This document shows, piece by piece, positions 1 to 64,000 of a stretch of 64,000 bases of DNA. The translations under genes were made by a program, and so were the position numbers. This stretch comes from Axinella damicornis (lineage: Eukaryota; Porifera; Demospongiae; Axinellida; Axinellidae), in the NCBI GenBank assembly GCA_963931865.1, contig OZ007517.1, positions 6,957,707-7,021,706 on the forward strand, in the 5' to 3' direction. Each line of letters opens with the position of its first letter. Position 1 is the first letter of the stretch. A model generated the notes under the pieces. It did no database searches. It was not told where the DNA came from and saw only the letters and a list, made by a program, of their open reading frames with translations.

Positions 1-2789
1 TTTCACGAATTGCTTATTTTCGTTGAGAAAAGATTTGCAGATTTGCCAGTTCCCTACACCCACTATTGCCACTAATGCTATAATGTGACTTGGTGGTCTG
101 AGAATAAGAACAAGATAAGAACGGGATCGAGAAGATGAGGGAGTCCATAGCGAACGCTGTCATGCCACGTTCGGCAGCTCTCTTTGCTATCTGCGCCTTC
201 TGTTTGGGAGTGAAGTAGTTGTATGTCACCTGCTTGCATAGGTACAGGTTCGTCCACCCTGCCAATGCTGGATAGATCTATTGCTACTACCTGTGTCATC
301 AAATTTTGACAGCCGTGATGGTCGAAAGAGGTACAGCCGTCCATACTGGACCATCCAGCTTTGGTAAAATGGAATGAGTATGCTGGAAAAAAGCGAACAG
401 GGCCATCATCAGTACTCGGCATGTTGCGGTGTCTGTTTCCGATACCTGGTCACCACAGAAACACGAATGTTTTCTCCCACCAAAGAAACCTGCTATACGG
501 TATAGTAGTGATGTACAAATTGACCCATAAACTACACCTGTGCCCATGACATGATTGCACTAATCACCTTGGCTACACGTAACCACAACCGCTGGACTTA
601 CTATTTGTAACATCTGCCAAGTGCTGGGATAGGCCTACAAAAAAGGTTTCATACAAGTTTTGGGAGGGATATTGGGAACCTGATACCCAAAAGCATGTGG
701 TCTAGTTACTGGTCCAATAATATCATGTGCAATGTATAGAAGGCCATGCTTTCACCATGACTCATGATCAACAGGACGTGAGGGTAAGTTTCTGCCCCTT
801 GAGCAGTAACAAGTTAGGTCACGCCTTTCTGTGTGCAAAGACTTAACTCACTGTCCAGTTCCCGTAAGAGGATAGGATCCAATGAGCTGCTGGAGCATCT
901 TCCACAGAGGTATTCTGCAATACCTTTGGAGGATTCATCGTTGACGTACAGGGATGCGAGCAAAATTCATTCTTGGAATAGGACCAACCTTTTCCTCATT
1001 CTCAGCTTCCAATCTGCACAGGCTGCAAATGATTATCAGTCAGACTGACAGTAGAATGTTAACATTGTGAGAGGAAAAAAGAATTTCTACGGTAATTCAA
1101 CCTACCGAAGTTGGGTTGCCTCCATCCCCATACCTAAACCCACCTCCTGCCTTTTGTCTATCCAATAAAAATATATTATTTATCCTTTTTGTCCAAACAA
1201 GGCACATTGTCATAGCTATAGCTGAACACGACTCTTCCATAAACAACATGAAAGTGTGTTCTACACTCTAGATAGCTGCTACTTAACGTACTGGGTTCAT
1301 ACATAGCTGCAGCACCAGATCCAGCAAGGGATTATCTCTAGGGGTTAAGAATTTTATAAAGTGTACATGTGGGCACACAAAATGCGCATTCACATATTGT
1401 GTGTATCTACTCATGCTTGCACGAGGTACACACATCATTCACACACACCAGTTGTGAAAACTGGGAATTAAGCAGACCCACCATACACACCACGTCTCTC
1501 AATGTAATGTGTACCACACCCCTTTCTTTATCAATATGCTGGCACAGTATGCAGAATATTGAATATGATGCCAGTGGTGTGTAGGCCTGAGATAATTATG
1601 CCTCAACTTGTAGCTATCATTCTATTCCATAATTCTTTCAAAATCTTGCTATTATTCCCAAAACTCTTGCTATTATTCTCATATTATTCTCAAAAAATAA
1701 CTTTAAATTCAACGCTTGTTATACTGCAATGTTAGGGAACATTCAACATAGTCTTGAGTGATCATGAGCAAAGATTGCACCTGAGGTACCGGCAAATCAG
1801 AGTCCTCGGACAACACTGTCAACAAATCAACTACAATATCCGTGCTAGTAACCGTAGTCTCTCGAAAATACGCCCACCCCCCTTTTTCGCGACAGGTCAT
1901 TTATTATTCGAAAGTACGCCCGCCATTATTACCATTGAGGATGGAGTTTGATATTCAATATCTTATGGTCATCAGTCGTCCAGTTACCGTGGTTACGTAC
2001 ACACCACTAGGCCTGAGATAATTATGCCTTGAGAATAGTAGCAAAGGTAAAGAATTGAGAATAATTCTAGAATAATGGCAAGCTTTTGCATGCGGAAGTA
2101 AGGGGTGTAGCGCAAATTGACTTCCAGTTTGCTGCACACAGATACTTGCCAGCCACGAATTGTAGTCACTCCCCAATAAGCGCTGAATGCAACATAGTCA
2201 CTGCCTTAAGCAGTGGTTGCGGTTAGTCTTCGAGTAGCTAAGTATACAGGTGTGTATATGCAAACCTTGTGACAGGGAAGTACAAATGTAGACAAGATTT
2301 GCTAGCTAACAGCTCTTGGGATCGGATTCAACATACTGTATTGCGAAAAATTAGCTAGGCATTAAACCTTCGCTGTGACGCATTATTTCTCAACTATCTG
2401 CCAGTCTGGACTTCAAGGGTGTGCTTTTGGTTGCTACTTTCTGTTTTGTGTGTGTCTGAGGAGACTATATACGCCATTGTATTTTTTCTGCCTTGTCTCT
2501 CTATTTGTTGATCTTTTTGTGTAGCTATTGGGGGTTATTTGATTGAACTTCGACAGTGGCGTTGCAAATGAAGCCATAGTTGTTGAGTGGGGAGTTTCAA
2601 ACCAAACAGCAGCATTTTATGCTCACGATCCTTCGCTTTTCAGTTCAGAGGCACTTGAAGCCATAGTTGTTGAGTGGGTGGTTTCAAGCACCTCTACGAC
2701 TTCAAAGTTGTGAAAAGCTATGGGGTCGTGCACTGCTCATTGTGTGATAACCGTCGTGAGAACTAGCCTGTCTAAAGACAGAAAAAGAA
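1..2789. other. Intergenic region with a small transposase-like fragment
   Basis: No complete gene is seen. On the minus strand near 14-265 a short open stretch contains YFTPKQKAQIAKRAAERG, which resembles the N-terminal helix-turn-helix start of transposase-like proteins in invertebrate genomes; this is a weak match. Two copies of the 19-mer GGCCTGAGATAATTATGCC occur at about 1586 and 2010, and a third lies at about 10155. They look like ends of an undescribed repeat. Tracts of ATTATTC are common at 1620-1700. The rest shows nothing I can support. Confidence 0.35.
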
Positions 2790-3140
2790 AAAAGATTTTT
2801 TGTGGGTTTCATGTTGGCAACTTTATGGTGTGGTACTTTGTGATGCTTTTTCGAACACTTGGGAGTCTTCTTGGGCAGGAAAACACTCAAAGATGAATGG
2901 CAAGTTGTTAAACTCTTGACCGTTTTCGAGATTTTGAAAGAAATTTTTTTATGATAGATAAGGCACAAAATAGTGTCTGTGAAGTATGAAATGAACACAA
3001 CATATGTAACACAATATATGAACACAATTACACCAACACTGATCAATCAATCAATCCAGGTAGATAAAGGTTCATTGTGCTGTTGATCGGTTCATATGTG
3101 CATCATGAGGTATCGCTGGGTGCAAGGTTCTTGGTGATGC

Positions 3141-4557
3141 TCAGTGCTTGTGACCCCTTTTGATGTGCTTCTTGAGGTAGTTGGATGTGGTGAATATCTT
3201 GCCACAGATTTCACATTTATGGGGAATCTGTTGGTGAATCCTGAAATGCTCAGGAAGATACCTTTTGGGGAATGACCTCCCACACCACTGGCACATGTAT
3301 TTTTGGGGGCTGGTTTCGTAAAGCTCTGATGCCTTTATCCCTTTCGCAATTTCTGTCACGGTTCCAGCTTCAGTGGATGCAGCTATGCCCGGTACAGCAG
3401 TGTCTTCTGGTTTACACGAGTCATCACTTACTGATGGCTTCTCTCCTGTGTGTATCCTAAGATGACGTCTAAGAGTGCTACTTTTTCCAAAGCACTTGTG
3501 ACAGAACTCACACTGGAATGGCTTCTCTCCTGTGTGGACTCGTTGGTGTGATTGGCGATTTGCATACTGGGTGAACCTCTTGGGGCAGAACTCACACTGG
3601 AATGGCTTTTCACCTGTGTGTATCCTAAGGTGACATTTAAGATTGTAACTCTTTCCAAAGTGCTTGTGGCAGAACTTGCACTGGAATGGCTTCTCTTGTG
3701 TGTGGACACTGTGGTGTGATTTCAAATGGTCAAGTCGCTTGAAGCTCTTGGGGCAGAACTCACACTTGAATGGTTTTTCTCCAGTGTGTATCTTAAGGTG
3801 ATGGCAAAGAGTGCCACTTTGTCTAAAGCACTTGTAACAGAACTCACACTGGAATGGCTTCTCTCCTGTGTGGACTCGGTGGTGTGATTGGAGATGTTGA
3901 AAAAGGGTGAACCTCTTGGGGCAGAATTCACACAGGAATGGTTTTTCGCCTGTGTGTATCCTAAGATGACGTTTAAGATGGTAACTTTGTACAAAGCGCT
4001 TGTGGCAGAACTCACACTGGAATGGCTTCTCTCCTGTGTGGACACGTTCGTGTGGTTTCAAATGGTCAGGTCGCTTGAAGCTCTTGGGGCAGAACTCACA
4101 TTTGAATGGCTTCTCTCCTGTGTGGACTCTGTGGAGGGATTGCATACATCTTAGTTAGACTTCATACTGCTGATTGTGCAATAGGAAAGCCATGGCATAT
4201 GACAATTCGACCAGACTCTCTCCATGTGAGAGAACCTGGCCCTCGAGATTACCCCCCCCCCCCCCACTTCTAAACTCCAGGACACATCTAGTTACTCTAT
4301 GGTAGTGGTACTTACTTTGGTTTGGGTTCTGCTGTGTCACCTTCTGCTGGAAGTGCTCTCTTCCGTCTGTTGCTCTTTTCTAATCCACCAATCACTCGTA
4401 TGCCACTTGCACTCTCTTCTATACATGTAGGTTCGCTTGAACTGGAAATGGAAACCGCTCTTCGCCCACGCTCCTTGCCATTGGCCCGCTCCTTCATGCT
4501 CTTGCTGCATACTTGTTGGGGACCATCTGGAGTTTCATCAGTTCCACCGTGACCCAT
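3141..4557 (-). CDS. Poly-C2H2 zinc-finger protein, inverted-copy A (two exons)
   Basis: Predicted nuclear DNA-binding protein of about 409 aa. Exon 1 is 4557-4316 (start MGHGGTDETPDGPQQ, a Ser/Glu/Lys-rich region ending AEPKPK) and exon 2 is 4128-3141. The donor GTAAGT (from 4315) and the acceptor CCTCCACAG (to 4129) join in phase (2 nt + 1 nt), giving [13 protein letters not shown]. Eight canonical fingers (CxxC-x12-HxxxH) follow with TGEKPF linkers, then an acidic linker ([16 protein letters not shown]) and two C-terminal fingers starting [10 protein letters not shown] and HKCEICGKIF. Compared with copy B it lacks three C-terminal fingers between KASEL and YMCQW, which suggests an internal deletion. 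The splice model is inference. The finger motifs are read directly. No orthologue is recognised, and no KRAB or BTB domain is visible. Confidence 0.85.
4252..4265. repeat. Poly-C run (14) in the zinc-finger intron
   Basis: This homopolymer lies in the intron of zinc-finger copy A. The same intron position in copy B holds a 22-base run of the complementary base (21712-21733). The tract therefore predates the duplication and has changed length since. Confidence 0.9.
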
Positions 4558-4726
4558 GATGATGGCACTATCGGCTAGAGAAAGGAATGAAAAAAGTAGG
4601 ACAATGGTTAATTGTACATGCTAAAATAGGATTTCACATGCGCAACATTGATCGACTTCTGTGCATAATTATGGCATTCCAGCATTTAAATATGCACAGT
4701 CATATTTTGGGATGCAAAAATTTAGT

Positions 4727-4728
<2 letters not shown>

Positions 4729-4768
<40 letters not shown>
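4729..4768. repeat. Poly-G run (40)
   Basis: Forty consecutive G bases directly abut the left end of the MITE at 4769-5168. Another 18-base G run (5169-5186) abuts its right end, so the element appears to have inserted into a long G tract. Confidence 0.95.
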
Positions 4769-4769
<1 letters not shown>

Positions 4770-5168
4770 AGCCTCGCACCCAGGCCATCACGCGGAACGC
4801 GGAAGAGGGCCTGGTGACACTTGGCAAAATTCCCGTATGTGCTGAGCTCAGCAGTCTTGATTTCGGGTAGGCGAATCACGTTCGTCCATTGCCAACTAAT
4901 GTGTAGTAATTACATTCCTCACCCCGTGAAAAGTGTAGGCGTTTGATAAAACCGCTGTTCTAGCCTTCAAGATTCACCTCTGGTCGCTCCTTGGCAAGGA
5001 CTCGCTACTTAGCCATCGCCAACAGCTACCTTCCGCGTGATTTCGAATGTATCCAAGTAAGGAATGTAATCGATTACGCAGTTATGCTGACTGTGCACAT
5101 ACAGGAATTTTGCCATGTGTCACCAGGCCCTCTTCCGCGTTCCGTGTGAGGGCCTGGGTACGAGGCTA
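4769..5168. mobile_element. TAGCCTCG-family MITE, 400 bp, inserted in a poly-G tract
   Basis: Terminal inverted repeats begin TAGCCTCGCACCCAGGCC and end with the complement of TAGCCTCGTACCCAGGCC. Matching arms (about 80 bp) continue inward through CGCGGAACGCGGAAGAGG and CACCAGGCCC. Both sides are pure G, so any 9-bp target duplication would be GGGGGGGGG. The duplicated right arm lacks this insertion. No coding capacity is seen. Confidence 0.8.
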
Positions 5169-5345
5169 GGGGGGGGGGGGGGGGGGCTAAATACAGTGTG
5201 GGGTGCTAACTTCCAACATATTGGTGGGGTGCTAGATTCTGAGTAATGCACATTGTGGGCTGCTAAAATTACTGCCGTGGGGTGCTGCCCTTAAATATGG
5301 GACCTCGGACCATGGTAATTCAGTAAGTCAGGGAGCTGATGTGTA

Positions 5346-5700
5346 TATGTAATTGGGGCGAGCCTGAGCGAGCCCCACATAGTCGTGCTCTTCAGGATGT
5401 CCGTCCGTCCAGATGTCCAGATGGTGTCCGTCCAACGTCCGGTGTGTTTAGCGTATGACCGTATATCCAAGTGGAAAATCGTAATGTTGCGCCGCCCGCC
5501 TGCGTGCTGAATTAATCCGGACAACACGCGTACAAGTCGCCTTGCATAATTCACGACAGTACCGGATAGAGCCTGCTATGTTTTACGCTGGTACTACAAA
5601 CTACGTACTACAGACTTGTTGAGAGCTGCAGAGGTCAGCTGGAGGGATAGATTCTCTCGGCAACTTGGGGTAAGTACTCCTCTCAGGTACAGTGTAGCGG
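5346..5700. other. Repeat-like insert specific to the left arm
   Basis: A GGCGAGCC motif at 5357 recurs at 6064. Between them are short CCGTCC-rich repeats (5400-5440) and nothing coding. The matching place in the right arm lacks this block, so it looks like an insertion of unknown class. Confidence 0.4.
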
Positions 5701-5801
5701 CCTCGTTCCTAGTCCCACGCCCAGCTTTTCATTGCTTGCCGTACGTCGCTTGCAGTACGGCAAGCGACGAAAAGCTAGGCGTGGGACTAGGAATGAGGCT
5801 A
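5699..5801. mobile_element. TAGCCTCG-family MITE (about 103 bp)
   Basis: Foldback arms run from GGCCTCGTTCCTAGTCCCAC to the complementary right end, ending ATGAGGCTA. The centre contains GCCGTACGTCGCTTGCAGTA, which resembles the middle of the members at 12072, 26678 and 39809. The left terminus is imperfect and no clear target duplication is visible. Confidence 0.65.
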
Positions 5802-5960
5802 CCAAGAACTTGAAACTGTAGACCGTCAATGTGATGAATGACAATTGGCTACATCGCAAACCCCACCCACAGCTTCCCTTATAAGCTGCGCCGCGCCGCC
5901 CGGGCCTCCCAGGCCCAGCCTATGATCACTCTGAGAATGATTATTGACGTGCAGTACGTC

Positions 5961-6044
5961 TAGCCTCATTCCCAGGCCTTCCACACCTCTACATACTGGA
6001 AGCGATCAAAAGCTGGAGGTGTGGAAGGCCTGGGAACGAGGCTA
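5961..6044. mobile_element. TAGCCTCG-family MITE, 84 bp, 9-bp TSD
   Basis: Starts TAGCCTCATTCCCAGGCC and ends GGCCTGGGAACGAGGCTA. Internal arms (TTCCACACCTC / GAGGTGTGGAA) extend the hairpin. It is flanked by perfect direct repeats CAGTACGTC at 5952-5960 and 6045-6053. Confidence 0.9.
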
Positions 6045-6208
6045 CAGTACGTCACGTTTATCAGGCGAGCCCCACAATGCCCTGCATTCTCCTAGTAGCA
6101 TGGCTTGCAGTGTAATTTGGGATACATTGCATGAGCAACGGATTCAGGAAGGTGATACATTGCACGAGGTGAAGCTGAAGTACTGCAAGCAACAAACGCT
6201 GGGGTCAG

Positions 6209-6284
6209 TAGCCTCATTCCCAGGCAGATTTATCTCGTAGCCGTGGACGAAACAAAATCTGGGCGGAGGCCTGGGAATGAGGCT
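6209..6284. mobile_element. TAGCCTCA-family MITE (about 76 bp), shared by both arms
   Basis: Starts TAGCCTCATTCCCAGGC and ends GCCTGGGAATGAGGCTA, with an internal GATTTATCTCGTAGCC / AAATCTGGGCGGAGG pairing. A decayed version sits at the corresponding place in the right arm (about 20822-20895), so this insertion predates the inverted duplication. Confidence 0.75.
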
Positions 6285-8135
6285 AAGGGTGAGAATGCCT
6301 GGAACGAGGCTAGGTAATTAGTGATTCAAATAGGTTATTAGCTATGATATTATGTGGTAATTAAGTGATAGTGGAAGCAGAGGAGTGGAAATGCAGGTGT
6401 GTCCCAGGCCCATACCATTTTCGGTTGCATGAAGAATGTGTAGCAGAGGAGGTTGGCCACTTGCAATACGTCACAAGTAATTATTGACTTTCTGTCATGC
6501 CCAGTTGGCAATCGTTGAACGTGCTTTGCAAAATCGACGAGACGGCACTGAACCTCCACTCAAGCCTCGCAGGCCAGATGTTTGCGGCGCGCGTGGGGAC
6601 CATCTGGCCCGGGAGACTACTTCCACTCGTTTCTGCCATGGCGCAGCTGAATCTTGAAGGGCTCGGCCTTTTATAACGACAACAGATGCCTACGCTTCCC
6701 TACGAGTCAATATTCCAGTTGATTGAGCCGGGGTGCGATGGTGAAACTGTCAAAACAATGTCTATGGAAAGTACTGTACTTAACATACATTATGTAATCC
6801 ATAGTATCGGATTTCACGTGACTTTAATGAGACCTGACTCCTCTGAATGTGTAGGGCCTGGTATGTTTCCTCATGTGTGTGACGTCAAGGATAGAAAGTA
6901 GGACTTCATAATAATTTTGACCTATATATGAGCAGAACCCTCAGGAAACTACTGTACTTTTACTAAACCTTGCAACAACTGAGCACAGAGCGTTGAGCGA
7001 CGAGTGAAAAGCGTTTTACTTTGATGTGGCCTAGGCGGCTGCGGTTTCCCGCCTAAAACTCGCTATGAATAACATTTCACGGTACGGTAGCCAGAAGCGC
7101 AAGTTTTTGCGGTAACTTTGGACCTACGACTGTGGCACTGTGCTAGTCTGACAACTACACTGTGGAATTACCAGAGACGGCCGGGGAGGAGACGGAGCCT
7201 CCTGTATCCATGGAGCCACCAACCACGCTCCACACGCACAACGTGTAGCTAGCTAGCTAGAACTTCGGGCTATTGGCAGCTATTTCTCGAAACGCTGGTA
7301 TACACCACGCCATCGGAGGTCTTCGTCATAGGCCGAACGTCAACCTGGCTCGCAGTTTGTAGTCCCTTCTGCCATCGTGAAACGGGCAAAAACGCAACGG
7401 AAATCGACTGTAGAGCAGCTGCGTGATTTGGAAGCAGACGACTTCCGGTTATTAAACGGATTTGCGGTTTAACAGATTTCACTTCAAAATTTGCAAGTCT
7501 TGCTAAAAGTACAGTAATTACTTTATGAAGTATTGAAGCTATTCTTGTACCAATATCCTGGGTCATCCAATATCCTGGGTCATCCAATATCTACCGGTAT
7601 GATACTGTACTCACCTCAATTCCTGAGTGAGTCTGGAAAAAGAGGCTGGCATGCATGCTGGTTCAAAATGGTGACAGCGCATGCGCAGGATGTTCAACAA
7701 TGCATGACGACAAAACCACCGTCCATGCACGGAGACACGGTTTGGAACCGCGGCTTGAAGAGGGCAAAGTTCACTTCATTTTAGCTGCTAGTGAAGACTT
7801 AGTTGGTCACTAGTCCATGTAGTCTGAAGGCCATCTACGTTTTGAGAAGGACTATATATCCCCAGAGAATCGGCACGTGCGTATGGGGTCATGAAGTGAC
7901 TACTTTCGACCGTCGATGATGGTCCTGGCTGATATATTAAATTTACCAGGTTGGCCTAGTATACCTTATTTGTACTAGAGTTAAACTCATAAACACTGAG
8001 TAACTCGTGTCATCTCTCCCATGAAACACTTTCAAGAGACGGGATTTTTAGCAGGAATCAAAAGAAACCATTTTGTTTAATGAACTCGTGAGAATGTGTG
8101 GCAGCACTGCACTGACAGGGAAGAGAGCTGGCAGT

Positions 8136-8387
8136 TGTTTGGCCAGCGGTCCAAGATCAAAGGCAGATACAGGAAGTTGACGTTGGGCTACATTCCAATG
8201 CATAATTAACGCAGAGATGACTTTTCCACAGGCTAGCTCCAGCCTAGCCAGCAACAACAGAAACGCTTCTTAGTGTAGAGACACCTTTCTGCTGTCCACA
8301 TAATTATCTACTTTAGATCCCGGGCTGAGAAAGCCTAGGAATACATTTCTGCATATTGTGCCTCATGCCAACTACATGCGTACATGT
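8136..8387. other. Intergenic spacer just beyond the left arm
   Basis: No gene or clear repeat is recognised before the CAGGGGCGG element at 8388. Confidence 0.4.
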
Positions 8388-8727
8388 CAGGGGCGGCAGC
8401 GGCATAGGACGGGTGGTACGGCCCACAATCGTAGCGCACTGCCGAAGGCGCTCTCTGTGTTTGCAGAAGTGCGAAGCGCCGATCTGCCGCGCTTTGCGTG
8501 GAAAAAATTTTTCGCATGTATTTTTAGCGATGAGGAAGCGCTCTCATAGCATCCAAACGGCCGTTTTGGGAAAGAAAAGACCTTGGCTGGTGTGGAGTAT
8601 CAATGGTAGGCCCAGAACTAGGACGAGAAACAGATGCCATTGCCGAGTCTGTGTTATTAATTATCAGGTCGGCTTGAAAAGTGGTCCGGCCAAAGCCGGA
8701 CCAGCTGGACCGGCGGCGCCGCCACTG
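8388..8727. mobile_element. Non-autonomous hAT-like element, 340 bp, 5-bp TSD
   Basis: Starts CAGGGGCGGCAGCGGCATAG and ends GGCGGCGCCGCCACTG, so the ends are imperfect inverted repeats. It is flanked by CATGT on both sides (8383-8387 and 8728-8732). The interior has GCGTGGAAAAAATTTTTCGC, which recurs in the elements at 20041 and 56422. No transposase is seen. The hAT assignment rests on the termini. Confidence 0.65.
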
Positions 8728-9082
8728 CATGTTGCCTGTCCACGTGCATGCAAGTGTAGTGAGTTTGAGTGGAGCTAAGGTGTAAAAATGTCCGCTATGC
8801 TCACTGTTCAACTCTGCTCTAGCTTTTGCAAGAGCTTCAACTCTGCTCTAGCTTTTGCAAGAGCTGCGTGTTCGTACCCTAGCCTCCTTCCCATCTTTCA
8901 TTACCTTCAGTGTGTGGAATTTTCAATATACACTCACTGTTCAACTTTGTCCATGGGAATCCTTTGTCTAACATGAGGCCATCATATCCCACTGTCTGAA
9001 GCTTTAATGTTCATTCCTCAATGTTTGTATGTGATCACGTATTTCCATTATGATACCACCCAAGGGTATAATAATTTCATAT

Positions 9083-9188
9083 CCCCCCCCCCCCAGTGTC
9101 AGTGGGAGTGGCTAAAGGGAGAAACCGGGTGGAGAGTAGTGCTGGAGAGCTGATGGAGACTTTCCAGTTGGGGGGGGGGGGGGGGGGG
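9083..9188. repeat. Facing poly-C (12) and poly-G (19) runs
   Basis: A C run at 9083-9094 and a G run at 9170-9188 lie 75 bp apart and could pair with each other. The spacer shows nothing else recognisable. Confidence 0.8.
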
Positions 9189-9270
9189 ATAATGTCCATC
9201 ACATTTCAGCAATATCTTGTTCGTGTGTGGAAGAGCCTGGGAATGATAATTAGAGCACCTGTGACCTTCA

Positions 9271-9346
9271 AGAGCACCTGATGACATCATCTTCATAAAG
9301 GTGATGTCATGAACTCTTGGTATTGAAGATGATGTCATCATGTGCT
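9271..9346. mobile_element. Small foldback element with TGATGTCATC arms
   Basis: The left arm AGAGCACCTGATGACATCAT with CTTCA pairs with TGAAGATGATGTCATCATGTGCT. The same terminal motif forms the hairpin at 59594-59668, so this is probably a second MITE family. Each arm contains a CRE-like TGATGTCATC. Confidence 0.55.
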
Positions 9347-9439
9347 ATTCATAATATCCCTCCCTCACCAAACCCATCCCTCACCTCCACGCTCCCTTGC
9401 TTCACTTCCACACTCCTTCAAATCTGTAGTAATGCGTGG

Positions 9440-10035
9440 CAATACAGCAGCAATACATGTAGTTATTAGCTTCGCTTGCTCAGCTACTTCCCCCTCGTTT
9501 GCCTACATGAGCAATCCGGCGCCAGACAGCTCTCTGTGCAGAGCTGCTGATCCCCGACTGCATCCGCTTCACTGACTGCTGCTCCCCGTTTACGTCCGCT
9601 TCATGTTAATTGCTCCCCGATTGCGTCCGCTTCAACTGCTGCTCCCTGTTTGTGTCTGCTTCAGCTGCTGCTCCCCGATTGCGTCCGCTTCAGCTGCTGT
9701 TTGCCACTTGCATCCGCTTCAATACTCAACTGCTCCCCGATTGTGTCCGCTTTGGTTGCTGCTCCCGGATCCCCGATTGTGTCCGCTTCGACTGCCCCTC
9801 AAGCGCTCCCCGATTTGCATGCATCAGGATCCGCTTGTAGCCCCAGCTGGATTCCAGCCCATGCCCGGGCCCATGCATTGCCAACGTCCTCAAACATTCT
9901 TGGCGGAGTTCGAGATTCAGTTAATTGAAGTACGAACGTCGCGCATCACTAGTCTAGTCCCGCCTCACGAACATCCCACTTTCGTCACGCACAGACAGGC
10001 ACACACACACACGTTAAAATCTTAATGTATTGATA
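9440..10035 (+). repeat. Interspersed repeat with an internal ~26-bp minisatellite (copy 1)
   Basis: Tandem variants of CCCCGATTGCGTCCGCTTCA plus GCTGCTG run from about 9545 to 9838. The flanks include a short GCTTCGCTTGCTCAGCTACT motif at the left and a CACACACACACGTTAAAATC end at the right. The reverse complement of much of the unit, including the ATTTTAACGTGTGTG end, occurs at 14560-14965. A truncated third copy is at 58040-58165. The open frames across it come from repeat periodicity and are not genes. Confidence 0.75.
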
Positions 10036-10239
10036 GCAAGGAGAACTCGAATACAGACACAGCACAGAATAGCTAGCTATATTCTGGTTGGAAGCACAAC
10101 ACTAAAGACAGTAGAGGTCACACCAAAACCACGGACATGTACCAGGCAGTGCTAGGCCTGAGATAATTATGCCAGAAGATTTTTCAGCATTTGCCAAAGA
10201 ATTGCCTAGAATAGCACAGACATGAATAGCTATGTCCCT

Positions 10240-11907
10240 GATTCACTCAGTGTGTTGTGTGTGGCTGCAGTCGATCGGAGGCTTTGCATTGTCTGGTGGG
10301 ATAAGGACGAGGTTGGATAGCGTGGGCAGGGTGTTGCTGGTCCTCATCAATTTCAATGGCCTGATATGGCATGGAAGGATCATCATGCAGCCCACTGAGT
10401 TCCACGGGCTCCCCTGATGTGGGGCCCAAGTTGCTTGTTTCAAATCGTGTGACCGGTGTGACTGGTTTCAGGCAGTTGAAGTGAACCACGAGTCTTTGTC
10501 GTCTGCGTGTTCTATGCTGCATGTCACATCAGATGAGACTTTCCATGGTCCTGTCCATGGATGGTGAAACTTTTTGGAGATGAATGCTCATCTGGTGGAA
10601 TCATGCTCGAGTGTAGCCAGACCAGTTTGCTTTGTTGGAAGGCTTTGCCATGTATTTTGCTTTGCCACGTATTTTTTCGTCATACAGTTGTTTCTGCTTT
10701 TCTAACTGAGTCCCCTTGTTTTTCCTCACACAGCAGTAAGCCTCCTCTAGTGAGTCACGGAGTTGCACAGCATATGCTGCCGGTGAAGTCTGGCCTGGTT
10801 TATCAGTGTTGAGCATGTAGTTGGTAAACTTGTCGCAGGCACACGTGGTCGCCAGAGCTGCTTTTTCAATCTGCACATAGCGGCGCTCATGTCTCTGTCA
10901 TCAAACATGGACGCACTCCTTTGCAGCAAGACAGCTCCAAGTCCATGACTGGAAGCGTCAGCGGAGATCTTTGCATCTGCCTCCGGGTCGTACAGGCTGA
11001 GTATGGTCAGCTTTACCAGTTCTGCCTTGACGTCAGCAAATGTTCGCGGAGGACACTCTTATTCAGAGGCTTGAGGTCGACACAGATTCGGATAGCTCCA
11101 CCCTTCTTAGGACAACCATTCCTGCACACCACGGTGTTGGTTCATCCACTTTGGAGATGACTCCGATGGACTGACTCCTTGTTGAACTCTTCCTGGACTC
11201 GTGGTCGCAGTGGGAGGGCGGGGTAGAGAGGGCATAGGGTTTGGCATCAGGTTTGAGTTTGATTCGTATTCTTCACCCAGGTTTCCAAGCCCTTGGAAAA
11301 TTGATGGAAATTCCTCCTCTACATTGGGCCTGGTTTCAGAAGTGGTGTCCACTCTGGCAGCAAGGTTCAGGGCTGTAATGGCTGGTAATCCCAAAGGTTT
11401 GTTTTCAGTCCATTCACCACGTACACCGTCTGAACAGCTGTCTTGTTCTGGTGAGCAAACTTCCCCTTGAACTGTCCGACTGCCTTTAGGGGTTGACTTG
11501 ATGGCCCATACAGAGTTTTGTCTGGCAAAACAAGTTTCTGCTTGCTGGTTGCTGGTGGGTTAGCTCCGAGATCGCTGTCACTTTAGCACCCAGTGTCCAG
11601 CTTGAAGACTGTTTCATGTCCACACAGCTTTAGCTTGGCAAACCATGAGGACTCTTGGGTGGACAACACTGTATCCAGAAAGGCTGTGTCCAGGTGACTC
11701 TCACTTGACAGTTCTGAGACATTTGATGCCAACGACGAGTCTGTCTCTGATCATCTCGTCTGTCATGTCACAATTGTCGGCAAGCTTATATAGCTCCATG
11801 ATGTATTGTTCCACCTGCTCCCCGTCTAGTTGGTTTCGCCAATTGAAACGGGCTCTCTCATAAAACCCCATTCTTTCGCACTTTAAAGAAGGCATTGAAT
11901 CTGCCAA
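10240..11907 (-). pseudogene. Decayed Ty3/gypsy retrotransposon (gag, protease, RT, RNase H, integrase fragments)
   Basis: Read on the minus strand, pieces appear in the standard gypsy order but in shifting frames. At 11907-11700 is a gag segment (FNWRNQLDGEQVEQYI, LTDEMIRDRLVVGI). At about 11620-11300 is a protease region with FKLDTGC, broken by a stop, then LVLPDKTLYGPSS. At 11230-11030 is an RT start with IRICVDLKPLNKSV. At about 10990-10910 is RNase H-like DASSHGLGAVLLQ. At 10876-10601 is integrase-tail EKQKQLYDEKIRGK. At 10522-10247 is a C-terminal piece with RLVVHFNCLKP. The zinc knuckle, most of RT and the integrase core are missing. No LTRs were found. This is a dead, internally deleted copy. 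Confidence 0.8.
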
Positions 11908-12071
11908 TGACGGTGTCGTACACCTTTCACTCTTCTTCTGTGATGTTAATAGAGGAGAGCACTGCCATCATGTGCTATTATAGCCAAGAGATTCATATGA
12001 ACAGCAGAACAGCCTCTTATACAAAAACTCAACCTGTTACTAATAATAGAACACCAGATATAGAATGACCA

Positions 12072-12166
12072 TAGCCTTGTATCCAGTCCCACGCCCAGCT
12101 TTTCGTCACTGCTTAGTATGGCTAAGCAGCGACGAAAAGCTGGGCGTGGGACTGGGTACGAGGCTA
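12072..12166. mobile_element. TAGCCTCG-family MITE, 95 bp, 9-bp TSD
   Basis: Long near-perfect hairpin: TAGCCTTGTATCCAGTCCCA at the left and its complement ending TACGAGGCTA at the right, with CGCCCAGCTTTTCGTC in the arms. Direct repeats GAATGACCA flank it at 12063-12071 and 12167-12175. Confidence 0.9.
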
Positions 12167-12175
12167 GAATGACCA

Positions 12176-13640
12176 TACAAATGTTCATTAACAGCAAGGT
12201 TAACAACAGATGTTCACTGATGTTCACTCCACAAATATCTGTCCCTCAATATTCCTCAGGTCAGGATATCTCGGTGGACATTGAGGCACACAATTTAAGT
12301 CTGGAGCAGAGGGTGCCCTCCGCTCCCTGACTTCCATTCTCCTCCCACAAGAAGTGCAGCTCTACCCATCACCAGTAACCTCCTGCAAGAGACTTACAGC
12401 GTGCTACCTGTTCAACGGACGATGGCGACAGCAAAGACAGCTAGAGACCACTCGTGGACCTACCTATTCATTGGCTAGACTAGAGCACCATGCCTCCTTG
12501 GTGGCAACACTGACAAATACGGAGACAGCTCATGGACCTACCGCCATGGCCAGTGATGTACCTGAGACTCACAGTGATGTGCACGGGTTTATGTTATTTC
12601 TGTGGTCTACTATGCTCATTGTCCGGTCACATTCTGATGACAGTCATGTGAATGCAACTGCTCCATCCATGTGTCGATCCTGGACGCGCATGCACTTCAC
12701 TCTAGTATTAATTTTGTGTTCTCCTTGCATGGTCAATGAACACTAAATTCCAGCAGCGGCAAAACATTGTACAGCATATGCATTTGGCCGTACCTGTTAT
12801 GTTGCTCCTTCCAAATTACCTTTCCAATAGGGTCAGTAAGTATAGGCTCAATAATGATAATAATATTAATCCTGATCACTAATCACCATGGTAACCAAAT
12901 AAAGCCAGAGCCAACAGGAAATGATAATGCACACAAGCATACTCTGGATAACATACACTGGCCTTCCACTACATGTAGTAGTTCACCAAAGCCATTTTCA
13001 GCCAAGAATCTTAATAATACCAAGGGCGCATCGGAGCCGTCGAATATATAATATTTGGGAACATCTTTTTACCAAAACACTGAGCCTGCAGGCTGCAGGA
13101 ACAGTCACCTGGCACTATATATCTAGATGCTTGCCAAATTTGGGTTGGTCGGACCCAAGCAACATAATATTGGGATGGCCTTCTTTCTGAAGCACACAAC
13201 TGATAATGAATATTAGATAATTAGATGCATGAATTATGCCATGAAAGGGTAAACGAATTAAACTTCAAGTACATGTACAAAAGATGATTAGCTATAGGAT
13301 AGACTAAATGACATCCTGTCAAAGTTCAGACACAGTGCATAATATACGTAGGTACGTAGTTCTATGATGATAGACATGATTACGAAGCCACCAGAAGCAG
13401 ACTGGACCCAGCTGCTGTCGTCTGCTGCGTGCTTCTGGGACAATGGCTGCCACTGGCATTGCACCACTGCTAGTGCCCTCATCTGTTGTTACCTTCAGCT
13501 CCGTTCACACAGCAGCCTCTCCTCCCACTCCCCATCCTCTCCGCCCCCCTACACAAACAAACATAAGCCCATTTACAATGTAAAAGCAGTTTCAAACAAC
13601 TAAATTAATGCAGTTTGCAAACAGTTTTACAAAAACCACA
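12176..13640. other. Intergenic region
   Basis: No gene is recognised. A 130-codon open frame at 12354-12746 has no motif, low complexity is absent, and no splice context convinced me. Treat it as non-coding. Confidence 0.35.
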
Positions 13641-13920
13641 TAATGGATGGTTTGGTTCTTTTCTCACGTGAGCATGACACATTGTTCAACCAACTACACA
13701 TTCGACACTTGGTGTGTATGACAGTTGCCCGTCGCAAGCCAGATACGTGTGGTAAGTTACCTGGTACCTTAGCTCTTCTTGCTGTTCTGAGCACCAGTGC
13801 AGTGCACCCATGTTCAACTAACTCCTTTCCACCGTGTTGTCACACATTGTGAGAAAAGATACCAGTCCCTCCGTGTTCTTTGTGCAATCGACAACGGTAC
13901 AGGCCTGGGAACAAGACTAG
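13641..13920. repeat. Fragment related to the interior of the MITE at 17039
   Basis: The stretch shares TCACGTGAGCATGACA, the sequence around GATACGTGTGGTAAGTTACC, and TGGTACCTTAGCTCTTCTTG with 17110-17290. It ends near GCCTGGGAACAAGACTAGG, a degenerate family terminus. It is probably an older copy of the same composite element. Confidence 0.55.
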
Positions 13921-14404
13921 GCCACAATAATCTGTGACCAATTCGGAACTAGCTATGTCACTACTCTGTTCCTGGCTGGCCACACCCACTCCCATATGAT
14001 GCACAGACCAAAACCAACCCTCCCCTCCCATTTTAGTTCTACCTTAAGGTCAATATTAGTATTACTTGCAGGAGCTAATTGCAATTTTAGGGGGGAATTT
14101 CGAACCCACATTGGCAGTTTGAGACATCACATAGCTACATGTAAACAAGCCGTAAGCTAGCAGCCTGGGAGTGAGGCTAGCTATGCACTACAAGCTGGTG
14201 GATGCAATCAGAGTGTACTCGTGAGGCGAGAGTGAAACCTGCAGGTATCATTCTGAAAAGTGGTTCAACAGTAAGTACTCACTGCATCTATACTATGTGA
14301 AGAGGATGCACTTGAGTTCAGAAGACAATGAATCTCAGCACTGGATACTCCAACAACCACACTGGGCCTTCTTGTTGTATCCCTTGTGTGAGTATTGCTC
14401 ATAG

Positions 14405-14465
14405 TCTGGCAGGAGAGAGAGGGAAGTGGAGGGGGGGAGAGAGAGAAGAAGGGGGAACGAGAAAG
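14405..14465. repeat. Purine-rich (GA/GGGGA) low-complexity tract
   Basis: GAGAGAGAGGGAAGTGGAGG and similar run for about 60 bp. A related tract is at 15225-15300. Confidence 0.8.
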
Positions 14466-14559
14466 AGCAGTTGTAATTAATATCTGTTGCTATAACTAGT
14501 GAAATGCGCGATATTGCGGGGCAAGCGTGAGCGAGTGCACATGCATGTGGAACAGTTCT

Positions 14560-14578
14560 ATCAATACATTAAGATTTT

Positions 14579-14644
<66 letters not shown>

Positions 14645-14990
14645 TGTGAGTGACAAAAGTGGGATGTTCGTGGGGTGGGACTTGACTATAGTGACGCACG
14701 ACCTTCGTACTTTAATTTATTTACTGAACCTCGAACTCCACGAAGAATGTTCGAGAATATTGGGCTGGAATCCAGCTGGGGCTGCAAGCGGATGCAATCG
14801 GGGAGCAGCGGTCGAAGCGGACGCAATCGGGGAGCAGCAGCCGAAGCGGACGTGATCGGGAGCATCAGCTGAAGCGGACGCAAGCGGCGAGCATGCAGCA
14901 GCAGCTGAAGCGAGCGCAATCGGGAGCAGAAGCTGGAAGCGGACACAAACGGGAAGCAGTTCAACAGTAACTTAAGTACTCACTGCATCT
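14560..14990 (-). repeat. Interspersed repeat with internal minisatellite, inverted copy 2, plus (GT)n
   Basis: The reverse complement of the repeat at 9440-10035: the TTAAGATTTTAACGTGTG edge, then (GT)31 at 14582-14643, the TCGAACTCCACGAAGAATG segment, and at 14765-14960 the tandem GGAGCAGC-GAAGCGGACG units. The (GT)n here replaces the short (CA)5 of copy 1, so it has expanded. Confidence 0.75.
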
Positions 14991-15224
14991 ACTACATATG
15001 TCAAGAGGACGCACTTGAGTTCAGAAGACAATGAATCTCAGCACTGGATACTCCAGCAACCACACGGTGCCTTCTTGTTGTATTTGCCATCTGATGTGCA
15101 AAGGGTGTCCTAGCTCCTCATCTTGGTGACTCTCTGCACACTCTCAAAGGCTATGTGGGAATCCTGACAGGTGGTTGAGACTGGAGAAGTGTGCTTGAGA
15201 AAAGGAACCACTGCAGAATTGTCA

Positions 15225-15300
15225 GGGGAGTAAGAGAACAGGGGAAGGGAGAAGGGGAGAGGGGGAGAAAGTGGAGGAGACAGGGGGAAGGGGAAGAAGG
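15225..15300. repeat. Purine-rich GGGAGAAGG tract
   Basis: Irregular G/A repeat with no regular unit longer than about 8 bp. Confidence 0.7.
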
Positions 15301-15599
15301 GAGCCTTGTCAGCAGTTTATTTCCATCAGTGAAATTTTATAAGAGCATTAGGAAGCAGTCCACACATTCCCACTCCAGCACCACTCCCAAATTGCACATA
15401 GCACATCCACAAGTCCACGTCAATAACAGAATAGACAGTAAATACTGAAGGGGGTCAGCTGCTATGTATCTGCATGGGGTGGGATGCAATGCCACATAAA
15501 CTTTTCACCTGTTGCCAGGACTCAAATGGGGCCTTTGTGTCCTCTGTCATTCCTCCCGCCTCACAGTGCATGACCTGGGACAGCCTGGGTGTGGAGAGG

Positions 15600-15745
15600 A
15601 TAGGGGGGCAGAGGGAGGGGAGGAGGGAGGGAGGGGAGGAGGGAGGGAGGGAGGGGAAGAGGGAGGGAGGGGAGGAGGGAGGGAGGGAGGGGAAGAGGGA
15701 GGGAGGGAGGGAGGGGAAGAGGGAGGGAGGGGGCGAGAGAAGGGG
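15600..15745. repeat. GGGA/GGAGG minisatellite
   Basis: About 145 bp of tandem GAGG/GGAGGGAGG/GGGAAGA units, purine-only on the plus strand. Long open frames in several phases over this tract are an effect of its 4-bp and 21-bp periodicity. It could form triplex or G-quadruplex DNA. Confidence 0.9.
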
Positions 15746-16514
15746 CAGGAGGAAGAAAACACTCCTGAAGTCAGTATATTGTATGAGATTGAAGGAGGCA
15801 TGTTCATTGTGATTTGGAATGAACATCCAAAAACGGTGACAACTGTCAGTACAATCTCTGCCTTCTTCAATTTTATATCAATGAGCAAATTTGAGAGGAT
15901 GGTCCGTTAAAACCTGTTGGTATGCGTATACGTACAAGAGCCGGGACTTGAATCTGGGGACAGTCAGTATATACTGTTCTGTATATGACCTGGGTCAGTC
16001 TGATAGGATACTGAGTATAGGCAGCAACTGCTGATGATGCTAAGGGTGTGGTGACACTGAGCTACTGGAGCTCAGGCATTGGAGCAGAGGATGACGATGT
16101 ACGTACACCATCCATGGACATGGCTCAATTCTCAAGCTGGATCTCTTGGAATTGAGCTGTGTCTATGGATAGTGCACATCACTATCTTCTGCTGCCATGC
16201 CTGAGCTCCTGCGGCATGCAGTCTGATTGGGTTCAGAGCACCCAGTACAAGTCCTGGCTGGATCTCAGTACCTTCTTTACATGTGACATCAACTTTTGCA
16301 TATGTGTGTAAGCGAAGCTTTGATAATAGGCCAAGTCATGTGACTGAAGCTTGTTTAGGTGTGGCAGTCCTGATAGGAATTGAAATCTATTTTTGTGAGG
16401 GGTGTGTGGGTGGGTGGAGGTGGGTGCCTACATGTAACATATGTTGTCCCAGAGATAAAGACACAAGTTGCAATCTGTTTACTTCCCATATTCATGGGTT
16501 CAGTGCAAGGACAT
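15746..16514. other. Intergenic region
   Basis: Contains a loose inverted repeat (TGAGCTACTGGAGCTCAGGC near 16060 against CTGCCATGCCTGAGCTCCTG near 16190; and CCATCCATGGACATGGCTCA against TTGAGCTGTGTCTATGGATA). This could be an old foldback element of about 150 bp. No gene is seen. Confidence 0.4.
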
Positions 16515-16523
16515 GGAAAGGAT

Positions 16524-16555
16524 TAGCCTCATTCCCAGGCCTGGGAATGAGGCTA
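16524..16555. mobile_element. Minimal 32-bp MITE: two 16-bp ends with no interior, 9-bp TSD
   Basis: The sequence is TAGCCTCATTCCCAGG followed at once by its exact reverse complement CCTGGGAATGAGGCTA. Perfect direct repeats GGAAAGGAT flank it at 16515-16523 and 16556-16564. It is therefore a target-duplicated insertion made only of the family's terminal inverted repeats. Confidence 0.92.
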
Positions 16556-17038
16556 GGAAAGGATATTACCAGAGTATCAACTGGTTACCGAGCTACAAGC
16601 ACCTATGTCTTTCTGTTGACAACCATTTGCAAGCATTGCATACACAGTTTTTCCTGTTCTGTGTACCAGAACTGATCTGGGGCATTTTGCAGCATGTGAT
16701 GAAATGTGGGTGTGTGTTAAATGGGGATAGCTGTAAGCTAGTCACGTGCACAAGCAGCCTGGGAATGAGGCTGGTAAGGGTGCCATACAGCCACAGAGAT
16801 TGACTTTGAAGAAGTAGCTACAAGCTTACAGGGCAGTGATCAGCTATTCAGATAAGCTAGTCCAGCCTATCAACATGCTATCTACACAAAATCAAGCCAC
16901 TGGCACTGCCCAGTGTTTCTAGCACACTTGTTCTACTTTGACCTGCAAAAATACAGGTTTTAATTATTGGCAATTTCCACATAGGGGCATACCCATTATG
17001 ACGTAATTTTGCGTGGAAAGAGTTAAGTGGATGCAGTC

Positions 17039-17434
17039 TAGCCTCGTACCCATTCCCACGCCCAGCTTTCTCCCGCTTGCAGTACGGTAAAGCGGGGAGG
17101 GCCTGGTACATTTCCTCACGTGAGCATGACGTAATCGAAAAATGGCAAATTTTCAGAACGAAGACGCTACGTTTTGCGTGTTATTCAGCCATCTACACGT
17201 TCAACGCTCGGTGAATATGACAGTCGCCCCCCGCTAGCTAGATACGTGTGGTATGTTACCTGGTACCTTCGCTCTTCTTGCTAACCTGAGACACACTACG
17301 CCCACGTTAAACTTCCGGTCTTTCTACCCCTTTCTACCCTTGACGTCACTCACGTGAGGAAATGTACCAGGCCCTCCCCGCTTTACTGTACTGCAAGCGA
17401 CGGAAAGCTGGGCGTGGGACTGGGAACGAGGCTA
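17039..17434. mobile_element. TAGCCTCG-family MITE, 396 bp, 9-bp TSD (8/9)
   Basis: The outer arms match the short members (TAGCCTCGTACCCATTCCCA ... ACTGGGAACGAGGCTA). Inside lies a second palindromic layer: GGGAGGGCCTGGTACATTTC / GAAATGTACCAGGCCCTCCC and TCACGTGAG. Flanks are GATGCAGTC (17030-17038) and GATGCGGTC (17435-17443). The interior has no coding potential. Confidence 0.85.
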
Positions 17435-17443
17435 GATGCGGTC

Positions 17444-18665
17444 CGAGTCGGTTGAAGGTGAAAGTAAGATATGAGGATGCCGAGTCCACTGGAACACAAA
17501 CTGGAAATGAATTGTTGTGAACCAGCTTGACTGCTGCTAATTACAGCTCAGACCTAGGCAACTACTACTTTCCCATCATGCAAACATGTATCTATACATC
17601 ACCATAAACATCAGTAATCATGCCCTGTTTATGAAGGTACCCAACATCATAAAGTGCACTCAGGGTATTCAGCAAAATCTCTGCACGCCATCAACTTTTG
17701 TCTAAACCCATGATGGTCCCAAGACCAAGTTTTTACCAATCAAACCAAACAATGTTTAGAAAAACAAAAGTGAACCGAAGCACTGCCATGCCACATACTG
17801 CATTTCGAGTGTTTGTGACTGTTGTGGCTGCACTATTCGAACTGGGCGTCTACTGCCATGCCATTGCCATGCGCTGCATTCCGAGCATTTACGACTGTTA
17901 TTCCAGGTACATGAACATCAAACGCCATGCCACGCACTGGCATTCGGCATTTGTAACTGTTGTGACTAAGGCATTTGTGACTGTGCATCCACTGCCATGC
18001 CACATGCTGCATTTTGGCTTGTGGCTATAGTAATTCCAAGAACTGGGCATCATCAACCAAGGTTGACTGTTGTATTCCATGCCAACATTTCTACCCAATC
18101 AGACTGACTATGAATAGTGTATTTTGTAAATAAGTATTTGGAACAGGTGTTGTTTTGATAAGCACATTTCCTGGTATTGGTACAAAGAATCACAGAAAAT
18201 AATTAGTGTGAGGAGCGAATTCCAGGAATTGACCAACAGATTAGATGTACCATTTTATTAGCATATACAGTACTCCAATTTCAAGTCTATCTGTCCTCAC
18301 CATTACAAGGGGTATGCAAAGTGATGGAGGGCGGCAAACGTTCTGTAGGCGACTGCTACTTGGTAGTGGGCACAGCGCTGTATCGATCTGCAGCTACAAG
18401 TAGCAAGAGATATACAATCATGTTGTTTACCTGGAGGCACCAACACTTCTTTAACCAACCATTTACCAACCATGCAGACAAGCAGCTTCCATGATATCTA
18501 GATCCGTACATCAAGGTATCACTGAAGCTTCACTGACAACCTACTGATGCTGGAATGGGTACACTTCACTAGATAAACTAGAAAATGCTTTATTACGTGG
18601 GTAGTAACCGATGCGTCTCGCTGATTCAGTATCAGGATTAAGAGCATGTACGGTAGTACCATAAT
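17444..18665. other. Intergenic region
   Basis: Loose direct repeats of CTGCCATGCCACATGCTGCATT type occur at 17780-18020 (unit about 80-120 bp, diverged). No gene is recognised. Confidence 0.4.
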
Positions 18666-18699
18666 TAGCCTCGTTCCCAGGCTGCGTGGGAGGAGGCTA
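18666..18699. mobile_element. 34-bp TAGCCTCG-family MITE, 9-bp TSD
   Basis: TAGCCTCGTTCCCAGGCTGC followed by GTGGGAGGAGGCTA. The second half is a degenerate complement of the first. Perfect direct repeats TACCATAAT flank it at 18657-18665 and 18700-18708. It is the second near-minimal member in this window. Confidence 0.85.
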
Positions 18700-20040
18700 T
18701 ACCATAATGAAACTGTGCTGAGGGTAGCCATGATCAGGCGATGCATTAATGCCCAAATATGGGAGCAGTAGGTACACTGCAATAAAAGCCAACAAAATCC
18801 ACCAGTTGCTTAATTCTGTCATACCAACAGGAGTGGCCTATTGGAAGTACGTTTTACGCCCACCTAGACCTCACTATAAATAAAAATCAAACAATAATGA
18901 TGTCACATCCAACCAATACACGTACTAAGCAAACAAAGTACAATGTGCATGCATGGATGGCAGACTACTTCCGGAGACACCTCACATTCGCTCCATCAGC
19001 AACTCCTATTATTTATGGTAGGCGCATGTTCCTGCTCTACCATCCAAACTTTCCGATGCAGTAAAATCAGCTGCAAGGTAGCAAAAGATTGTGCCATGTC
19101 CGGAAATCCCCTACCATCCGCAAATCCCTCCCTTACCAGTACAACACAACTACCATATGTGCTGAACAATGGTTCTTTTAATTTACTGTTGTAACTCTGC
19201 AACGTTTAATAGTAAAAGCTCTCTTCCCCTCCCCCCCAGGTCTCTTCCCTGCCACATTCTCACGAGTTCATAACATTGCTAACAAAAATTTCGTCCCTTG
19301 AGAGTTTCATGGGAGAGATGATACTAGTTACTCATTGTCATGAGTTTAACTCCTGTAGCCACGTATACGATTCAAACTCAGCCAACCTGTAAATAAGAGT
19401 TCGGCCAGGACAATCATCAACGGTACCCCGGCACGTCGAACACTAGGTTAGTAGGTGGGTAGTAGTCACTTCAAGGCATACGCACGTCCTTTTCAAAACG
19501 TAGATGGCCTTCACTGCTAATAGTCTCGGTACCACGAATAGTCTGGTACCTACATGTAGACTATTCAGTCTGAAGTGAAGTGAACTTTGTCCTTTTCACG
19601 CCGCGGTTCCAAACCGACTTCGTCTCCATAATTATGCCCATTATGCCATGGACTGTGATTTAGTCTTCATTGTTCAACATACTGCGCATGCGCAGTCACA
19701 ATTTTTTGAACCGCCATGCAGTGAAAGGTGATACATACAGCCACTGACAGCTGTATACAGATAGGATAATACAGAGCCTGTCAGAGGTGAGTACAGTAGC
19801 AGAGATATTGGTACAAGAATAGCTTAGAAAGTAAGGTTGGCAAATGGAACAAAACTGGTTTCCTGAGGGTTCTGCTGATACGTTTACACATCGGACCTGG
19901 GGTGGAGGGCATGTTCAACTTCACAACTAGATCTAGATGTCTGTACTATCTAGCCTCATTCCCAGGCTCCTGGCCAGCCTTTCATCGGGGAGAGCCTGGT
20001 ACATGCTTTCTCAGGTGCGCAAATTTACTATGATGTAATT

Positions 20041-20551
20041 CAGGGGTGGATCCAGGATAAAATTTAAGCCGGGTCTTCCGGCTACTGCCAAAGGCATTGA
20101 ATAGAGGTGCGTTATGCCGATCCAATCTGTACGAAGCGTGGAAAGAATTTTTCACCGTCACTTTTCAGTTAACTTCGTGCTTTTGCACTGCACTAACTGC
20201 TTTCGCTTTCTGGTTTCCGTGTCGTCCGTGAACGTCTCACCCTGGACGTGGAAAGGTAAAATGTGACTAGTTGTAAATCACCAATGTCATTGTCCGATGA
20301 AGGTTATCCGTGCACTGGTCTGAACTGAGAACCGTTTTCGTCCCCAGCACAAGTTGACTCTGTATCCGATTCATTCCGACTGTCACAAGCTGTTTACTGT
20401 TTGAAGAAATCCAGCAGTGAGCTTCATTTCAACTTGCTGCTGCTGTTTCCAACACTATAAGTCGGGTCCACGTGTAAACAAGGGGTGTGGTCAGAAGGGG
20501 GGGGGGGGCTATAGCCCCCTGTAGCCCCATCCCCCCCTGGATTCGCCCCTG
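20041..20551. mobile_element. Non-autonomous hAT-like element, 511 bp, 5-bp TSD
   Basis: Starts CAGGGGTGGATCCAGG and ends CCTGGATTCGCCCCTG, which are complementary at 14 of 16 positions. It is flanked by TAATT on both sides (20036-20040 and 20552-20556). It contains a G12 run followed by CTATAGCCCCC near its right end and a GCGTGGAAAGAATTTTTCAC stretch shared with 8388-8727. No transposase is seen. Confidence 0.75.
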
Positions 20552-20640
20552 TAATTGCCAAACAGCTAAAAAAAGTTTCGCATAATAATTATTATTCTTC
20601 AACAATGTTCAATGCTTGTTGTGTACACTGTATGACAGTC

Positions 20641-20641
<1 letters not shown>

Positions 20642-20673
<32 letters not shown>
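20642..20673. repeat. Poly-C run (32)
   Basis: Thirty-two consecutive C bases in the right arm. No run of this length exists at the corresponding left-arm position (about 6450-6500). Confidence 0.95.
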
Positions 20674-20674
<1 letters not shown>

Positions 20675-21387
20675 ATACATGATCAAATTATGGCCGATAA
20701 TGGTACGGCCTTGGACACACCTGCATTTCCACTCCTCTGCTTGCATTACCAAACAAGTGTATTTGCCACATATCACAACCTGTTCATCACTACTTACTTA
20801 GTTTCATTCTGAGACTCCTAACCTAGTTCCCAGGCCTCCACGCAGATTTTATCTCGTGCACGGCTGCGAGATAAAATCTGGGCGGAGGAGGCAACTCACT
20901 CCAGCATTTGTCACGTACTTCAGCTTCACCTCGTGCAATATATTGCCTTCCCGAAAGCATTACTCATGCAATGTATATTGCAAGCCATGCAATTATATAT
21001 ACACATCCGCTCCCTGACTTATGAATTACTGTGGTCCCAGGTCCCGGCCATATTTAAAGGCCAACAATGACCCTTTTTCAGGCCCCACGGCAGTAAATTT
21101 AGCGGCCCACAATGTCCATTACTCCCAATCTAGCACCATAGAATATAGTAGCAATGTAGTGCTGCATGTTAGAAGTTAGCACCCCACAATGTACACCCCC
21201 CAAGGATTAATTTTTAAATTTTTGCGGCCCAAAATAAGTGCCTTTTTTGATTGGAATGCCATAATTATGCACAGAAGTGAATCATCAATGTTGCACTCGC
21301 GCAATTGCAGCTTTAGTGTGTACAATTAACCATTGTTCAAATTTTTTTCATTCCTGTCTCTAGCCACTGGTGTGCGCAGCCATCATC

Positions 21388-23079
21388 ATGGGTCACGGTG
21401 GAACTGGTGAAACTTCAGAAGGTCCCCAACAAGTACGCATGGAGGAGCGGGGCAAGAGTACCAACAGCAAGGAGCGGGCCAATGGCAAGGAGCGTGGGCG
21501 AAGAGCGGTTTCCAGTTCAAGCGAACCTACAGGTATAGAAGAGAGTGCAAATGACGTGATTGGTGGTTTCGAAAAGAGCAAAAAAAGGAAAAGAGGACAT
21601 CCTTTAATAGAAGGTGACACAGCAGAAGGTGACACAGCAGAAGGTGACACAGCAGAACCGAAACCAAAGTAAGTACCGCTACCATTGTGTGTGTCCTGGA
21701 TTTTAGATGTTGGGGGGGGGGGGGGGGGGGGGGTGTAGTCTCATGGGCCAGGTTCTCTCACATGTACATGGAGAGAGTCTGGTCAAATTGGCTTTCATGT
21801 TGCACAATCAGCAGTAGGAAATGTAACTAAGATGTTCACCCAGTATACAAATTTGCAATCCCTCCACAGAGTCCACACAGGGGAGAAGCCGTTCCAGTGT
21901 CAGTTCTGTCACAAGTGCTTTGGACGAAGTAGCAGTCTAAGACATCATCTTAGGATACACACAGGAGAGAAGCCATTCCAGTGTGAGCTCTGCCACAAGC
22001 GCTTCGGACACAGTGGCCATCTTAAACGTCACCTTATGTTACACACCGGAGAAAAACCATATGTGTGTGATTTCTGTCCCAGGAGGTTCACCCAATATGC
22101 AAATCTCCAATCACACCACAGAGCCCACACAGGGGAGAGGCCATTCAAGTGTGAGTTCTGCCCCAAGAGGTTCACCCAATATGCAGCTCGCCAATCACAC
22201 CAGAGTGTCCACACAGGGGAGAAGCCATTCCAGTGTGAGTTCTGTCACAAGTGCTTTGGACAAAGCAGAACTCTTAGATGTCACATCAGGATGCACACAG
22301 GAGAAAAACCATTCCTGTGTGAGTTCTGCCACAAGAGGTTCAGCCGCTATGATAATCTGCAATCACACCACAGAGTCCACACAGGGGAGAAGCCATTCCA
22401 GTGCAAGCTCTGCCACAAGCACTTTGGGCATAAATCCAGCTTACATAATCATTTGAAATCAAAGTCTCATGCATGGAATGTTCAAAGATCAGTAAGTGAT
22501 GACTCGTGTAAACCAGAAGACACTGCTGTACCGGACATAGCTGCATCCACTGAAGCTGGCACTGATGAAGATGAAACGATGTTACCAACAACCATGACAG
22601 AAATTGCGAAAGGGATAAAAGCATCAGAGCTTAACGAAACTCCAAAGTTGTCTGTGGCAGAGTATCAGTGTGAACATTGTTCTAAAGTTTGCAAATCGGC
22701 GGCTGATCTTACAAACCATCAAAGGTCCCACTTGGCTCACACATGCCAGTTCTGTGGTAAGGTCTTCTGTAACACCGATACCCTTCAAGATCATTTATCA
22801 GAGATCCACCAAGACCAAATAGGGAAGCTAACATTTAGTTGTAGACACTGTTTGAAGCGCTATCCTACTGACCTAGCTCTGCAAGGTCATGTGAAATCAT
22901 CTCATACCAGCTCCCCAAAATACATGTGCCAGTGGTGTGGAAGGTCATTCCCCAAAAAGTATCTTCCTGAGCATTTCAGGATTCACCAACAGATTCCCCA
23001 TAAATGTGAAATATGTGACAAGATATACACCACACTCAAATACCTCAAGAATCACGTCAGAAGGTGTCACAAGCACTGA
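21388..23079 (+). CDS. Poly-C2H2 zinc-finger protein, inverted-copy B (two exons)
   Basis: Predicted nuclear DNA-binding protein of 496 aa. Exon 1 is 21388-21668 ([15 protein letters not shown]; a basic/Ser-rich stretch; three tandem EGDTA units; AEPKPK) and exon 2 is 21870-23079. GTAAGT donor and CCTCCACAG acceptor join in phase. An upstream in-frame ATG at 21370 is less likely because copy A starts at the later one. Seven tandem fingers with TGEKPF linkers are followed by an acidic linker ([17 protein letters not shown]), then five fingers: [40 protein letters not shown] and [10 protein letters not shown]. Three of these are absent from copy A. The 5' side has a CATTCCTGTCTCTAG sequence that could be an acceptor for a non-coding exon. 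The gene converges on CEP72 downstream. Confidence 0.87.
21712..21733. repeat. Poly-G run (22) in the zinc-finger intron
   Basis: Same intron position as the 14-base run in copy A. The two differ by eight bases. Confidence 0.95.
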
Positions 23080-23731
23080 GCATCACCATGCAAGAACCTT
23101 GCACCCAGCGATACCTCACGAAGCACATATTAAACGATCAACAGCACAATGATCCTTTATCTGATTTATTGTTCCTGGATTGATCAGTATTAGTGTAATT
23201 ACATAATTATAATACTGTGTTGCTTTTATTGTGTTAATTTCACACTTCCCAGACATGCACTGTATTTCGTGCATTATGTATATGTCATAAAACAATCTTT
23301 TTGAAGTTAAGTCTTCATGATAACTTATCATTCTTCCTCGACCCCTAGAAGACTCCCATGCAGTGTTGCGAAAATGCAACACAACCTGAAACCGTGCCAA
23401 AAATTGTCTCAAGAAAGGCTACTTTAGTTTTTAACTCCCTCACCACTGCAGTTTTCACATGTACGTACTGGCAAAACAGCAGGTTCACACTGCATGAGCA
23501 ACCCCATCACTTTTCCACAACTGATAAGTTCTGGCCAAGTTGATACAATGGGCAGCTGGGCTTATTTCAGAGGTGCTAATGCATATGGCTACTTATAATG
23601 TCTCAACTGCTTGAGAATTCTTACTCGTGAAGGGTAAACAGAAACCAGGCAAAAGAAGAGAATATCGTGCCAAAAAAGCAGACTTGGAATAAGCTCAGAA
23701 AGCAGTATTGTAGTATGGGTATGGTCAAGAG

Positions 23732-24312
23732 TAGTCTTGTGCCCAGACGTCCACACCCACCGCGGCGGAGAACGTCTGATGGTTTGAGTTACATTTCTTG
23801 TCACAGAGGCGTGTCCAGCGTAGGTATAATTGAAGCGCTGATTGCGCTAAGAATGCAATTATCAGAGAAATTTGAAGATAAACGCTCCTTTCTGTACTAC
23901 TTGTCATGTAGCCCTACCTTCAAGTAGTCAGCGACATCCCCTAACCCCCGAAACATTGGCTGCTAACAGAGGCTGAGAAGGGCGGTGGACTTCTTCGTAA
24001 TTCTGGTACTGCCGTAAACCGTTGTTCTTCGAAGTTGGAGATGGCTGAAAGGTTCATAGAAGCTACAAAGGGGTATCATCAACCAACAGCGAAGTAAGTC
24101 CTCGTTACGAGCTGTTTAAACTGAGCTGTTTTTGACTCCTCGATTGATCGGTGACGTAACCCACAATAATTAGTAGTAAATTACGCACGCGCTCTTCGAT
24201 TTCATTGGCCATCTCAAATTCCAGATGGGAAAGGTGTTTGTGACAAGAAATCGCAGTCAAAACACCAGACCTTCTCCGTGGGGGCGCGCATGAAGGGCTG
24301 GGCACGAGACCA
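23732..24312. mobile_element. TAGTCTCG-type MITE, 581 bp, just past the CEP72 stop codon
   Basis: Starts TAGTCTTGTGCCCAGACGT and ends CTGGGCACGAGACCA. Flanks are GGTCAAGAG (23723-23731) and TGTCAAGAG (24313-24321), 8 of 9 identical. Inverted segments continue inside (CGGCGGAGAACGTCTG against CAGACCTTCTCCGTGG, and TTGTCACAGA against TTTGTGACAAG). Only 30 bp separate the right target repeat from the CEP72 stop codon, so the CEP72 3' UTR must run into it. Confidence 0.82.
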
Positions 24313-24350
24313 TGTCAAGAGTTCATAACAAGGTTGCCGAGGTTCTGCGG

Positions 24351-27300
24351 CTAAACGTGTTTCATGAAGTCAATAGTCTTCCTAAGGTGGTCATAGTTGA
24401 TGTCCATCTGGAGCATCTCCTGTGCATGTCTCTCCTTGGTATCCTCCAGTTCTTGCAGCAGGTGGTCATTAGTGGCCACTAGGGACCTGCAAGAAAGGAA
24501 CAAACCTGAGACACTATGTTTACAAACAATCATAACAAAATCACGTTACTCCTGGTAGGGTACAAAATACTACAAATTGCGAGGATTACTATAGTCTCGT
24601 GCCAACTGCTGGCAGCACTGTCATCATGATGCAGCATTTCTATTGGTACGCTCTGTAATATCATGGGGCTGACCCAAGATCGTTGTGGCTATTGTGGCCA
24701 TGGTGGCTGCGACCCCCAAAGGGTCAGGATGTACGCCCTTATATAGGACTGTGCATGCACACAAAGATACAGACTCATCACTGTACAACAAAAGGACAAT
24801 ACAGCAAGTGGCCCTAGCCAGCTAAACATACAAGTGCTAACCACAAGCGAAAACAGCAACAAAGTCCAACTATTCTGCATGCTGAAATGGGGGGGGGGGG
24901 GGAGGATTGCCCCAATGTTGCCAGACAGATTTTCCGTAGGTGCTTCCAGCTAATATGGTATTGTCCATGCAAGAACGTAGTGCCACTCACTCCTCAGGAG
25001 AAACGCTAGCTCCTTTATTGACCCTCCCTGTGGTTAGGGTTAGCCTCAAACCAAATATTCTCTTGCACTGCCTTCCCACATGTGCAGTATGAACACACTC
25101 AGTGCACGTACACCAATACAGGTTGTTATACTACAGTGTCAAGATGTAGTCTCGTGTGGCCCCATCCCACCACACTGAGGGACAGGGTCTGGAAAATGGC
25201 CGTGGAACAGCCTGTTGCTCAGGAATTTAATCAGTTATGCACCGATGTAAGTGACAATGATCGTCAAACTAAGACTTGCGACCTTGTTGCTTCAGGCAGC
25301 ACATGACCGAATACTGTGCTGTGATTGGTACGCCTCCATGATTGGGCGGCAAACTTCTCTATGGCCATGTAACTTGGAGCTTGAACGACTAGGAAAATTC
25401 CCTTGGCTAGTCAACTAATTGGCTAATAGCTAACCCAACTAATCGACTAACTAAATGGGAAGTTTTGGAAATGCTACACAGCTTTGACTCACAGTTCAGG
25501 TATTGACAGCAGAGCCCGGCTACGTACCACCAGACCAATGGTGCCAAAGCTGGCTTCTTCGCCACCGGCATGGCCAGTCTTGGGGAGGTGATTAACCAAA
25601 ATCATTTCGGTTTAAAATCATTTCGACTCATAATTCAGTAAAACTTTGCCCACCCACATAATTATGTCACATGACCATGTCCAACCTGCTCTGGATCAGC
25701 ACATGCAAACATCAAATGATTGCTATGCAACCACAACCACTAGTTTGTTCATACGTACCTGTGGCTTTCCTGTAGCATGACTGCCAGCTCCTGCAGTTGT
25801 GATGAGCTCTCCATCTTCTGTTGGTGTTGCTCGATCACCTCCCTCAGCTCTGCTCTCAAGGACTGGTTTTCACCCTGTAGTCCAGCTGAGTGAGCAGAAA
25901 ATGAATACAACACACAACATCAACACAATAATCAGCTTTAATTTTAACTGTTTAGGACCTAGATTTATCTCGAGGTGTTTTTCAGTTTCTATAGAACACT
26001 TACACATACCCTAATTTGTGTTCCCTGGGTTGCTGGGCTCAAAACTGCTCCCATAGGTAATTTCAGCAGAAACGTGACTTTAACCACACCTACCAATTAA
26101 CAATCACACCTTCGGGGGAAATGGTAACCTGCCACAGCGGAAAAACAGGCCATGAATGCTGGAAATGGAGGCCCTACAAGGCAAGATAAGTCCCAAGGAC
26201 ATTGCTGGATGTGACATCACGAAGCTGAAAATCTGACAACCCATATATACGTATGTGCTGTGTATAGAGCTGGGACAATAATGCAGGAATACATTGTGAA
26301 TCTACCTACTCAATATCAATATCAATACGGCAATACGGCTTACTTAAATGTTGATATAATTATCGCTTAACCCGATAGCACAACCATAACTTTCACATGT
26401 GCTGTTCCAGTTTCACTTATCTGTGGTCAACTGTGAAAACATACAGTTGTGTGAACTGCGTGATACCAACCCCACCCACTGCCCAATATATCGATATATC
26501 GGCAACACAAAGTTTACAATAATCAATATGCATGCAGAATTGTAGTATCGTCCCAGCACTAGTGCTATGGGCCCTAAAGGGTTCTAACGCTCAGTACATG
26601 TACCTTTGTCATGAACATTCAGTCATAGTTTAGCTTGTACCTCAGACAACAGCACAAGCACAGCCACTGGTGGCTTATAGCCTCGTACCCAGTCCCACGC
26701 CCAGCTTTTCGTCGCTTGCAGTATGGTACCGTACTGCAAGCGATGAAAAGCTGGGCGTGGGACTGGGAACGAGGCTAGGTGGCTTACTGATCTGCTTTTC
26801 CAATTCAGCAAGTTTTCCTGCAGTGGGTGCTCTGTCAGCTGCAGCCTTAAGAGATGCATTCTCCTCTTGCAGCGTTCGCACAAGTTGCCTAAGTGTGGAC
26901 TGCAAAGAGAAACTACGTATATCAATCACATGCAAAATTTCTTCACATTAAGGTTACGGGATACTCGTGGGCACGCCGTACGAAATGTATTGGCTTAATT
27001 TCTGTAACCAAAAATCTCTGGTATGAAGAGCATGAACAACTTGATCCTGGCGGTGGAGGTGCACTGTCACAAGGTGCAGGGCATGATGGAAGCTTTACCG
27101 ATTCGCTGTATAGCCGTGCAAAAACGAGCAGTTCAGAAGCCATATTTACCGCTTTTCTCGAGGGAGACATCAGATAAACTTGCCAAGGATTATGCTAGCA
27201 AAAAAAAAGTTCCCTCATGCCATTGAAGACATGTTGATGCTGCGTGATAACATTCCTTGAACTTCACACTTAGACCATGCTTACCGATGCTTGTACCTCA

Positions 27301-30300
27301 GTGGCACAGTGCATTGCATATTGTGTGGTGAATCCAAGAATTGATCACAGCATGTGCTACAGCAGTCAATAAACCTCTGGTTTGATCTCCATTAGGATTG
27401 AATGGTGATTTCAATTATGGCCTCTTTTGACCCTGTCTGATCTCCTCTGACTTCATAGTTCAGCTAATTATCAATTATGCTACCTTGACAGTTTTGATAA
27501 GAACACTGCACCCTTACATAAATGTTGCTTGGCAACAACACACTCTATAGGCTGTAGCTGGCAGTGTATATTCGCTTGACAGGACTATACTAGGCATGGG
27601 CGGATTATTCCGGAATAATAATAGGTAATGGGGAGATTCTGGGATAATGTGGGAATAATAGGTGTGGAAATCAATCAGTGTGCACGTGCACACCGCACCA
27701 CAGCTATTAGCTACAGCCCGCCGGCGCCTAGCCTAGCTAACCGCCACTACACTTTGCATGCTACAAGCTAGTTCCTGATGGCTGGTACCAGTAGTTCAGT
27801 AGACACGTACCCAGAGTCTGTCGAGTCTGATTGGGATGGCAGTGACTCCGGATCCTCTGAAGTGAGGTCACTGGTGAGCGTCCTTCGCTGCCTGAAATCA
27901 GCTGAGATATCAATTGGGGAAGAGGAAGGTGCGTGCAAACCCTCCTACAGGGAAGAAACTGAGCTGCAGTCAGAGTCTGTGACCCGAAGTCCATAACTCC
28001 AGCTCAGCGTATAAAGGAACATCCCAGTGAGCCGTCTCGAATGGCAAACTCTTTTGTGGCGCATGCCGCGAAGAACTAAGCTTGAAGGCTACCGTCGTAA
28101 AGAACCACTTGAAATCTGATAAGCACAAGGAGAGGAAGCGCAAACTAGAAGGCAAAGATGCACAAGAGCGTGACATCGTAACAGCTTTGCAAAAGCACAA
28201 TCAGACATCACACCTAGAGGGAGAAACCTTGCCAATTGAACAGCAGGTGTATCGAGTGAGCGTCCTTACTACTTTTCTTAAAGCTGGCGTACCCCCAATA
28301 AGCTGTCTTGTTTCAGGCATCTTCTGGAGAGGAATGGTCCTAGACTCACTGACAGAAGCCACCTGGCTAATCTGATCCCCTTTGTTCTGGATGAGCAAAG
28401 TCGACTTAAGCAGGAGATAGACCTGAAGTGTGTATCTGTCATCTTTGATGGGACGACACGCCTAGGCGAGATCCTGGTGGTTGTACTTTGCTTCATAGAC
28501 AGTGACTGGAACATACAGCAGCGCTTGGTTCAAGCCCAAACACTTGCTAAAAGCATGCAGGGGGAAGAGATCGCACATGAGTTGATGGACACCCTTTCTG
28601 TACGCTTAAGCATTTCATCCAACCGACTTCTAGCTGTCATGAGAGATCGGGCATCAGTGAATGGGGTTGCTCTACGTACCCTCAAGATCATCTACCCCAA
28701 CCTAGTAGATATCGGCTGCTTTTCCCACACAGTGAATTTGGCTGGTGAGCGCTTTAAAATTCCACTTCTAGGGGAGTTCACTTTTTTCCCATAGTGCTAA
28801 GGCTCGGTTGTGCTGGAGGGAACAATGTGGGAGGAGTATGCCTTCCTATTGCCAACCAGGTGGGGGATGTCATGAAGGCTGTCATGGAACTATATTTGGG
28901 GGTGTAGAGCCATTTGTCAGTACCCATGACGACTTTGCTCCAGTTACACGCCAGAAGCTTCTTGCCATTCTTACAGATCCTGCAAAGAATGCCTGTCTTA
29001 GGATAGAGCTTGCAGCTGTGGTGGATGCAGGTGAATGTCTTGTGAAGACCACCTGTATACAAGCTAGAGGGAGATGGCCCTCTGGCACTATATGCATATG
29101 AGTTCATGAACACTGTTCTGGCATCTATTCAGAGTGCACACTTCCCAAATATTAGTGCAGTTGCCAGACAATTGTGTCCGGGCAATGCTTTGGCTCAGCG
29201 GCAATGGGGTGAGTATGCTGTGGAGTGTGTGTGACCTGGTTTTGACTACATTGAACGCATGTACCAATACAATCGGTAACTGTGAGTCTGTGACAACTGT
29301 GTTTCTGTCTGCATGTGTTTGACTGCAAAACTGAATAATATATACTGAGAATAATTTGAGAATAATAGGAATAATATGGGAAGTTTTAGGGGAATCAAAT
29401 GAAAGAATATAGGCAGAAAAATCCACCCAAGCCTAGACTATACTACTGGACTGGACTACTGGACTCACCCAACACTGCTAAAATATGCCTTTTTCAGCCA
29501 TACTCAGTAGCTAAACATGCTTATCGATTTGCTTACTTAGCCTGTTGAAGCATTTTTCATGCCTTTCTTCGAGCTGGTCAAAGGTCACATGTATATTTAA
29601 TGAGCTTCAACAATGAGCTTCAGTGATAGTCATAGTAGATGACATAGGAATATTCTTTCTGGTTCCTATGCTTCAAATAAATGGCTGGGGTTTGGTTTCT
29701 TCACAAATAACTGCTCTTCTAAGCTTTTCATCTTCGTGACCTTTGACCTCTACGGAACCAGTGTATAACAGGCAAAGGGAGGAAGCTTAGGAACCTAATA
29801 AGCTGAATAGGTATGCTGTGCTACACTCCAGTCCAGTGAATAGACACTGCTGGCTTAGCTAGGGTATACGGCAGTACACTCTGTAGTGGTACCTTTCATC
29901 TGCCCATACACCATGGTACAAACAAGTTTGTACATGCCAAAAGAAGTGACACCAGAATCTGGATTCAGTTGCTCACTAACACTTGGCTACTCATCCTTAC
30001 AATGTCCATGTTGGCCTGCTCCAGTAGCTGCTGCACCTCCTCACTGGTCTTGCAGTTCTTCCTTGCGTCCTCCAGCTCCACTGTCTGTAGCTGTAGTTGC
30101 CTACCAAGCACTGCAGCCTCGGACTCCCGCTGCTTCACAGCTTCCTGAGGGGAAGGACCATCCAGAATAAACAGTGCTGTCATGGGAGCTTGCAACCTGT
30201 ATATTCCTACAGTTTGCAGCTTGCATTATGAAGACGTTGCAAAGTGGTGAAACACTGCTCTCAAGTTTGGTGCATAGTGCATTGACTAGCAGTGATGCCT

Positions 30301-33300
30301 AGTTATTTTTTTGCTGCTTGCATCCAATTCCGTATTTTGATCACAACATGAGGGACAGCTAGTGATAGAGGACTTTGTAGATCAAGGGCACTGTCAACGG
30401 AACGCAGTTAGTGACATACTTGAACAACAGTACTAGCCTCGTTCCCAGGCCGCGTGGGAGGAGAGAAGACGCGGCCTGGGAACGAGGCCACAACAGTACC
30501 TACGCATTGTACAGCGCGATTATGGGTTGAAAATTGAATTGTTGGTGAGTCATGAAACAACCCACTATATGGTACATTATCTATAGATGACACTAAGTGC
30601 ACCATACTCAGAGGAATATGCTGACCATATGTACATCACAATTTGTTGTGCTTCGTTCTCTCAGCAGCAGACAAGTGTGAAGGCCACACTTTAATTTGCT
30701 GTCTTCTCAATTTGGTCAATTCCTACTTCTTGTCACTTCACTTCATCAATTCCCACTTTGTCAATTTCTCACTTTGTCAATTCCCACTTCGTCAACATTG
30801 ACGAAGTGGGAATTCTAGTGTGCCAGGTGTGCATACATGATTGATTGCACACATGCATACATGACACCATGCATCCACATGCAAATGCAGCTAACACAAG
30901 AGAAGCTGCAGTGGTTGGCAGAGCTGGTTGCAGAATGGGCAAGCAAAAGCACAGCAGAAAGAGAGAGAACTGGACTCTCTCATTGGCCAGTTACGCTATA
31001 TATGCTAGCTCACAAAACCAGGAAGTTTCTGTGCAGAGTGATTGAGTTATCAACATCAGAGAGGCAGCCATCCAGCAACTCTACTACATTTTTTTCAGAT
31101 AATTATGGTGACAATAAGCTTTGAGGACATAATTATGTGATCCTCTCATCACCCATTCCCCCAACAACATGAGATTATTTTAGAGTGCGTTAATTGCTGA
31201 TCATAATGTTACTGTTCATTCAATAGGACTTACACAAGCAAAGTTCTGAACAAGATTCAATCATACGCAGCTCCAAATGCATAGGACTTCCTGTTTGGCA
31301 TGCTACAGAACCAGGAGCGCATGAGCCGCTGAAGGCGGCGAAGGAGCGTCGAATTCAGCATGCCCGTCCTAGCGAAGTAGTAGGTATTCACGGGTCCCAA
31401 ACTTTTATGTTGTACGGCAAGAGGCCATTGAGTTGTCAACATCACGAGGCAGCCATCCAGCAACTGTACTAATTATGGTGACAATCAGCTTCGAGGACAT
31501 AACTATGTGATCCTCTCATCACCCCATTACGTCAAACATGAGATTATTAGACCATCAGAGAGTACGTTAATTGCTGATCACAATGTTACTTTTCATTCAA
31601 TTGGACTTACACAAGCAAAGTTGTGAATATGATCCATACAGAAGTTTATAATTCAATCATATGCAGCTCCAAATGCATAGGACACCCGGTTCGATCGCCA
31701 TGCTACAGAACCAGGAGCGCATGAGCCGCTGAAGGCGGCGAAGGAGTGTCGAATTCAGCATGCCAGCCCTAGCGGAAGTAGTAGGTATTCACGTGTCCCA
31801 AACTTTCATCTTATACGGCAAGAGGCATAGGCGTAGAAAGCGGGGGGGGGGGGGGGGGGGGGGGGGGGGCTAAAGCCCCCCCAAGTATGCAAAAAGGCCC
31901 CCCCAAAAGTCTCTTCAGCTATTATAACAAGTGAGTCTTTAAAAGACTTGATGCGTCTCGGCATGACTTGGTATCAGCTAAAATCATGCAGAGGACATGG
32001 CAGCTGTTTAATCCTTTATGACTGCAAAACCTGTTAGCTATGAGACTCAGCTGAAGTCAGCATCAGTATCCTTGGAGGTTCTGTGTGAGCAAGGGGTGGG
32101 TCAGGGTGAGGTGGGAATGTTCACCCAAAGGGTGAAAGCAGTAAGGTCGTGTCTGGGCTTGATGTTTAGTCAGAGCCAGTTGGGCCATTTTAATTCATAA
32201 ATGGACCTAGAGAACACCTTGGCCAATTCTTCCAGCAATTATCTAGCTAGTTAGCTAGAGCTGAGTAGTATGCACTTGAGTGCAGCACACTGTGTATGGA
32301 TGAGTGAGTATTCATTGTCCTGATTTACATAGCCACAGTCTTGGTGAGTGGATTCATGAGCAGCCAAGCAAAACCCATAATCACTTTTAAGATCTACTTA
32401 GCGTATAAAGCAGCACTTGCGCGGGCGCATTGCGAAAAGCGACGTACGTACCACGTACCACGTACCACGTACCTACGCATCCAGCACTGTGTCTCGGCAC
32501 TTCGGTGCCGAGACAAAAATATATAGTAGTCTTAGTACTTGAGCAAACATGCGTTTCTCAACTCAAAGTTGCCGCTCGTTGACAGCGACGAGCCCGATCA
32601 TGACTGAACAGCTGCAGGGCTCTAATAAGATCTAGGCTGTATAATTGAAATTCCTACATCTATTTACAGCACACCTTCAAGCACTAGTCTCGGCCCCAGA
32701 CCCAAACCGACCCCAGCACCGATCGCATCTAGTACCGTAGATTTCAGGTTGGTTGTCCAAAAAATTCGGAATGCAAAACTGCAAAAGTATCACGTGACTT
32801 GAGTCCACTAATAGAATCCAAGTTGTCATGTTTGGACAACCAACCTGAAATCTACGGTATCACGCGCGTGATACTAGGGGTCGGTTTGGGTCTGGGGCCG
32901 AGACTATTCGAGCACATGGTCAGTCGGGGGCAGTTACATCATGAAGCGTTTAGAGTCCTACTTCGTAGCCGGCAGCCAGCCAAAAAAGCATAAACTAGGT
33001 GGAGCATCCAGCAGTCGTGACTTGAGTCATGACAGCGATGATGGCCGCGTGAGTGAGACTGCAGACTGTGACAGTGAGTCTGACGCTGATGCTAAGTATC
33101 TATGGATGTATATTATAAATACAGCTAACTGTAAATTATACGAAATTATAGCTACTTGCTAGCGAGTGTGTTTAGTTTGCATTGCCGTAATCTGGTATCT
33201 CTTTCATTGGCTGGCAGTGAGAATGATGTACTCGGATGTGAAGCTGAATGTTGTGTCACTCAACACAATGAACCTTACCAACCCAGGAGAACCTTCAATG

Positions 33301-35423
33301 AAAGTACGTAAGAAGAAACAGGGTAAACAAAGTCGCACCTTTCAGAAAAGCTGGTTTGACCATCATAGGTGGCTGACATATTGTACTACCCGCAATAGGG
33401 TATTCTGCTTTTACTGTCACAAAGTGAAGTTGCAAGGGGGTCTCACGTTCAGAGAACATGAAAAGAGTCAGTGTCATAGGGAGGCATGCATGAAATATGA
33501 AGCATCAAACAAACCTTCGGTTGTTGTTTTGGCGGATAGGGCATTAAACAAAGAGCAAGACACAAGAAGAACCATGCTACTCAAACAACTCTCTTCACTA
33601 AGATTTCTGATGCGTCAAGGTTTGGCTGTTTGAGGGCATTCTGATATAGAAGGAAATCTTCACCAAATAATGAGATGCAGGGCTGAAGACATTCCTAAGT
33701 TTCATCAGTGGTTAGAAGCAGGCAAATACCAATCTCCTGAAATCGTGAATGAGCAAATTCAACTACCGCTGAATTTTTAGAAGATATACGGTAATGGCCC
33801 ACTGTGTACTACGCTCTGTTTTAGATGATATTCGATCGCAGACTTACTATTCCCTAATAGTCGACGAAACAAGGGATGTTAGTGGAAAAGAACAGCTAGC
33901 AATTTCTCTTAGATGGGTAAACAGTTCTTATGAAATTTTTGAGGACTTGATTGGTCTAGTCGAAGTGGAAAGGACTGATGCTTCATCACTGAAGTCTGTA
34001 ATCAAAAGATATCCTTATCCGTTGCAACATTCCATTCGGCAGTTGTCGCGACCAAGCATATGATGGGGCGGCAAATATGGCAGGACATTTGAATGGGGTA
34101 GCTGCACAGATCCAGAGAGAGGAACCAAAGGCTCTGTTTGTACACTGCTTGGCTCATTCCATAAATCTTTGTCTCCAAGAATGTGGGCGAAAATCACTAC
34201 CGGTATGAGATGCCCTTGCTCTGGTAAATGAGTTGCACAACCTTGTCCACTTGTCACCTAAACGTTTCGCCCTTTTTAATCATCTTGTTTTTGTTGCCAC
34301 AGAGCAGCTTGCTACCACATAAACGCACAAGTGGGCATTGGTGCAGGAAATGCTGCCAAACGTTTTCTGCAGAGGCAGAGGAACACAGATAGCTTCTTTC
34401 AATCTGTTGTCATTGAGTCTCGGGACTTAACAGAGGAACCAAAATTGCCACGCCAAAGGCGAGTGCCAAGACGCATTGATCATGTGTAACATTGAACTGC
34501 AGAAAGCCATCATCATCAGAGTCCGGAAGAATATTTTAGGCAGCAGTATTTTGAAGTCATAGATATTCTGATAACTGAAATGGAACACAGATTTGACCAA
34601 CAGAGTTTAGAATTGCTGGGTGAGATGGAAAGAATTCTCATTAATGCTTGTAATGGTAGCATATCACAGCCATCTGGTAGACTGCAAGAACTGTATCGAT
34701 CTGACATTGAGTTCCAACGTTTAGAAGCGCAACTAAAAGTGCTGCCTGATTTGGTGCATACTGTTAATCAACAGAGCAAAACCCAAGGCCAAGTGGCCAT
34801 CAAAGAGGTTACAACCATGTCCACAATTTGTGATCTGATGAATACCTCTTCCTTTGGGAAATCCATGTTCAGTGAAGTTCATCGGCTTCTCCTTCTCTAC
34901 CTCACGGTGCCTATGACCTCAGCTACAGCAGAGCGTACATTTTCTGCTTTAAGAAGACTAAAAAACTACCTACGTGCAAACATGACGCAAAAGCGTCTTA
35001 ATCATGTCATCATGTTGAGTTGTTACACACTTTAGAAAATAGCGCAGGACATGCACAATAACCCGAACTTTAAACTCATGTAACGTAAATTCAATGTTTG
35101 CGGTGTATGGGTAGTTTATGAGGAGAGGGTAACATATGGAATGGAGTTGCCATGATCCCCGTAATCGCCAACCAACAGGGGGTGTTCCAATTAACAGTCT
35201 GTGTTCGAAATATTAGACTGACTACAGTGACTACGGTATACAAATATGTTTGTTGTTACCTGGAGGCGCACAATATCTGCATCCTTTTGCTGCTCGATGG
35301 AATGCACTTGATGCTGAAGGGCTTCCACCTCACTCTCAAGTCTCTGCCACTCCCCTCGTTCATGGGGAGGAGGATGGTGGGGTCCAGTGTACTGGGATGT
35401 CTGTAGCCACTTGACGAGTTTGC
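24351..35423 (-). CDS. CEP72: CEP72 coiled-coil block (exons 11-15)
   Basis: Exon 11 gives EWQRLESEVEALQHQVHSIE then QQKDADIVRLQ. Exon 12 gives EAVKQRESEAAVLGRQLQLQ then TVELEDARK and LLEQANMDI. Exon 13 gives STLRQLVRTLQEENASLKAA. Exon 14 gives LQGENQSLRAELREVIEQHQ. Exon 15 gives ATNDHLLQELEDTKERHAQE and ends DFMKHV-stop. Heptad-like hydrophobic spacing runs throughout. This is the family's conserved C-terminal coiled coil, used in vertebrates for satellite interactions. Introns of 0.7-5 kb here house two hAT elements and a gypsy remnant. Confidence 0.92.
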
Positions 35424-38400
35424 CTGTAATGAAATGCAGTAGCTATTAATCTCCTTGGTGCTATGTTTTGCTTGCTGACAATATTATTTTCAGTTAATAT
35501 CAGTCCAGTCTTGGAACCTGGGAATTTGATTTGGATTCTTGCTCCATTACATAGATCAGTTCAACAACTTCGCTGGCATGGTGAACGCTTGCCTTATCTA
35601 TGACCACAATTGATTCTCAGATAGAGAGCAAATCATGTTCAGTGAAATTCTAATGGGAATTTTTTTCCTGAAATCCAGTCCAAAAGGAGTGGTTTAAAGA
35701 AGCAGCTGTTAAGGCAGGGAAGCTCTCCCATGACTGGATTTGCGTTATTCTCCATTCTACAGTGAAATGCTTACCGCATGACAAGCCCATAACCTTAAGG
35801 TTACGGGTTACAGTTTGCTATTGCGCATGCGCAGTGTGCGTTTGCGGTTTACAGTCAACAGTGGAATGTGTGCACGACTTTGGCGTCAATTTTTTTATCG
35901 CTGAAGTAACATCTAACCGTATATTAGAATGGATTTCAATTCTACGAAGAAAGGGGCAGGGCAGCTCAAAAAGTTTCACCGAGATAAACATCTTGTTCGT
36001 GAGATAATGTGTGTTCTACTTGCCTGATCGGGTGAAAAGCGAATGAACAACCATCACTCGTTTTTCTGACGGCAGCAAAGCGAACCGGCTTCAAACCGCC
36101 CTCCAGTCGGTTGAAAACTTCCCCATGGATGCTGCCAAGCTGGCCTGTTAGCCCTTTCTGATCGCAAAAGCTGATGCCAAAGTTTGGGAACTCAACCTTG
36201 AAATTTGATGCCACTGCCCATGTTGGCATGATGTACTCAGGCGCTAAGATCATACCAGCTAGAAGGTACTCATATTGCTGTAATACGTTGTTTTTGTTGC
36301 ATGTCTCTAGCTAGTTCCTGCGCGGAGGGACAAAGGTACTAATTTGTACGTTATGTAAATGAATGAGCACATGGTATCCCGTGACCTTAACCGCTCCCTG
36401 TTTTCCTTCTTTCTGGCTTGGGTTTTCTTTTATGGTGACTTGAGTACAAAAAACTGAGTAAAAGTTTCTGAAAGTGTACTCTTTGCTGGGAGCAGTGTAG
36501 ATACAACTGTATCCTCAATACAACGAATACAATGTGCTGGAATCACAGAAAGTCATCTCCCCCTGATTGAGAGGGTACAATATCCAGTGCACTATAGCAA
36601 ACGTAAAATGCCCTTAGCAAAATCTTAATATGGAGTTGTTGATGCTGGCACTATCAACTTGTTTCTGAGCCAAAGCAGTGGTCAATCTAAGCGGCTACTA
36701 CATTGCTTTCTGGACTGCAAGTGATGAAATTTGCTGCAATCTCGGGTAGTCAGAATTAACGTTTAGGGTGTGGCTTCCTGTTTTGTTTTGCTGTTCGTTT
36801 AGTTTTTTGTATTGTGTATAGTGGCCGAAACGTGTGTTTCAAACTACTTGAACATTAATTTGGTTCAGTTGGGGCGCAAGCTAATATACCGGGCACCGTG
36901 GGAATTCCAAGAATGTGAGGCCCTGCGTGTCCAAGGCGGTCTTGCATATCAAGCCCTGCACTGTCTGTGGCTGTTCTTCACGATAAGTCATTCAAAGCAC
37001 AAGCATAATCATAGATTTGCAACCTAATCACTACACCAGTACTCTTAATTGTAATTGTGAATGTTCAAAGGTCCTAACTGCTCACTACAATCCGACCCCA
37101 TCAGAAACCGTGCAGTGCTTTAAATTCCATAGCAGGTTCCGTAAACAGGGAGAATCCGTCGCTACCTTTGTTGCGGAACTTCGTTCGTTGGCCAAATTTT
37201 AAGGACACACTGGAGGATATGCTCCGTTTGTGGAATAAACAATGGAGCTATCCAGAAGAGGTTGCTGGCGGAGTCGACGTTAACGTACCAGAAAGCACTG
37301 GAACTCGCCCAGGGGCTAGAAGCCGCAGCAAAGAACTTGCGAGAGCTGCAGGCGCCAGGTACGAAAAAGGAGGAAGAGTCCCCAATTGCCAGTAACACTC
37401 AAGAGGTACACAAGGTGGTTCCCTCAGGGAAAGGGAAGTCAAATTCCACCTGTAATCACTGTGGTACGTAGGTCAGGTCATGATGCTACCAAGTGCCGCT
37501 TTAAAGAAGCTGTGTGCCACCAGTGTCGCAAGCGAGGACACCTAAAGAGAGTGTGTCGAAGCGAGCAGAAGGGAGAGCAAGGGAATACACGCTCACCTTG
37601 ACCAGTCCGCCTGGTTGAGGAAGAAGATGACGACGATATATAGGAGCTTCCCTTGTTTCATTTGGACTCGCCAGGCCAGACACTACCCGTCTGCATCCGC
37701 GTCCTTGTCCGTGTCCGCGTCCGCGTCCGACCGTATCCGCCTTTTCCACTTGCCCTTTAAAGTGGGCTGGCCCAAGCTTGTTTGGCAGAAACTGGTTTCA
37801 ACAGGTCAGACTTGACTGGCGCGAGATCTTGAAAGGATTCAAAGCAAAAATCCTAGTTGAGGAAGAAGACTCAGTGAGCTTGTGTTCACACTGCCAGATC
37901 AACCAGTCAGCACCTCCGTCTGCACCTCTCCACCATTGGAGTTGGTCCACGAGGCCATGGGTGAGTGGATTTCGCAGGACCGTTTCTGGGAAAGATGTAC
38001 GTACCTAGTACTCATTGATTCTCACTCTAAGTGGTCCAAATTGTGCAAAGGTGGTTCTCAGGTGTTCCATCACTACAGGAAGTGGGAAATGCTAATACTG
38101 GAAACAGTGGACAACGGGCCGTGTTTTGTTAGTGCAGATTTTGAGTCATTTCTGGTGGCTAATGGGATCAAACACATAACGTCCGCTCCATACCACCCGG
38201 CCTCCAACGGCCTCGCCGAATGTACAGTGCAAATCCTAAAGAGAGGACTCAAGAAAGTGACTGAAGGATCACTGAGCACTCGCACGGCAAAAGTTCTTCT
38301 CACTTACCGGATAACCCCTCAAAGCACCACTGGAGCCTCACCAGCCGAGCTTCTCCTTGGTAGACAGCCTCGAACAAGGCTAGACCTCCTCAGACCAAAG

Positions 38401-41400
38401 TTGGAAGAGAGAGTCCATAACAAGCAATGGCAGCAGAAAGCTACACACGATAGCACTGCCAGAACTAGGGAATTTGGCAAAGGGGAGGCGGTGTATGTGA
38501 AAAAAACAACAACTTTGGAACTGGACAAATGTGGTTGGAAGGCAAGATTGCTGAGTGTACTGGCCCTGTGTCATTTCTGGTGGAAATGGAGGATGGCAAA
38601 CTGGTCAGACGCCATCAAGATCAACTGAGACACCGGAAGGTGATTACAGGTTCTCGACAAGAACATGACTTACCTGTCGAAGATTGGGATATTTCCACGA
38701 GGGCTGAAGAACAGCCACCTGAGCCAACTGAACTGACCCCAACCGAAAGTCCGTCAGTGGTAGAGCCAGTCACCGCGACATCCGACAGTTGTGAACATAT
38801 GCAATCTTCTGAGCTGATCATACCCAGTCATCGATACCCTCAGAAGATTCGGCATCCTCCGGAATGATACACTTAACTTCTACGAGATACTGGTTGGTGC
38901 ATTGTGTATGTGTGTATTGGTGCATGAGGTTTTGCTTTTTATAAGGGGAAGGGTGGTATCGTTATTGTATTGACATTTCCTATAGCACTTGTGAGTATTC
39001 TGTTTTTGTCTTGTACAGATTGTAACAGATTAGTCTATCATGAAATGATTCTCCCATGAACTTGCTGTTCATGCGCTGTGACCAAGACACCACAGAAAGC
39101 CCTTAGCTAATTAGTCCTCTAGCCTATCCTGGTAACAGGTCAGTCTGTACAGCTCTCTCTGAGTCACACATGCTCTGATCGGCTAGCTTCTGCTACAGAC
39201 TGGGTATGAACCTCAGCTACAACTTCCGAATCAATATGTTTGGCATGATTTCCTGTTCGGTTTGTTTTGCCACTTCAATTTTTCATTTGTTTCTTCAGCT
39301 CGGTGTCACATCAATGTGATAACAATCTGATCCCATTTCATCAATAAATACATTACCCTTTGATAGCACTACCCTCGTTCCCAGGCCTCCACGCCTAGCT
39401 TTTGTCGCTTACAGTATCCAAGCCACAACAGCTGGGCACAGAGGCCTGGGAACGAGGCTAGGCAAGCACTTTAAACATTACATGGCTAACCCAGCCTCAT
39501 CAGGACGTTAACTGTCTCCCTCCCGTCTCGTACATACTGCATGAATTAGGTTACACACTTACATTTGAGTGAGTGGTCCGTCTTGAGGGCCCCCATATCA
39601 GCTGAGGTGTGCCTGCATGGTTGAAATGTGTAGATCGGAAAGCTCTAGTGAAATACCCTCTCCTCCAGCGCCAAACCAAATAACACACATACGTATGACT
39701 GTGTGCTACATACCCTCAGGACTACTACTACTAACTCAATCCTTCCCTCCGGTTGGTATTGATTGCTGAACAGGAAGCTAGGCAAGTACTCTGCATGTGG
39801 GTGCAGCTTAGCCTCGTACCCAGTCCCACACCCAGCTTTTCGTCGCTTGCAGTACGGTACTGCAAGCGACGAAAAGCTGGGTGTGGGACTGGGAACGAGG
39901 CTAGGTGCAGCTTGCAGTCATTTTTAAATATCACATGTACGTAGTAGAGTTCACATGAGCCACGGAAGAAGTGGAGAACAGAGCATGAACGATACGATCG
40001 CCCTGCAGAGAGCTGACCGTGAACAGGGGGCTGTGCATGTGCGCAGTGACAAGTAGTGGTATCGAGAAAATGAAGGATAAAGTTGATTTGGCATGTGGTA
40101 CTATGTTAAGTGATTGATGGCTACCTAAGCCAGGTCATATGCTCCTGCTACCAACAAAGGTCAGCCCACACAGATATTCATTTTATGTGGTTCCTGTGAT
40201 GCAATATGCATTCAACCATGTAGGTATGCACTACTACATATCAGTATCATCACACCTGGACCTCAAGAGATATGGGGACAGAGGCTAGTATACTGACCCT
40301 TGAAGGATCTCCAAAAGCTGTTCAACAGCACTGCGAGGGTGCAACTCTCTGATTGCCTTTTGATGTGATGTATCAGTAGCAGAGTGCCCCTGAACAGACA
40401 GAGGGGCAGAAGTAAAGTTTCCCTTCACAGAGTAGTCACCCAGATCAAACTCTTGACTGTCACTTGGGGTTCCATTTGGCTCTTGATGTTTACTGCTAGT
40501 GTGGCACTGAGAGGAGGTGTGGTGGTCCTGTTCGGAGGGTGATGTGTGGAGGTAGACAGAAGAGCTCTGTCCTCCTAGAATGCCTGGTCTGGTGTGGGGG
40601 TGTTTGGCCAGTGTGAGCACTGAGTCACTCCTTGCTATGAGCTCAAGCAGTTCATCTGTGTCGTCTTCAAGGGCTACACAAAATAAACAAAATGTCAACA
40701 GTCGTAATGGTGGGGAAATTTTCGTATGCACGTGGTATTCGCAGGTGAAGTAAGACGGTGACACTCTAAATGTTCAACACCAGACAAAGTGTGCGTGTAT
40801 GAGCAGGTACGACAGTGCTAGTTGCAGTTGTAAAGATGGTTCTTTGAGGAATGGAAGTCATCCAGTTCCAGAGGGTGCTCTGACTTCCATTGTTCCGTCA
40901 AAGTCAAGCTATTGAACACCATGATCGACTGCTGTCTTTTTACACAGTTACAACTGTCCCATACATCGTCATAAATATGGTAGCCAAACGCAAATACAAT
41001 CAATTCACCAACTCTTCCTCCATCACTTGTCACATGTGCCACTAACTATTACCCTGAGCGGAACGTTTAGCGGTGACACACACGTATCAGCAAAATATCC
41101 CCAAAGAAATATTGTGAAGTCACTAGACTCAACTACTACGGTATCAAGTCAATATGCACTACAACCCATTACCCAATACACATCTGTACAGAGGTAATAT
41201 TGGACAGAATAAACTCCAGGTGGGTGAACGTACTTCCCCCCTGGTCCGTACCTGTAGGCCTGGCAGCCAGAGAATGAACCAACTCAGTTCGAGATGTGAT
41301 GCTAACAAAAAACAAGAGACAATAGTAATTGTCGTCTGGATATGCCAGCTACGTAGTTCAAGATTGCACGACTATGCCACTACATGCTTGAGTTGAACCT

Positions 41401-43244
41401 GTCACAGAGCAGCAGAACTATGTCTTCACACACAGCATGCAGGGACAGTTTTCAGTTCAAAGTTCAAAATTGATTTGTGTGTATGAATAATGACAACAGC
41501 GTCGCCAATAGGTAGCTAGTTTCAAGTGCCTCGTGAGACTTCAAAATTAAATTGGTGGGGTCATGCACTGACGCAGCTTAGGAAGGTTGCATGGGAGAGT
41601 TAAAAATACGTATGGAATCATAACGTTATCATTAATTAGCTGTTTCACTTCACTATATATATATGCATACAACTAATACTCCCATAGTCTCGTTCCCAGA
41701 CCGTTAAAAGCGATCCGTGCTGGGGTTGGTTGGGTCTGGGACCAAGACTAATACAACAGACTGCAATTTCAGGTCACGACAATCATGCTAAGTATTTCAG
41801 CTCACTGTTTGGACACACTGGCTGATGGCTGCACCCTGGGCTTCATTGAAGTGAGGTTCTCTCGTGATTGCACACCCTCTTCGAACTCATAGGCCTGCAT
41901 TTAGGAATGATGCACACTTTCACATGACTAGATAAGGCCACCATCTAGTCTATCAAGCTAGACCAATTTTCTCTCGCTCAGAAGCTGGAGGCAGGGCATA
42001 CGAACAGAAGGTCTAGAAGATGTCCTTAGTGTGAATGAGGTACTGACCAATCAGATTCCACTGAGAGATTTCAGCTAGTAGTGACACCAGATGGTTATGT
42101 GTTCTGTAAGTAGGAGCCTCGTTCACAATAATTGAGCTATACACAAGTTTGGGATTTGACAAAAGACCTGCAGGTTACTAATCAAGCATGTCTTAATACA
42201 TTTAGCCCATAGTACTAGTGCTGCAAGGCAGAGAAACCATCAGACTTAGTACATGTACCTACAGACTAGTGAGGGATGTCTGTAATTGGTTCCCAGGGCA
42301 GAAGGGGGTTCTACCAGATCTGGTATATGCAGGTACGTAATGTACGTATTGACTGCAGTTGATTTCTAGAAATCTAGATTTGTCTGACAAGCGTACACAA
42401 ACCTCTCGTGTGCATGATCATACTGCATACTAAGTCGTAATTTGCTGGACTACAGCTATATAGGTATATAATACATGTACGTAGTTGTAGTACAGTTGTC
42501 CGGGATTTATGGCAGTAAACCAACCAAGTCCAAGGGCGACAGCCTGAGGACGAGGTTTGTTTATGTCGCCTAAAATCTCAGACAACTGTTATATACGTAT
42601 CACTCGAGGCCATGTAGCAGCATACCTGATTCGTCCACAGCAAAACAACACTAAGGTACGTACAATGTAGCTACTTATACATACGTACGTAGCTAGCTGT
42701 AGAAAGCCAGGCTTATTATCTGCGGAGTTTTATGAGTGCAGAAGTGGTAACATTGAACCCCCCCCCCCCCCCCCCCCCCCCCCCGACGGGTCGCGGAAAG
42801 TTATACAAGTGCGAACAACTTACCTGTGATGACGCACTTCACTTTGCGAAAGAGTTGCAGTCTCTGAACAGTCCAATATTCCAGTTACTTGCCAGTGCTT
42901 CACGATGTGATGTTGACAAGTTCATTGTTGAACCGGAGGAGCCTAGCACCTCAACATGTCTTATACTGTTACGTGTAGCTATGGACAACACTATCACTAC
43001 ACATGCACTGTGTCTTCATTGGTTTGTAGCTATCACCCGGGGGAGGGATATTTCCAAGTACCGTGAGGGAGGTATGGCTCATAACCACCCTCTGCTTGTG
43101 TGGGATTTAGTTACAAGTGGGATAATACTACGAGTAATCAGCCATACATGTACTAACCTGGTCAGTGTCAAATTGCATAAGTGCGGCCTTCCTTTCACTG
43201 TCTCGTACACTGCGATCATCTATACACATGTGGGATAGATAGAT

Positions 43245-43283
<39 letters not shown>

Positions 43284-46200
43284 TCCAGGAAATGCCTGCA
43301 AATTGCTGTTATCTCCACCACCAAGGTGAGTTTCAGCACCAAAATTGTACATTTGTGTCAGTGCATGGCAGTGATCATGACAGTATACGTAGTCCGAGAT
43401 AGTGCAAGTGTGCAAAAAAAAAGATGCAACTATGTAACTGTAGTGACCAGTAGGAATGTGATGGCTTATGTGTTTCTCATAATGGGTTTGTCACTTCTGA
43501 ATACGTAGCGGCTCGAAGTACATAATTATAATTATACTGCTCAAGTGTTCATGCAAGCCCATGCTGCAAATGTGAGGGCCTCTTGCAAACTGCGAAGACT
43601 ATCCTTCAACAGTAGCCTTCCACAAGCTTTCAGAGTGGCGTCCCCTGGTAAGACGTATACAACACAAAATGCTTGCTGTTTGCTTCTCCAGATGCCAATG
43701 GTCTCCATTATACGTACTTCTGATGGTACAGACTACAGGAAGTTCGGAGCAATCATAAGCAATCTGGCTGTAAACGTGTGCAATGGGAGGTTCACTTGAG
43801 AAGGCAGTGGTCAAAAAGCTTTTGAGTGTTGCTCAATCAGATCGTGAGTGAGAATGCTTACGGTATGCCATTTATAAAGCTTCTGGCATGACACCATCCC
43901 AAGCTCCCCCTCCCCCCCAACTGGTTCTACCCTGTAAAGATCCCTTGACAGGTGCAATTGATGATGAAAAATGGAATGGATCAGTCTATGCATGTCTACA
44001 TGTACATCAGGAGGGTCAATGGATGCCCATATGTGGAGAAACAGTTATCCATCTTTTTGACGGTGCTTAGGAGAATGAGCACCTACGAGATCAGGATGAA
44101 CTACTCACAATCAATGCCCAGCATCATGACATAGTTTCATACAAAAGGCTGCTCAAATGGCATCACTGATGACACAAGAATATGATCCAAGTTCTGAATG
44201 CTGTACTCCAGAATCACAAACGTAGAGCTGCAAAGGCAGCTGCAACACAAGCAAGGAAAAAGGCCTGCTCGGAAAGTTCCAGAGACATATATAATTGCTC
44301 CTGAGGTTTACTATTGTGGCTCATGTGAGAAGGTGTACCAAGAAGAGGCAGATGAAGATGAACTATGGATAGGGAGTGATCTTTGTGAAGTGGTACTGTG
44401 GTGATTGTGAGCCTTTGCTTCTAATGCAGACACCTACATACGTATGTATGTTGTGTCCACAACAGTTTTCATTCTGGATTGGCTTGTGATGAAATTCCCA
44501 TTGTTGCCCAACTGTGAGGGTGGGGCAAATGGGTGGGATTAGACTTTGAACTCTGCCTGGTTATCTGGTTGAACTTCAAATCCCCACCATATGCCCAACC
44601 CAGCCCCAATTGGGGGGGTGGACATAGAATTGATACCAGTCTCTACCACCTGTATTTAAGCTAATATAGAATCACTCAATTCCTGGAATTGCACTAATCC
44701 AATTAATGGCAGCTCACCATCATTTTCAGTGATAACCAGGATACTAGTACCAGGAAATGTAACAACATGAGTTCCAAGAAAGACTATTTTGGGCTACTGG
44801 CTACCAGTGTAAACTAATACTAGCATTAATGCTGGCATACACAGGCTATTTCCATTGTCATGCGGAATGGTACATTTAGCAGCTCAAGTACTTACGTACA
44901 CATGCTTACCAAGCCTTCTGAGGTTGACCAACATGTGCACCACAAACAGCCGGTAGTCAGGCTCATTCTTTGTGACGGGGTTGAGCCTCAGATCCAACTC
45001 CTGCAACATTACACACAAAATAATCACATCCATACTCCTACAAGGAGCACGCAGTTGCTGCATGGGTAGACAGTAAACCTCTTTAAAATCGATGCCGAGA
45101 TTTGGAACACTTTTCTGGTATATGCATTTGCTGCACAGCTTCGCTGCAAACCAGAAGGCTTCTTCCAAAAACCGAAAGACATCTTCCGAGAATCAGAAGT
45201 TTTCTTCTGAAGACACAGAAGGCTTCTTCCAAAGAATTATGCAAGGCTTTGCATGTACGTACGTACCTAAGTTTCCGAAAACGGTGCAGCATCACTTACG
45301 GATCATCCAGAGCTCATTTAGGCCTTCCGTAGCTGCGTTTAGGTATTCAGGAGATGAATTTGTAATGGAGAGCCAGACCAGCGACGGAAAGCTTCAGCAT
45401 CAAATTTAAAGATGCATATACTGCAGCAGTCCATGGCTAATTTACGTAGAAACCTAGCTGGCAATGCCATTGGGTGAGCACACAACATGAAACCTTTAAA
45501 CCTTCTGCACCCACAGATGTCATGTTCAGTCTCTGGAGGAGCGATACACACACTACCTTTGCTGATACTACCAGCAGCTGCCCATTAGTTTCTTTGAAGT
45601 TGCATAAAAATCCGTGACTTTGCTACCTGTACTAAATTTAGGTCGTTTTTTTTATGAAAAAAATCGGTTTCTAAATAGCCATAGACTGCTACTTCACTTT
45701 TCGTCCGGTCCGGTCTGGTCTGGATTTAACGAGGCCCCCCATCCTGGCACACCTTCTATGTATGCCCACCTTAGGTGTCTGTATACACTGGGTTGGAGAC
45801 GGGTCCTATGGAATACTTATCAACTTACAGTATTTGCGGGAAATAACGGGTCATATAATATATCTGTGGCTGGCCGCATGCGCATACTGTGAGCGATTAC
45901 GTGCTTGAGAAAGTGAAGAGCTAGCATTGTTGGTCTAGCCAAGGACTTGGGCCTTTACTGCTACCTCAGTCAAGTATCACGGATGCCTCTGCCACTGATC
46001 AGTGAGTTTCTACACCACACAGCGTACTCAGTTTAGAGAAGCCCAAGGTCAGTTGTATCCCTGCCCAGCGGGATGTAAGAGCCATTACATCCCTTGGGAA
46101 TTGCACGTGCTTTTGTTATGCCTCGGAAGTGCCTCAGGCTTCGCCCTTGGCACTTCATTAGCTCCACTCAAGCACTGACCTTTCTCGCGGGATATATGGG

Positions 46201-49200
46201 TCTTATATCCCGCTGGGCAGGGATATAACCTGTTACCTATACATATCCTGGTTGCAAGAAGGATCCTACAATGTGACTTTGCTGTTACTATAGAGCCAGT
46301 ACATATCAAACGTACGTACACACACACACAACATTACTATACCGTGAGCTTGCTGTTATGCCTCAGTCGAAATACTTCCTTCAGGCTTGATATGTTGTTA
46401 TAGTATCTGGCAGTAGGAACAAGTTAAGATTGACCTTGATATGAGGCTCGTTCTCAGGCATTCTCACCCCAGAGTCAGTTGCTTGCAGTTCGCAAGTGAC
46501 ACACACTGTGGTGAGAAGGCCTGGGAACGAGGCTAGATAGATACATGGTACAGAGTCCCAATAATTCATCCCCTCCTCTGTAGAAGCTAGAGCATGAGTA
46601 GATCTAAAATGTTTCACCGCAACAGTCAACAGCTCTTTATACCCCAATTGTGAATTGCCCATAATTAGAAATCCATATTTCAACGCTCTAGCAGTTAAAG
46701 GTGATTGGACCTGCATGGTCAACTCGAACTTGGAATGTACACACATCGAAGTACCCACCACATTAGTACTCTGGGAACACATATGCACAAACATTTATGC
46801 TAGGTGTGGAGCAAGGATACAGGTTAAGAGTCTCCAAGTGTTTCAGGTGATCCAGCCCCTATGAGGAAGAGCAGCTATGACTCACTTGTTAAGATGTGCA
46901 TGCGCACATGTACACAACAGCAGAGTGACCAAAGCTATACATATGTACATGTAGTACACAGTACTAAACCGTTCCTAATTCCTGCTGGTTTATACCTCTA
47001 GCGATTGGATGGCGTTCCTAGAGAGATCCAAGTGCTTGATCCTAGTGAATCCCAGCAGGGAGCGGCCCAGGTTTGTGATCTTTTCATTGTAGGAGCCTGG
47101 CAGTGCCAGCGACCGCACATTCTCTGTTATTTTGGTGCATTTGTGCATGTGTGAAAGTAGAACGTATGCAAGAATAATGGATGTACGATAATCAGATAAA
47201 CATCAGTATCAGAGAACCAACAATATTATTAGCTACGTAGAGTATCAGTTCACAATCATTATGGGTGTCCGTAGAATGACTTCCTTCAGTGACCAACGCA
47301 TGCATGACAAGATACACTTTCATTCAGGAAGTTATGGTGGGTGTGAGTCCTGCGCAATCTTCCATGGGGTTGGGAGCAGCTTTCTGAGAGCTTGGAGGGT
47401 TTTTCTGAGAGTGGTTTTGAGGACAGTTTCTGGGTCGTAGTAGCTGTGGTGTCACAGACAATTTTGGGGGTAATAAGTCTTGCAGCCTGTTTACACTACA
47501 GACCAAGAAAGGTGAGCGCTCCATGTAAGTGTGGTTCGGACTCAAAGTTCATGACTAGCCACGTGCCCAGACCAGCTCACAAGACTAGTCATATTCAATA
47601 TACAATACTATGACAACCCCTAGTATCAGAACCAGACCCTTCGCGGTCTGGTTCCGATACTATTGGCAACTGTCACGCCTCCCGTCCACACCCAACCAAC
47701 GGGTTTGATTCCGTTTACACTTGGGGCAGGAGCGCTCCTGTTCGGACCCAGTTTGATGGAGTTTGGTGGTCCAATACGGAGCGGATCGGGGCAGTTCGGT
47801 TCGTGTTTAGGTCATTCGAACCAGTTCGAGATGTGTCGATCCATAGCACTAGTGTAAACAGGCTGTTACGTAGTTGCCCAGCTGAAAATGACCGTTGTAT
47901 ATGCAGTATGCATGTGACAGTCGTAGCATGTTGTGAAGTTATACAACCTGCAAGGTACATGCAATAACCATCATGCTACTTCCAGTGTCCACCTGAGTAT
48001 TGGAAATTGAGCAGGCAATGCTCTCAACAGACTAGGAAGGGACGGTAGTTGAGACCAAGCTGGAGACAACGTTTGGTGTCCGTATACAGCTGTTTTGGTC
48101 AGAGTCCAGGTTAGGTTTTACAGTGACCCCCAAACAGCGACTACGGATTGTGTCATTCCCGTTACCGTTTCCTGCTTTTCCAGTTGCCCGCATGATATCA
48201 AGGTATAGTCTCGTGTAGCCAGACTCTCGCACGGAAAGGAGAGTCTGGTTAAGGTTACAGGTACCTGCGTATCATGCAATAACTGGAGCACTATTCATGC
48301 AAGCCATGCCGAATTCTTACAGCGCCTAGCACAAAGTGCGGTGCTGGACTCGAACCTATTCAGACCCGCCTACTTCTCAACAGACGAACTTCCTGCAGAG
48401 GTGTGGCTACATGGACGCCTTGACCCCTCCCATACACAATCATAAATTCTGAGCGCATTCTACAAACTGTACTCGTTACACACAGAATTACACCTTCAGC
48501 TTCAGGAAGCAGCTAGAAGACATGAACTTCGAGTGCGAGAGCTATAAATGAACAAGTCATTTGCTGAACATCTCCCGCTAGCAGCCAAAGTACACAGAAA
48601 AAATGGCGTCCAACAAAGGGTGTGGCGACAATTCACTTCGCTAGCAGTGGAGAACAGCCTACACAGACTCCCAAACATAGCTCTCGTCCTAGATATACGA
48701 TAGTAGCAGTTATATAAATGCCTATTTCCATCTCAATTACCTTTTCGGTGACAAAAGTTGTAGAATGCGTAGATAAGTAAATTCGCTGAAATAACATGCA
48801 GCTGCCCGTAAACAGGCGAATTAAATTTTACTTCCGGTCAACGGGTACCCGTAACCTTAACTGCCCGTCTACGACTTGTTCCAACAGCACCACAACTGGG
48901 GTGGCAATAACCAATTAATGAATGATAAGTACGTGTAAAACCATAAAGTTCACAGATTCTCTACTTAGCGCAACTTAGTTATTGTCGCTATCGCGACCCA
49001 AGTCGGGGTGCTAAAGGAACAAGTCATAATTATGGGCAGCTAGCCAGACTCTCCTTTCCGTGAGTGAGTCGGCTAACACAAGACTAATATCATGGGTGGG
49101 CTCTCATGATCAAGAGACTGACGATCACCTTGGGGCCCTAACTCAAACATATGTAATGTATTGTCTCACAGGCCAGACGTTCACGGTGCGCAGGGCGAGG

Positions 49201-49995
49201 GGAAAAGAACACTTGGTCACTATAGACAGGTTCCCATGGCACGGAGGAATTCAAAAACGTGAAGTCATATCAAATGTCATGAGGAAATGTCTGCGCTGCC
49301 GCTCTTCAACGTCGGTGATCACCACTAAGTGGTTGCGTGTTGTCCGTGCCAACTGTAAAGGACATCTAACTCTCAAATCTGTTCTTGTTCTCGTTTCAAT
49401 CTGTGCGGATAATGTGAGCAATTATACGGAAGGTAAATGTCATTATTGAATACTCTCCAATCAGATTGGTGCCGCCAACATTCTGGCGACGTCAACGAAA
49501 ACCTGTCTAAAGTGACTAGACGTTCTTTTTCCCTCTCCGTGCGCGCAGTGAACGTCTGGCCCGCAAGACTATGTAATGTACATGTACATGCATAGGAAAA
49601 ATGAAATTTTGGTGCCCTCTAACTGCCAAACTAAACAAGCTTTAGGCTTCAAACTTGGAGACTTCACTAACTACCCTAAGGACTACATGCGCCCCAAAAA
49701 TCAGATCGCCAGCCCCATCAGAAATTTAAGGGTGGGCTTTATTTAGATTTATGCAAATATGCCATTGCAAACTAATTACAGTAATGGCTAGGACACTTAT
49801 ATATATTGCCAGGTCTGCCGACCTTCACCAGCAGAGGAGGGCTAGATAGCTGGCCAGAATGTTACTCAAGAACTCACCCAAAGAGTCCAGCTGGAGGTTC
49901 AGTCGATTTCTAACCCACTCTTCTGTGATGTGCAGTGCGTTAGGCACTTGGCCACTCTCACATGGGCCACGGCCACTCCATGCTTGTTCGTCCAT
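24351..49995 (-). CDS. CEP72: Centrosomal protein of 72 kDa (CEP72) orthologue, 15 exons
   Basis: In vertebrates CEP72 is a leucine-rich-repeat protein of centriolar satellites and centrosomes that helps recruit the gamma-tubulin ring complex and binds PCM1/CEP290. Exons on the minus strand: 49995-49878, 47123-46996, 46858-46821, 46406-46343, 45000-44910, 43219-43158, 41894-41806, 41301-41252, 40673-40298, 39612-39563, 35423-35260, 30144-30001, 26899-26788, 25885-25759, 24486-24351. All junctions are GT-AG, every phase agrees, and the total is 1749 nt (582 aa; the human protein is 647). Start: MDEQAWSGRG then ITEEWVRNRL. The LRR part reads LALPGSYNEKITNLGRSL, LKHLETLNLYYNNISSL and DLRLNPVTKNEPDYRLF. 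The end reads ELAVMLQESHRSLVATNDHL. It is the only intact, clearly identified host gene besides the zinc fingers. The identification is by recalled family sequence, not by a search. Confidence 0.93.
24889..24902. repeat. Poly-G run (14)
   Basis: Lies in the last CEP72 intron. Confidence 0.9.
26678..26777. mobile_element. CEP72: TAGCCTCG-family MITE, 100 bp, 9-bp TSD overlapping a CEP72 splice donor
   Basis: Near-perfect hairpin with ends TAGCCTCGTACCCAGTCCCA and TGGGACTGGGAACGAGGCTA. Direct repeats GGTGGCTTA lie at 26669-26677 and 26778-26786. The right copy covers intron positions +2 to +10 of CEP72 exon 13, whose donor GTAAGC starts at 26787 on the minus strand. The element itself therefore starts only 10 bp inside the intron. 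Confidence 0.92.
26949..27180. repeat. Single TTAA-element end (GGTTACGGGATAC)
   Basis: TTAAGGTTACGGGATACTCG at 26949 matches the termini of the TTAA elements at 35799 and 48253. No partner end was found nearby, so the right limit is a guess and the copy may be truncated. Confidence 0.4.
27591..29435 (+). mobile_element. hAT DNA transposon, 1845 bp, with TIRs and 8-bp TSD
   Basis: Perfect 8-bp target duplications GACTATAC lie at 27583-27590 and 29436-29443. Terminal inverted repeats are TAGGCATGGGCGGATT and, at the other end read inward, TAGGCTTGGGTGGATT. Eight-bp duplications with such short TIRs are the hAT signature. It sits in the CEP72 intron between exons 12 and 13, opposite to the gene. 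ATTATTCC/GGAATAAT repeats lie just inside both ends. Confidence 0.93.
27781..29210 (+). pseudogene. hAT-type transposase, frameshifted
   Basis: Begins at 27778 or 27781 (MAGTSSSVDTYPESVE, an acidic Ser-rich start). It then has a BED-like zinc finger, LFCGACREELSLKATVVKNHL then KSDKHKERK (C-x2-C, H-x5-H). A catalytic-core-like part follows: SVIFDGTTRLGEILVV then LRTLKIIYPNLVDIGCFSHT. At least two frameshifts occur, one in a CCCCC run near 28302 and one near 28790 after KIPLLGEF, so the product is broken as sequenced. The 3' part (PFVSTHDDFAPVTRQKLLAI) is still legible. A C-terminal hAT dimerisation motif is not evident. The frameshifts could partly be assembly errors, since one lies in a homopolymer. 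Confidence 0.75.
29444..30000. other. CEP72 intron 12, remainder
   Basis: Diverged sequence with no recognised element beyond the hAT insertion. Confidence 0.4.
30434..30490. mobile_element. 57-bp TAGCCTCG-family MITE, 9-bp TSD
   Basis: Hairpin TAGCCTCGTTCCCAGGCCGC ... GCGGCCTGGGAACGAGGCCA with a short loop. Perfect direct repeats CAACAGTAC at 30425-30433 and 30491-30499. Lies in CEP72 intron 11. Confidence 0.9.
30779..30814. repeat. 36-bp palindrome
   Basis: AATTCCCACTTCGTCAA and its exact complement are separated by 2 bp. Three diverged repeats of TTCNCACTTNGTCAA precede it (30718-30790), so the palindrome lies at the edge of a short tandem repeat. Confidence 0.75.
31041..31826. repeat. 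Tandem duplication of a ~390-bp unit
   Basis: Unit 1 (31041-31426) and unit 2 (31427-31826) are in direct orientation. Shared landmarks are ATTGAGTT(A/G)TCAACATCA, GAGGCAGCCATCCAGCAACT, TGATCCTCTCATCACCC, CAGCTCCAAATGCATAGGAC, GAACCAGGAGCGCATGAGCC and ACGGCAAGAGGC. Small indels separate the copies. No coding meaning is seen. Confidence 0.85.
31842..31869. repeat. Poly-G run (28)
   Basis: Followed by CTAAAGCCCCCCCAAG, echoing CTATAGCCCCC of the element at 20041-20551. It may mark the end of a truncated related element. Confidence 0.85.
32491..32514. repeat. Perfect 10-bp stem with TTCG loop
   Basis: GTCTCGGCAC-TTCG-GTGCCGAGAC. If transcribed this forms a UUCG-capped hairpin. No terminator function is implied in a eukaryote. 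It could be another collapsed TIR pair, since GTCTCGG resembles the TAGTCTCGG family end. Confidence 0.75.
32685..32906. mobile_element. TAGTCTCGG-type MITE, 222 bp, 9-bp TSD, with a nested palindrome
   Basis: Outer arms are TAGTCTCGGCCCCAGACCC with AAACCGACCCC, and their complement. Flanks are TTCAAGCAC (32676-32684) and TTCGAGCAC (32907-32915), 8 of 9 identical. A second, independent palindrome lies inside at 32733-32859: TACCGTAGATTTCAGGTTGG with TTGTCCAAA, and its complement. This inner one begins and ends with TA, so it may be a Tc1/mariner-like MITE that jumped into the outer one. Confidence 0.85.
32941..35035 (+). pseudogene. Decayed hAT transposase of the DUF4371 / TTF-zinc-finger type
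   Basis: Order of parts: MKRLESYFVAGSQPKKHKLG at 32941; then, after an intron or gap, SENDVLGCEAECC and PYQPRRTF at about 33220; a TTF-type finger, RTFQKSWFDHHRWLTYC then RVFCFYCHKV, ending near 33480; HEKSQCHREACMKYE; a core region at 33794-34060 (YYSLIVDETRDVSGKEQLAI); ALFVHCLAHSINLCLQECG near 34140; and the C-terminal hAT dimerisation domain at 34580-35035 (VPMTSATAERTFSALRRLKN). Several stops and frameshifts (about 33633, 33780, 34060, 34210, 34320) interrupt it. TIRs were not found. This lineage differs from the hAT at 27591. Confidence 0.85.
35799..36386. mobile_element. TTAA-flanked MITE, 588 bp
   Basis: TTAA at 35795-35798 and 36387-36390 flanks inverted ends GGTTACGGGTTACAG and GGTCACGGGATACCATG. 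A TTAA target points to piggyBac-like or Kolobok-like mobilisation (established for those superfamilies). No transposase is present. The interior has GCGCATGCGCAGTGTGCG near 35824. Lies in CEP72 intron 10. Confidence 0.75.
36820..38870 (+). pseudogene. Internally deleted Ty3/gypsy retrotransposon (gag + integrase)
   Basis: The gag part reads FKFHSRFRKQGESVATFVAE. About 300 bp on is a retroviral-type zinc knuckle (CHQCRKRGHLKRVC, near 37528). The integrase part starts at about 37880 and reads YLVLIDSHSKWSKL, DNGPCFVSADFESF and HPASNGLAECTVQ, the last being the typical integrase core end. The tail reads LVRRHQDQLRHR and ends at 38867. Protease, reverse transcriptase and RNase H are missing. Frameshifts occur (for example near 37200, 37470 and 38510). 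After 38870 a purine tract (AAGGGGAAGGGTGG near 38945) may be the polypurine tract of a 3' LTR, with AATAAA at 39343. No 5' LTR was found. Confidence 0.8.
39370..39460. mobile_element. TAGCCTCG-family MITE (91 bp)
   Basis: Starts TACCCTCGTTCCCAGGCCTC and ends GAGGCCTGGGAACGAGGCTA. Flanking GATAGCAC and GCAAGCAC hint at a decayed 9-bp duplication. The interior CGCCTAGCTTTTGTCGCTTA is related to the 95-bp members. Confidence 0.75.
39809..39903. mobile_element. TAGCCTCG-family MITE, 95 bp, 9-bp TSD
   Basis: Almost perfect hairpin (TAGCCTCGTACCCAGTCCCA ... GTGGGACTGGGAACGAGGCTA) with CTGCAAGCGACGAAAAGCTG in the right arm. Perfect direct repeats GGTGCAGCT at 39800-39808 and 39904-39912. Its sequence is close to the copies at 12072 and 26678, so these three form a recent subfamily. 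Confidence 0.92.
40298..40673 (-). CDS. CEP72: CEP72 exon 9 (acidic/low-complexity middle region)
   Basis: The largest exon (376 nt). It begins ALEDDTDELLELIARSDSVL, matching the DDEAVLNLIAE region of vertebrate CEP72. A Ser/His/Thr-rich, probably disordered stretch follows. It ends with a predicted helix (HPRSAVEQLLEILQG). It is preceded by short exons 7 (41894-41806, AYEFEEGVQSREN) and 8 (41301-41252, SRTELVHSLAARP) and followed by exon 10 (39612-39563, ADMGALKTDHSLK). Confidence 0.88.
41685..41750. mobile_element. TAGTCTCG-type MITE (66 bp)
   Basis: TAGTCTCGTTCCCAGACC at the left and GGGTCTGGGACCAAGACTA at the right. No clean target duplication survives. Confidence 0.7.
42758..42784. repeat. 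Poly-C run (27)
   Basis: Precedes the transposon-like coding remnants at 42785-44430. Confidence 0.9.
42785..44430 (+). pseudogene. Unidentified broken coding remnant with a PHD-like Cys motif
   Basis: Open pieces lie in changing frames: 42785-43120 (YKCEQLTCDDALHFAKELQS; HALCLHWFVAITRGRDISKY), about 43545-43798 (SIIRTSDGTDYRKFGAIISN), 43950-44065 (GAIDDEKWNGSVYACLHVHQ) and 44220-44400 (VYYCGSCEKVYQEEADEDEL then WIGSDLCE). The last resembles a PHD finger (Y-C-x2-C...E-E...W-I-x-C/S-D-x-C), which occurs at the end of some retroelement and transposon proteins. I do not recognise the family. CEP72 exon 6 (43158-43219) lies inside the span on the opposite strand, so this is intronic debris around it. 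A (GATA)n tract is at 43233-43282. Confidence 0.4.
43158..47123 (-). CDS. CEP72: CEP72 leucine-rich-repeat block (exons 2-6)
   Basis: Exon 2 gives ENVRSLALPGSYNEKI and IKHLDLSRNAIQSLE. Exon 3 is only 38 nt (GLDHLKHLETLN, donor GTATCC, weak). Exon 4 is 64 nt (YYNNISSLKEVFRLRHNSKLT). Exon 5 gives ELDLRLNPVTKNEPDYRLF then VVHMLVNLRRL. Exon 6 is 62 nt (DDRSVRDSERKAALMQFDTDQ). Together these form the LRRs and the capping segment typical of CEP72 and related ciliary LRR proteins. The small exons 3 and 4 are supported by phase and by family sequence only. Confidence 0.9.
43233..43282. repeat. (GATA)n microsatellite
   Basis: About 50 bp of GATA/TAGA repeats, 14 bp from CEP72 exon 6 on the intron side. 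Confidence 0.9.
46052..46229. mobile_element. Foldback MITE with TATCCCTGCCCAGCGGGAT ends (178 bp)
   Basis: The left end GTTGTATCCCTGCCCAGCGG with GATGTAAGA pairs with TCTTATATCCCGCTGGGCAG and GGATATAAC at the right. The interior contains GCCTCAGGCTTCGCCCTTGG. This is a different family from the TAGCCTCG elements. No target duplication was resolved. Lies in CEP72 intron 4, 114 bp from exon 4. Confidence 0.7.
46442..46535. mobile_element. TAGCCTCG-family MITE (about 94 bp), decayed
   Basis: GAGGCTCGTTCTCAGGC at the left and GCCTGGGAACGAGGCTA at the right, with TTCTCACC/GGTGAGAA pairing inside. Starts 36 bp from CEP72 exon 4. No target duplication was found. Confidence 0.65.
47621..47662. mobile_element. 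42-bp TAGTATC/TAGTCTCG-type hairpin
   Basis: TAGTATCAGAACCAGACC then CTTCGC then GGTCTGGTTCCGATACTA. It consists of two 18-bp ends and a 6-bp spacer, so it is another near-minimal family member. No clear 9-bp duplication is seen. Confidence 0.7.
48204..49086. mobile_element. TAGTCTCG-type element, 9-bp TSD (8/9), carrying a nested TTAA element
   Basis: The left end TAGTCTCGTGTAGCCAGACT pairs with the right end AGCCAGACTCTCC ... GGCTAACACAAGACTA. Flanks are ATATCAAGG (48195-48203) and ATATCATGG (49087-49095). Most of its length is the TTAA element at 48253-48856, which must have inserted later. Confidence 0.65.
48253..48856. mobile_element. TTAA-flanked MITE, 604 bp
   Basis: TTAA at 48249-48252 and 48857-48860. 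The inverted ends are GGTTACAGGTACC and, at the right, GGTACCCGTAACC. Same family as 35799-36386. Confidence 0.75.
49161..49571. mobile_element. TAGTCT-type MITE, 411 bp, perfect 9-bp TSD
   Basis: Left end TTGTCTCACAGGCCAGACGT with TCACGGTGCGCAGGG; right end complementary, through GTGAACGTCTGGCCCGCAAG to ACTA. Perfect direct repeats TGTAATGTA at 49152-49160 and 49572-49580. The open frame across it has no recognisable product. Lies in CEP72 intron 1. Confidence 0.85.
49878..49995 (-). CDS. CEP72: CEP72 exon 1 (start codon exon)
   Basis: MDEQAWSGRGPCESGQVPNA then LHITEEWVRNRLNLQLDSL, ending with one base of the next codon before GTGAGT. It matches the family start (LSEEAVRAKSGL-like helix before the first LRR). 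The ATG at 49995 is the first in this frame after upstream stops. A promoter was not identified. Confidence 0.88.
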
Positions 49996-50083
49996 ATGTC
50001 ACGTCCCACGTCGCGTCCCAGGCCGCGCTGTTTATAGCTACCCCCGTAACCCCGGTATAGCCATTCCCAGGCGCACAATACTG

Positions 50084-50127
50084 CAGTCTCGGAACCAGAC
50101 CCTTCAAAGTGTCTGGTTCCGAGACTA
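50084..50127. mobile_element. 44-bp TAGTCTCGG-type hairpin
   Basis: CAGTCTCGGAACCAGAC-cctt-caaagt-GTCTGGTTCCGAGACTA. It lies 89 bp upstream of the CEP72 start codon and may be in its 5' UTR or promoter. Confidence 0.75.
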
Positions 50128-50531
50128 CTGCTATAGATATTACTGCCTCGTTCCGAGGCTAGCGATTATGTAATGGTTATTGTGGCCAGAGACCAAAAAA
50201 TGCATATTCACAGACAGCATGCAGCAGAAGAGGGCAGTCGATCACCACATGTTGTAGTCTAGAGGGAGGGTCTAAGAAGCTAGCGTTACTACATTACAAT
50301 GTACCCGGCCACTACTGCAAACAGCAGAAGAGCATGTAGGATGTACAAACACCTCCTACACAATTTCTTACGGGTACTCTACGAGGCTCACAATTCGGCT
50401 GCTATATAGGGTGCATTGGGTGCAATCATGTTGGAACTCTGCAAACCATTGCCGCAGGGTGTGTTGTCAATAAGGTGATAGTCGACGTCAGTATCATGTA
50501 AAATGGTGTGGGTTATAATAAGGGCATGTAA

Positions 50532-51620
50532 TTACTTCTTGAATGGCTTAGGTGACTTTAAATATCCAGAAGAGGCCTCTACGTAGCTGTTCCCAGTATC
50601 CAACGGCACCTCCTTCAATTCCCCTTCACTTGCTAGCACTCCCGGGCCAGCAGAGCTTGGAGCACATTGTCTGTGTATCACCACGTGCTCATAGAATCTG
50701 AGTGGGCGCCAGCCTGAGGATGTGAATAGATTCACGATTATTGTGAGTTACGTTAACGGTCATTCAAGTCAGTGGTTGTGGTGTAGCATAAAATGTTTCT
50801 AGTAGCTACTTTGCACATGTCTGTGTATGTACCCCCCCCCCCATGTTGTAGCTAACCACTGCCAAGTACACAACTACTACTAAAATTTTAACCTCTTTAG
50901 GTCACACAAATTAATAACAGCTTGCTGTTACACGATGTAGCTAAGTACAATGCTACTGAAAATACTACCCTACGTATGTACAATGTAGGTGGCTCACCCT
51001 TTCCTTGAACTTCTGCTTGAGGAAGGGACGTGCAGTGGCTATGATGAGGCTGATGTGCCAGGGCTGGTTCAAGTGGATCCCCTTCAAAGGACATGGAAAG
51101 GCCTCCTGTGGGTGTCGGTATATACAATGCTACAATCACGAATAGGTTCTCTGCACAATTCGGACGATTACCCAATGAGAATACTGCAGCTTTCTGGCAT
51201 CACATGATAATTTTATGTGTGTATCTGCAACAGTTGAGTCCGGGCCAGACGATAGATCCTGTAGAAATCAATCCCATCCAGGTCCTCCAACACTGCCACA
51301 CCATGCACCTGGGTCTCCTCCTCTATCAGCCTGTCCAGTAGCAGCACGTACGTCTTCAGCACATCGTCTGGGGGCATTGTCTCTTGACCGTGAGCGCTCT
51401 GGTAGCACCGACACCAGTCCACTCCTATGTAAGGATGTGTTCAGATGCCTTGGGGGGGGGGGGGGGGGGGGGGGGGTAATCTCTCCCAGTAGACCTGCAT
51501 ACTTCTTCCTGTACTTGTGGTAGTTCACATAATTATAGCTGCAGGGCTCGATCGGGTTTGGCTCTCAGATATGCAAGATACTGCATCTCCAGCAGAAGTG
51601 GCCATCACCCTCCTTCGGGA
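50532..51620 (-). CDS. CRAL-TRIO (Sec14-like; TTPA/clavesin-type) lipid-binding protein, partial or damaged
   Basis: CRAL-TRIO proteins bind hydrophobic ligands such as tocopherol, retinal or phosphoinositides. On the minus strand I see: about 51600-51480, LLLEMQYLAYLRAKPDRALQ and, in another frame, NYVNYHKYRKKYAGLLGEI (the N-terminal helical part); 51424 to about 51245, PPDDVLKTYVLLLDRLIEEE then TQVHGVAVLEDLDGIDFYRI; 51105-50998, EAFPCPLKGIHLNQPWHISL then IIATARPFLKQKFKER (the domain's best-conserved stretch); 50713-50532, WRPLRFYEHVV to PKPFKK-stop. Frames do not join cleanly: a frame change inside the first block, no good donor after YRLARTQLL, and a phase clash before the last exon. It may be a pseudogene, have missing micro-exons, or carry indel errors. 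Confidence 0.6.
51452..51476. repeat. Poly-G run (25) beside a CRAL-TRIO exon
   Basis: Abuts the end of the KKYAGLLGEI block with no donor site between, so the tract may have expanded at the exon edge. Confidence 0.85.
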
Positions 51621-51678
51621 ACCTGCACAAAATTAGGAATCCCCAATGTCAGCAGTGAACTAGAGCCACCCTGATACA

Positions 51679-51746
51679 TAGCCTCGTACCCAGGCCCTCA
51701 CGCGGAACACGTTTAACGCTTCACGTGTGGTCCTGGGAATGAGGCA
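51679..51746. mobile_element. TAGCCTCG-family MITE (68 bp)
   Basis: TAGCCTCGTACCCAGGCCCT with CACGCGGAACACGT at the left, and ACGTGTGGTCCTGGGAATGAGGCAA at the right. It shares the CACGCGGAAC core with the 400-bp member at 4769. No clear target duplication. Confidence 0.7.
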
Positions 51747-52030
51747 ATGGGTGATACTCCATCCTATCTTATCTCTGAAGATCTAGATTTCATCCAGTGA
51801 CCATGCTGATGAGAGCACACCTTTGGGTTTGTGGTTTAAATTTGTACATGGTACATACGTGAGCGTACATGTACCTAGGCATGACAAGAACAGACGTCAA
51901 AGTCTATTTCAGACTTCAGTTTACCGTTCAATCAAGTTAATAATCAAGTATATATAGCCTCGCTTCGATGCCACATTTTGTTGACAGATGCAGACTAGAG
52001 TAGACTGAGCATATATGACTGTTCAGTATC

Positions 52031-52329
52031 ATGGCTGCTGAGCCTTCAGATGATATGCACTCCCTGGGAGTGATTCCGCAACAGGGAATGATTGTGGCAG
52101 GCGAGGTGGACGAGATCCTAACTTTTGGAGGGTGTTCACTCGCCCTTGTTTTGGTGTTAGTACGTGGCACTGTTTGCCATAAATAACAAGAATGGACGTC
52201 TATGACATATACACCCGGAGCAAGCTGGCCAAGATGAGGGCGCGCGACGTGAGATGGAGGACCAGGGAGAGGATGGAGAAGGGGAACAAAGTGCTGAAGT
52301 GGAGGCCAGGTCCAATATTTGCACTGTAG
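52031..52329 (+). CDS. Possible small host gene (two overlapping short frames)
   Basis: Frame 1 from 52031 reads MAAEPSDDMHSLGVIPQQGM then IVAGEVDEILTFGG and a hydrophobic stretch (LALVLVLV), stopping at 52186. A second frame from 52192 reads MDVYDIYTRSKLAKMRARDV then RWRTRERMEKGNKVLKWRP and stops at 52329. One resembles an N-terminus with a membrane segment, the other a basic cytoplasmic tail. They could be one protein split by a frameshift or a missed intron. No family is recognised. Confidence 0.3.
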
Positions 52330-52383
52330 TTAACCATGAAATTATTTGGGACCTTGAAAATCGTTGCTTGTAGTCCCACAGCT

Positions 52384-52417
52384 GGGGGGGGAGGGGGGGG
52401 GGGGGGGGGGGGGGGGG
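52384..52417. repeat. Poly-G run (8+25 around one A)
   Basis: Downstream of the possible small gene. Confidence 0.9.
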
Positions 52418-53350
52418 CAGACGAGTTTTGTGTCCGCTCACAGGCTAGTGCCTCACCGCCACTTGCTAAGCGTAGAAACAGCTTGATCCAATGTCAAGCC
52501 AGTAGAACTCTATGTGCAGCTTCCAACTATCATTACGTGTGTAAACATTCACACCTGATCGTGTAACTGATTGAATTCCTGTGGGACATGGCTTTGCTAA
52601 TACCATGTTTCCGTGATCAAAAGCCACCCTTGATTAGTGGCCGCCCTCGATTAATAGCTGCACTTCCAAAAGGGTTGAAACACTGCCCTTCTTTAGTAGC
52701 CATGGCTTAGCACATGAGCAACCAACCTTGTGTGGATGGCCAGGTGAAGCGTTTGTCTAGCACTCGAAGAGGGAAGCTTTGCTGTGAGCGTGAAGACAGG
52801 ATAACAGATTGTTGGTCATGTACCCCGAGAGCTGTCTAGAAAGTTTGGGGTATGGGGGGCGAGCAATGTGCAACCGGTGAAATCTTTCGCGAAAGTAATG
52901 GCCGACAGTTTCCTACAGTTTTGTCAGGATGATTGCAGTGCTGAAGCAAAACTTCAAGCTTCTTTTCTTCGCTGTACATACACAGTACTCCAGTCCACTT
53001 TGTTGTTCATGCATAAACACCTCTCTTAGTGGCTGCCCTCCAACAGCAGTCACATTAAATCATGTGATGAAATTAATAGTAGCTAATAATTACTGATTAT
53101 TGGTCAAACTTTGTGGAGGCATATGATGTATCAGAGAACGCGATAGCGTTCTCTATTTAGGGATGGCCAAGGAAATTTCGAATTTACCATAGGATACACT
53201 AGCAGGAAAACAGCTAAAGAAGCTACAAAGGCCCAAACCAAGCATGCAGACAGAATGACACTGCCTAGCAGTTCACAAAAACACTCTTAAACGTACCTGA
53301 GAGTACGCGGGAGTCGAGAGACAAGTCGCTGTAAAATTCCGATTTCGTCA

Positions 53351-53400
53351 TCTTCTTTCTTCTTCTTCTTCTTCTTCTTCTTCTTCTTCTTCTTCTTTCT
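53351..53400. repeat. (TTC)n microsatellite
   Basis: About 50 bp of TTC/CTT repeats. On the minus strand it is GAA-rich. Confidence 0.9.
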
Positions 53401-53404
53401 CATA

Positions 53405-53630
53405 GTCAAGCATAGCTCACCAACGGAAGGAGTCCTTGAGCTCATTTAAGCACAGAACAACACCGCTTTCTCCGCAGTAGAGTCTTTGAGCCCTTTTGTC
53501 TGCGAACTGGCAAGAACAGCAGTTTTGGCTAGCTACCATTCGACGAAATTGTAGCACGACGCCATTTTGAGGCAGCCAGAGGTCACGCGTTCCGCCAATT
53601 GCGCATGCGCATTTCACATGCAAGCGCATG
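53405..53630 (-). other. Possible promoter and first exon
   Basis: GCGCATGCGCA at about 53600 matches the palindromic NRF1-type site of animal housekeeping promoters. Downstream on the minus strand an open stretch reads MVASQNCCSCQFADKRAQRL then YCGESGVVLCLNELKDSFR and meets a GTGAGC donor at about 53420. I cannot connect it to later exons. It might belong to the CRAL-TRIO gene. Confidence 0.28.
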
Positions 53631-54186
53631 TTGTGTTCTTTTTGCTTGTGATAGCTGCGTTTGAGACACTTACTGAATCCTTGTCAATCCGTCATCTGGT
53701 GGCTCACTACGGCTGAGAGGAATTTCTACCAACCTGTTCTTGTCAAGATCTATCGTGGCTGTGCCATCATGGGGGCGTGGCTTTGTTTTTCATGACGTAG
53801 CTACAGTGCAGAACAAGACTTTGTACTTGTACCAATACTGACCAGAACTGTGAGTGAGGCTGGAGTTATAAGCTATTATATGGAGCCATTGCATGTACGT
53901 GACCTATAATTATTATGACTGCCATCAAGCTCTCTGATCTGATGAAGGGTGAATGCCCACCACCTCCCAAAGACTTGTAGCTAGCTAGCTGATGACAAGA
54001 GCAACATGCGTAGAACAATATTATTAATGGAAGCAACAAAGCCTGCTCAATGCCCAGCAGAAGGTCCACATCCATCACTGCCATCATGAGAGACTGTCAT
54101 AGCTTTCCTTTGCTGACATGGTGATTAGGTACATGTTAGCAACACCTATAAGCTACGCATTTCATGCGCTCAAAAAAGTGCACAAA

Positions 54187-54466
54187 CTAGGGGCAAAAAA
54201 TTTTTCCACAAAAATTCCAGGGGATTTAGTGATGGCCTGTCACATTCCATGCACCTCATGAAAAACCTAAGAAACAAGAGGAAATGCCATTAACCAGCCT
54301 CAGTCCCATCCCATCCCTAAATTCTACTTTTTTTATAAATGGGATGGGACTGAGGCTGGTTAATGGCATTTCCTCTTGTTTCTTAGGTTTTTCATGAGGT
54401 GCATGGAATGTGACAGGCCATCACTAAATCCCCTGGAATTTTTGTGGAAAAATTTTTTGCCCCTAG
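54187..54466. mobile_element. Perfect 127-bp inverted repeat (palindromic MITE)
   Basis: Left arm 54187-54313 and right arm 54340-54466 are exact reverse complements over all 127 bp, separated by 26 bp. Ends read CTAGGGGCAAAAAATTTTTC. A TA dinucleotide sits at each tip, so it could be TA-flanked (Tc1/mariner-like) with GGGGC termini. A transcript would form one long hairpin. Confidence 0.92.
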
Positions 54467-54603
54467 TGTATATAGTGATGCATCGTTGAGCTCAAAATAC
54501 GTACAAACCAAGCAGATTTCAATAATTGATATCCTAATTTTACCACCAATAATTGGTCTAGATCCTTATAAAATATTCAATTAATTGATTATTGGTCACA
54601 GCT

Positions 54604-55255
54604 CTAGTATGTGTTGCCAGATCCTTTCTCCTTATTCCTAGTGGGGTCTGGCGTTGAGACTGTAGTGCTAGTTGTCATGCGGTTCTGGTGATGTCCCAGC
54701 CCGATATCAGTCCGGTGGAGCCTCACATCGTCAGGCACATGGATAATGTCCTGCGTCATACCCTCCTCCCCCTTTGTCTTGGCCTAGAGAATTACATGCA
54801 TGTGCTAACAATGGATACCAGGCCCTTTCTTTAGCCTGTGCATGTGCATTTCATTATTGACTACATATTAGGCCTTGTCAAAACAAGGCCTTCCAAAAAT
54901 TTGCTGAAAGACAGCTATATACGTATACTGGATTCTGGGGTCAAGGACAGATCTTTTATAGGCTGGAGTGTCCTGCAATGCTTGTGGGTTTGAGCCCGTC
55001 ATGTTATGAATTCTGTTATGAGGTCATGGTAGTGTATTCATTCAACCAAGTGTATTCATACGTAGAACAGACAGACTACTGGGGAATGCAGCATTTAATC
55101 TTCATACCTGGCATGGATACTAACTGTAATCTAGTACCAGACAGACTGCAAATCTTGCACATCCCCGTAATCTTAAGGTAGGACTGGAGTTCAGGGTGAC
55201 CCATCAGAATTGCTCCAAGTTTTGTCTTGCACAATGTACCAAAACCATCCTGCAC
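54604..55255 (-). CDS. Candidate exons of an unidentified minus-strand gene
   Basis: Three exon-like blocks. At about 55255-55145, after a CTTGCACTGTGCAG acceptor: DGFGTLCKTKLGAILMGHPE then LQSYLKITGMCKICSLS. At about 54985-54938, between an acceptor and a GTATAC donor: DTPAYKRSVLDPRIQ. At 54783-54604: AKTKGEEGMTQDIIHVPDDV then RLHRTDIGLGHHQNRMTTST, running into TVSTPDPTRN and a stop. The end of the last block overlaps a degenerate TAGTCTC/CCAGACCC MITE, so the C-terminus would be MITE-derived. The phases I can assign do not all agree. Homology is unknown. Confidence 0.35.
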
Positions 55256-55553
55256 AGTGCAAGTATAGAAGATCCAACCTACCGTACTTAAGCATGGTGG
55301 GGGCGGGGCTGGATTGCTGTGTACTGCACTGACATCATCTTACGTCGCTGCACTACATTTAGCTCAAAATCAACGATGTCAGTACTCGCAGACTCGGTTG
55401 TCGTCTATCCCCTGTAACTTTGCATGAAAAATACTGGAAGTGTACTTTTCAGCAAAAAAGGATAGATTCAACCGTGTAGAGGATGGCTTCATTTTGTTGT
55501 ATTACACTCCAGGAGTGAAAGGGTAAAGATTAGCACTTACAGGGTTTCATACA

Positions 55554-55605
55554 GGGGGGGGGGGGGGGGGGGGGGGGGGGTGGCCCTGGGATTCCCCCCC
55601 CCCAG
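55554..55605. repeat. Poly-G run (27) facing poly-C (10)
   Basis: The left flank GGGTTTCATACAGGG is also found inverted at 57150-57178 (CTATATGAAACCCTGAAG), next to another C run. Both belong to one repeat family with a homopolymer core. Confidence 0.8.
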
Positions 55606-56421
55606 AAAACAGAAGACAATATAAACTAGAGGTGTTCATAGAACACATACCCCGCGCTGAACGTCTAGCTACATGCCAGGATGCATGCAGTGCAGCTATA
55701 ATCGACGTGACATCTCTGCCGAGGCGGCTATCGCGTATACTGTTTTCGTGTATGGCCATATCCAAGGTGTGGGAGTGACCGCTTACCGTATATATAAATA
55801 TTGTGAAGCTGGAGAGGTGGGGCAAAATGTTACGAATAATAGGAAATAGCTGGAAAAACAGCCGAAACAATAGCCACGATGTCTGTGAAGTACATAGATC
55901 GTGAGAAAACAGTTTCTTAGCGGTCATCTCGAAGCATGAAGTTTCCAAATGCACTGCGTGTCTTGTTCTTGATGGGACTCTGAGGTCACGAAGAGGTGGA
56001 GCCAATGTTATGAATAGTTATGAAAAGTAGGAAATAGCCGCAATACAGCAAAACGGAGCGCCTTGACTTCAGTCAGGTACACATAGAGCAGTTTTTTTTG
56101 CTATTTGCTATTGTTTAACTCCATTTGGATGTTTTTTGAGGGTCTATGTGGCGAGATTTCAATTTTTTGCAGGCGACAGACGACTGACAGACAGACGACT
56201 GACAGACAGACGGACAAAACCGATTGCTTAACCCCGCTTCGCGCATGCGCGCGCGGGGTAATTAAATATTAAACTGGTTGGACATGCAGCAGTATAAGTA
56301 GTGAATAAGTGAAGTGTGCTAGCTACATCTTACAGGCAAATACAGTGGTTTTTCTCTTTAAAAACATCTACAATCTCATTAAAGACTACTTGTAAGCAAA
56401 AATCAATTTGTGGATCCTCTT
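55606..56421. other. Intergenic repeat-rich region
   Basis: Contains TTATGAATAGTTATGAA and GAAATAGCNGNAA repeats (55830-56060). At 56170-56260 is CAGACAGACGACTGACAGAC and a GC-rich CGCTTCGCGCATGCGCGCGC end. No gene is seen. Confidence 0.4.
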
Positions 56422-56939
56422 CAGTGGCGAATTTAGGGGGTGCAAATGCACCCCCCTTTGGCGGCACATGAATGACTATGCAGCAGTGGCATGCAGCAAC
56501 AACAACCAGGGCCCAGGGCTAGGCTGAGGCACAGTTACACACTCACGTATCAGTTCCTTACTGATCTTCAGACGTTTGACTAGGCCTAGAGTTGCTTCGG
56601 TTCTGACTTCCGGCAACTCACTTAGCTAGCTACCGTACTGTCTATACGTACGTAGGTGCTGGTAGCTACGTAGGTAAACATTTTTTTGTACACTTAATTG
56701 ACGTTGAGAGCAAGAGCGCATTGCGAGAGTCATGCAGACGGTCATCGCACGGAAACCAGAGAGCAGTGGCAGTGCAGTGCAAAGCACGAAGGTGCTACGA
56801 CAGCCCATCCAGGCAATTGAAAAATGACCGCGCAAAAAAATTTTCCGCGCTTCGCGCAGATGACAGATCACCACTTCGCACCTCTGTTCACTACATTCAC
56901 CACTGAACCCCCCTTTCCAAATTTCTAGATCCGCCACTG
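56422..56939. mobile_element. Non-autonomous hAT-like element, 518 bp, 5-bp TSD
   Basis: Starts CAGTGGCGAATTTAGGGGG and ends AATTTCTAGATCCGCCACTG. It is flanked by CTCTT at 56417-56421 and 56940-56944. The interior TTTTCCGCGCTTCGCGCAG resembles the 8388-8727 element. No transposase is present. Confidence 0.75.
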
Positions 56940-57117
56940 CTCTTCTTTCTGATGTTGCAAGCTTCACTAAATTTACATGTACTGTACACGATGACATGAA
57001 TGAGGCAGGTAGTCTAATACGTACCCAGATCTGAACATGTCAGTTGGTCACAACCCTGTGTATGATATGACGTGCCAAGGGAATGGGAGGGGGTGGGGCT
57101 TGCATGGGTTGCCATGT

Positions 57118-57119
<2 letters not shown>

Positions 57120-57151
<32 letters not shown>
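57120..57151. repeat. Poly-C run (32)
   Basis: One of the longest homopolymers in the window. Flanked on the right by AGCAAAAAATCCTATATGAA. Confidence 0.95.
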
Positions 57152-58030
57152 AGCAAAAAATCCTATATGAAACCCTGAAGTGCCATGTACAAACAAGTAA
57201 ACTAGCAGAACCCCACCCATCTATGGGTGGTATCTGCAAGCTAGGGTCAGAATAGCTAACCCCCCCAACCAACCCTGTACCCTGTCTCCTTCAGCTCAGT
57301 GCCGTAAAGCTATATTAGCTATTGCGTGACTGCTATATCACTACATCGTATAGAGTCTACCGACTCTATGAGACTTCAAAGTCTCATGTTCAGGTCTTAA
57401 CTACAGGGCCTCTCAAACTTACGGTTGCAGCTAGGGTAGGACCCCTTTAATTAACAACTGAATAGGTGGAGTGCATTCTCACAAGAGCCCACTTGACCTT
57501 TAGCGACAAGTTGACAGAGGTAGGCCACCTGTTGATGTCTGCACAGCAGCCACGAAGAGATCAATGAAAACAACGGATACCGCAAGTGTTCTAAATTTCC
57601 GTGTCAACATCTCGAAATGGTATCTTGCAAAAATTGAACCTTGTGCCCATTCTAATGCTGAATCTGTTTGGCAAAGGAATCGGTGGCAGGCTCACATTGG
57701 GCACAGTTACAGGTAGAGAAGCACAAGCTGCAGGCAGGTGGCGATGGCAGGGAAGCCGGAGAGACCTCGAGTAGCGGCTGTTACTACATGTAGAATCAAT
57801 CAGTTCCACACTGCATTTGGAGGTCTTCCCAGTGCAGGTATACTTTAGGTCGGTCCACACTCGGTAACTATACAAGCCATAGCTCTCTCGCAAGCTCTCT
57901 TTCAGTAATTTCTAATCACATTTAGTATATTCTAACCGTGTGTCACCTGGGTGAATAATAGAGCACCTAGGTATGTCTAATGTCTTGCTATGCGTAACTG
58001 ATATCCCATAGCACAGATCCTACATAAGTA
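57152..58030. other. Intergenic region
   Basis: A small palindrome TAGAGTCTACCGACTCTA lies at about 57350. A few exon-like fragments around 57600-57720 are too weak to support. Confidence 0.35.
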
Positions 58031-58039
58031 GTACAAGTA

Positions 58040-58165
58040 GCTTCGCTCACTTCGCTTGCTCAGCTACTTCCCCCTTCGTTCGCCTACATGAGTAATCCGG
58101 TGCCGGAGAGCTCTCTGTGCAGAGCTGCTGTTCCCCGATCGCGTCCGCTTCAGCTGCTACTCTAC
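58040..58165 (+). repeat. Truncated third copy of the 9440-type repeat
   Basis: Matches 9465-9600 (GCTTGCTCAGCTACTTCCCC, CCTACATGAGTAATCCGG, AGCTCTCTGTGCAGAGCTGC) and keeps only one minisatellite unit. Confidence 0.75.
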
Positions 58166-58395
58166 ACACAACATATCAGAAGTTGGAAAGAAGCATCATG
58201 CAATTTCTCATTTTAGGCGGTTTACAATCTGGCTGTGACGTGCACTGGATACGTTTCCACACAGTGGCCATGCTTGTAGCAGCGGCGCCAGGAATTTCAA
58301 TGCAGTCAACAGAAATTCACAAAGGTCAAGTGGGTCCACAGATGGTCTACAAGGCTATTGGGTATTTTATGGGGACTACCTTCTGACTAGTGCCA

Positions 58396-58472
58396 TAGCC
58401 TCGTTCCCAGGTTCCTCCCCAGCTTTTGTACAGTATGCAACAAAAAGCTGGGGAGGAGCCTGGGAACAATAG
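58396..58472. mobile_element. TAGCCTCG-family MITE (77 bp)
   Basis: TAGCCTCGTTCCCAGGTTCC with TCCCCAGCTTTT at the left; AAAAGCTGGGGAGGAGCCTG with GGAACAATAG at the right. The right tip is altered. Confidence 0.75.
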
Positions 58473-58796
58473 CCTGGATATGATGCCAACAGATGCTGCG
58501 TCCATAGTGTAAACATTCTCACACACCTTCTTGGTCGTTTCTTGATAACTCCACTGAACTCATGATGGCAGTGGTACACGTGCACTCTTTTGTCCGCGTA
58601 TCAGGTGTCCTATAGCCTGTGCATAAACAGGTAACAATCATTTATCATACAATAACTTAATAATCTGCATCTGGTTATGGCCACAATATGTGGTCTGGGG
58701 GGACTGATTATTCTGCCATGGACAGTCTGGGGGGACCGCTTTTGAGGCGGAACTGTCTACGGCATGACAGTACGAGTTCCTACATGCCATACGTAT

Positions 58797-58841
58797 TAGG
58801 CTCGTTCCCAGGCAGTTACCGAGCGCCTGGGAACGAGGCTA
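58797..58841. mobile_element. 45-bp TAGCCTCG-family MITE, TSD 7/9
   Basis: TAGGCTCGTTCCCAGGC then AGTTACCGAGC then GCCTGGGAACGAGGCTA. Flanks are CATACGTAT (58788-58796) and CATGTGTAT (58842-58850). Confidence 0.82.
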
Positions 58842-58850
58842 CATGTGTAT

Positions 58851-59593
58851 GTGATAAGTCTAAGCTGAAGTCCATCAACAAATGTCCCAAAGTGTTGCAG
58901 CAAAATACTGCCGCTGATCATAAGAACCTCTTTGCTGCCCAGGCAATATAGCTAGGGTTCCGATGTATGATTAAACTGGTCATCTCCTCGCGTGACCTTC
59001 AGCAGTTTTTGGTCGACTTTATCAATACTCTACAATACTCTACAATGTACAGGGTCAACACATACTAACACAGTTGCCTGGTTGGAAGTTTATTGATGCA
59101 GCACTGCTCTATATATCACAGAGCAAACTTATGTTCATGGAGAACACAAAGGACTATTAGAAAGTACACGAGGCAATGCTGCAATAGACCCGTTGCAGTT
59201 ACGTCACATTTTCCGTGGAATTTCCGTATACTGTCCGGAAGCCGCCACCTAGGTGTACCGAAATACATTGGCTTTTGTATATGCAGTATCGATCAAAACG
59301 TGTCCTGGCGGGTCACTGGTAAGCGTTAATATAGCTATAATAGCCTACGTAGCTATCACATTTCGTCCAATTCAGCACATACTAGAAGCATTGTTGGTGC
59401 AACAGGTGCATGATTGTGTTTACCAAGATCGCCACAGATGCTGCTATCTCCAAAAATGCTAAATAGCCGCTATGTTGGTGTCCATTTCTGTATTCTCAAA
59501 TTGATGACGTCAGCTGCAACGGGTCTATGATCTGTGGATAGGGTTGATACCTAAGGCTATGATGCTGGCATCACTAACACACTCCATAGACGC
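58851..59593. other. Intergenic region
   Basis: No gene or repeat is recognised. Confidence 0.35.
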
Positions 59594-59668
59594 CGTCAAG
59601 AGCGCATGATGACATCATTGTTTTTTCACGGCGTGAAAAAACAATGATGTCATCATGCGCTCTTGACG
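59594..59668. repeat. Perfect 37-bp-arm palindrome with CRE-like sites
   Basis: CGTCAAGAGCGCATGATGAC with ATCATTGTTTTTTCACG, then one G, then the exact complement. It is related to 9271-9346 by the GAGC(G/A)CATGATGACATCAT terminus, so it is probably a near-minimal MITE of that family. Confidence 0.85.
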
Positions 59669-60233
59669 CCGTACAGTCACAGCTGTGACCGGGCTTATTG
59701 GCGAATCTTGCTTGACCCCGTATACTAAGGGGTGGAGTCGCAACGCATTCTTCCATCTTTTGAGTGTCACCCCCTTGACTAACCTGCCAGGAAGAGCAAT
59801 GAGAATGCCACTCAAAGAAGCAACAGCGCATATGTAAGTATATAGATCTCCCACCCGGAGTACCTACTTATGCGCTCTTGAAAGAACTGACTAAGGTAAT
59901 GCGGGGTTTCTGGATAGTAGGGGATTTCCGGACACTGCCCCAGCTTTTGCTCTCTAGGAGCAGTTTCTGCACAGCGTTGGAAAGTTTGAAGGTAGGGTAT
60001 GTATGCGTACTTACCATAAATTGGAAGAATTACTAACGAAGCGAATGTGAGGGGCATGAATGCCGTGTCCAGAATTAAAAGACTGACCGGAAACCCCTTC
60101 CATTACCTTAGCTAGCTATACGTGCGGCGAGAAGAGGCACCTAGCAATGTCTACTTCTCAGAGGTACATACAGAAACAAAACAAAAAAGGAACCCATGTC
60201 ATGAAAGCCCTATGGACCCCCAGTGACCCCTTC

Positions 60234-60278
60234 TAGTCTCGTTCCCAGACCCCACTGTGGGGTCTGGGAACGAGACTA
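60234..60278. mobile_element. 45-bp TAGTCTCG-type palindrome
   Basis: TAGTCTCGTTCCCAGACCCC then ACTGT then GGGGTCTGGGAACGAGACTA. Perfect arms. No 9-bp duplication is visible (GACCCCTTC against ACTCTCTAC). Confidence 0.82.
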
Positions 60279-60775
60279 ACTCTCTACGTGCACAGTGCAT
60301 GCAGTGCACCACCTCCAGCTAGCTCCCCAAACAAGTAAATCAGCTACCTTGCTTACCACATGTAGTATACGTAAGTCCCCCTTCTATTCCACCGAAGATG
60401 TAGACCCTACTAACAGGTACTAGACCCCCTCCTTATGACGTCATGTATGCTTAGTCTTGCTGATTCAGCACAAGATGGTGGAAACCTCGAGTTCAAAGGC
60501 ACTAGAATGTTATTCAGATGCCATTGTGAGTCCAGACAGATAGATTAACTTTATGGCTCTGTGGCCAAGGTCGCGGGCTAGTCTTCGCGGCGCCTATGCG
60601 CAGGCCGGCGCGCACTAAATAGAATGCCAGACTGGAGCATCCCGCAGTAGTTATCTAAGCTTAATCTGATTGGCCAAAGTAGCTTGCACATGATATTTTA
60701 TCTAAAGTTAATTTCATTGGTTGGATCACGTGACAATTATTTTGTAATTTCGTTCAAAACTGCAACCCACGCAAA

Positions 60776-61935
60776 CTCTGCAAACAGTGCAAACAGCGCA
60801 AACTGCAAACAGTGCAAACTCTGCAAACAGTGCAAACAGCGCAAACTCTGCAAACAGTGCAAACAGCGCAAACTCTGCAAACAGTGCACTCTGCAAACAG
60901 TGCAAACTCTGCAAACAGCGCAAACAGTGCAAACTCTGCAAACAGTGCAAACAGCGCAAACTGCAAACAGTGCAAACTCTGCAAACAGCGCAAACTCTGC
61001 AAACTCTGCAAACAGCGCAAACTCTGCAAACAGTGCAAACAGTGCAAACTCTGCAAACAGTGCAAACAGCGCAAACTCTGCAAACAGTGCAAACAGCGCA
61101 AACTCTGCAAACAGCGCAAACTCTGCAAACAGTGCAAACTCTGCAAACAGCGCAAACAGTGCAAACTCTGCAAACAGTGCAAACAGCGCAAACTGCAAAC
61201 AGTGCAAACTCTGCAAACAGCGCAAACTCTGCAAACTCTGCAAACAGCGCAAACTCTGCAAACAGTGCAAACTCTGCAAACAGTGCAAACAGCGCAAACT
61301 GCAAACAGTGCAAACTCGGCAAACAGCGCAAACAGTGCAAACTCTGCAAACTCTGCAAACAGCGCAAACTCTGCAAACAGTGCAAACAGTACAAACTCTG
61401 CAAACAGTGCAAACAGCGCAAACAGCGCAAACAGTGCACTCTGCAAACTCTGCAAACAGCGCAAACTCTGCAAACAGTGCAAACAGTGCAAACTCTGCAA
61501 ACAGTGCAAACAGCGCAAACTCTGCAAACAGTGCAAACAGCGCAAACAGTGCAAACAGTGCAAACAGCGCAAACAGCGCAAACAGCGCAAACAGTGCAAA
61601 CAGCGCAAACTCTGCAAACAGTGCAAACAGTGCAAACTCTGCAAACAGTGCAAACTCTGCAAACAGCGCAAACTCTGCAAACAGCGCAAACAGTGCAAAC
61701 TGCAAACAGTGCAAACAGTGCAAACAGTGCAAACAGCCCAAACTCTGCAAACAGCGCAAACAGTGCAAACTCTGCAAACCCAGCAAACAGCGCAAACTCT
61801 GCAAACAGTGCAAACTCTGCAAACAGTGCAAACAGCGCAAACTCTGCAAACAGCGCAAACAGTGCAAACTGCAAACAGTGCAAACAGTGCAAACAGCGCA
61901 AACTCTGCAAACAGCGCAAACAGTGCAAACAGTGC
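60776..61935. repeat. 9-bp minisatellite, left arm (about 1160 bp)
   Basis: Three monomer types alternate in irregular higher-order order. Occasional 7-bp CTGCAAA units shift the phase. Because no monomer creates a stop codon, long open frames exist on both strands in most phases; they are not genes. Confidence 0.95.
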
Positions 61936-62475
61936 TGTTTGGAGAGTTTGCAGAGTTTGCACTGTTTGCGCTGTTTGCACTGTTTGCAGAGTTTGGACTG
62001 TTTGCGCTGTTTGCAGAGTTTGCACTGTTTGCAGAGTTTGCACTGTTTGCGCTGTTTGCAGAGTTTGCACTGTTTGCACTGTTTGCGCTGTTTGCAGAGT
62101 TTGCACTGTTTGCAGAGTTTGCACTGTTTGCGCTGTTTGCAGAGTTTGCACTGTTTGCACTGTTTGCAGAGTTTGCACTGTTTGCAGAGTTTGCGCTGTT
62201 TGCAGAGTTTGCGCTGTTTGCACTGTTTGCAGAGTTTGGACTGTTTGCGCTGTTTGCAGAGTTTGCACTGTTTGCAGAGTTTGCACTGTTTGCGCTGTTT
62301 GCAGAGTTTGCACTGTTTGCACTGTTTGCGCTGTTTGCAGAGTTTGCACTGTTTGCAGAGTTTGCACTGTTTGCGCTGTTTGCAGAGTTTGCACTGTTTG
62401 CACTGTTTGCGCTGTTTGCAGAGTTTGCACTGTTTGCAGAGTTTGCACTGTTTGCAGAGTTTGCGGTGTTTGTGT
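61936..62475. repeat. 9-bp minisatellite, right arm, inverted (about 540 bp)
   Basis: Units TTTGCAGAG, TTTGCACTG and TTTGCGCTG. Less than half as long as the left arm, so the palindrome is lopsided. Confidence 0.95.
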
Positions 62476-62553
62476 TCGGTTTATATTACGCCTAGATTAC
62501 GTCATAAAAAAAGTGACCAATCAGATTCATCTTAGATAAGTACTGCGGTACTG

Positions 62554-64000
62554 TTGAAGGCTCTACAAAATTGCAGGTGGTCGTACAAACTGATGCGTAT
62601 ACCACCCATCTCGGCTGAATGTAGCACAACCGCAGACCAATACGCTGGATTTGTAAGCTTATTCATTATGGTAGAAGACCTCCACTGGAGATTTGCCTGC
62701 ATCTATGCAAAGACTACGGCCCTCAAGTACTTACAGAAACAGTCACTCAATTTGGTGGAGGTCTCTACTTTAGAGAAGCTGATTAGAAAACTTAGATGCT
62801 GATAACACCCATGTCAGCACAACAGAGCAGAACAAGTGGCCACTATGCCGAGATTGTAAGATTTGTTACAGTAGTAGAAGACCTCCACTGGCGATAGGCT
62901 TGCACCTATGCAACAACTAGGCCCTCAAGCACTGGAAGAAACAGTCAATCAATTGCTGGAAGTCTCTACAAAATTGTAGGAAGTTGTACAAACAGATGCT
63001 TATACTAATCAACTCAGATGAATGAAGCAGAACTACTGACCTATATATATGCCGGGTTTGTAAGCTTTGTCGCAGCAGTAGAAGACCTCCACTGGCGATA
63101 GACTTGTATCTACGCAATGACTAGGCCCTCTAGCACTGGAAGAAATAGTCAATCAATTGCATGGTGGAAGTACCTACTAAACTGTAGGAAGTTGTACAAA
63201 CAGATGCGTATACCACTCAACAACTTCCTACACTTTTGTAGAGGCTTCCACCAATAGATTGACTGCTTCGCCGAGTGTTTGAGGGCTTGGTCGTGGCATA
63301 GATGCAAGCCTATCGCTGGTGGAGGTCTTCTACTACTGTAACAAAGCTCACAAACATGGCATGAGGTCAGTAATTCTCCTTCATTCAGCTGAGTTGAGTG
63401 GTATAAGCATCTGTTTGTACAACTTCCTACGGGTGTCCACCAATTGATTGACTGCTTCTTCCAGTGCTTGAGTGCCTACTCGTTGCATAAATGCAAGTGT
63501 ATCGCCGGTGGAGGTCTTCTGCTACTGTGACAAAGCTCATATACATGGCATAAGGTCAGCCTCATTCAGCTGAGTTGAGTGGTATAAGCATCTGTTTGTA
63601 CAACTTCCTACACTTTAGTTGAGACTTCCACCGATAGATTGACTTCTTCGTGGAGGGTTTGAGGGCCTAGTCGTGTCTTAGATGCAAGCCTATCGCCAGT
63701 GGTGGTCTTCTACTACTGTGACAAAGCTCACAAACCCGGCACATAGGTCAGTAGTTCTGCTTCATTCATCTGAGTTGATTGATATAAGCATCTGTTTGTA
63801 CAACTTCCTACAATTTTGTAGGTACTTCCACCAATTGATTGACTGTTTCTTCCAGTGCCTGAGGGCCTAGTTGTTGCATAGGTGCAAGCCTATCGCCAGT
63901 GGAGGTCTTCTACTTCTGTGACAAAGCTCACGAACCGGGTATAAATGTCAGTAGCTCTGCTACATTCAGCTGAGTTGAGCGGTACAAACATCTGTTTGTA
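62554..64000. repeat. Second inverted satellite array, ~200-bp monomers, truncated by window end
   Basis: Units marked by GTAGGAAGTTGTACAAACAG and GTAGAAGACCTCCACTGG run in one orientation at about 62570, 62790, 62976 and 63183. From about 63219 the complement runs (CAACTTCCTAC at 63221, 63420, 63601 and 63801), each with TTGATTGACTG and GCAAGCCTATCGCC. Monomer spacing is 180-207 bp. The array continues past the window. Short open frames recur inside the monomers and I do not treat them as genes. Confidence 0.9.

What the first reader, a model, noticed from the sequence alone, without database searches (positions are those of the whole stretch)
60642..62548. Foldback-like transposon built from a 9-bp minisatellite
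A 1.16-kb array of CTCTGCAAA/CAGTGCAAA/CAGCGCAAA flips orientation at one point and continues as 0.54 kb of its complement, all enclosed by ~35-bp terminal inverted repeats. That architecture recalls Drosophila FB elements but with a 9-bp monomer of three alternating types. The order of the three types may carry a record of unequal exchange.
Basis: partly seen in the sequence, partly recalled or inferred. Interest (0 to 1): 0.88.

Follow-up and report, generated by a model that had tools for sequence, protein, structure and literature searches.

The report
Foldback transposon in satellite-carrying composite
The mirrored 9-letter repeat is one of a dozen copies of a jumping-DNA family that seems unable to move by itself, and this copy is one edge of a 13-kb mobile block that carried repetitive satellite DNA into its present site, very probably in a single jump.

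Summary
Window 60776-61929 is a 9-bp minisatellite (CTCTGCAAA/CAGTGCAAA/CAGCGCAAA) that flips and runs as its complement to 62468, between 35-bp inverted repeats. The same genome holds 12 copies, arms opposed in all 12; the 197 genome matches of a 45-bp array probe are accounted for by them. Target duplications are 8 bp, perfect in 4 of 10 copies tested. The outermost 8 bp differ between ends: CAACAGTA and GATCCATC. The closest published plan I found is Tm1 (nematode Mutator/Foldback), but its duplications are mostly 9 bp, and I found no transposase between these ends. New points: the same ends also carry another inverted array around a KDZ-transposase fragment; and the window copy is the left edge of a 13.4-kb composite holding ~200-bp satellite. 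The composite's two flanks, joined, match all 40 scored places (118 candidates) across the junction, so it moved as one piece. Of four other composite-like places, two show 7/8 and 8/8 duplications, one none, one cannot be tested. Arm order is inherited side by side between related copies. New variant of a known kind.

The parts
60635..60640 (+). GAGCAT, what remains of the left 8-bp target duplication of the composite (right copy GAGCATGG, outside the window)
   Evidence: a 9-bp deletion between two CAT repeats would explain the missing GGGATCCAT (inference)
60638..60772 (+). G-end module (positions 5-139 of the family G-end)
   Evidence: 99% identical; 9 other copies carry 125 bp or more of it
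60642..60676 (+). inverted repeat, left member
   Evidence: 35 bp, 88.6%
60776..61929 (+). G-arm: 128 parsed units of about 9 bp (types A CTCTGCAAA, B CAGTGCAAA, C CAGCGCAAA, with variants), CAAA sense reading inward
61930..61946 (.). turning point; the core found in seven other copies is missing and the arms meet at a near-perfect palindrome (CCAAACAGCACTGTTTG, C-end-left orientation)
61947..62468 (-). C-arm: 58 parsed units in the opposite orientation, with a 27-unit (about 243-bp) internal duplication
62463..62556 (-). C-end module, terminus CAACAGTA at 62556
   Evidence: 99% identical over 93 bp; 11 full-length matches in the genome, this one included
62514..62548 (-). inverted repeat, right member
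62557..64000 (.). ~200-bp tandem repeat (satellite cargo), orientation switch near 63220; continues beyond the window inside the composite
60638..64000 (.). part inside the window of the 13.4-kb composite, which ends at G000:C13:7031757 (74051 in window numbering) with a second foldback module and its own C-end

Best explanation
It is a foldback-type DNA transposon, apparently non-autonomous. Two short terminal modules (about 62-93 bp C-end and 107-139 bp G-end, with different outermost 8-bp motifs) are recognised in trans by an unidentified transposase that makes 8-bp target duplications. Between them lie two arms of a 9-bp minisatellite, each reading the same way inward from its own end, so that the whole folds back; the arms lengthen and shorten independently by slippage or unequal exchange. 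The window copy lost its core when the arms were joined at a palindrome (inferred: hairpin-tip deletion). It does not stand alone: it forms one edge of a 13.4-kb composite in which its G-end was paired with the C-end of a second foldback module (GCTATT-type arms around a KDZ-transposase fragment), so that ~200-bp satellite DNA between them was carried along in one transposition. Shown: family, ends, target duplications, insertion of the composite as a unit. Inferred: trans mobilisation, arms as extra transposase-binding sites, the way the core was lost.
For: 24 exact end 18-mers in the genome. 12 copies with opposed arms; the genome counts of the array 45-mer (94 + 103) equal those found inside the 12. 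TSDs 8/8 in L012, L014, L016, L021, 7/8 in L017, 6/8 in L020, of 10 tested. Dead-G-end junction identical in the 4 copies compared; interiors of composites mostly colinear. Composite TSDs: L022/L023 7/8, L020/L027 8/8, window/L024 GAGCAT. Joined flanks of the window composite match 40 of 40 scored places (118 candidates) across the junction at 83-86%. Arm inheritance between related copies.
Against: No transposase between intact C and G ends was found. A single-unit TSD is absent in L011, L022 and the window, and L009 has only an offset repeat. Composite L010/L011 shows no matching TSD; in L018/L039 both outer ends are truncated. The AAAGAAGC duplication of L020/L027 was found by eye next to a GATCCATC remnant, not in the usual place. 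One block of the L027 interior is reversed. The word shared by array unit and terminus (AACAGT) is no more than chance (694 of 2000 shuffles as long), so the binding-site idea has no sequence support here. Reads were not available.
Confidence: 0.82

Rival explanations
1. The family belongs to the Mutator/Phantom foldbacks (like Tm1): a MULE transposase acts on the asymmetric ends.
For: Tm1 has asymmetric 7-bp motifs outside the inverted repeat, a tandem-repeat domain of varying copy number and several interior types (passages of PMC3169594), the same plan as here.
Against: TSD is exactly 8 bp in the 4 perfect cases; Tm1 is mostly 9 (8-10). No MULE gene was sought.
Confidence: 0.35
2. A KDZ (Zisupton-type) transposase mobilises the family; the L017-type interior is the remnant of its autonomous form.
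For: Six copies (one with a truncated C-end) hold a 75-aa piece at 95-100% identity, related to long ORFs with Pfam KDZ and CxC5 matches; 8-bp TSDs are reported for Zisupton (passage of PMC12730594) and seen here.
Against: The two loci with longer KDZ pieces of this lineage, K3 and K5, have a different 5' border (AAGGTGCAGTATTGG) and match L017 only inward of the C-end module; searches list no C or G end there. Capture of a KDZ piece explains this better.
Confidence: 0.2
3. Another 8-bp-TSD superfamily (hAT, or P as in Galileo) supplies the transposase.
For: TSD length (that P makes 8 bp is recalled); Galileo shows that a P transposase can drive foldbacks (PMC3573991 passages); hAT remains lie in this window.
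Against: The ends do not fit the hAT terminal pattern that I recall; nothing links the window hAT to these ends.
Confidence: 0.3
4. Assembly artefact or a simple minisatellite with a local inversion, not a transposon.
For: Long inverted arrays are hard to assemble; reads not seen.
Against: 12 of 12 dispersed copies have opposed arms, 10 of them with more sequence between the arms than the window copy and L021; TSDs and empty sites.
Confidence: 0.03
5. Segmental duplication, not transposition, spread the copies that adjoin the 200-bp repeat.
For: L011 and L022 share 992 bp of C-side flank at 99%; the 200-bp repeat also lies in blocks on C2, C6 and C8; composite L010/L011 has no TSD.
Against: For three composites the outer transposon ends carry matching or partly matching TSDs, and one has empty sites.
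Confidence: 0.08

Closest known systems
Tm1 (Mutator/Foldback family of Meloidogyne, PMC3169594; passages read)
   Same: Asymmetric short motifs outside the inverted repeat, a tandem-repeat domain (about 14-bp unit) varying in number, several interior types, mostly non-autonomous
   Different: Here 8-bp TSD, 9-bp unit of three types, arms up to 1.8 kb, no transposase found, composite with satellite cargo
Tetris / DAIBAM (Drosophila virilis, PMC4079207; passages read)
   Same: Modular foldback sharing terminal parts with another element; internal tandem repeats; link to satellite DNA; TSD 8-9 bp in the three complete copies
   Different: Tetris repeats are about 220 bp and themselves seed satellites; here the arm unit is 9 bp, found (at the stringency) only in the elements, and the 200-bp satellite is cargo beside the arms
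Galileo (P superfamily, PMC3573991; passages read)
   Same: Long TIRs with tandem repeats that change independently at the two ends; chimeric copies without matching TSDs
   Different: 7-bp TSD, P transposase, repeats about 210 bp
Ising TE: large segments between foldback elements in Drosophila (one passage in PMC6431247)
   Same: Foldback copies mobilise the DNA between them
   Different: Hundreds of kb; here about 13-21 kb with satellite, and one inner end is dead
Cg_HINE Helentrons of oyster (PMC7492417; abstract and outline read)
   Same: Terminal modules combined with different tandem arrays
   Different: Helentron elements with central repeats; here target duplications and inverted arms
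Sea urchin TU foldbacks (recalled; one search listed no paper devoted to them)
   Same: Recalled: inverted arms of a short tandem unit, 8-bp TSD
   Different: Not compared at sequence level

Membership tests
Foldback-type (structural class) | Long inverted arms built of short tandem repeats | tested here: met
   12 of 12 copies
Foldback-type (structural class) | Dispersed copies with target duplications | tested here: met
   8/8 in 4, 7/8 in 1, 6/8 in 1, offset in 1, none in 3, of 10 tested as single units
Tm1 / Phantom (Mutator) | Asymmetric terminal motifs outside the inverted repeat | tested here: met
   CAACAGTA and GATCCATC
Tm1 / Phantom (Mutator) | 9-bp target duplication | tested here: not met
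   exactly 8 bp in the four perfect cases
Tm1 / Phantom (Mutator) | MULE transposase in an autonomous copy | not tested
KDZ / Zisupton | 8-bp target duplication | tested here: met
   length from a passage of PMC12730594
KDZ / Zisupton | KDZ transposase bounded by these ends | tested here: inconclusive
   Only a fragment, inside six copies; K3/K5 have a different border
Composite transposon | Outer ends of two copies bound one insertion with one target duplication | tested here: met
   window: 40 of 40 scored empty sites; two more with 7/8 and 8/8 TSD; one without a match, one not testable
FB of Drosophila | Sequence homology of ends or the NOF gene | not tested
   No FB sequence was fetched

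The most novel reading that the evidence does not exclude
A terminal-module system in which one pair of asymmetric ends repeatedly acquires different minisatellites as inverted arms (9-bp, GCTATT type; sister ends adjoin a 21-bp array and an 18-bp array akin to the 9-mer), because paired arrays are functional subterminal binding sites; and pairs of such elements act as composite vehicles that move satellite DNA between chromosomes.
Probability: 0.3. Interest if true: 0.75.

Novelty: new variant of a known kind. Interest (0 to 1): 0.56.

Why it matters
How satellite DNA reaches new chromosomal sites is an old question. Here one insertion, with related empty sites in the same genome, shows a foldback pair carrying several kb of ~200-bp satellite in what looks like one jump. 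The three-letter unit code gives a readable history of array growth in each arm, so slippage, unequal exchange and arm-to-arm conversion could be told apart copy by copy.

Tried and rejected
Autonomous copy: L013, with 6.2 kb of extra DNA within its G-arm, looks like a 9-mer element interrupted by a DIRS/Ngaro-type retrotransposon (RT-like and tyrosine-recombinase-like ORFs judged by eye; not scanned against Pfam). L026 looked like a third array type; it is a C-end followed by about 3.6 kb of inserted DNA with its own inverted ends and an ORF that looks IS630/Tc1-like to me (by eye). KDZ as the family's own transposase: set back by the different border of K3/K5. Long-ORF KDZ copies A, B, C (L046, L047, L059 and neighbours) are a related lineage (about 50% identical over the C-terminal piece); A and B have a 34-bp minisatellite, and no C/G-like end was found in the stretches held. 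Arm-to-arm homogenisation within an element: not seen (window z 0.6; highest of 12 is z 1.9 in L012, 1 of 60 shuffles as good). Terminus-like word in the arrays: not beyond chance (9-mer 694, L054 unit 170 of 2000 shuffles). Rfam: no match in the window at gathering scores. Viral contigs: no match to the end pattern. In one search the window C-flank was taken from the wrong C-end (that of L024), and those window rows were dropped; one search replaced them, showing only rows of 90% identity or more and at most 14 per locus. The first join was empty on the left and was not used; the join was typed by hand. One search prints '/60' for the G-arm comparisons too, but 30 shuffles were run there.

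Full report
WHAT IS THERE. The finding's array is real. Units CTCTGCAAA (A), CAGTGCAAA (B) and CAGCGCAAA (C) run in CAAA sense from 60776 to 61929 and in the opposite sense from 61947 to 62468. Read inward from each end, the arms hold 128 and 58 parsed units, variant and short ones included. A 35-bp inverted repeat (88.6%) lies at 60642-60676 and 62514-62548. A single DNA strand of 61600-62500 folds at -431 kcal/mol, against -210 on average for 20 shuffles.

A FAMILY. The end 18-mer has 24 exact and 6 one-mismatch places in the unnamed 226-Mb genome; with 2 mismatches there are 130 in all, against 6 for the reversed pattern. Twelve copies carry the 9-bp arms: L009, L011-L016, L018, L020-L022 and the window; L019 and L026 hold only remnants. 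A 45-mer array probe (up to 3 mismatches) has 94 forward and 103 reverse matches in the genome (100 listed); the same numbers are found inside the twelve, so all 197 are accounted for. The arms face each other in 12 of 12. Seven of the twelve have about 417-526 bp between the arms; L009 has 214, L021 36 and the window 17; L022 and L013 are interrupted. The window turning point is the palindrome CCAAACAGCACTGTTTG. Compared with L011, L014 and L018, inner parts of both arms seem to be gone, so a deletion at a hairpin tip is the likely cause (inference).

ENDS AND TARGET DUPLICATIONS. Aligning copies shows that the element goes 8 bp beyond the inverted repeat, with different motifs: CAACAGTA at the C-end and GATCCATC at the G-end. 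Of ten copies with both ends tested as single units, the 8-mers next to the ends match 8/8 in four (L012, L014, L016, L021), 7/8 in L017 and 6/8 in L020. They do not match in L011, L022 and the window; in L009 a shared CGTATTA is offset by four bases. C-end modules differ little: median ungapped identity 98% over 62 bp among 15; the minimum, 77% (L009 against L016), goes with an indel visible.

SAME ENDS, OTHER INTERIORS. L017 (2317 bp, TSD 7/8) has the same 62-bp C-end and 107-bp G-end, but its arms are inverted GCTATT-type repeats and its core holds a 75-aa KDZ piece. Six places hold the full piece at 95-100%: L017 and the five 'dead G-end' modules below. Two other loci, K5 on C5 (63 aa, 95%) and K3 on C3 (53 aa, 85%), hold longer stretches of the gene. 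They are colinear with L017 but start at another border, AAGGTGCAGTATTGG, and have few (K3) to many (K5) GCTATT units. I read this as capture of a deleted KDZ element by the C/G ends, with array growth from resident seeds (inference). More distant relatives in the genome have open frames up to 651 aa; the 589 aa of one in L046 match Pfam KDZ (E 1.7e-7) and CxC5 (E 7e-9). The K5 pieces themselves gave no KDZ match in Pfam. Sister ends (CAACAGTACCGCAGCTC) adjoin a 21-bp array (L052, L053) and an 18-bp array in L054 whose commonest units CAGTGACAA, CTCTGTCAA and CAGCGTCAA resemble the window's (14 of 18 positions for the two-unit period that I chose; 6 of 20000 shuffles as good). No opposite arm of these was seen in the 2 kb held.

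THE COMPOSITE. Five L017-like modules lack the outer 50 bp of the G-end. The junction to a ~200-bp repeat is identical in the four compared, and each of the five lies on the same contig as a 9-bp copy, some 9 to 40 kb away. The order in the window is: G-end, 9-bp arms, C-end, ~200-bp repeats, dead G-end, GCTATT/KDZ module, C-end. Among rows of 90% identity or more, interiors of the window copy and L010, L023, L027 align at about 91-97%, mostly in the same order. Exceptions: one block of L027 is reversed, and 1.4 kb of the window copy is missing from L010 and L023. Outer target duplications: L022 with L023, 7/8; L020 with L027, AAAGAAGC 8/8, seen by eye behind a GATCCATC remnant, the 9-bp module being in the opposite orientation there; window with L024, GAGCAT on the left and GAGCATGG on the right. 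The window G-end seems to have lost 9 bp between two CAT repeats (inference). L010/L011 gives no match, and L018/L039 has lost both outer ends. The decisive test: I joined the window's left flank, GAGCATGG and the flank beyond the far C-end (144 bp). All 40 places scored, out of 118 candidates, match across the junction (query 4-142 or more) at 83-86%. So a dispersed repeat was the target, and the 13,414-bp block (60638 to 74051 in window numbering) came in as a unit, with at least the 1.4-kb difference possibly later.

UNIT ORDER. Written as letters, the window C-arm aligns with those of L011, L018 and L020 better than all 60 Markov shuffles (z 2.4-2.7), and the G-arm with L011, L013, L014 and L018 better than all 30 (z 2.3-6.0). 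Borderline: C-arm with L013 (1 of 60) and L022 (2 of 60), G-arm with L009 (1 of 30). The remaining comparisons are at or near chance: C-arm with L009, L012, L014, L015, L016, L021; G-arm with L012, L015, L016, L020, L021, L022. C-arm against G-arm of one element is not convincing in any of 12 (best L012, 1 of 60). The window C-arm repeats itself at 27 units (71% of positions). All this is. So the order records side-by-side descent among some copies and local duplication, not exchange between the arms.

HOW IT PROBABLY WORKS. Shown: mobility, target duplications, one composite insertion. Inferred: an unidentified transposase acting in trans on the terminal modules; because the inner G-end of the composite is dead, the outer G-end can pair with either C-end, giving a 1.9-kb or a 13.4-kb unit. 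Extra transposase-binding sites in repeated TIRs are reported for Galileo (passage of PMC3573991) and are my guess for the arms; a shared word between unit and terminus is at chance level.

KNOWN KINDS. Tm1 (PMC3169594, passages) has the same plan, but mostly 9-bp duplications and a MULE gene. Tetris (PMC4079207, passages), Galileo and the Ising TE (PMC6431247, passage) show the separate features. In the listings of my searches (titles and starts of abstracts, lists capped) I saw no paper on a foldback composite carrying satellite with empty-site proof, nor on a foldback with KDZ content; most subscription papers are outside that library. Verdict: new variant of a known kind.

Noticed in passing
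window 9542-9770 and 14786-14959: A 29-bp minisatellite occurs twice in opposite orientation about 5 kb apart, with more inverted sequence inside (9829-10036 against 14558-14793): another foldback-like element; a like 29-bp minisatellite lies in L052 and L053.
   Followed up: partly
window 34496-35035 (and perhaps 28282-33633): Remains of a hAT transposase (Pfam Dimer_Tnp_hAT, E 4e-7, in 34496-35032); the ORFs at 28282 and 33163 gave no significant match but may belong to it.
   Followed up: no
window 37861-38628: Integrase-core-like ORF (rve, E 4.4e-6, bits below the Pfam cut-off).
   Followed up: no
window 3141-4154 (-) and 21739-23079 (+): Two long C2H2 zinc-finger-like ORFs with TGEKP linkers (by eye).
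   Followed up: no
Interiors unknown.
   Followed up: partly
L063 around C5:6401494-6401620: A ~130-bp palindromic element sharing the KDZ border sits directly before the K5 border (by eye).
   Followed up: no
K5 (L050): A DUF3987 ORF (361 aa, E 5.7e-20) lies beside the KDZ gene on the other strand; K3 has similar, broken ORFs, not scanned.
   Followed up: no
stretches A and B around L046 and L047: Two long-ORF KDZ copies are followed by a 34-bp minisatellite of more than 1 kb.
   Followed up: no
L026 about 1052-4704: A family C-end is interrupted by about 3.6 kb of inserted DNA with its own inverted ends (by eye).
   Followed up: no
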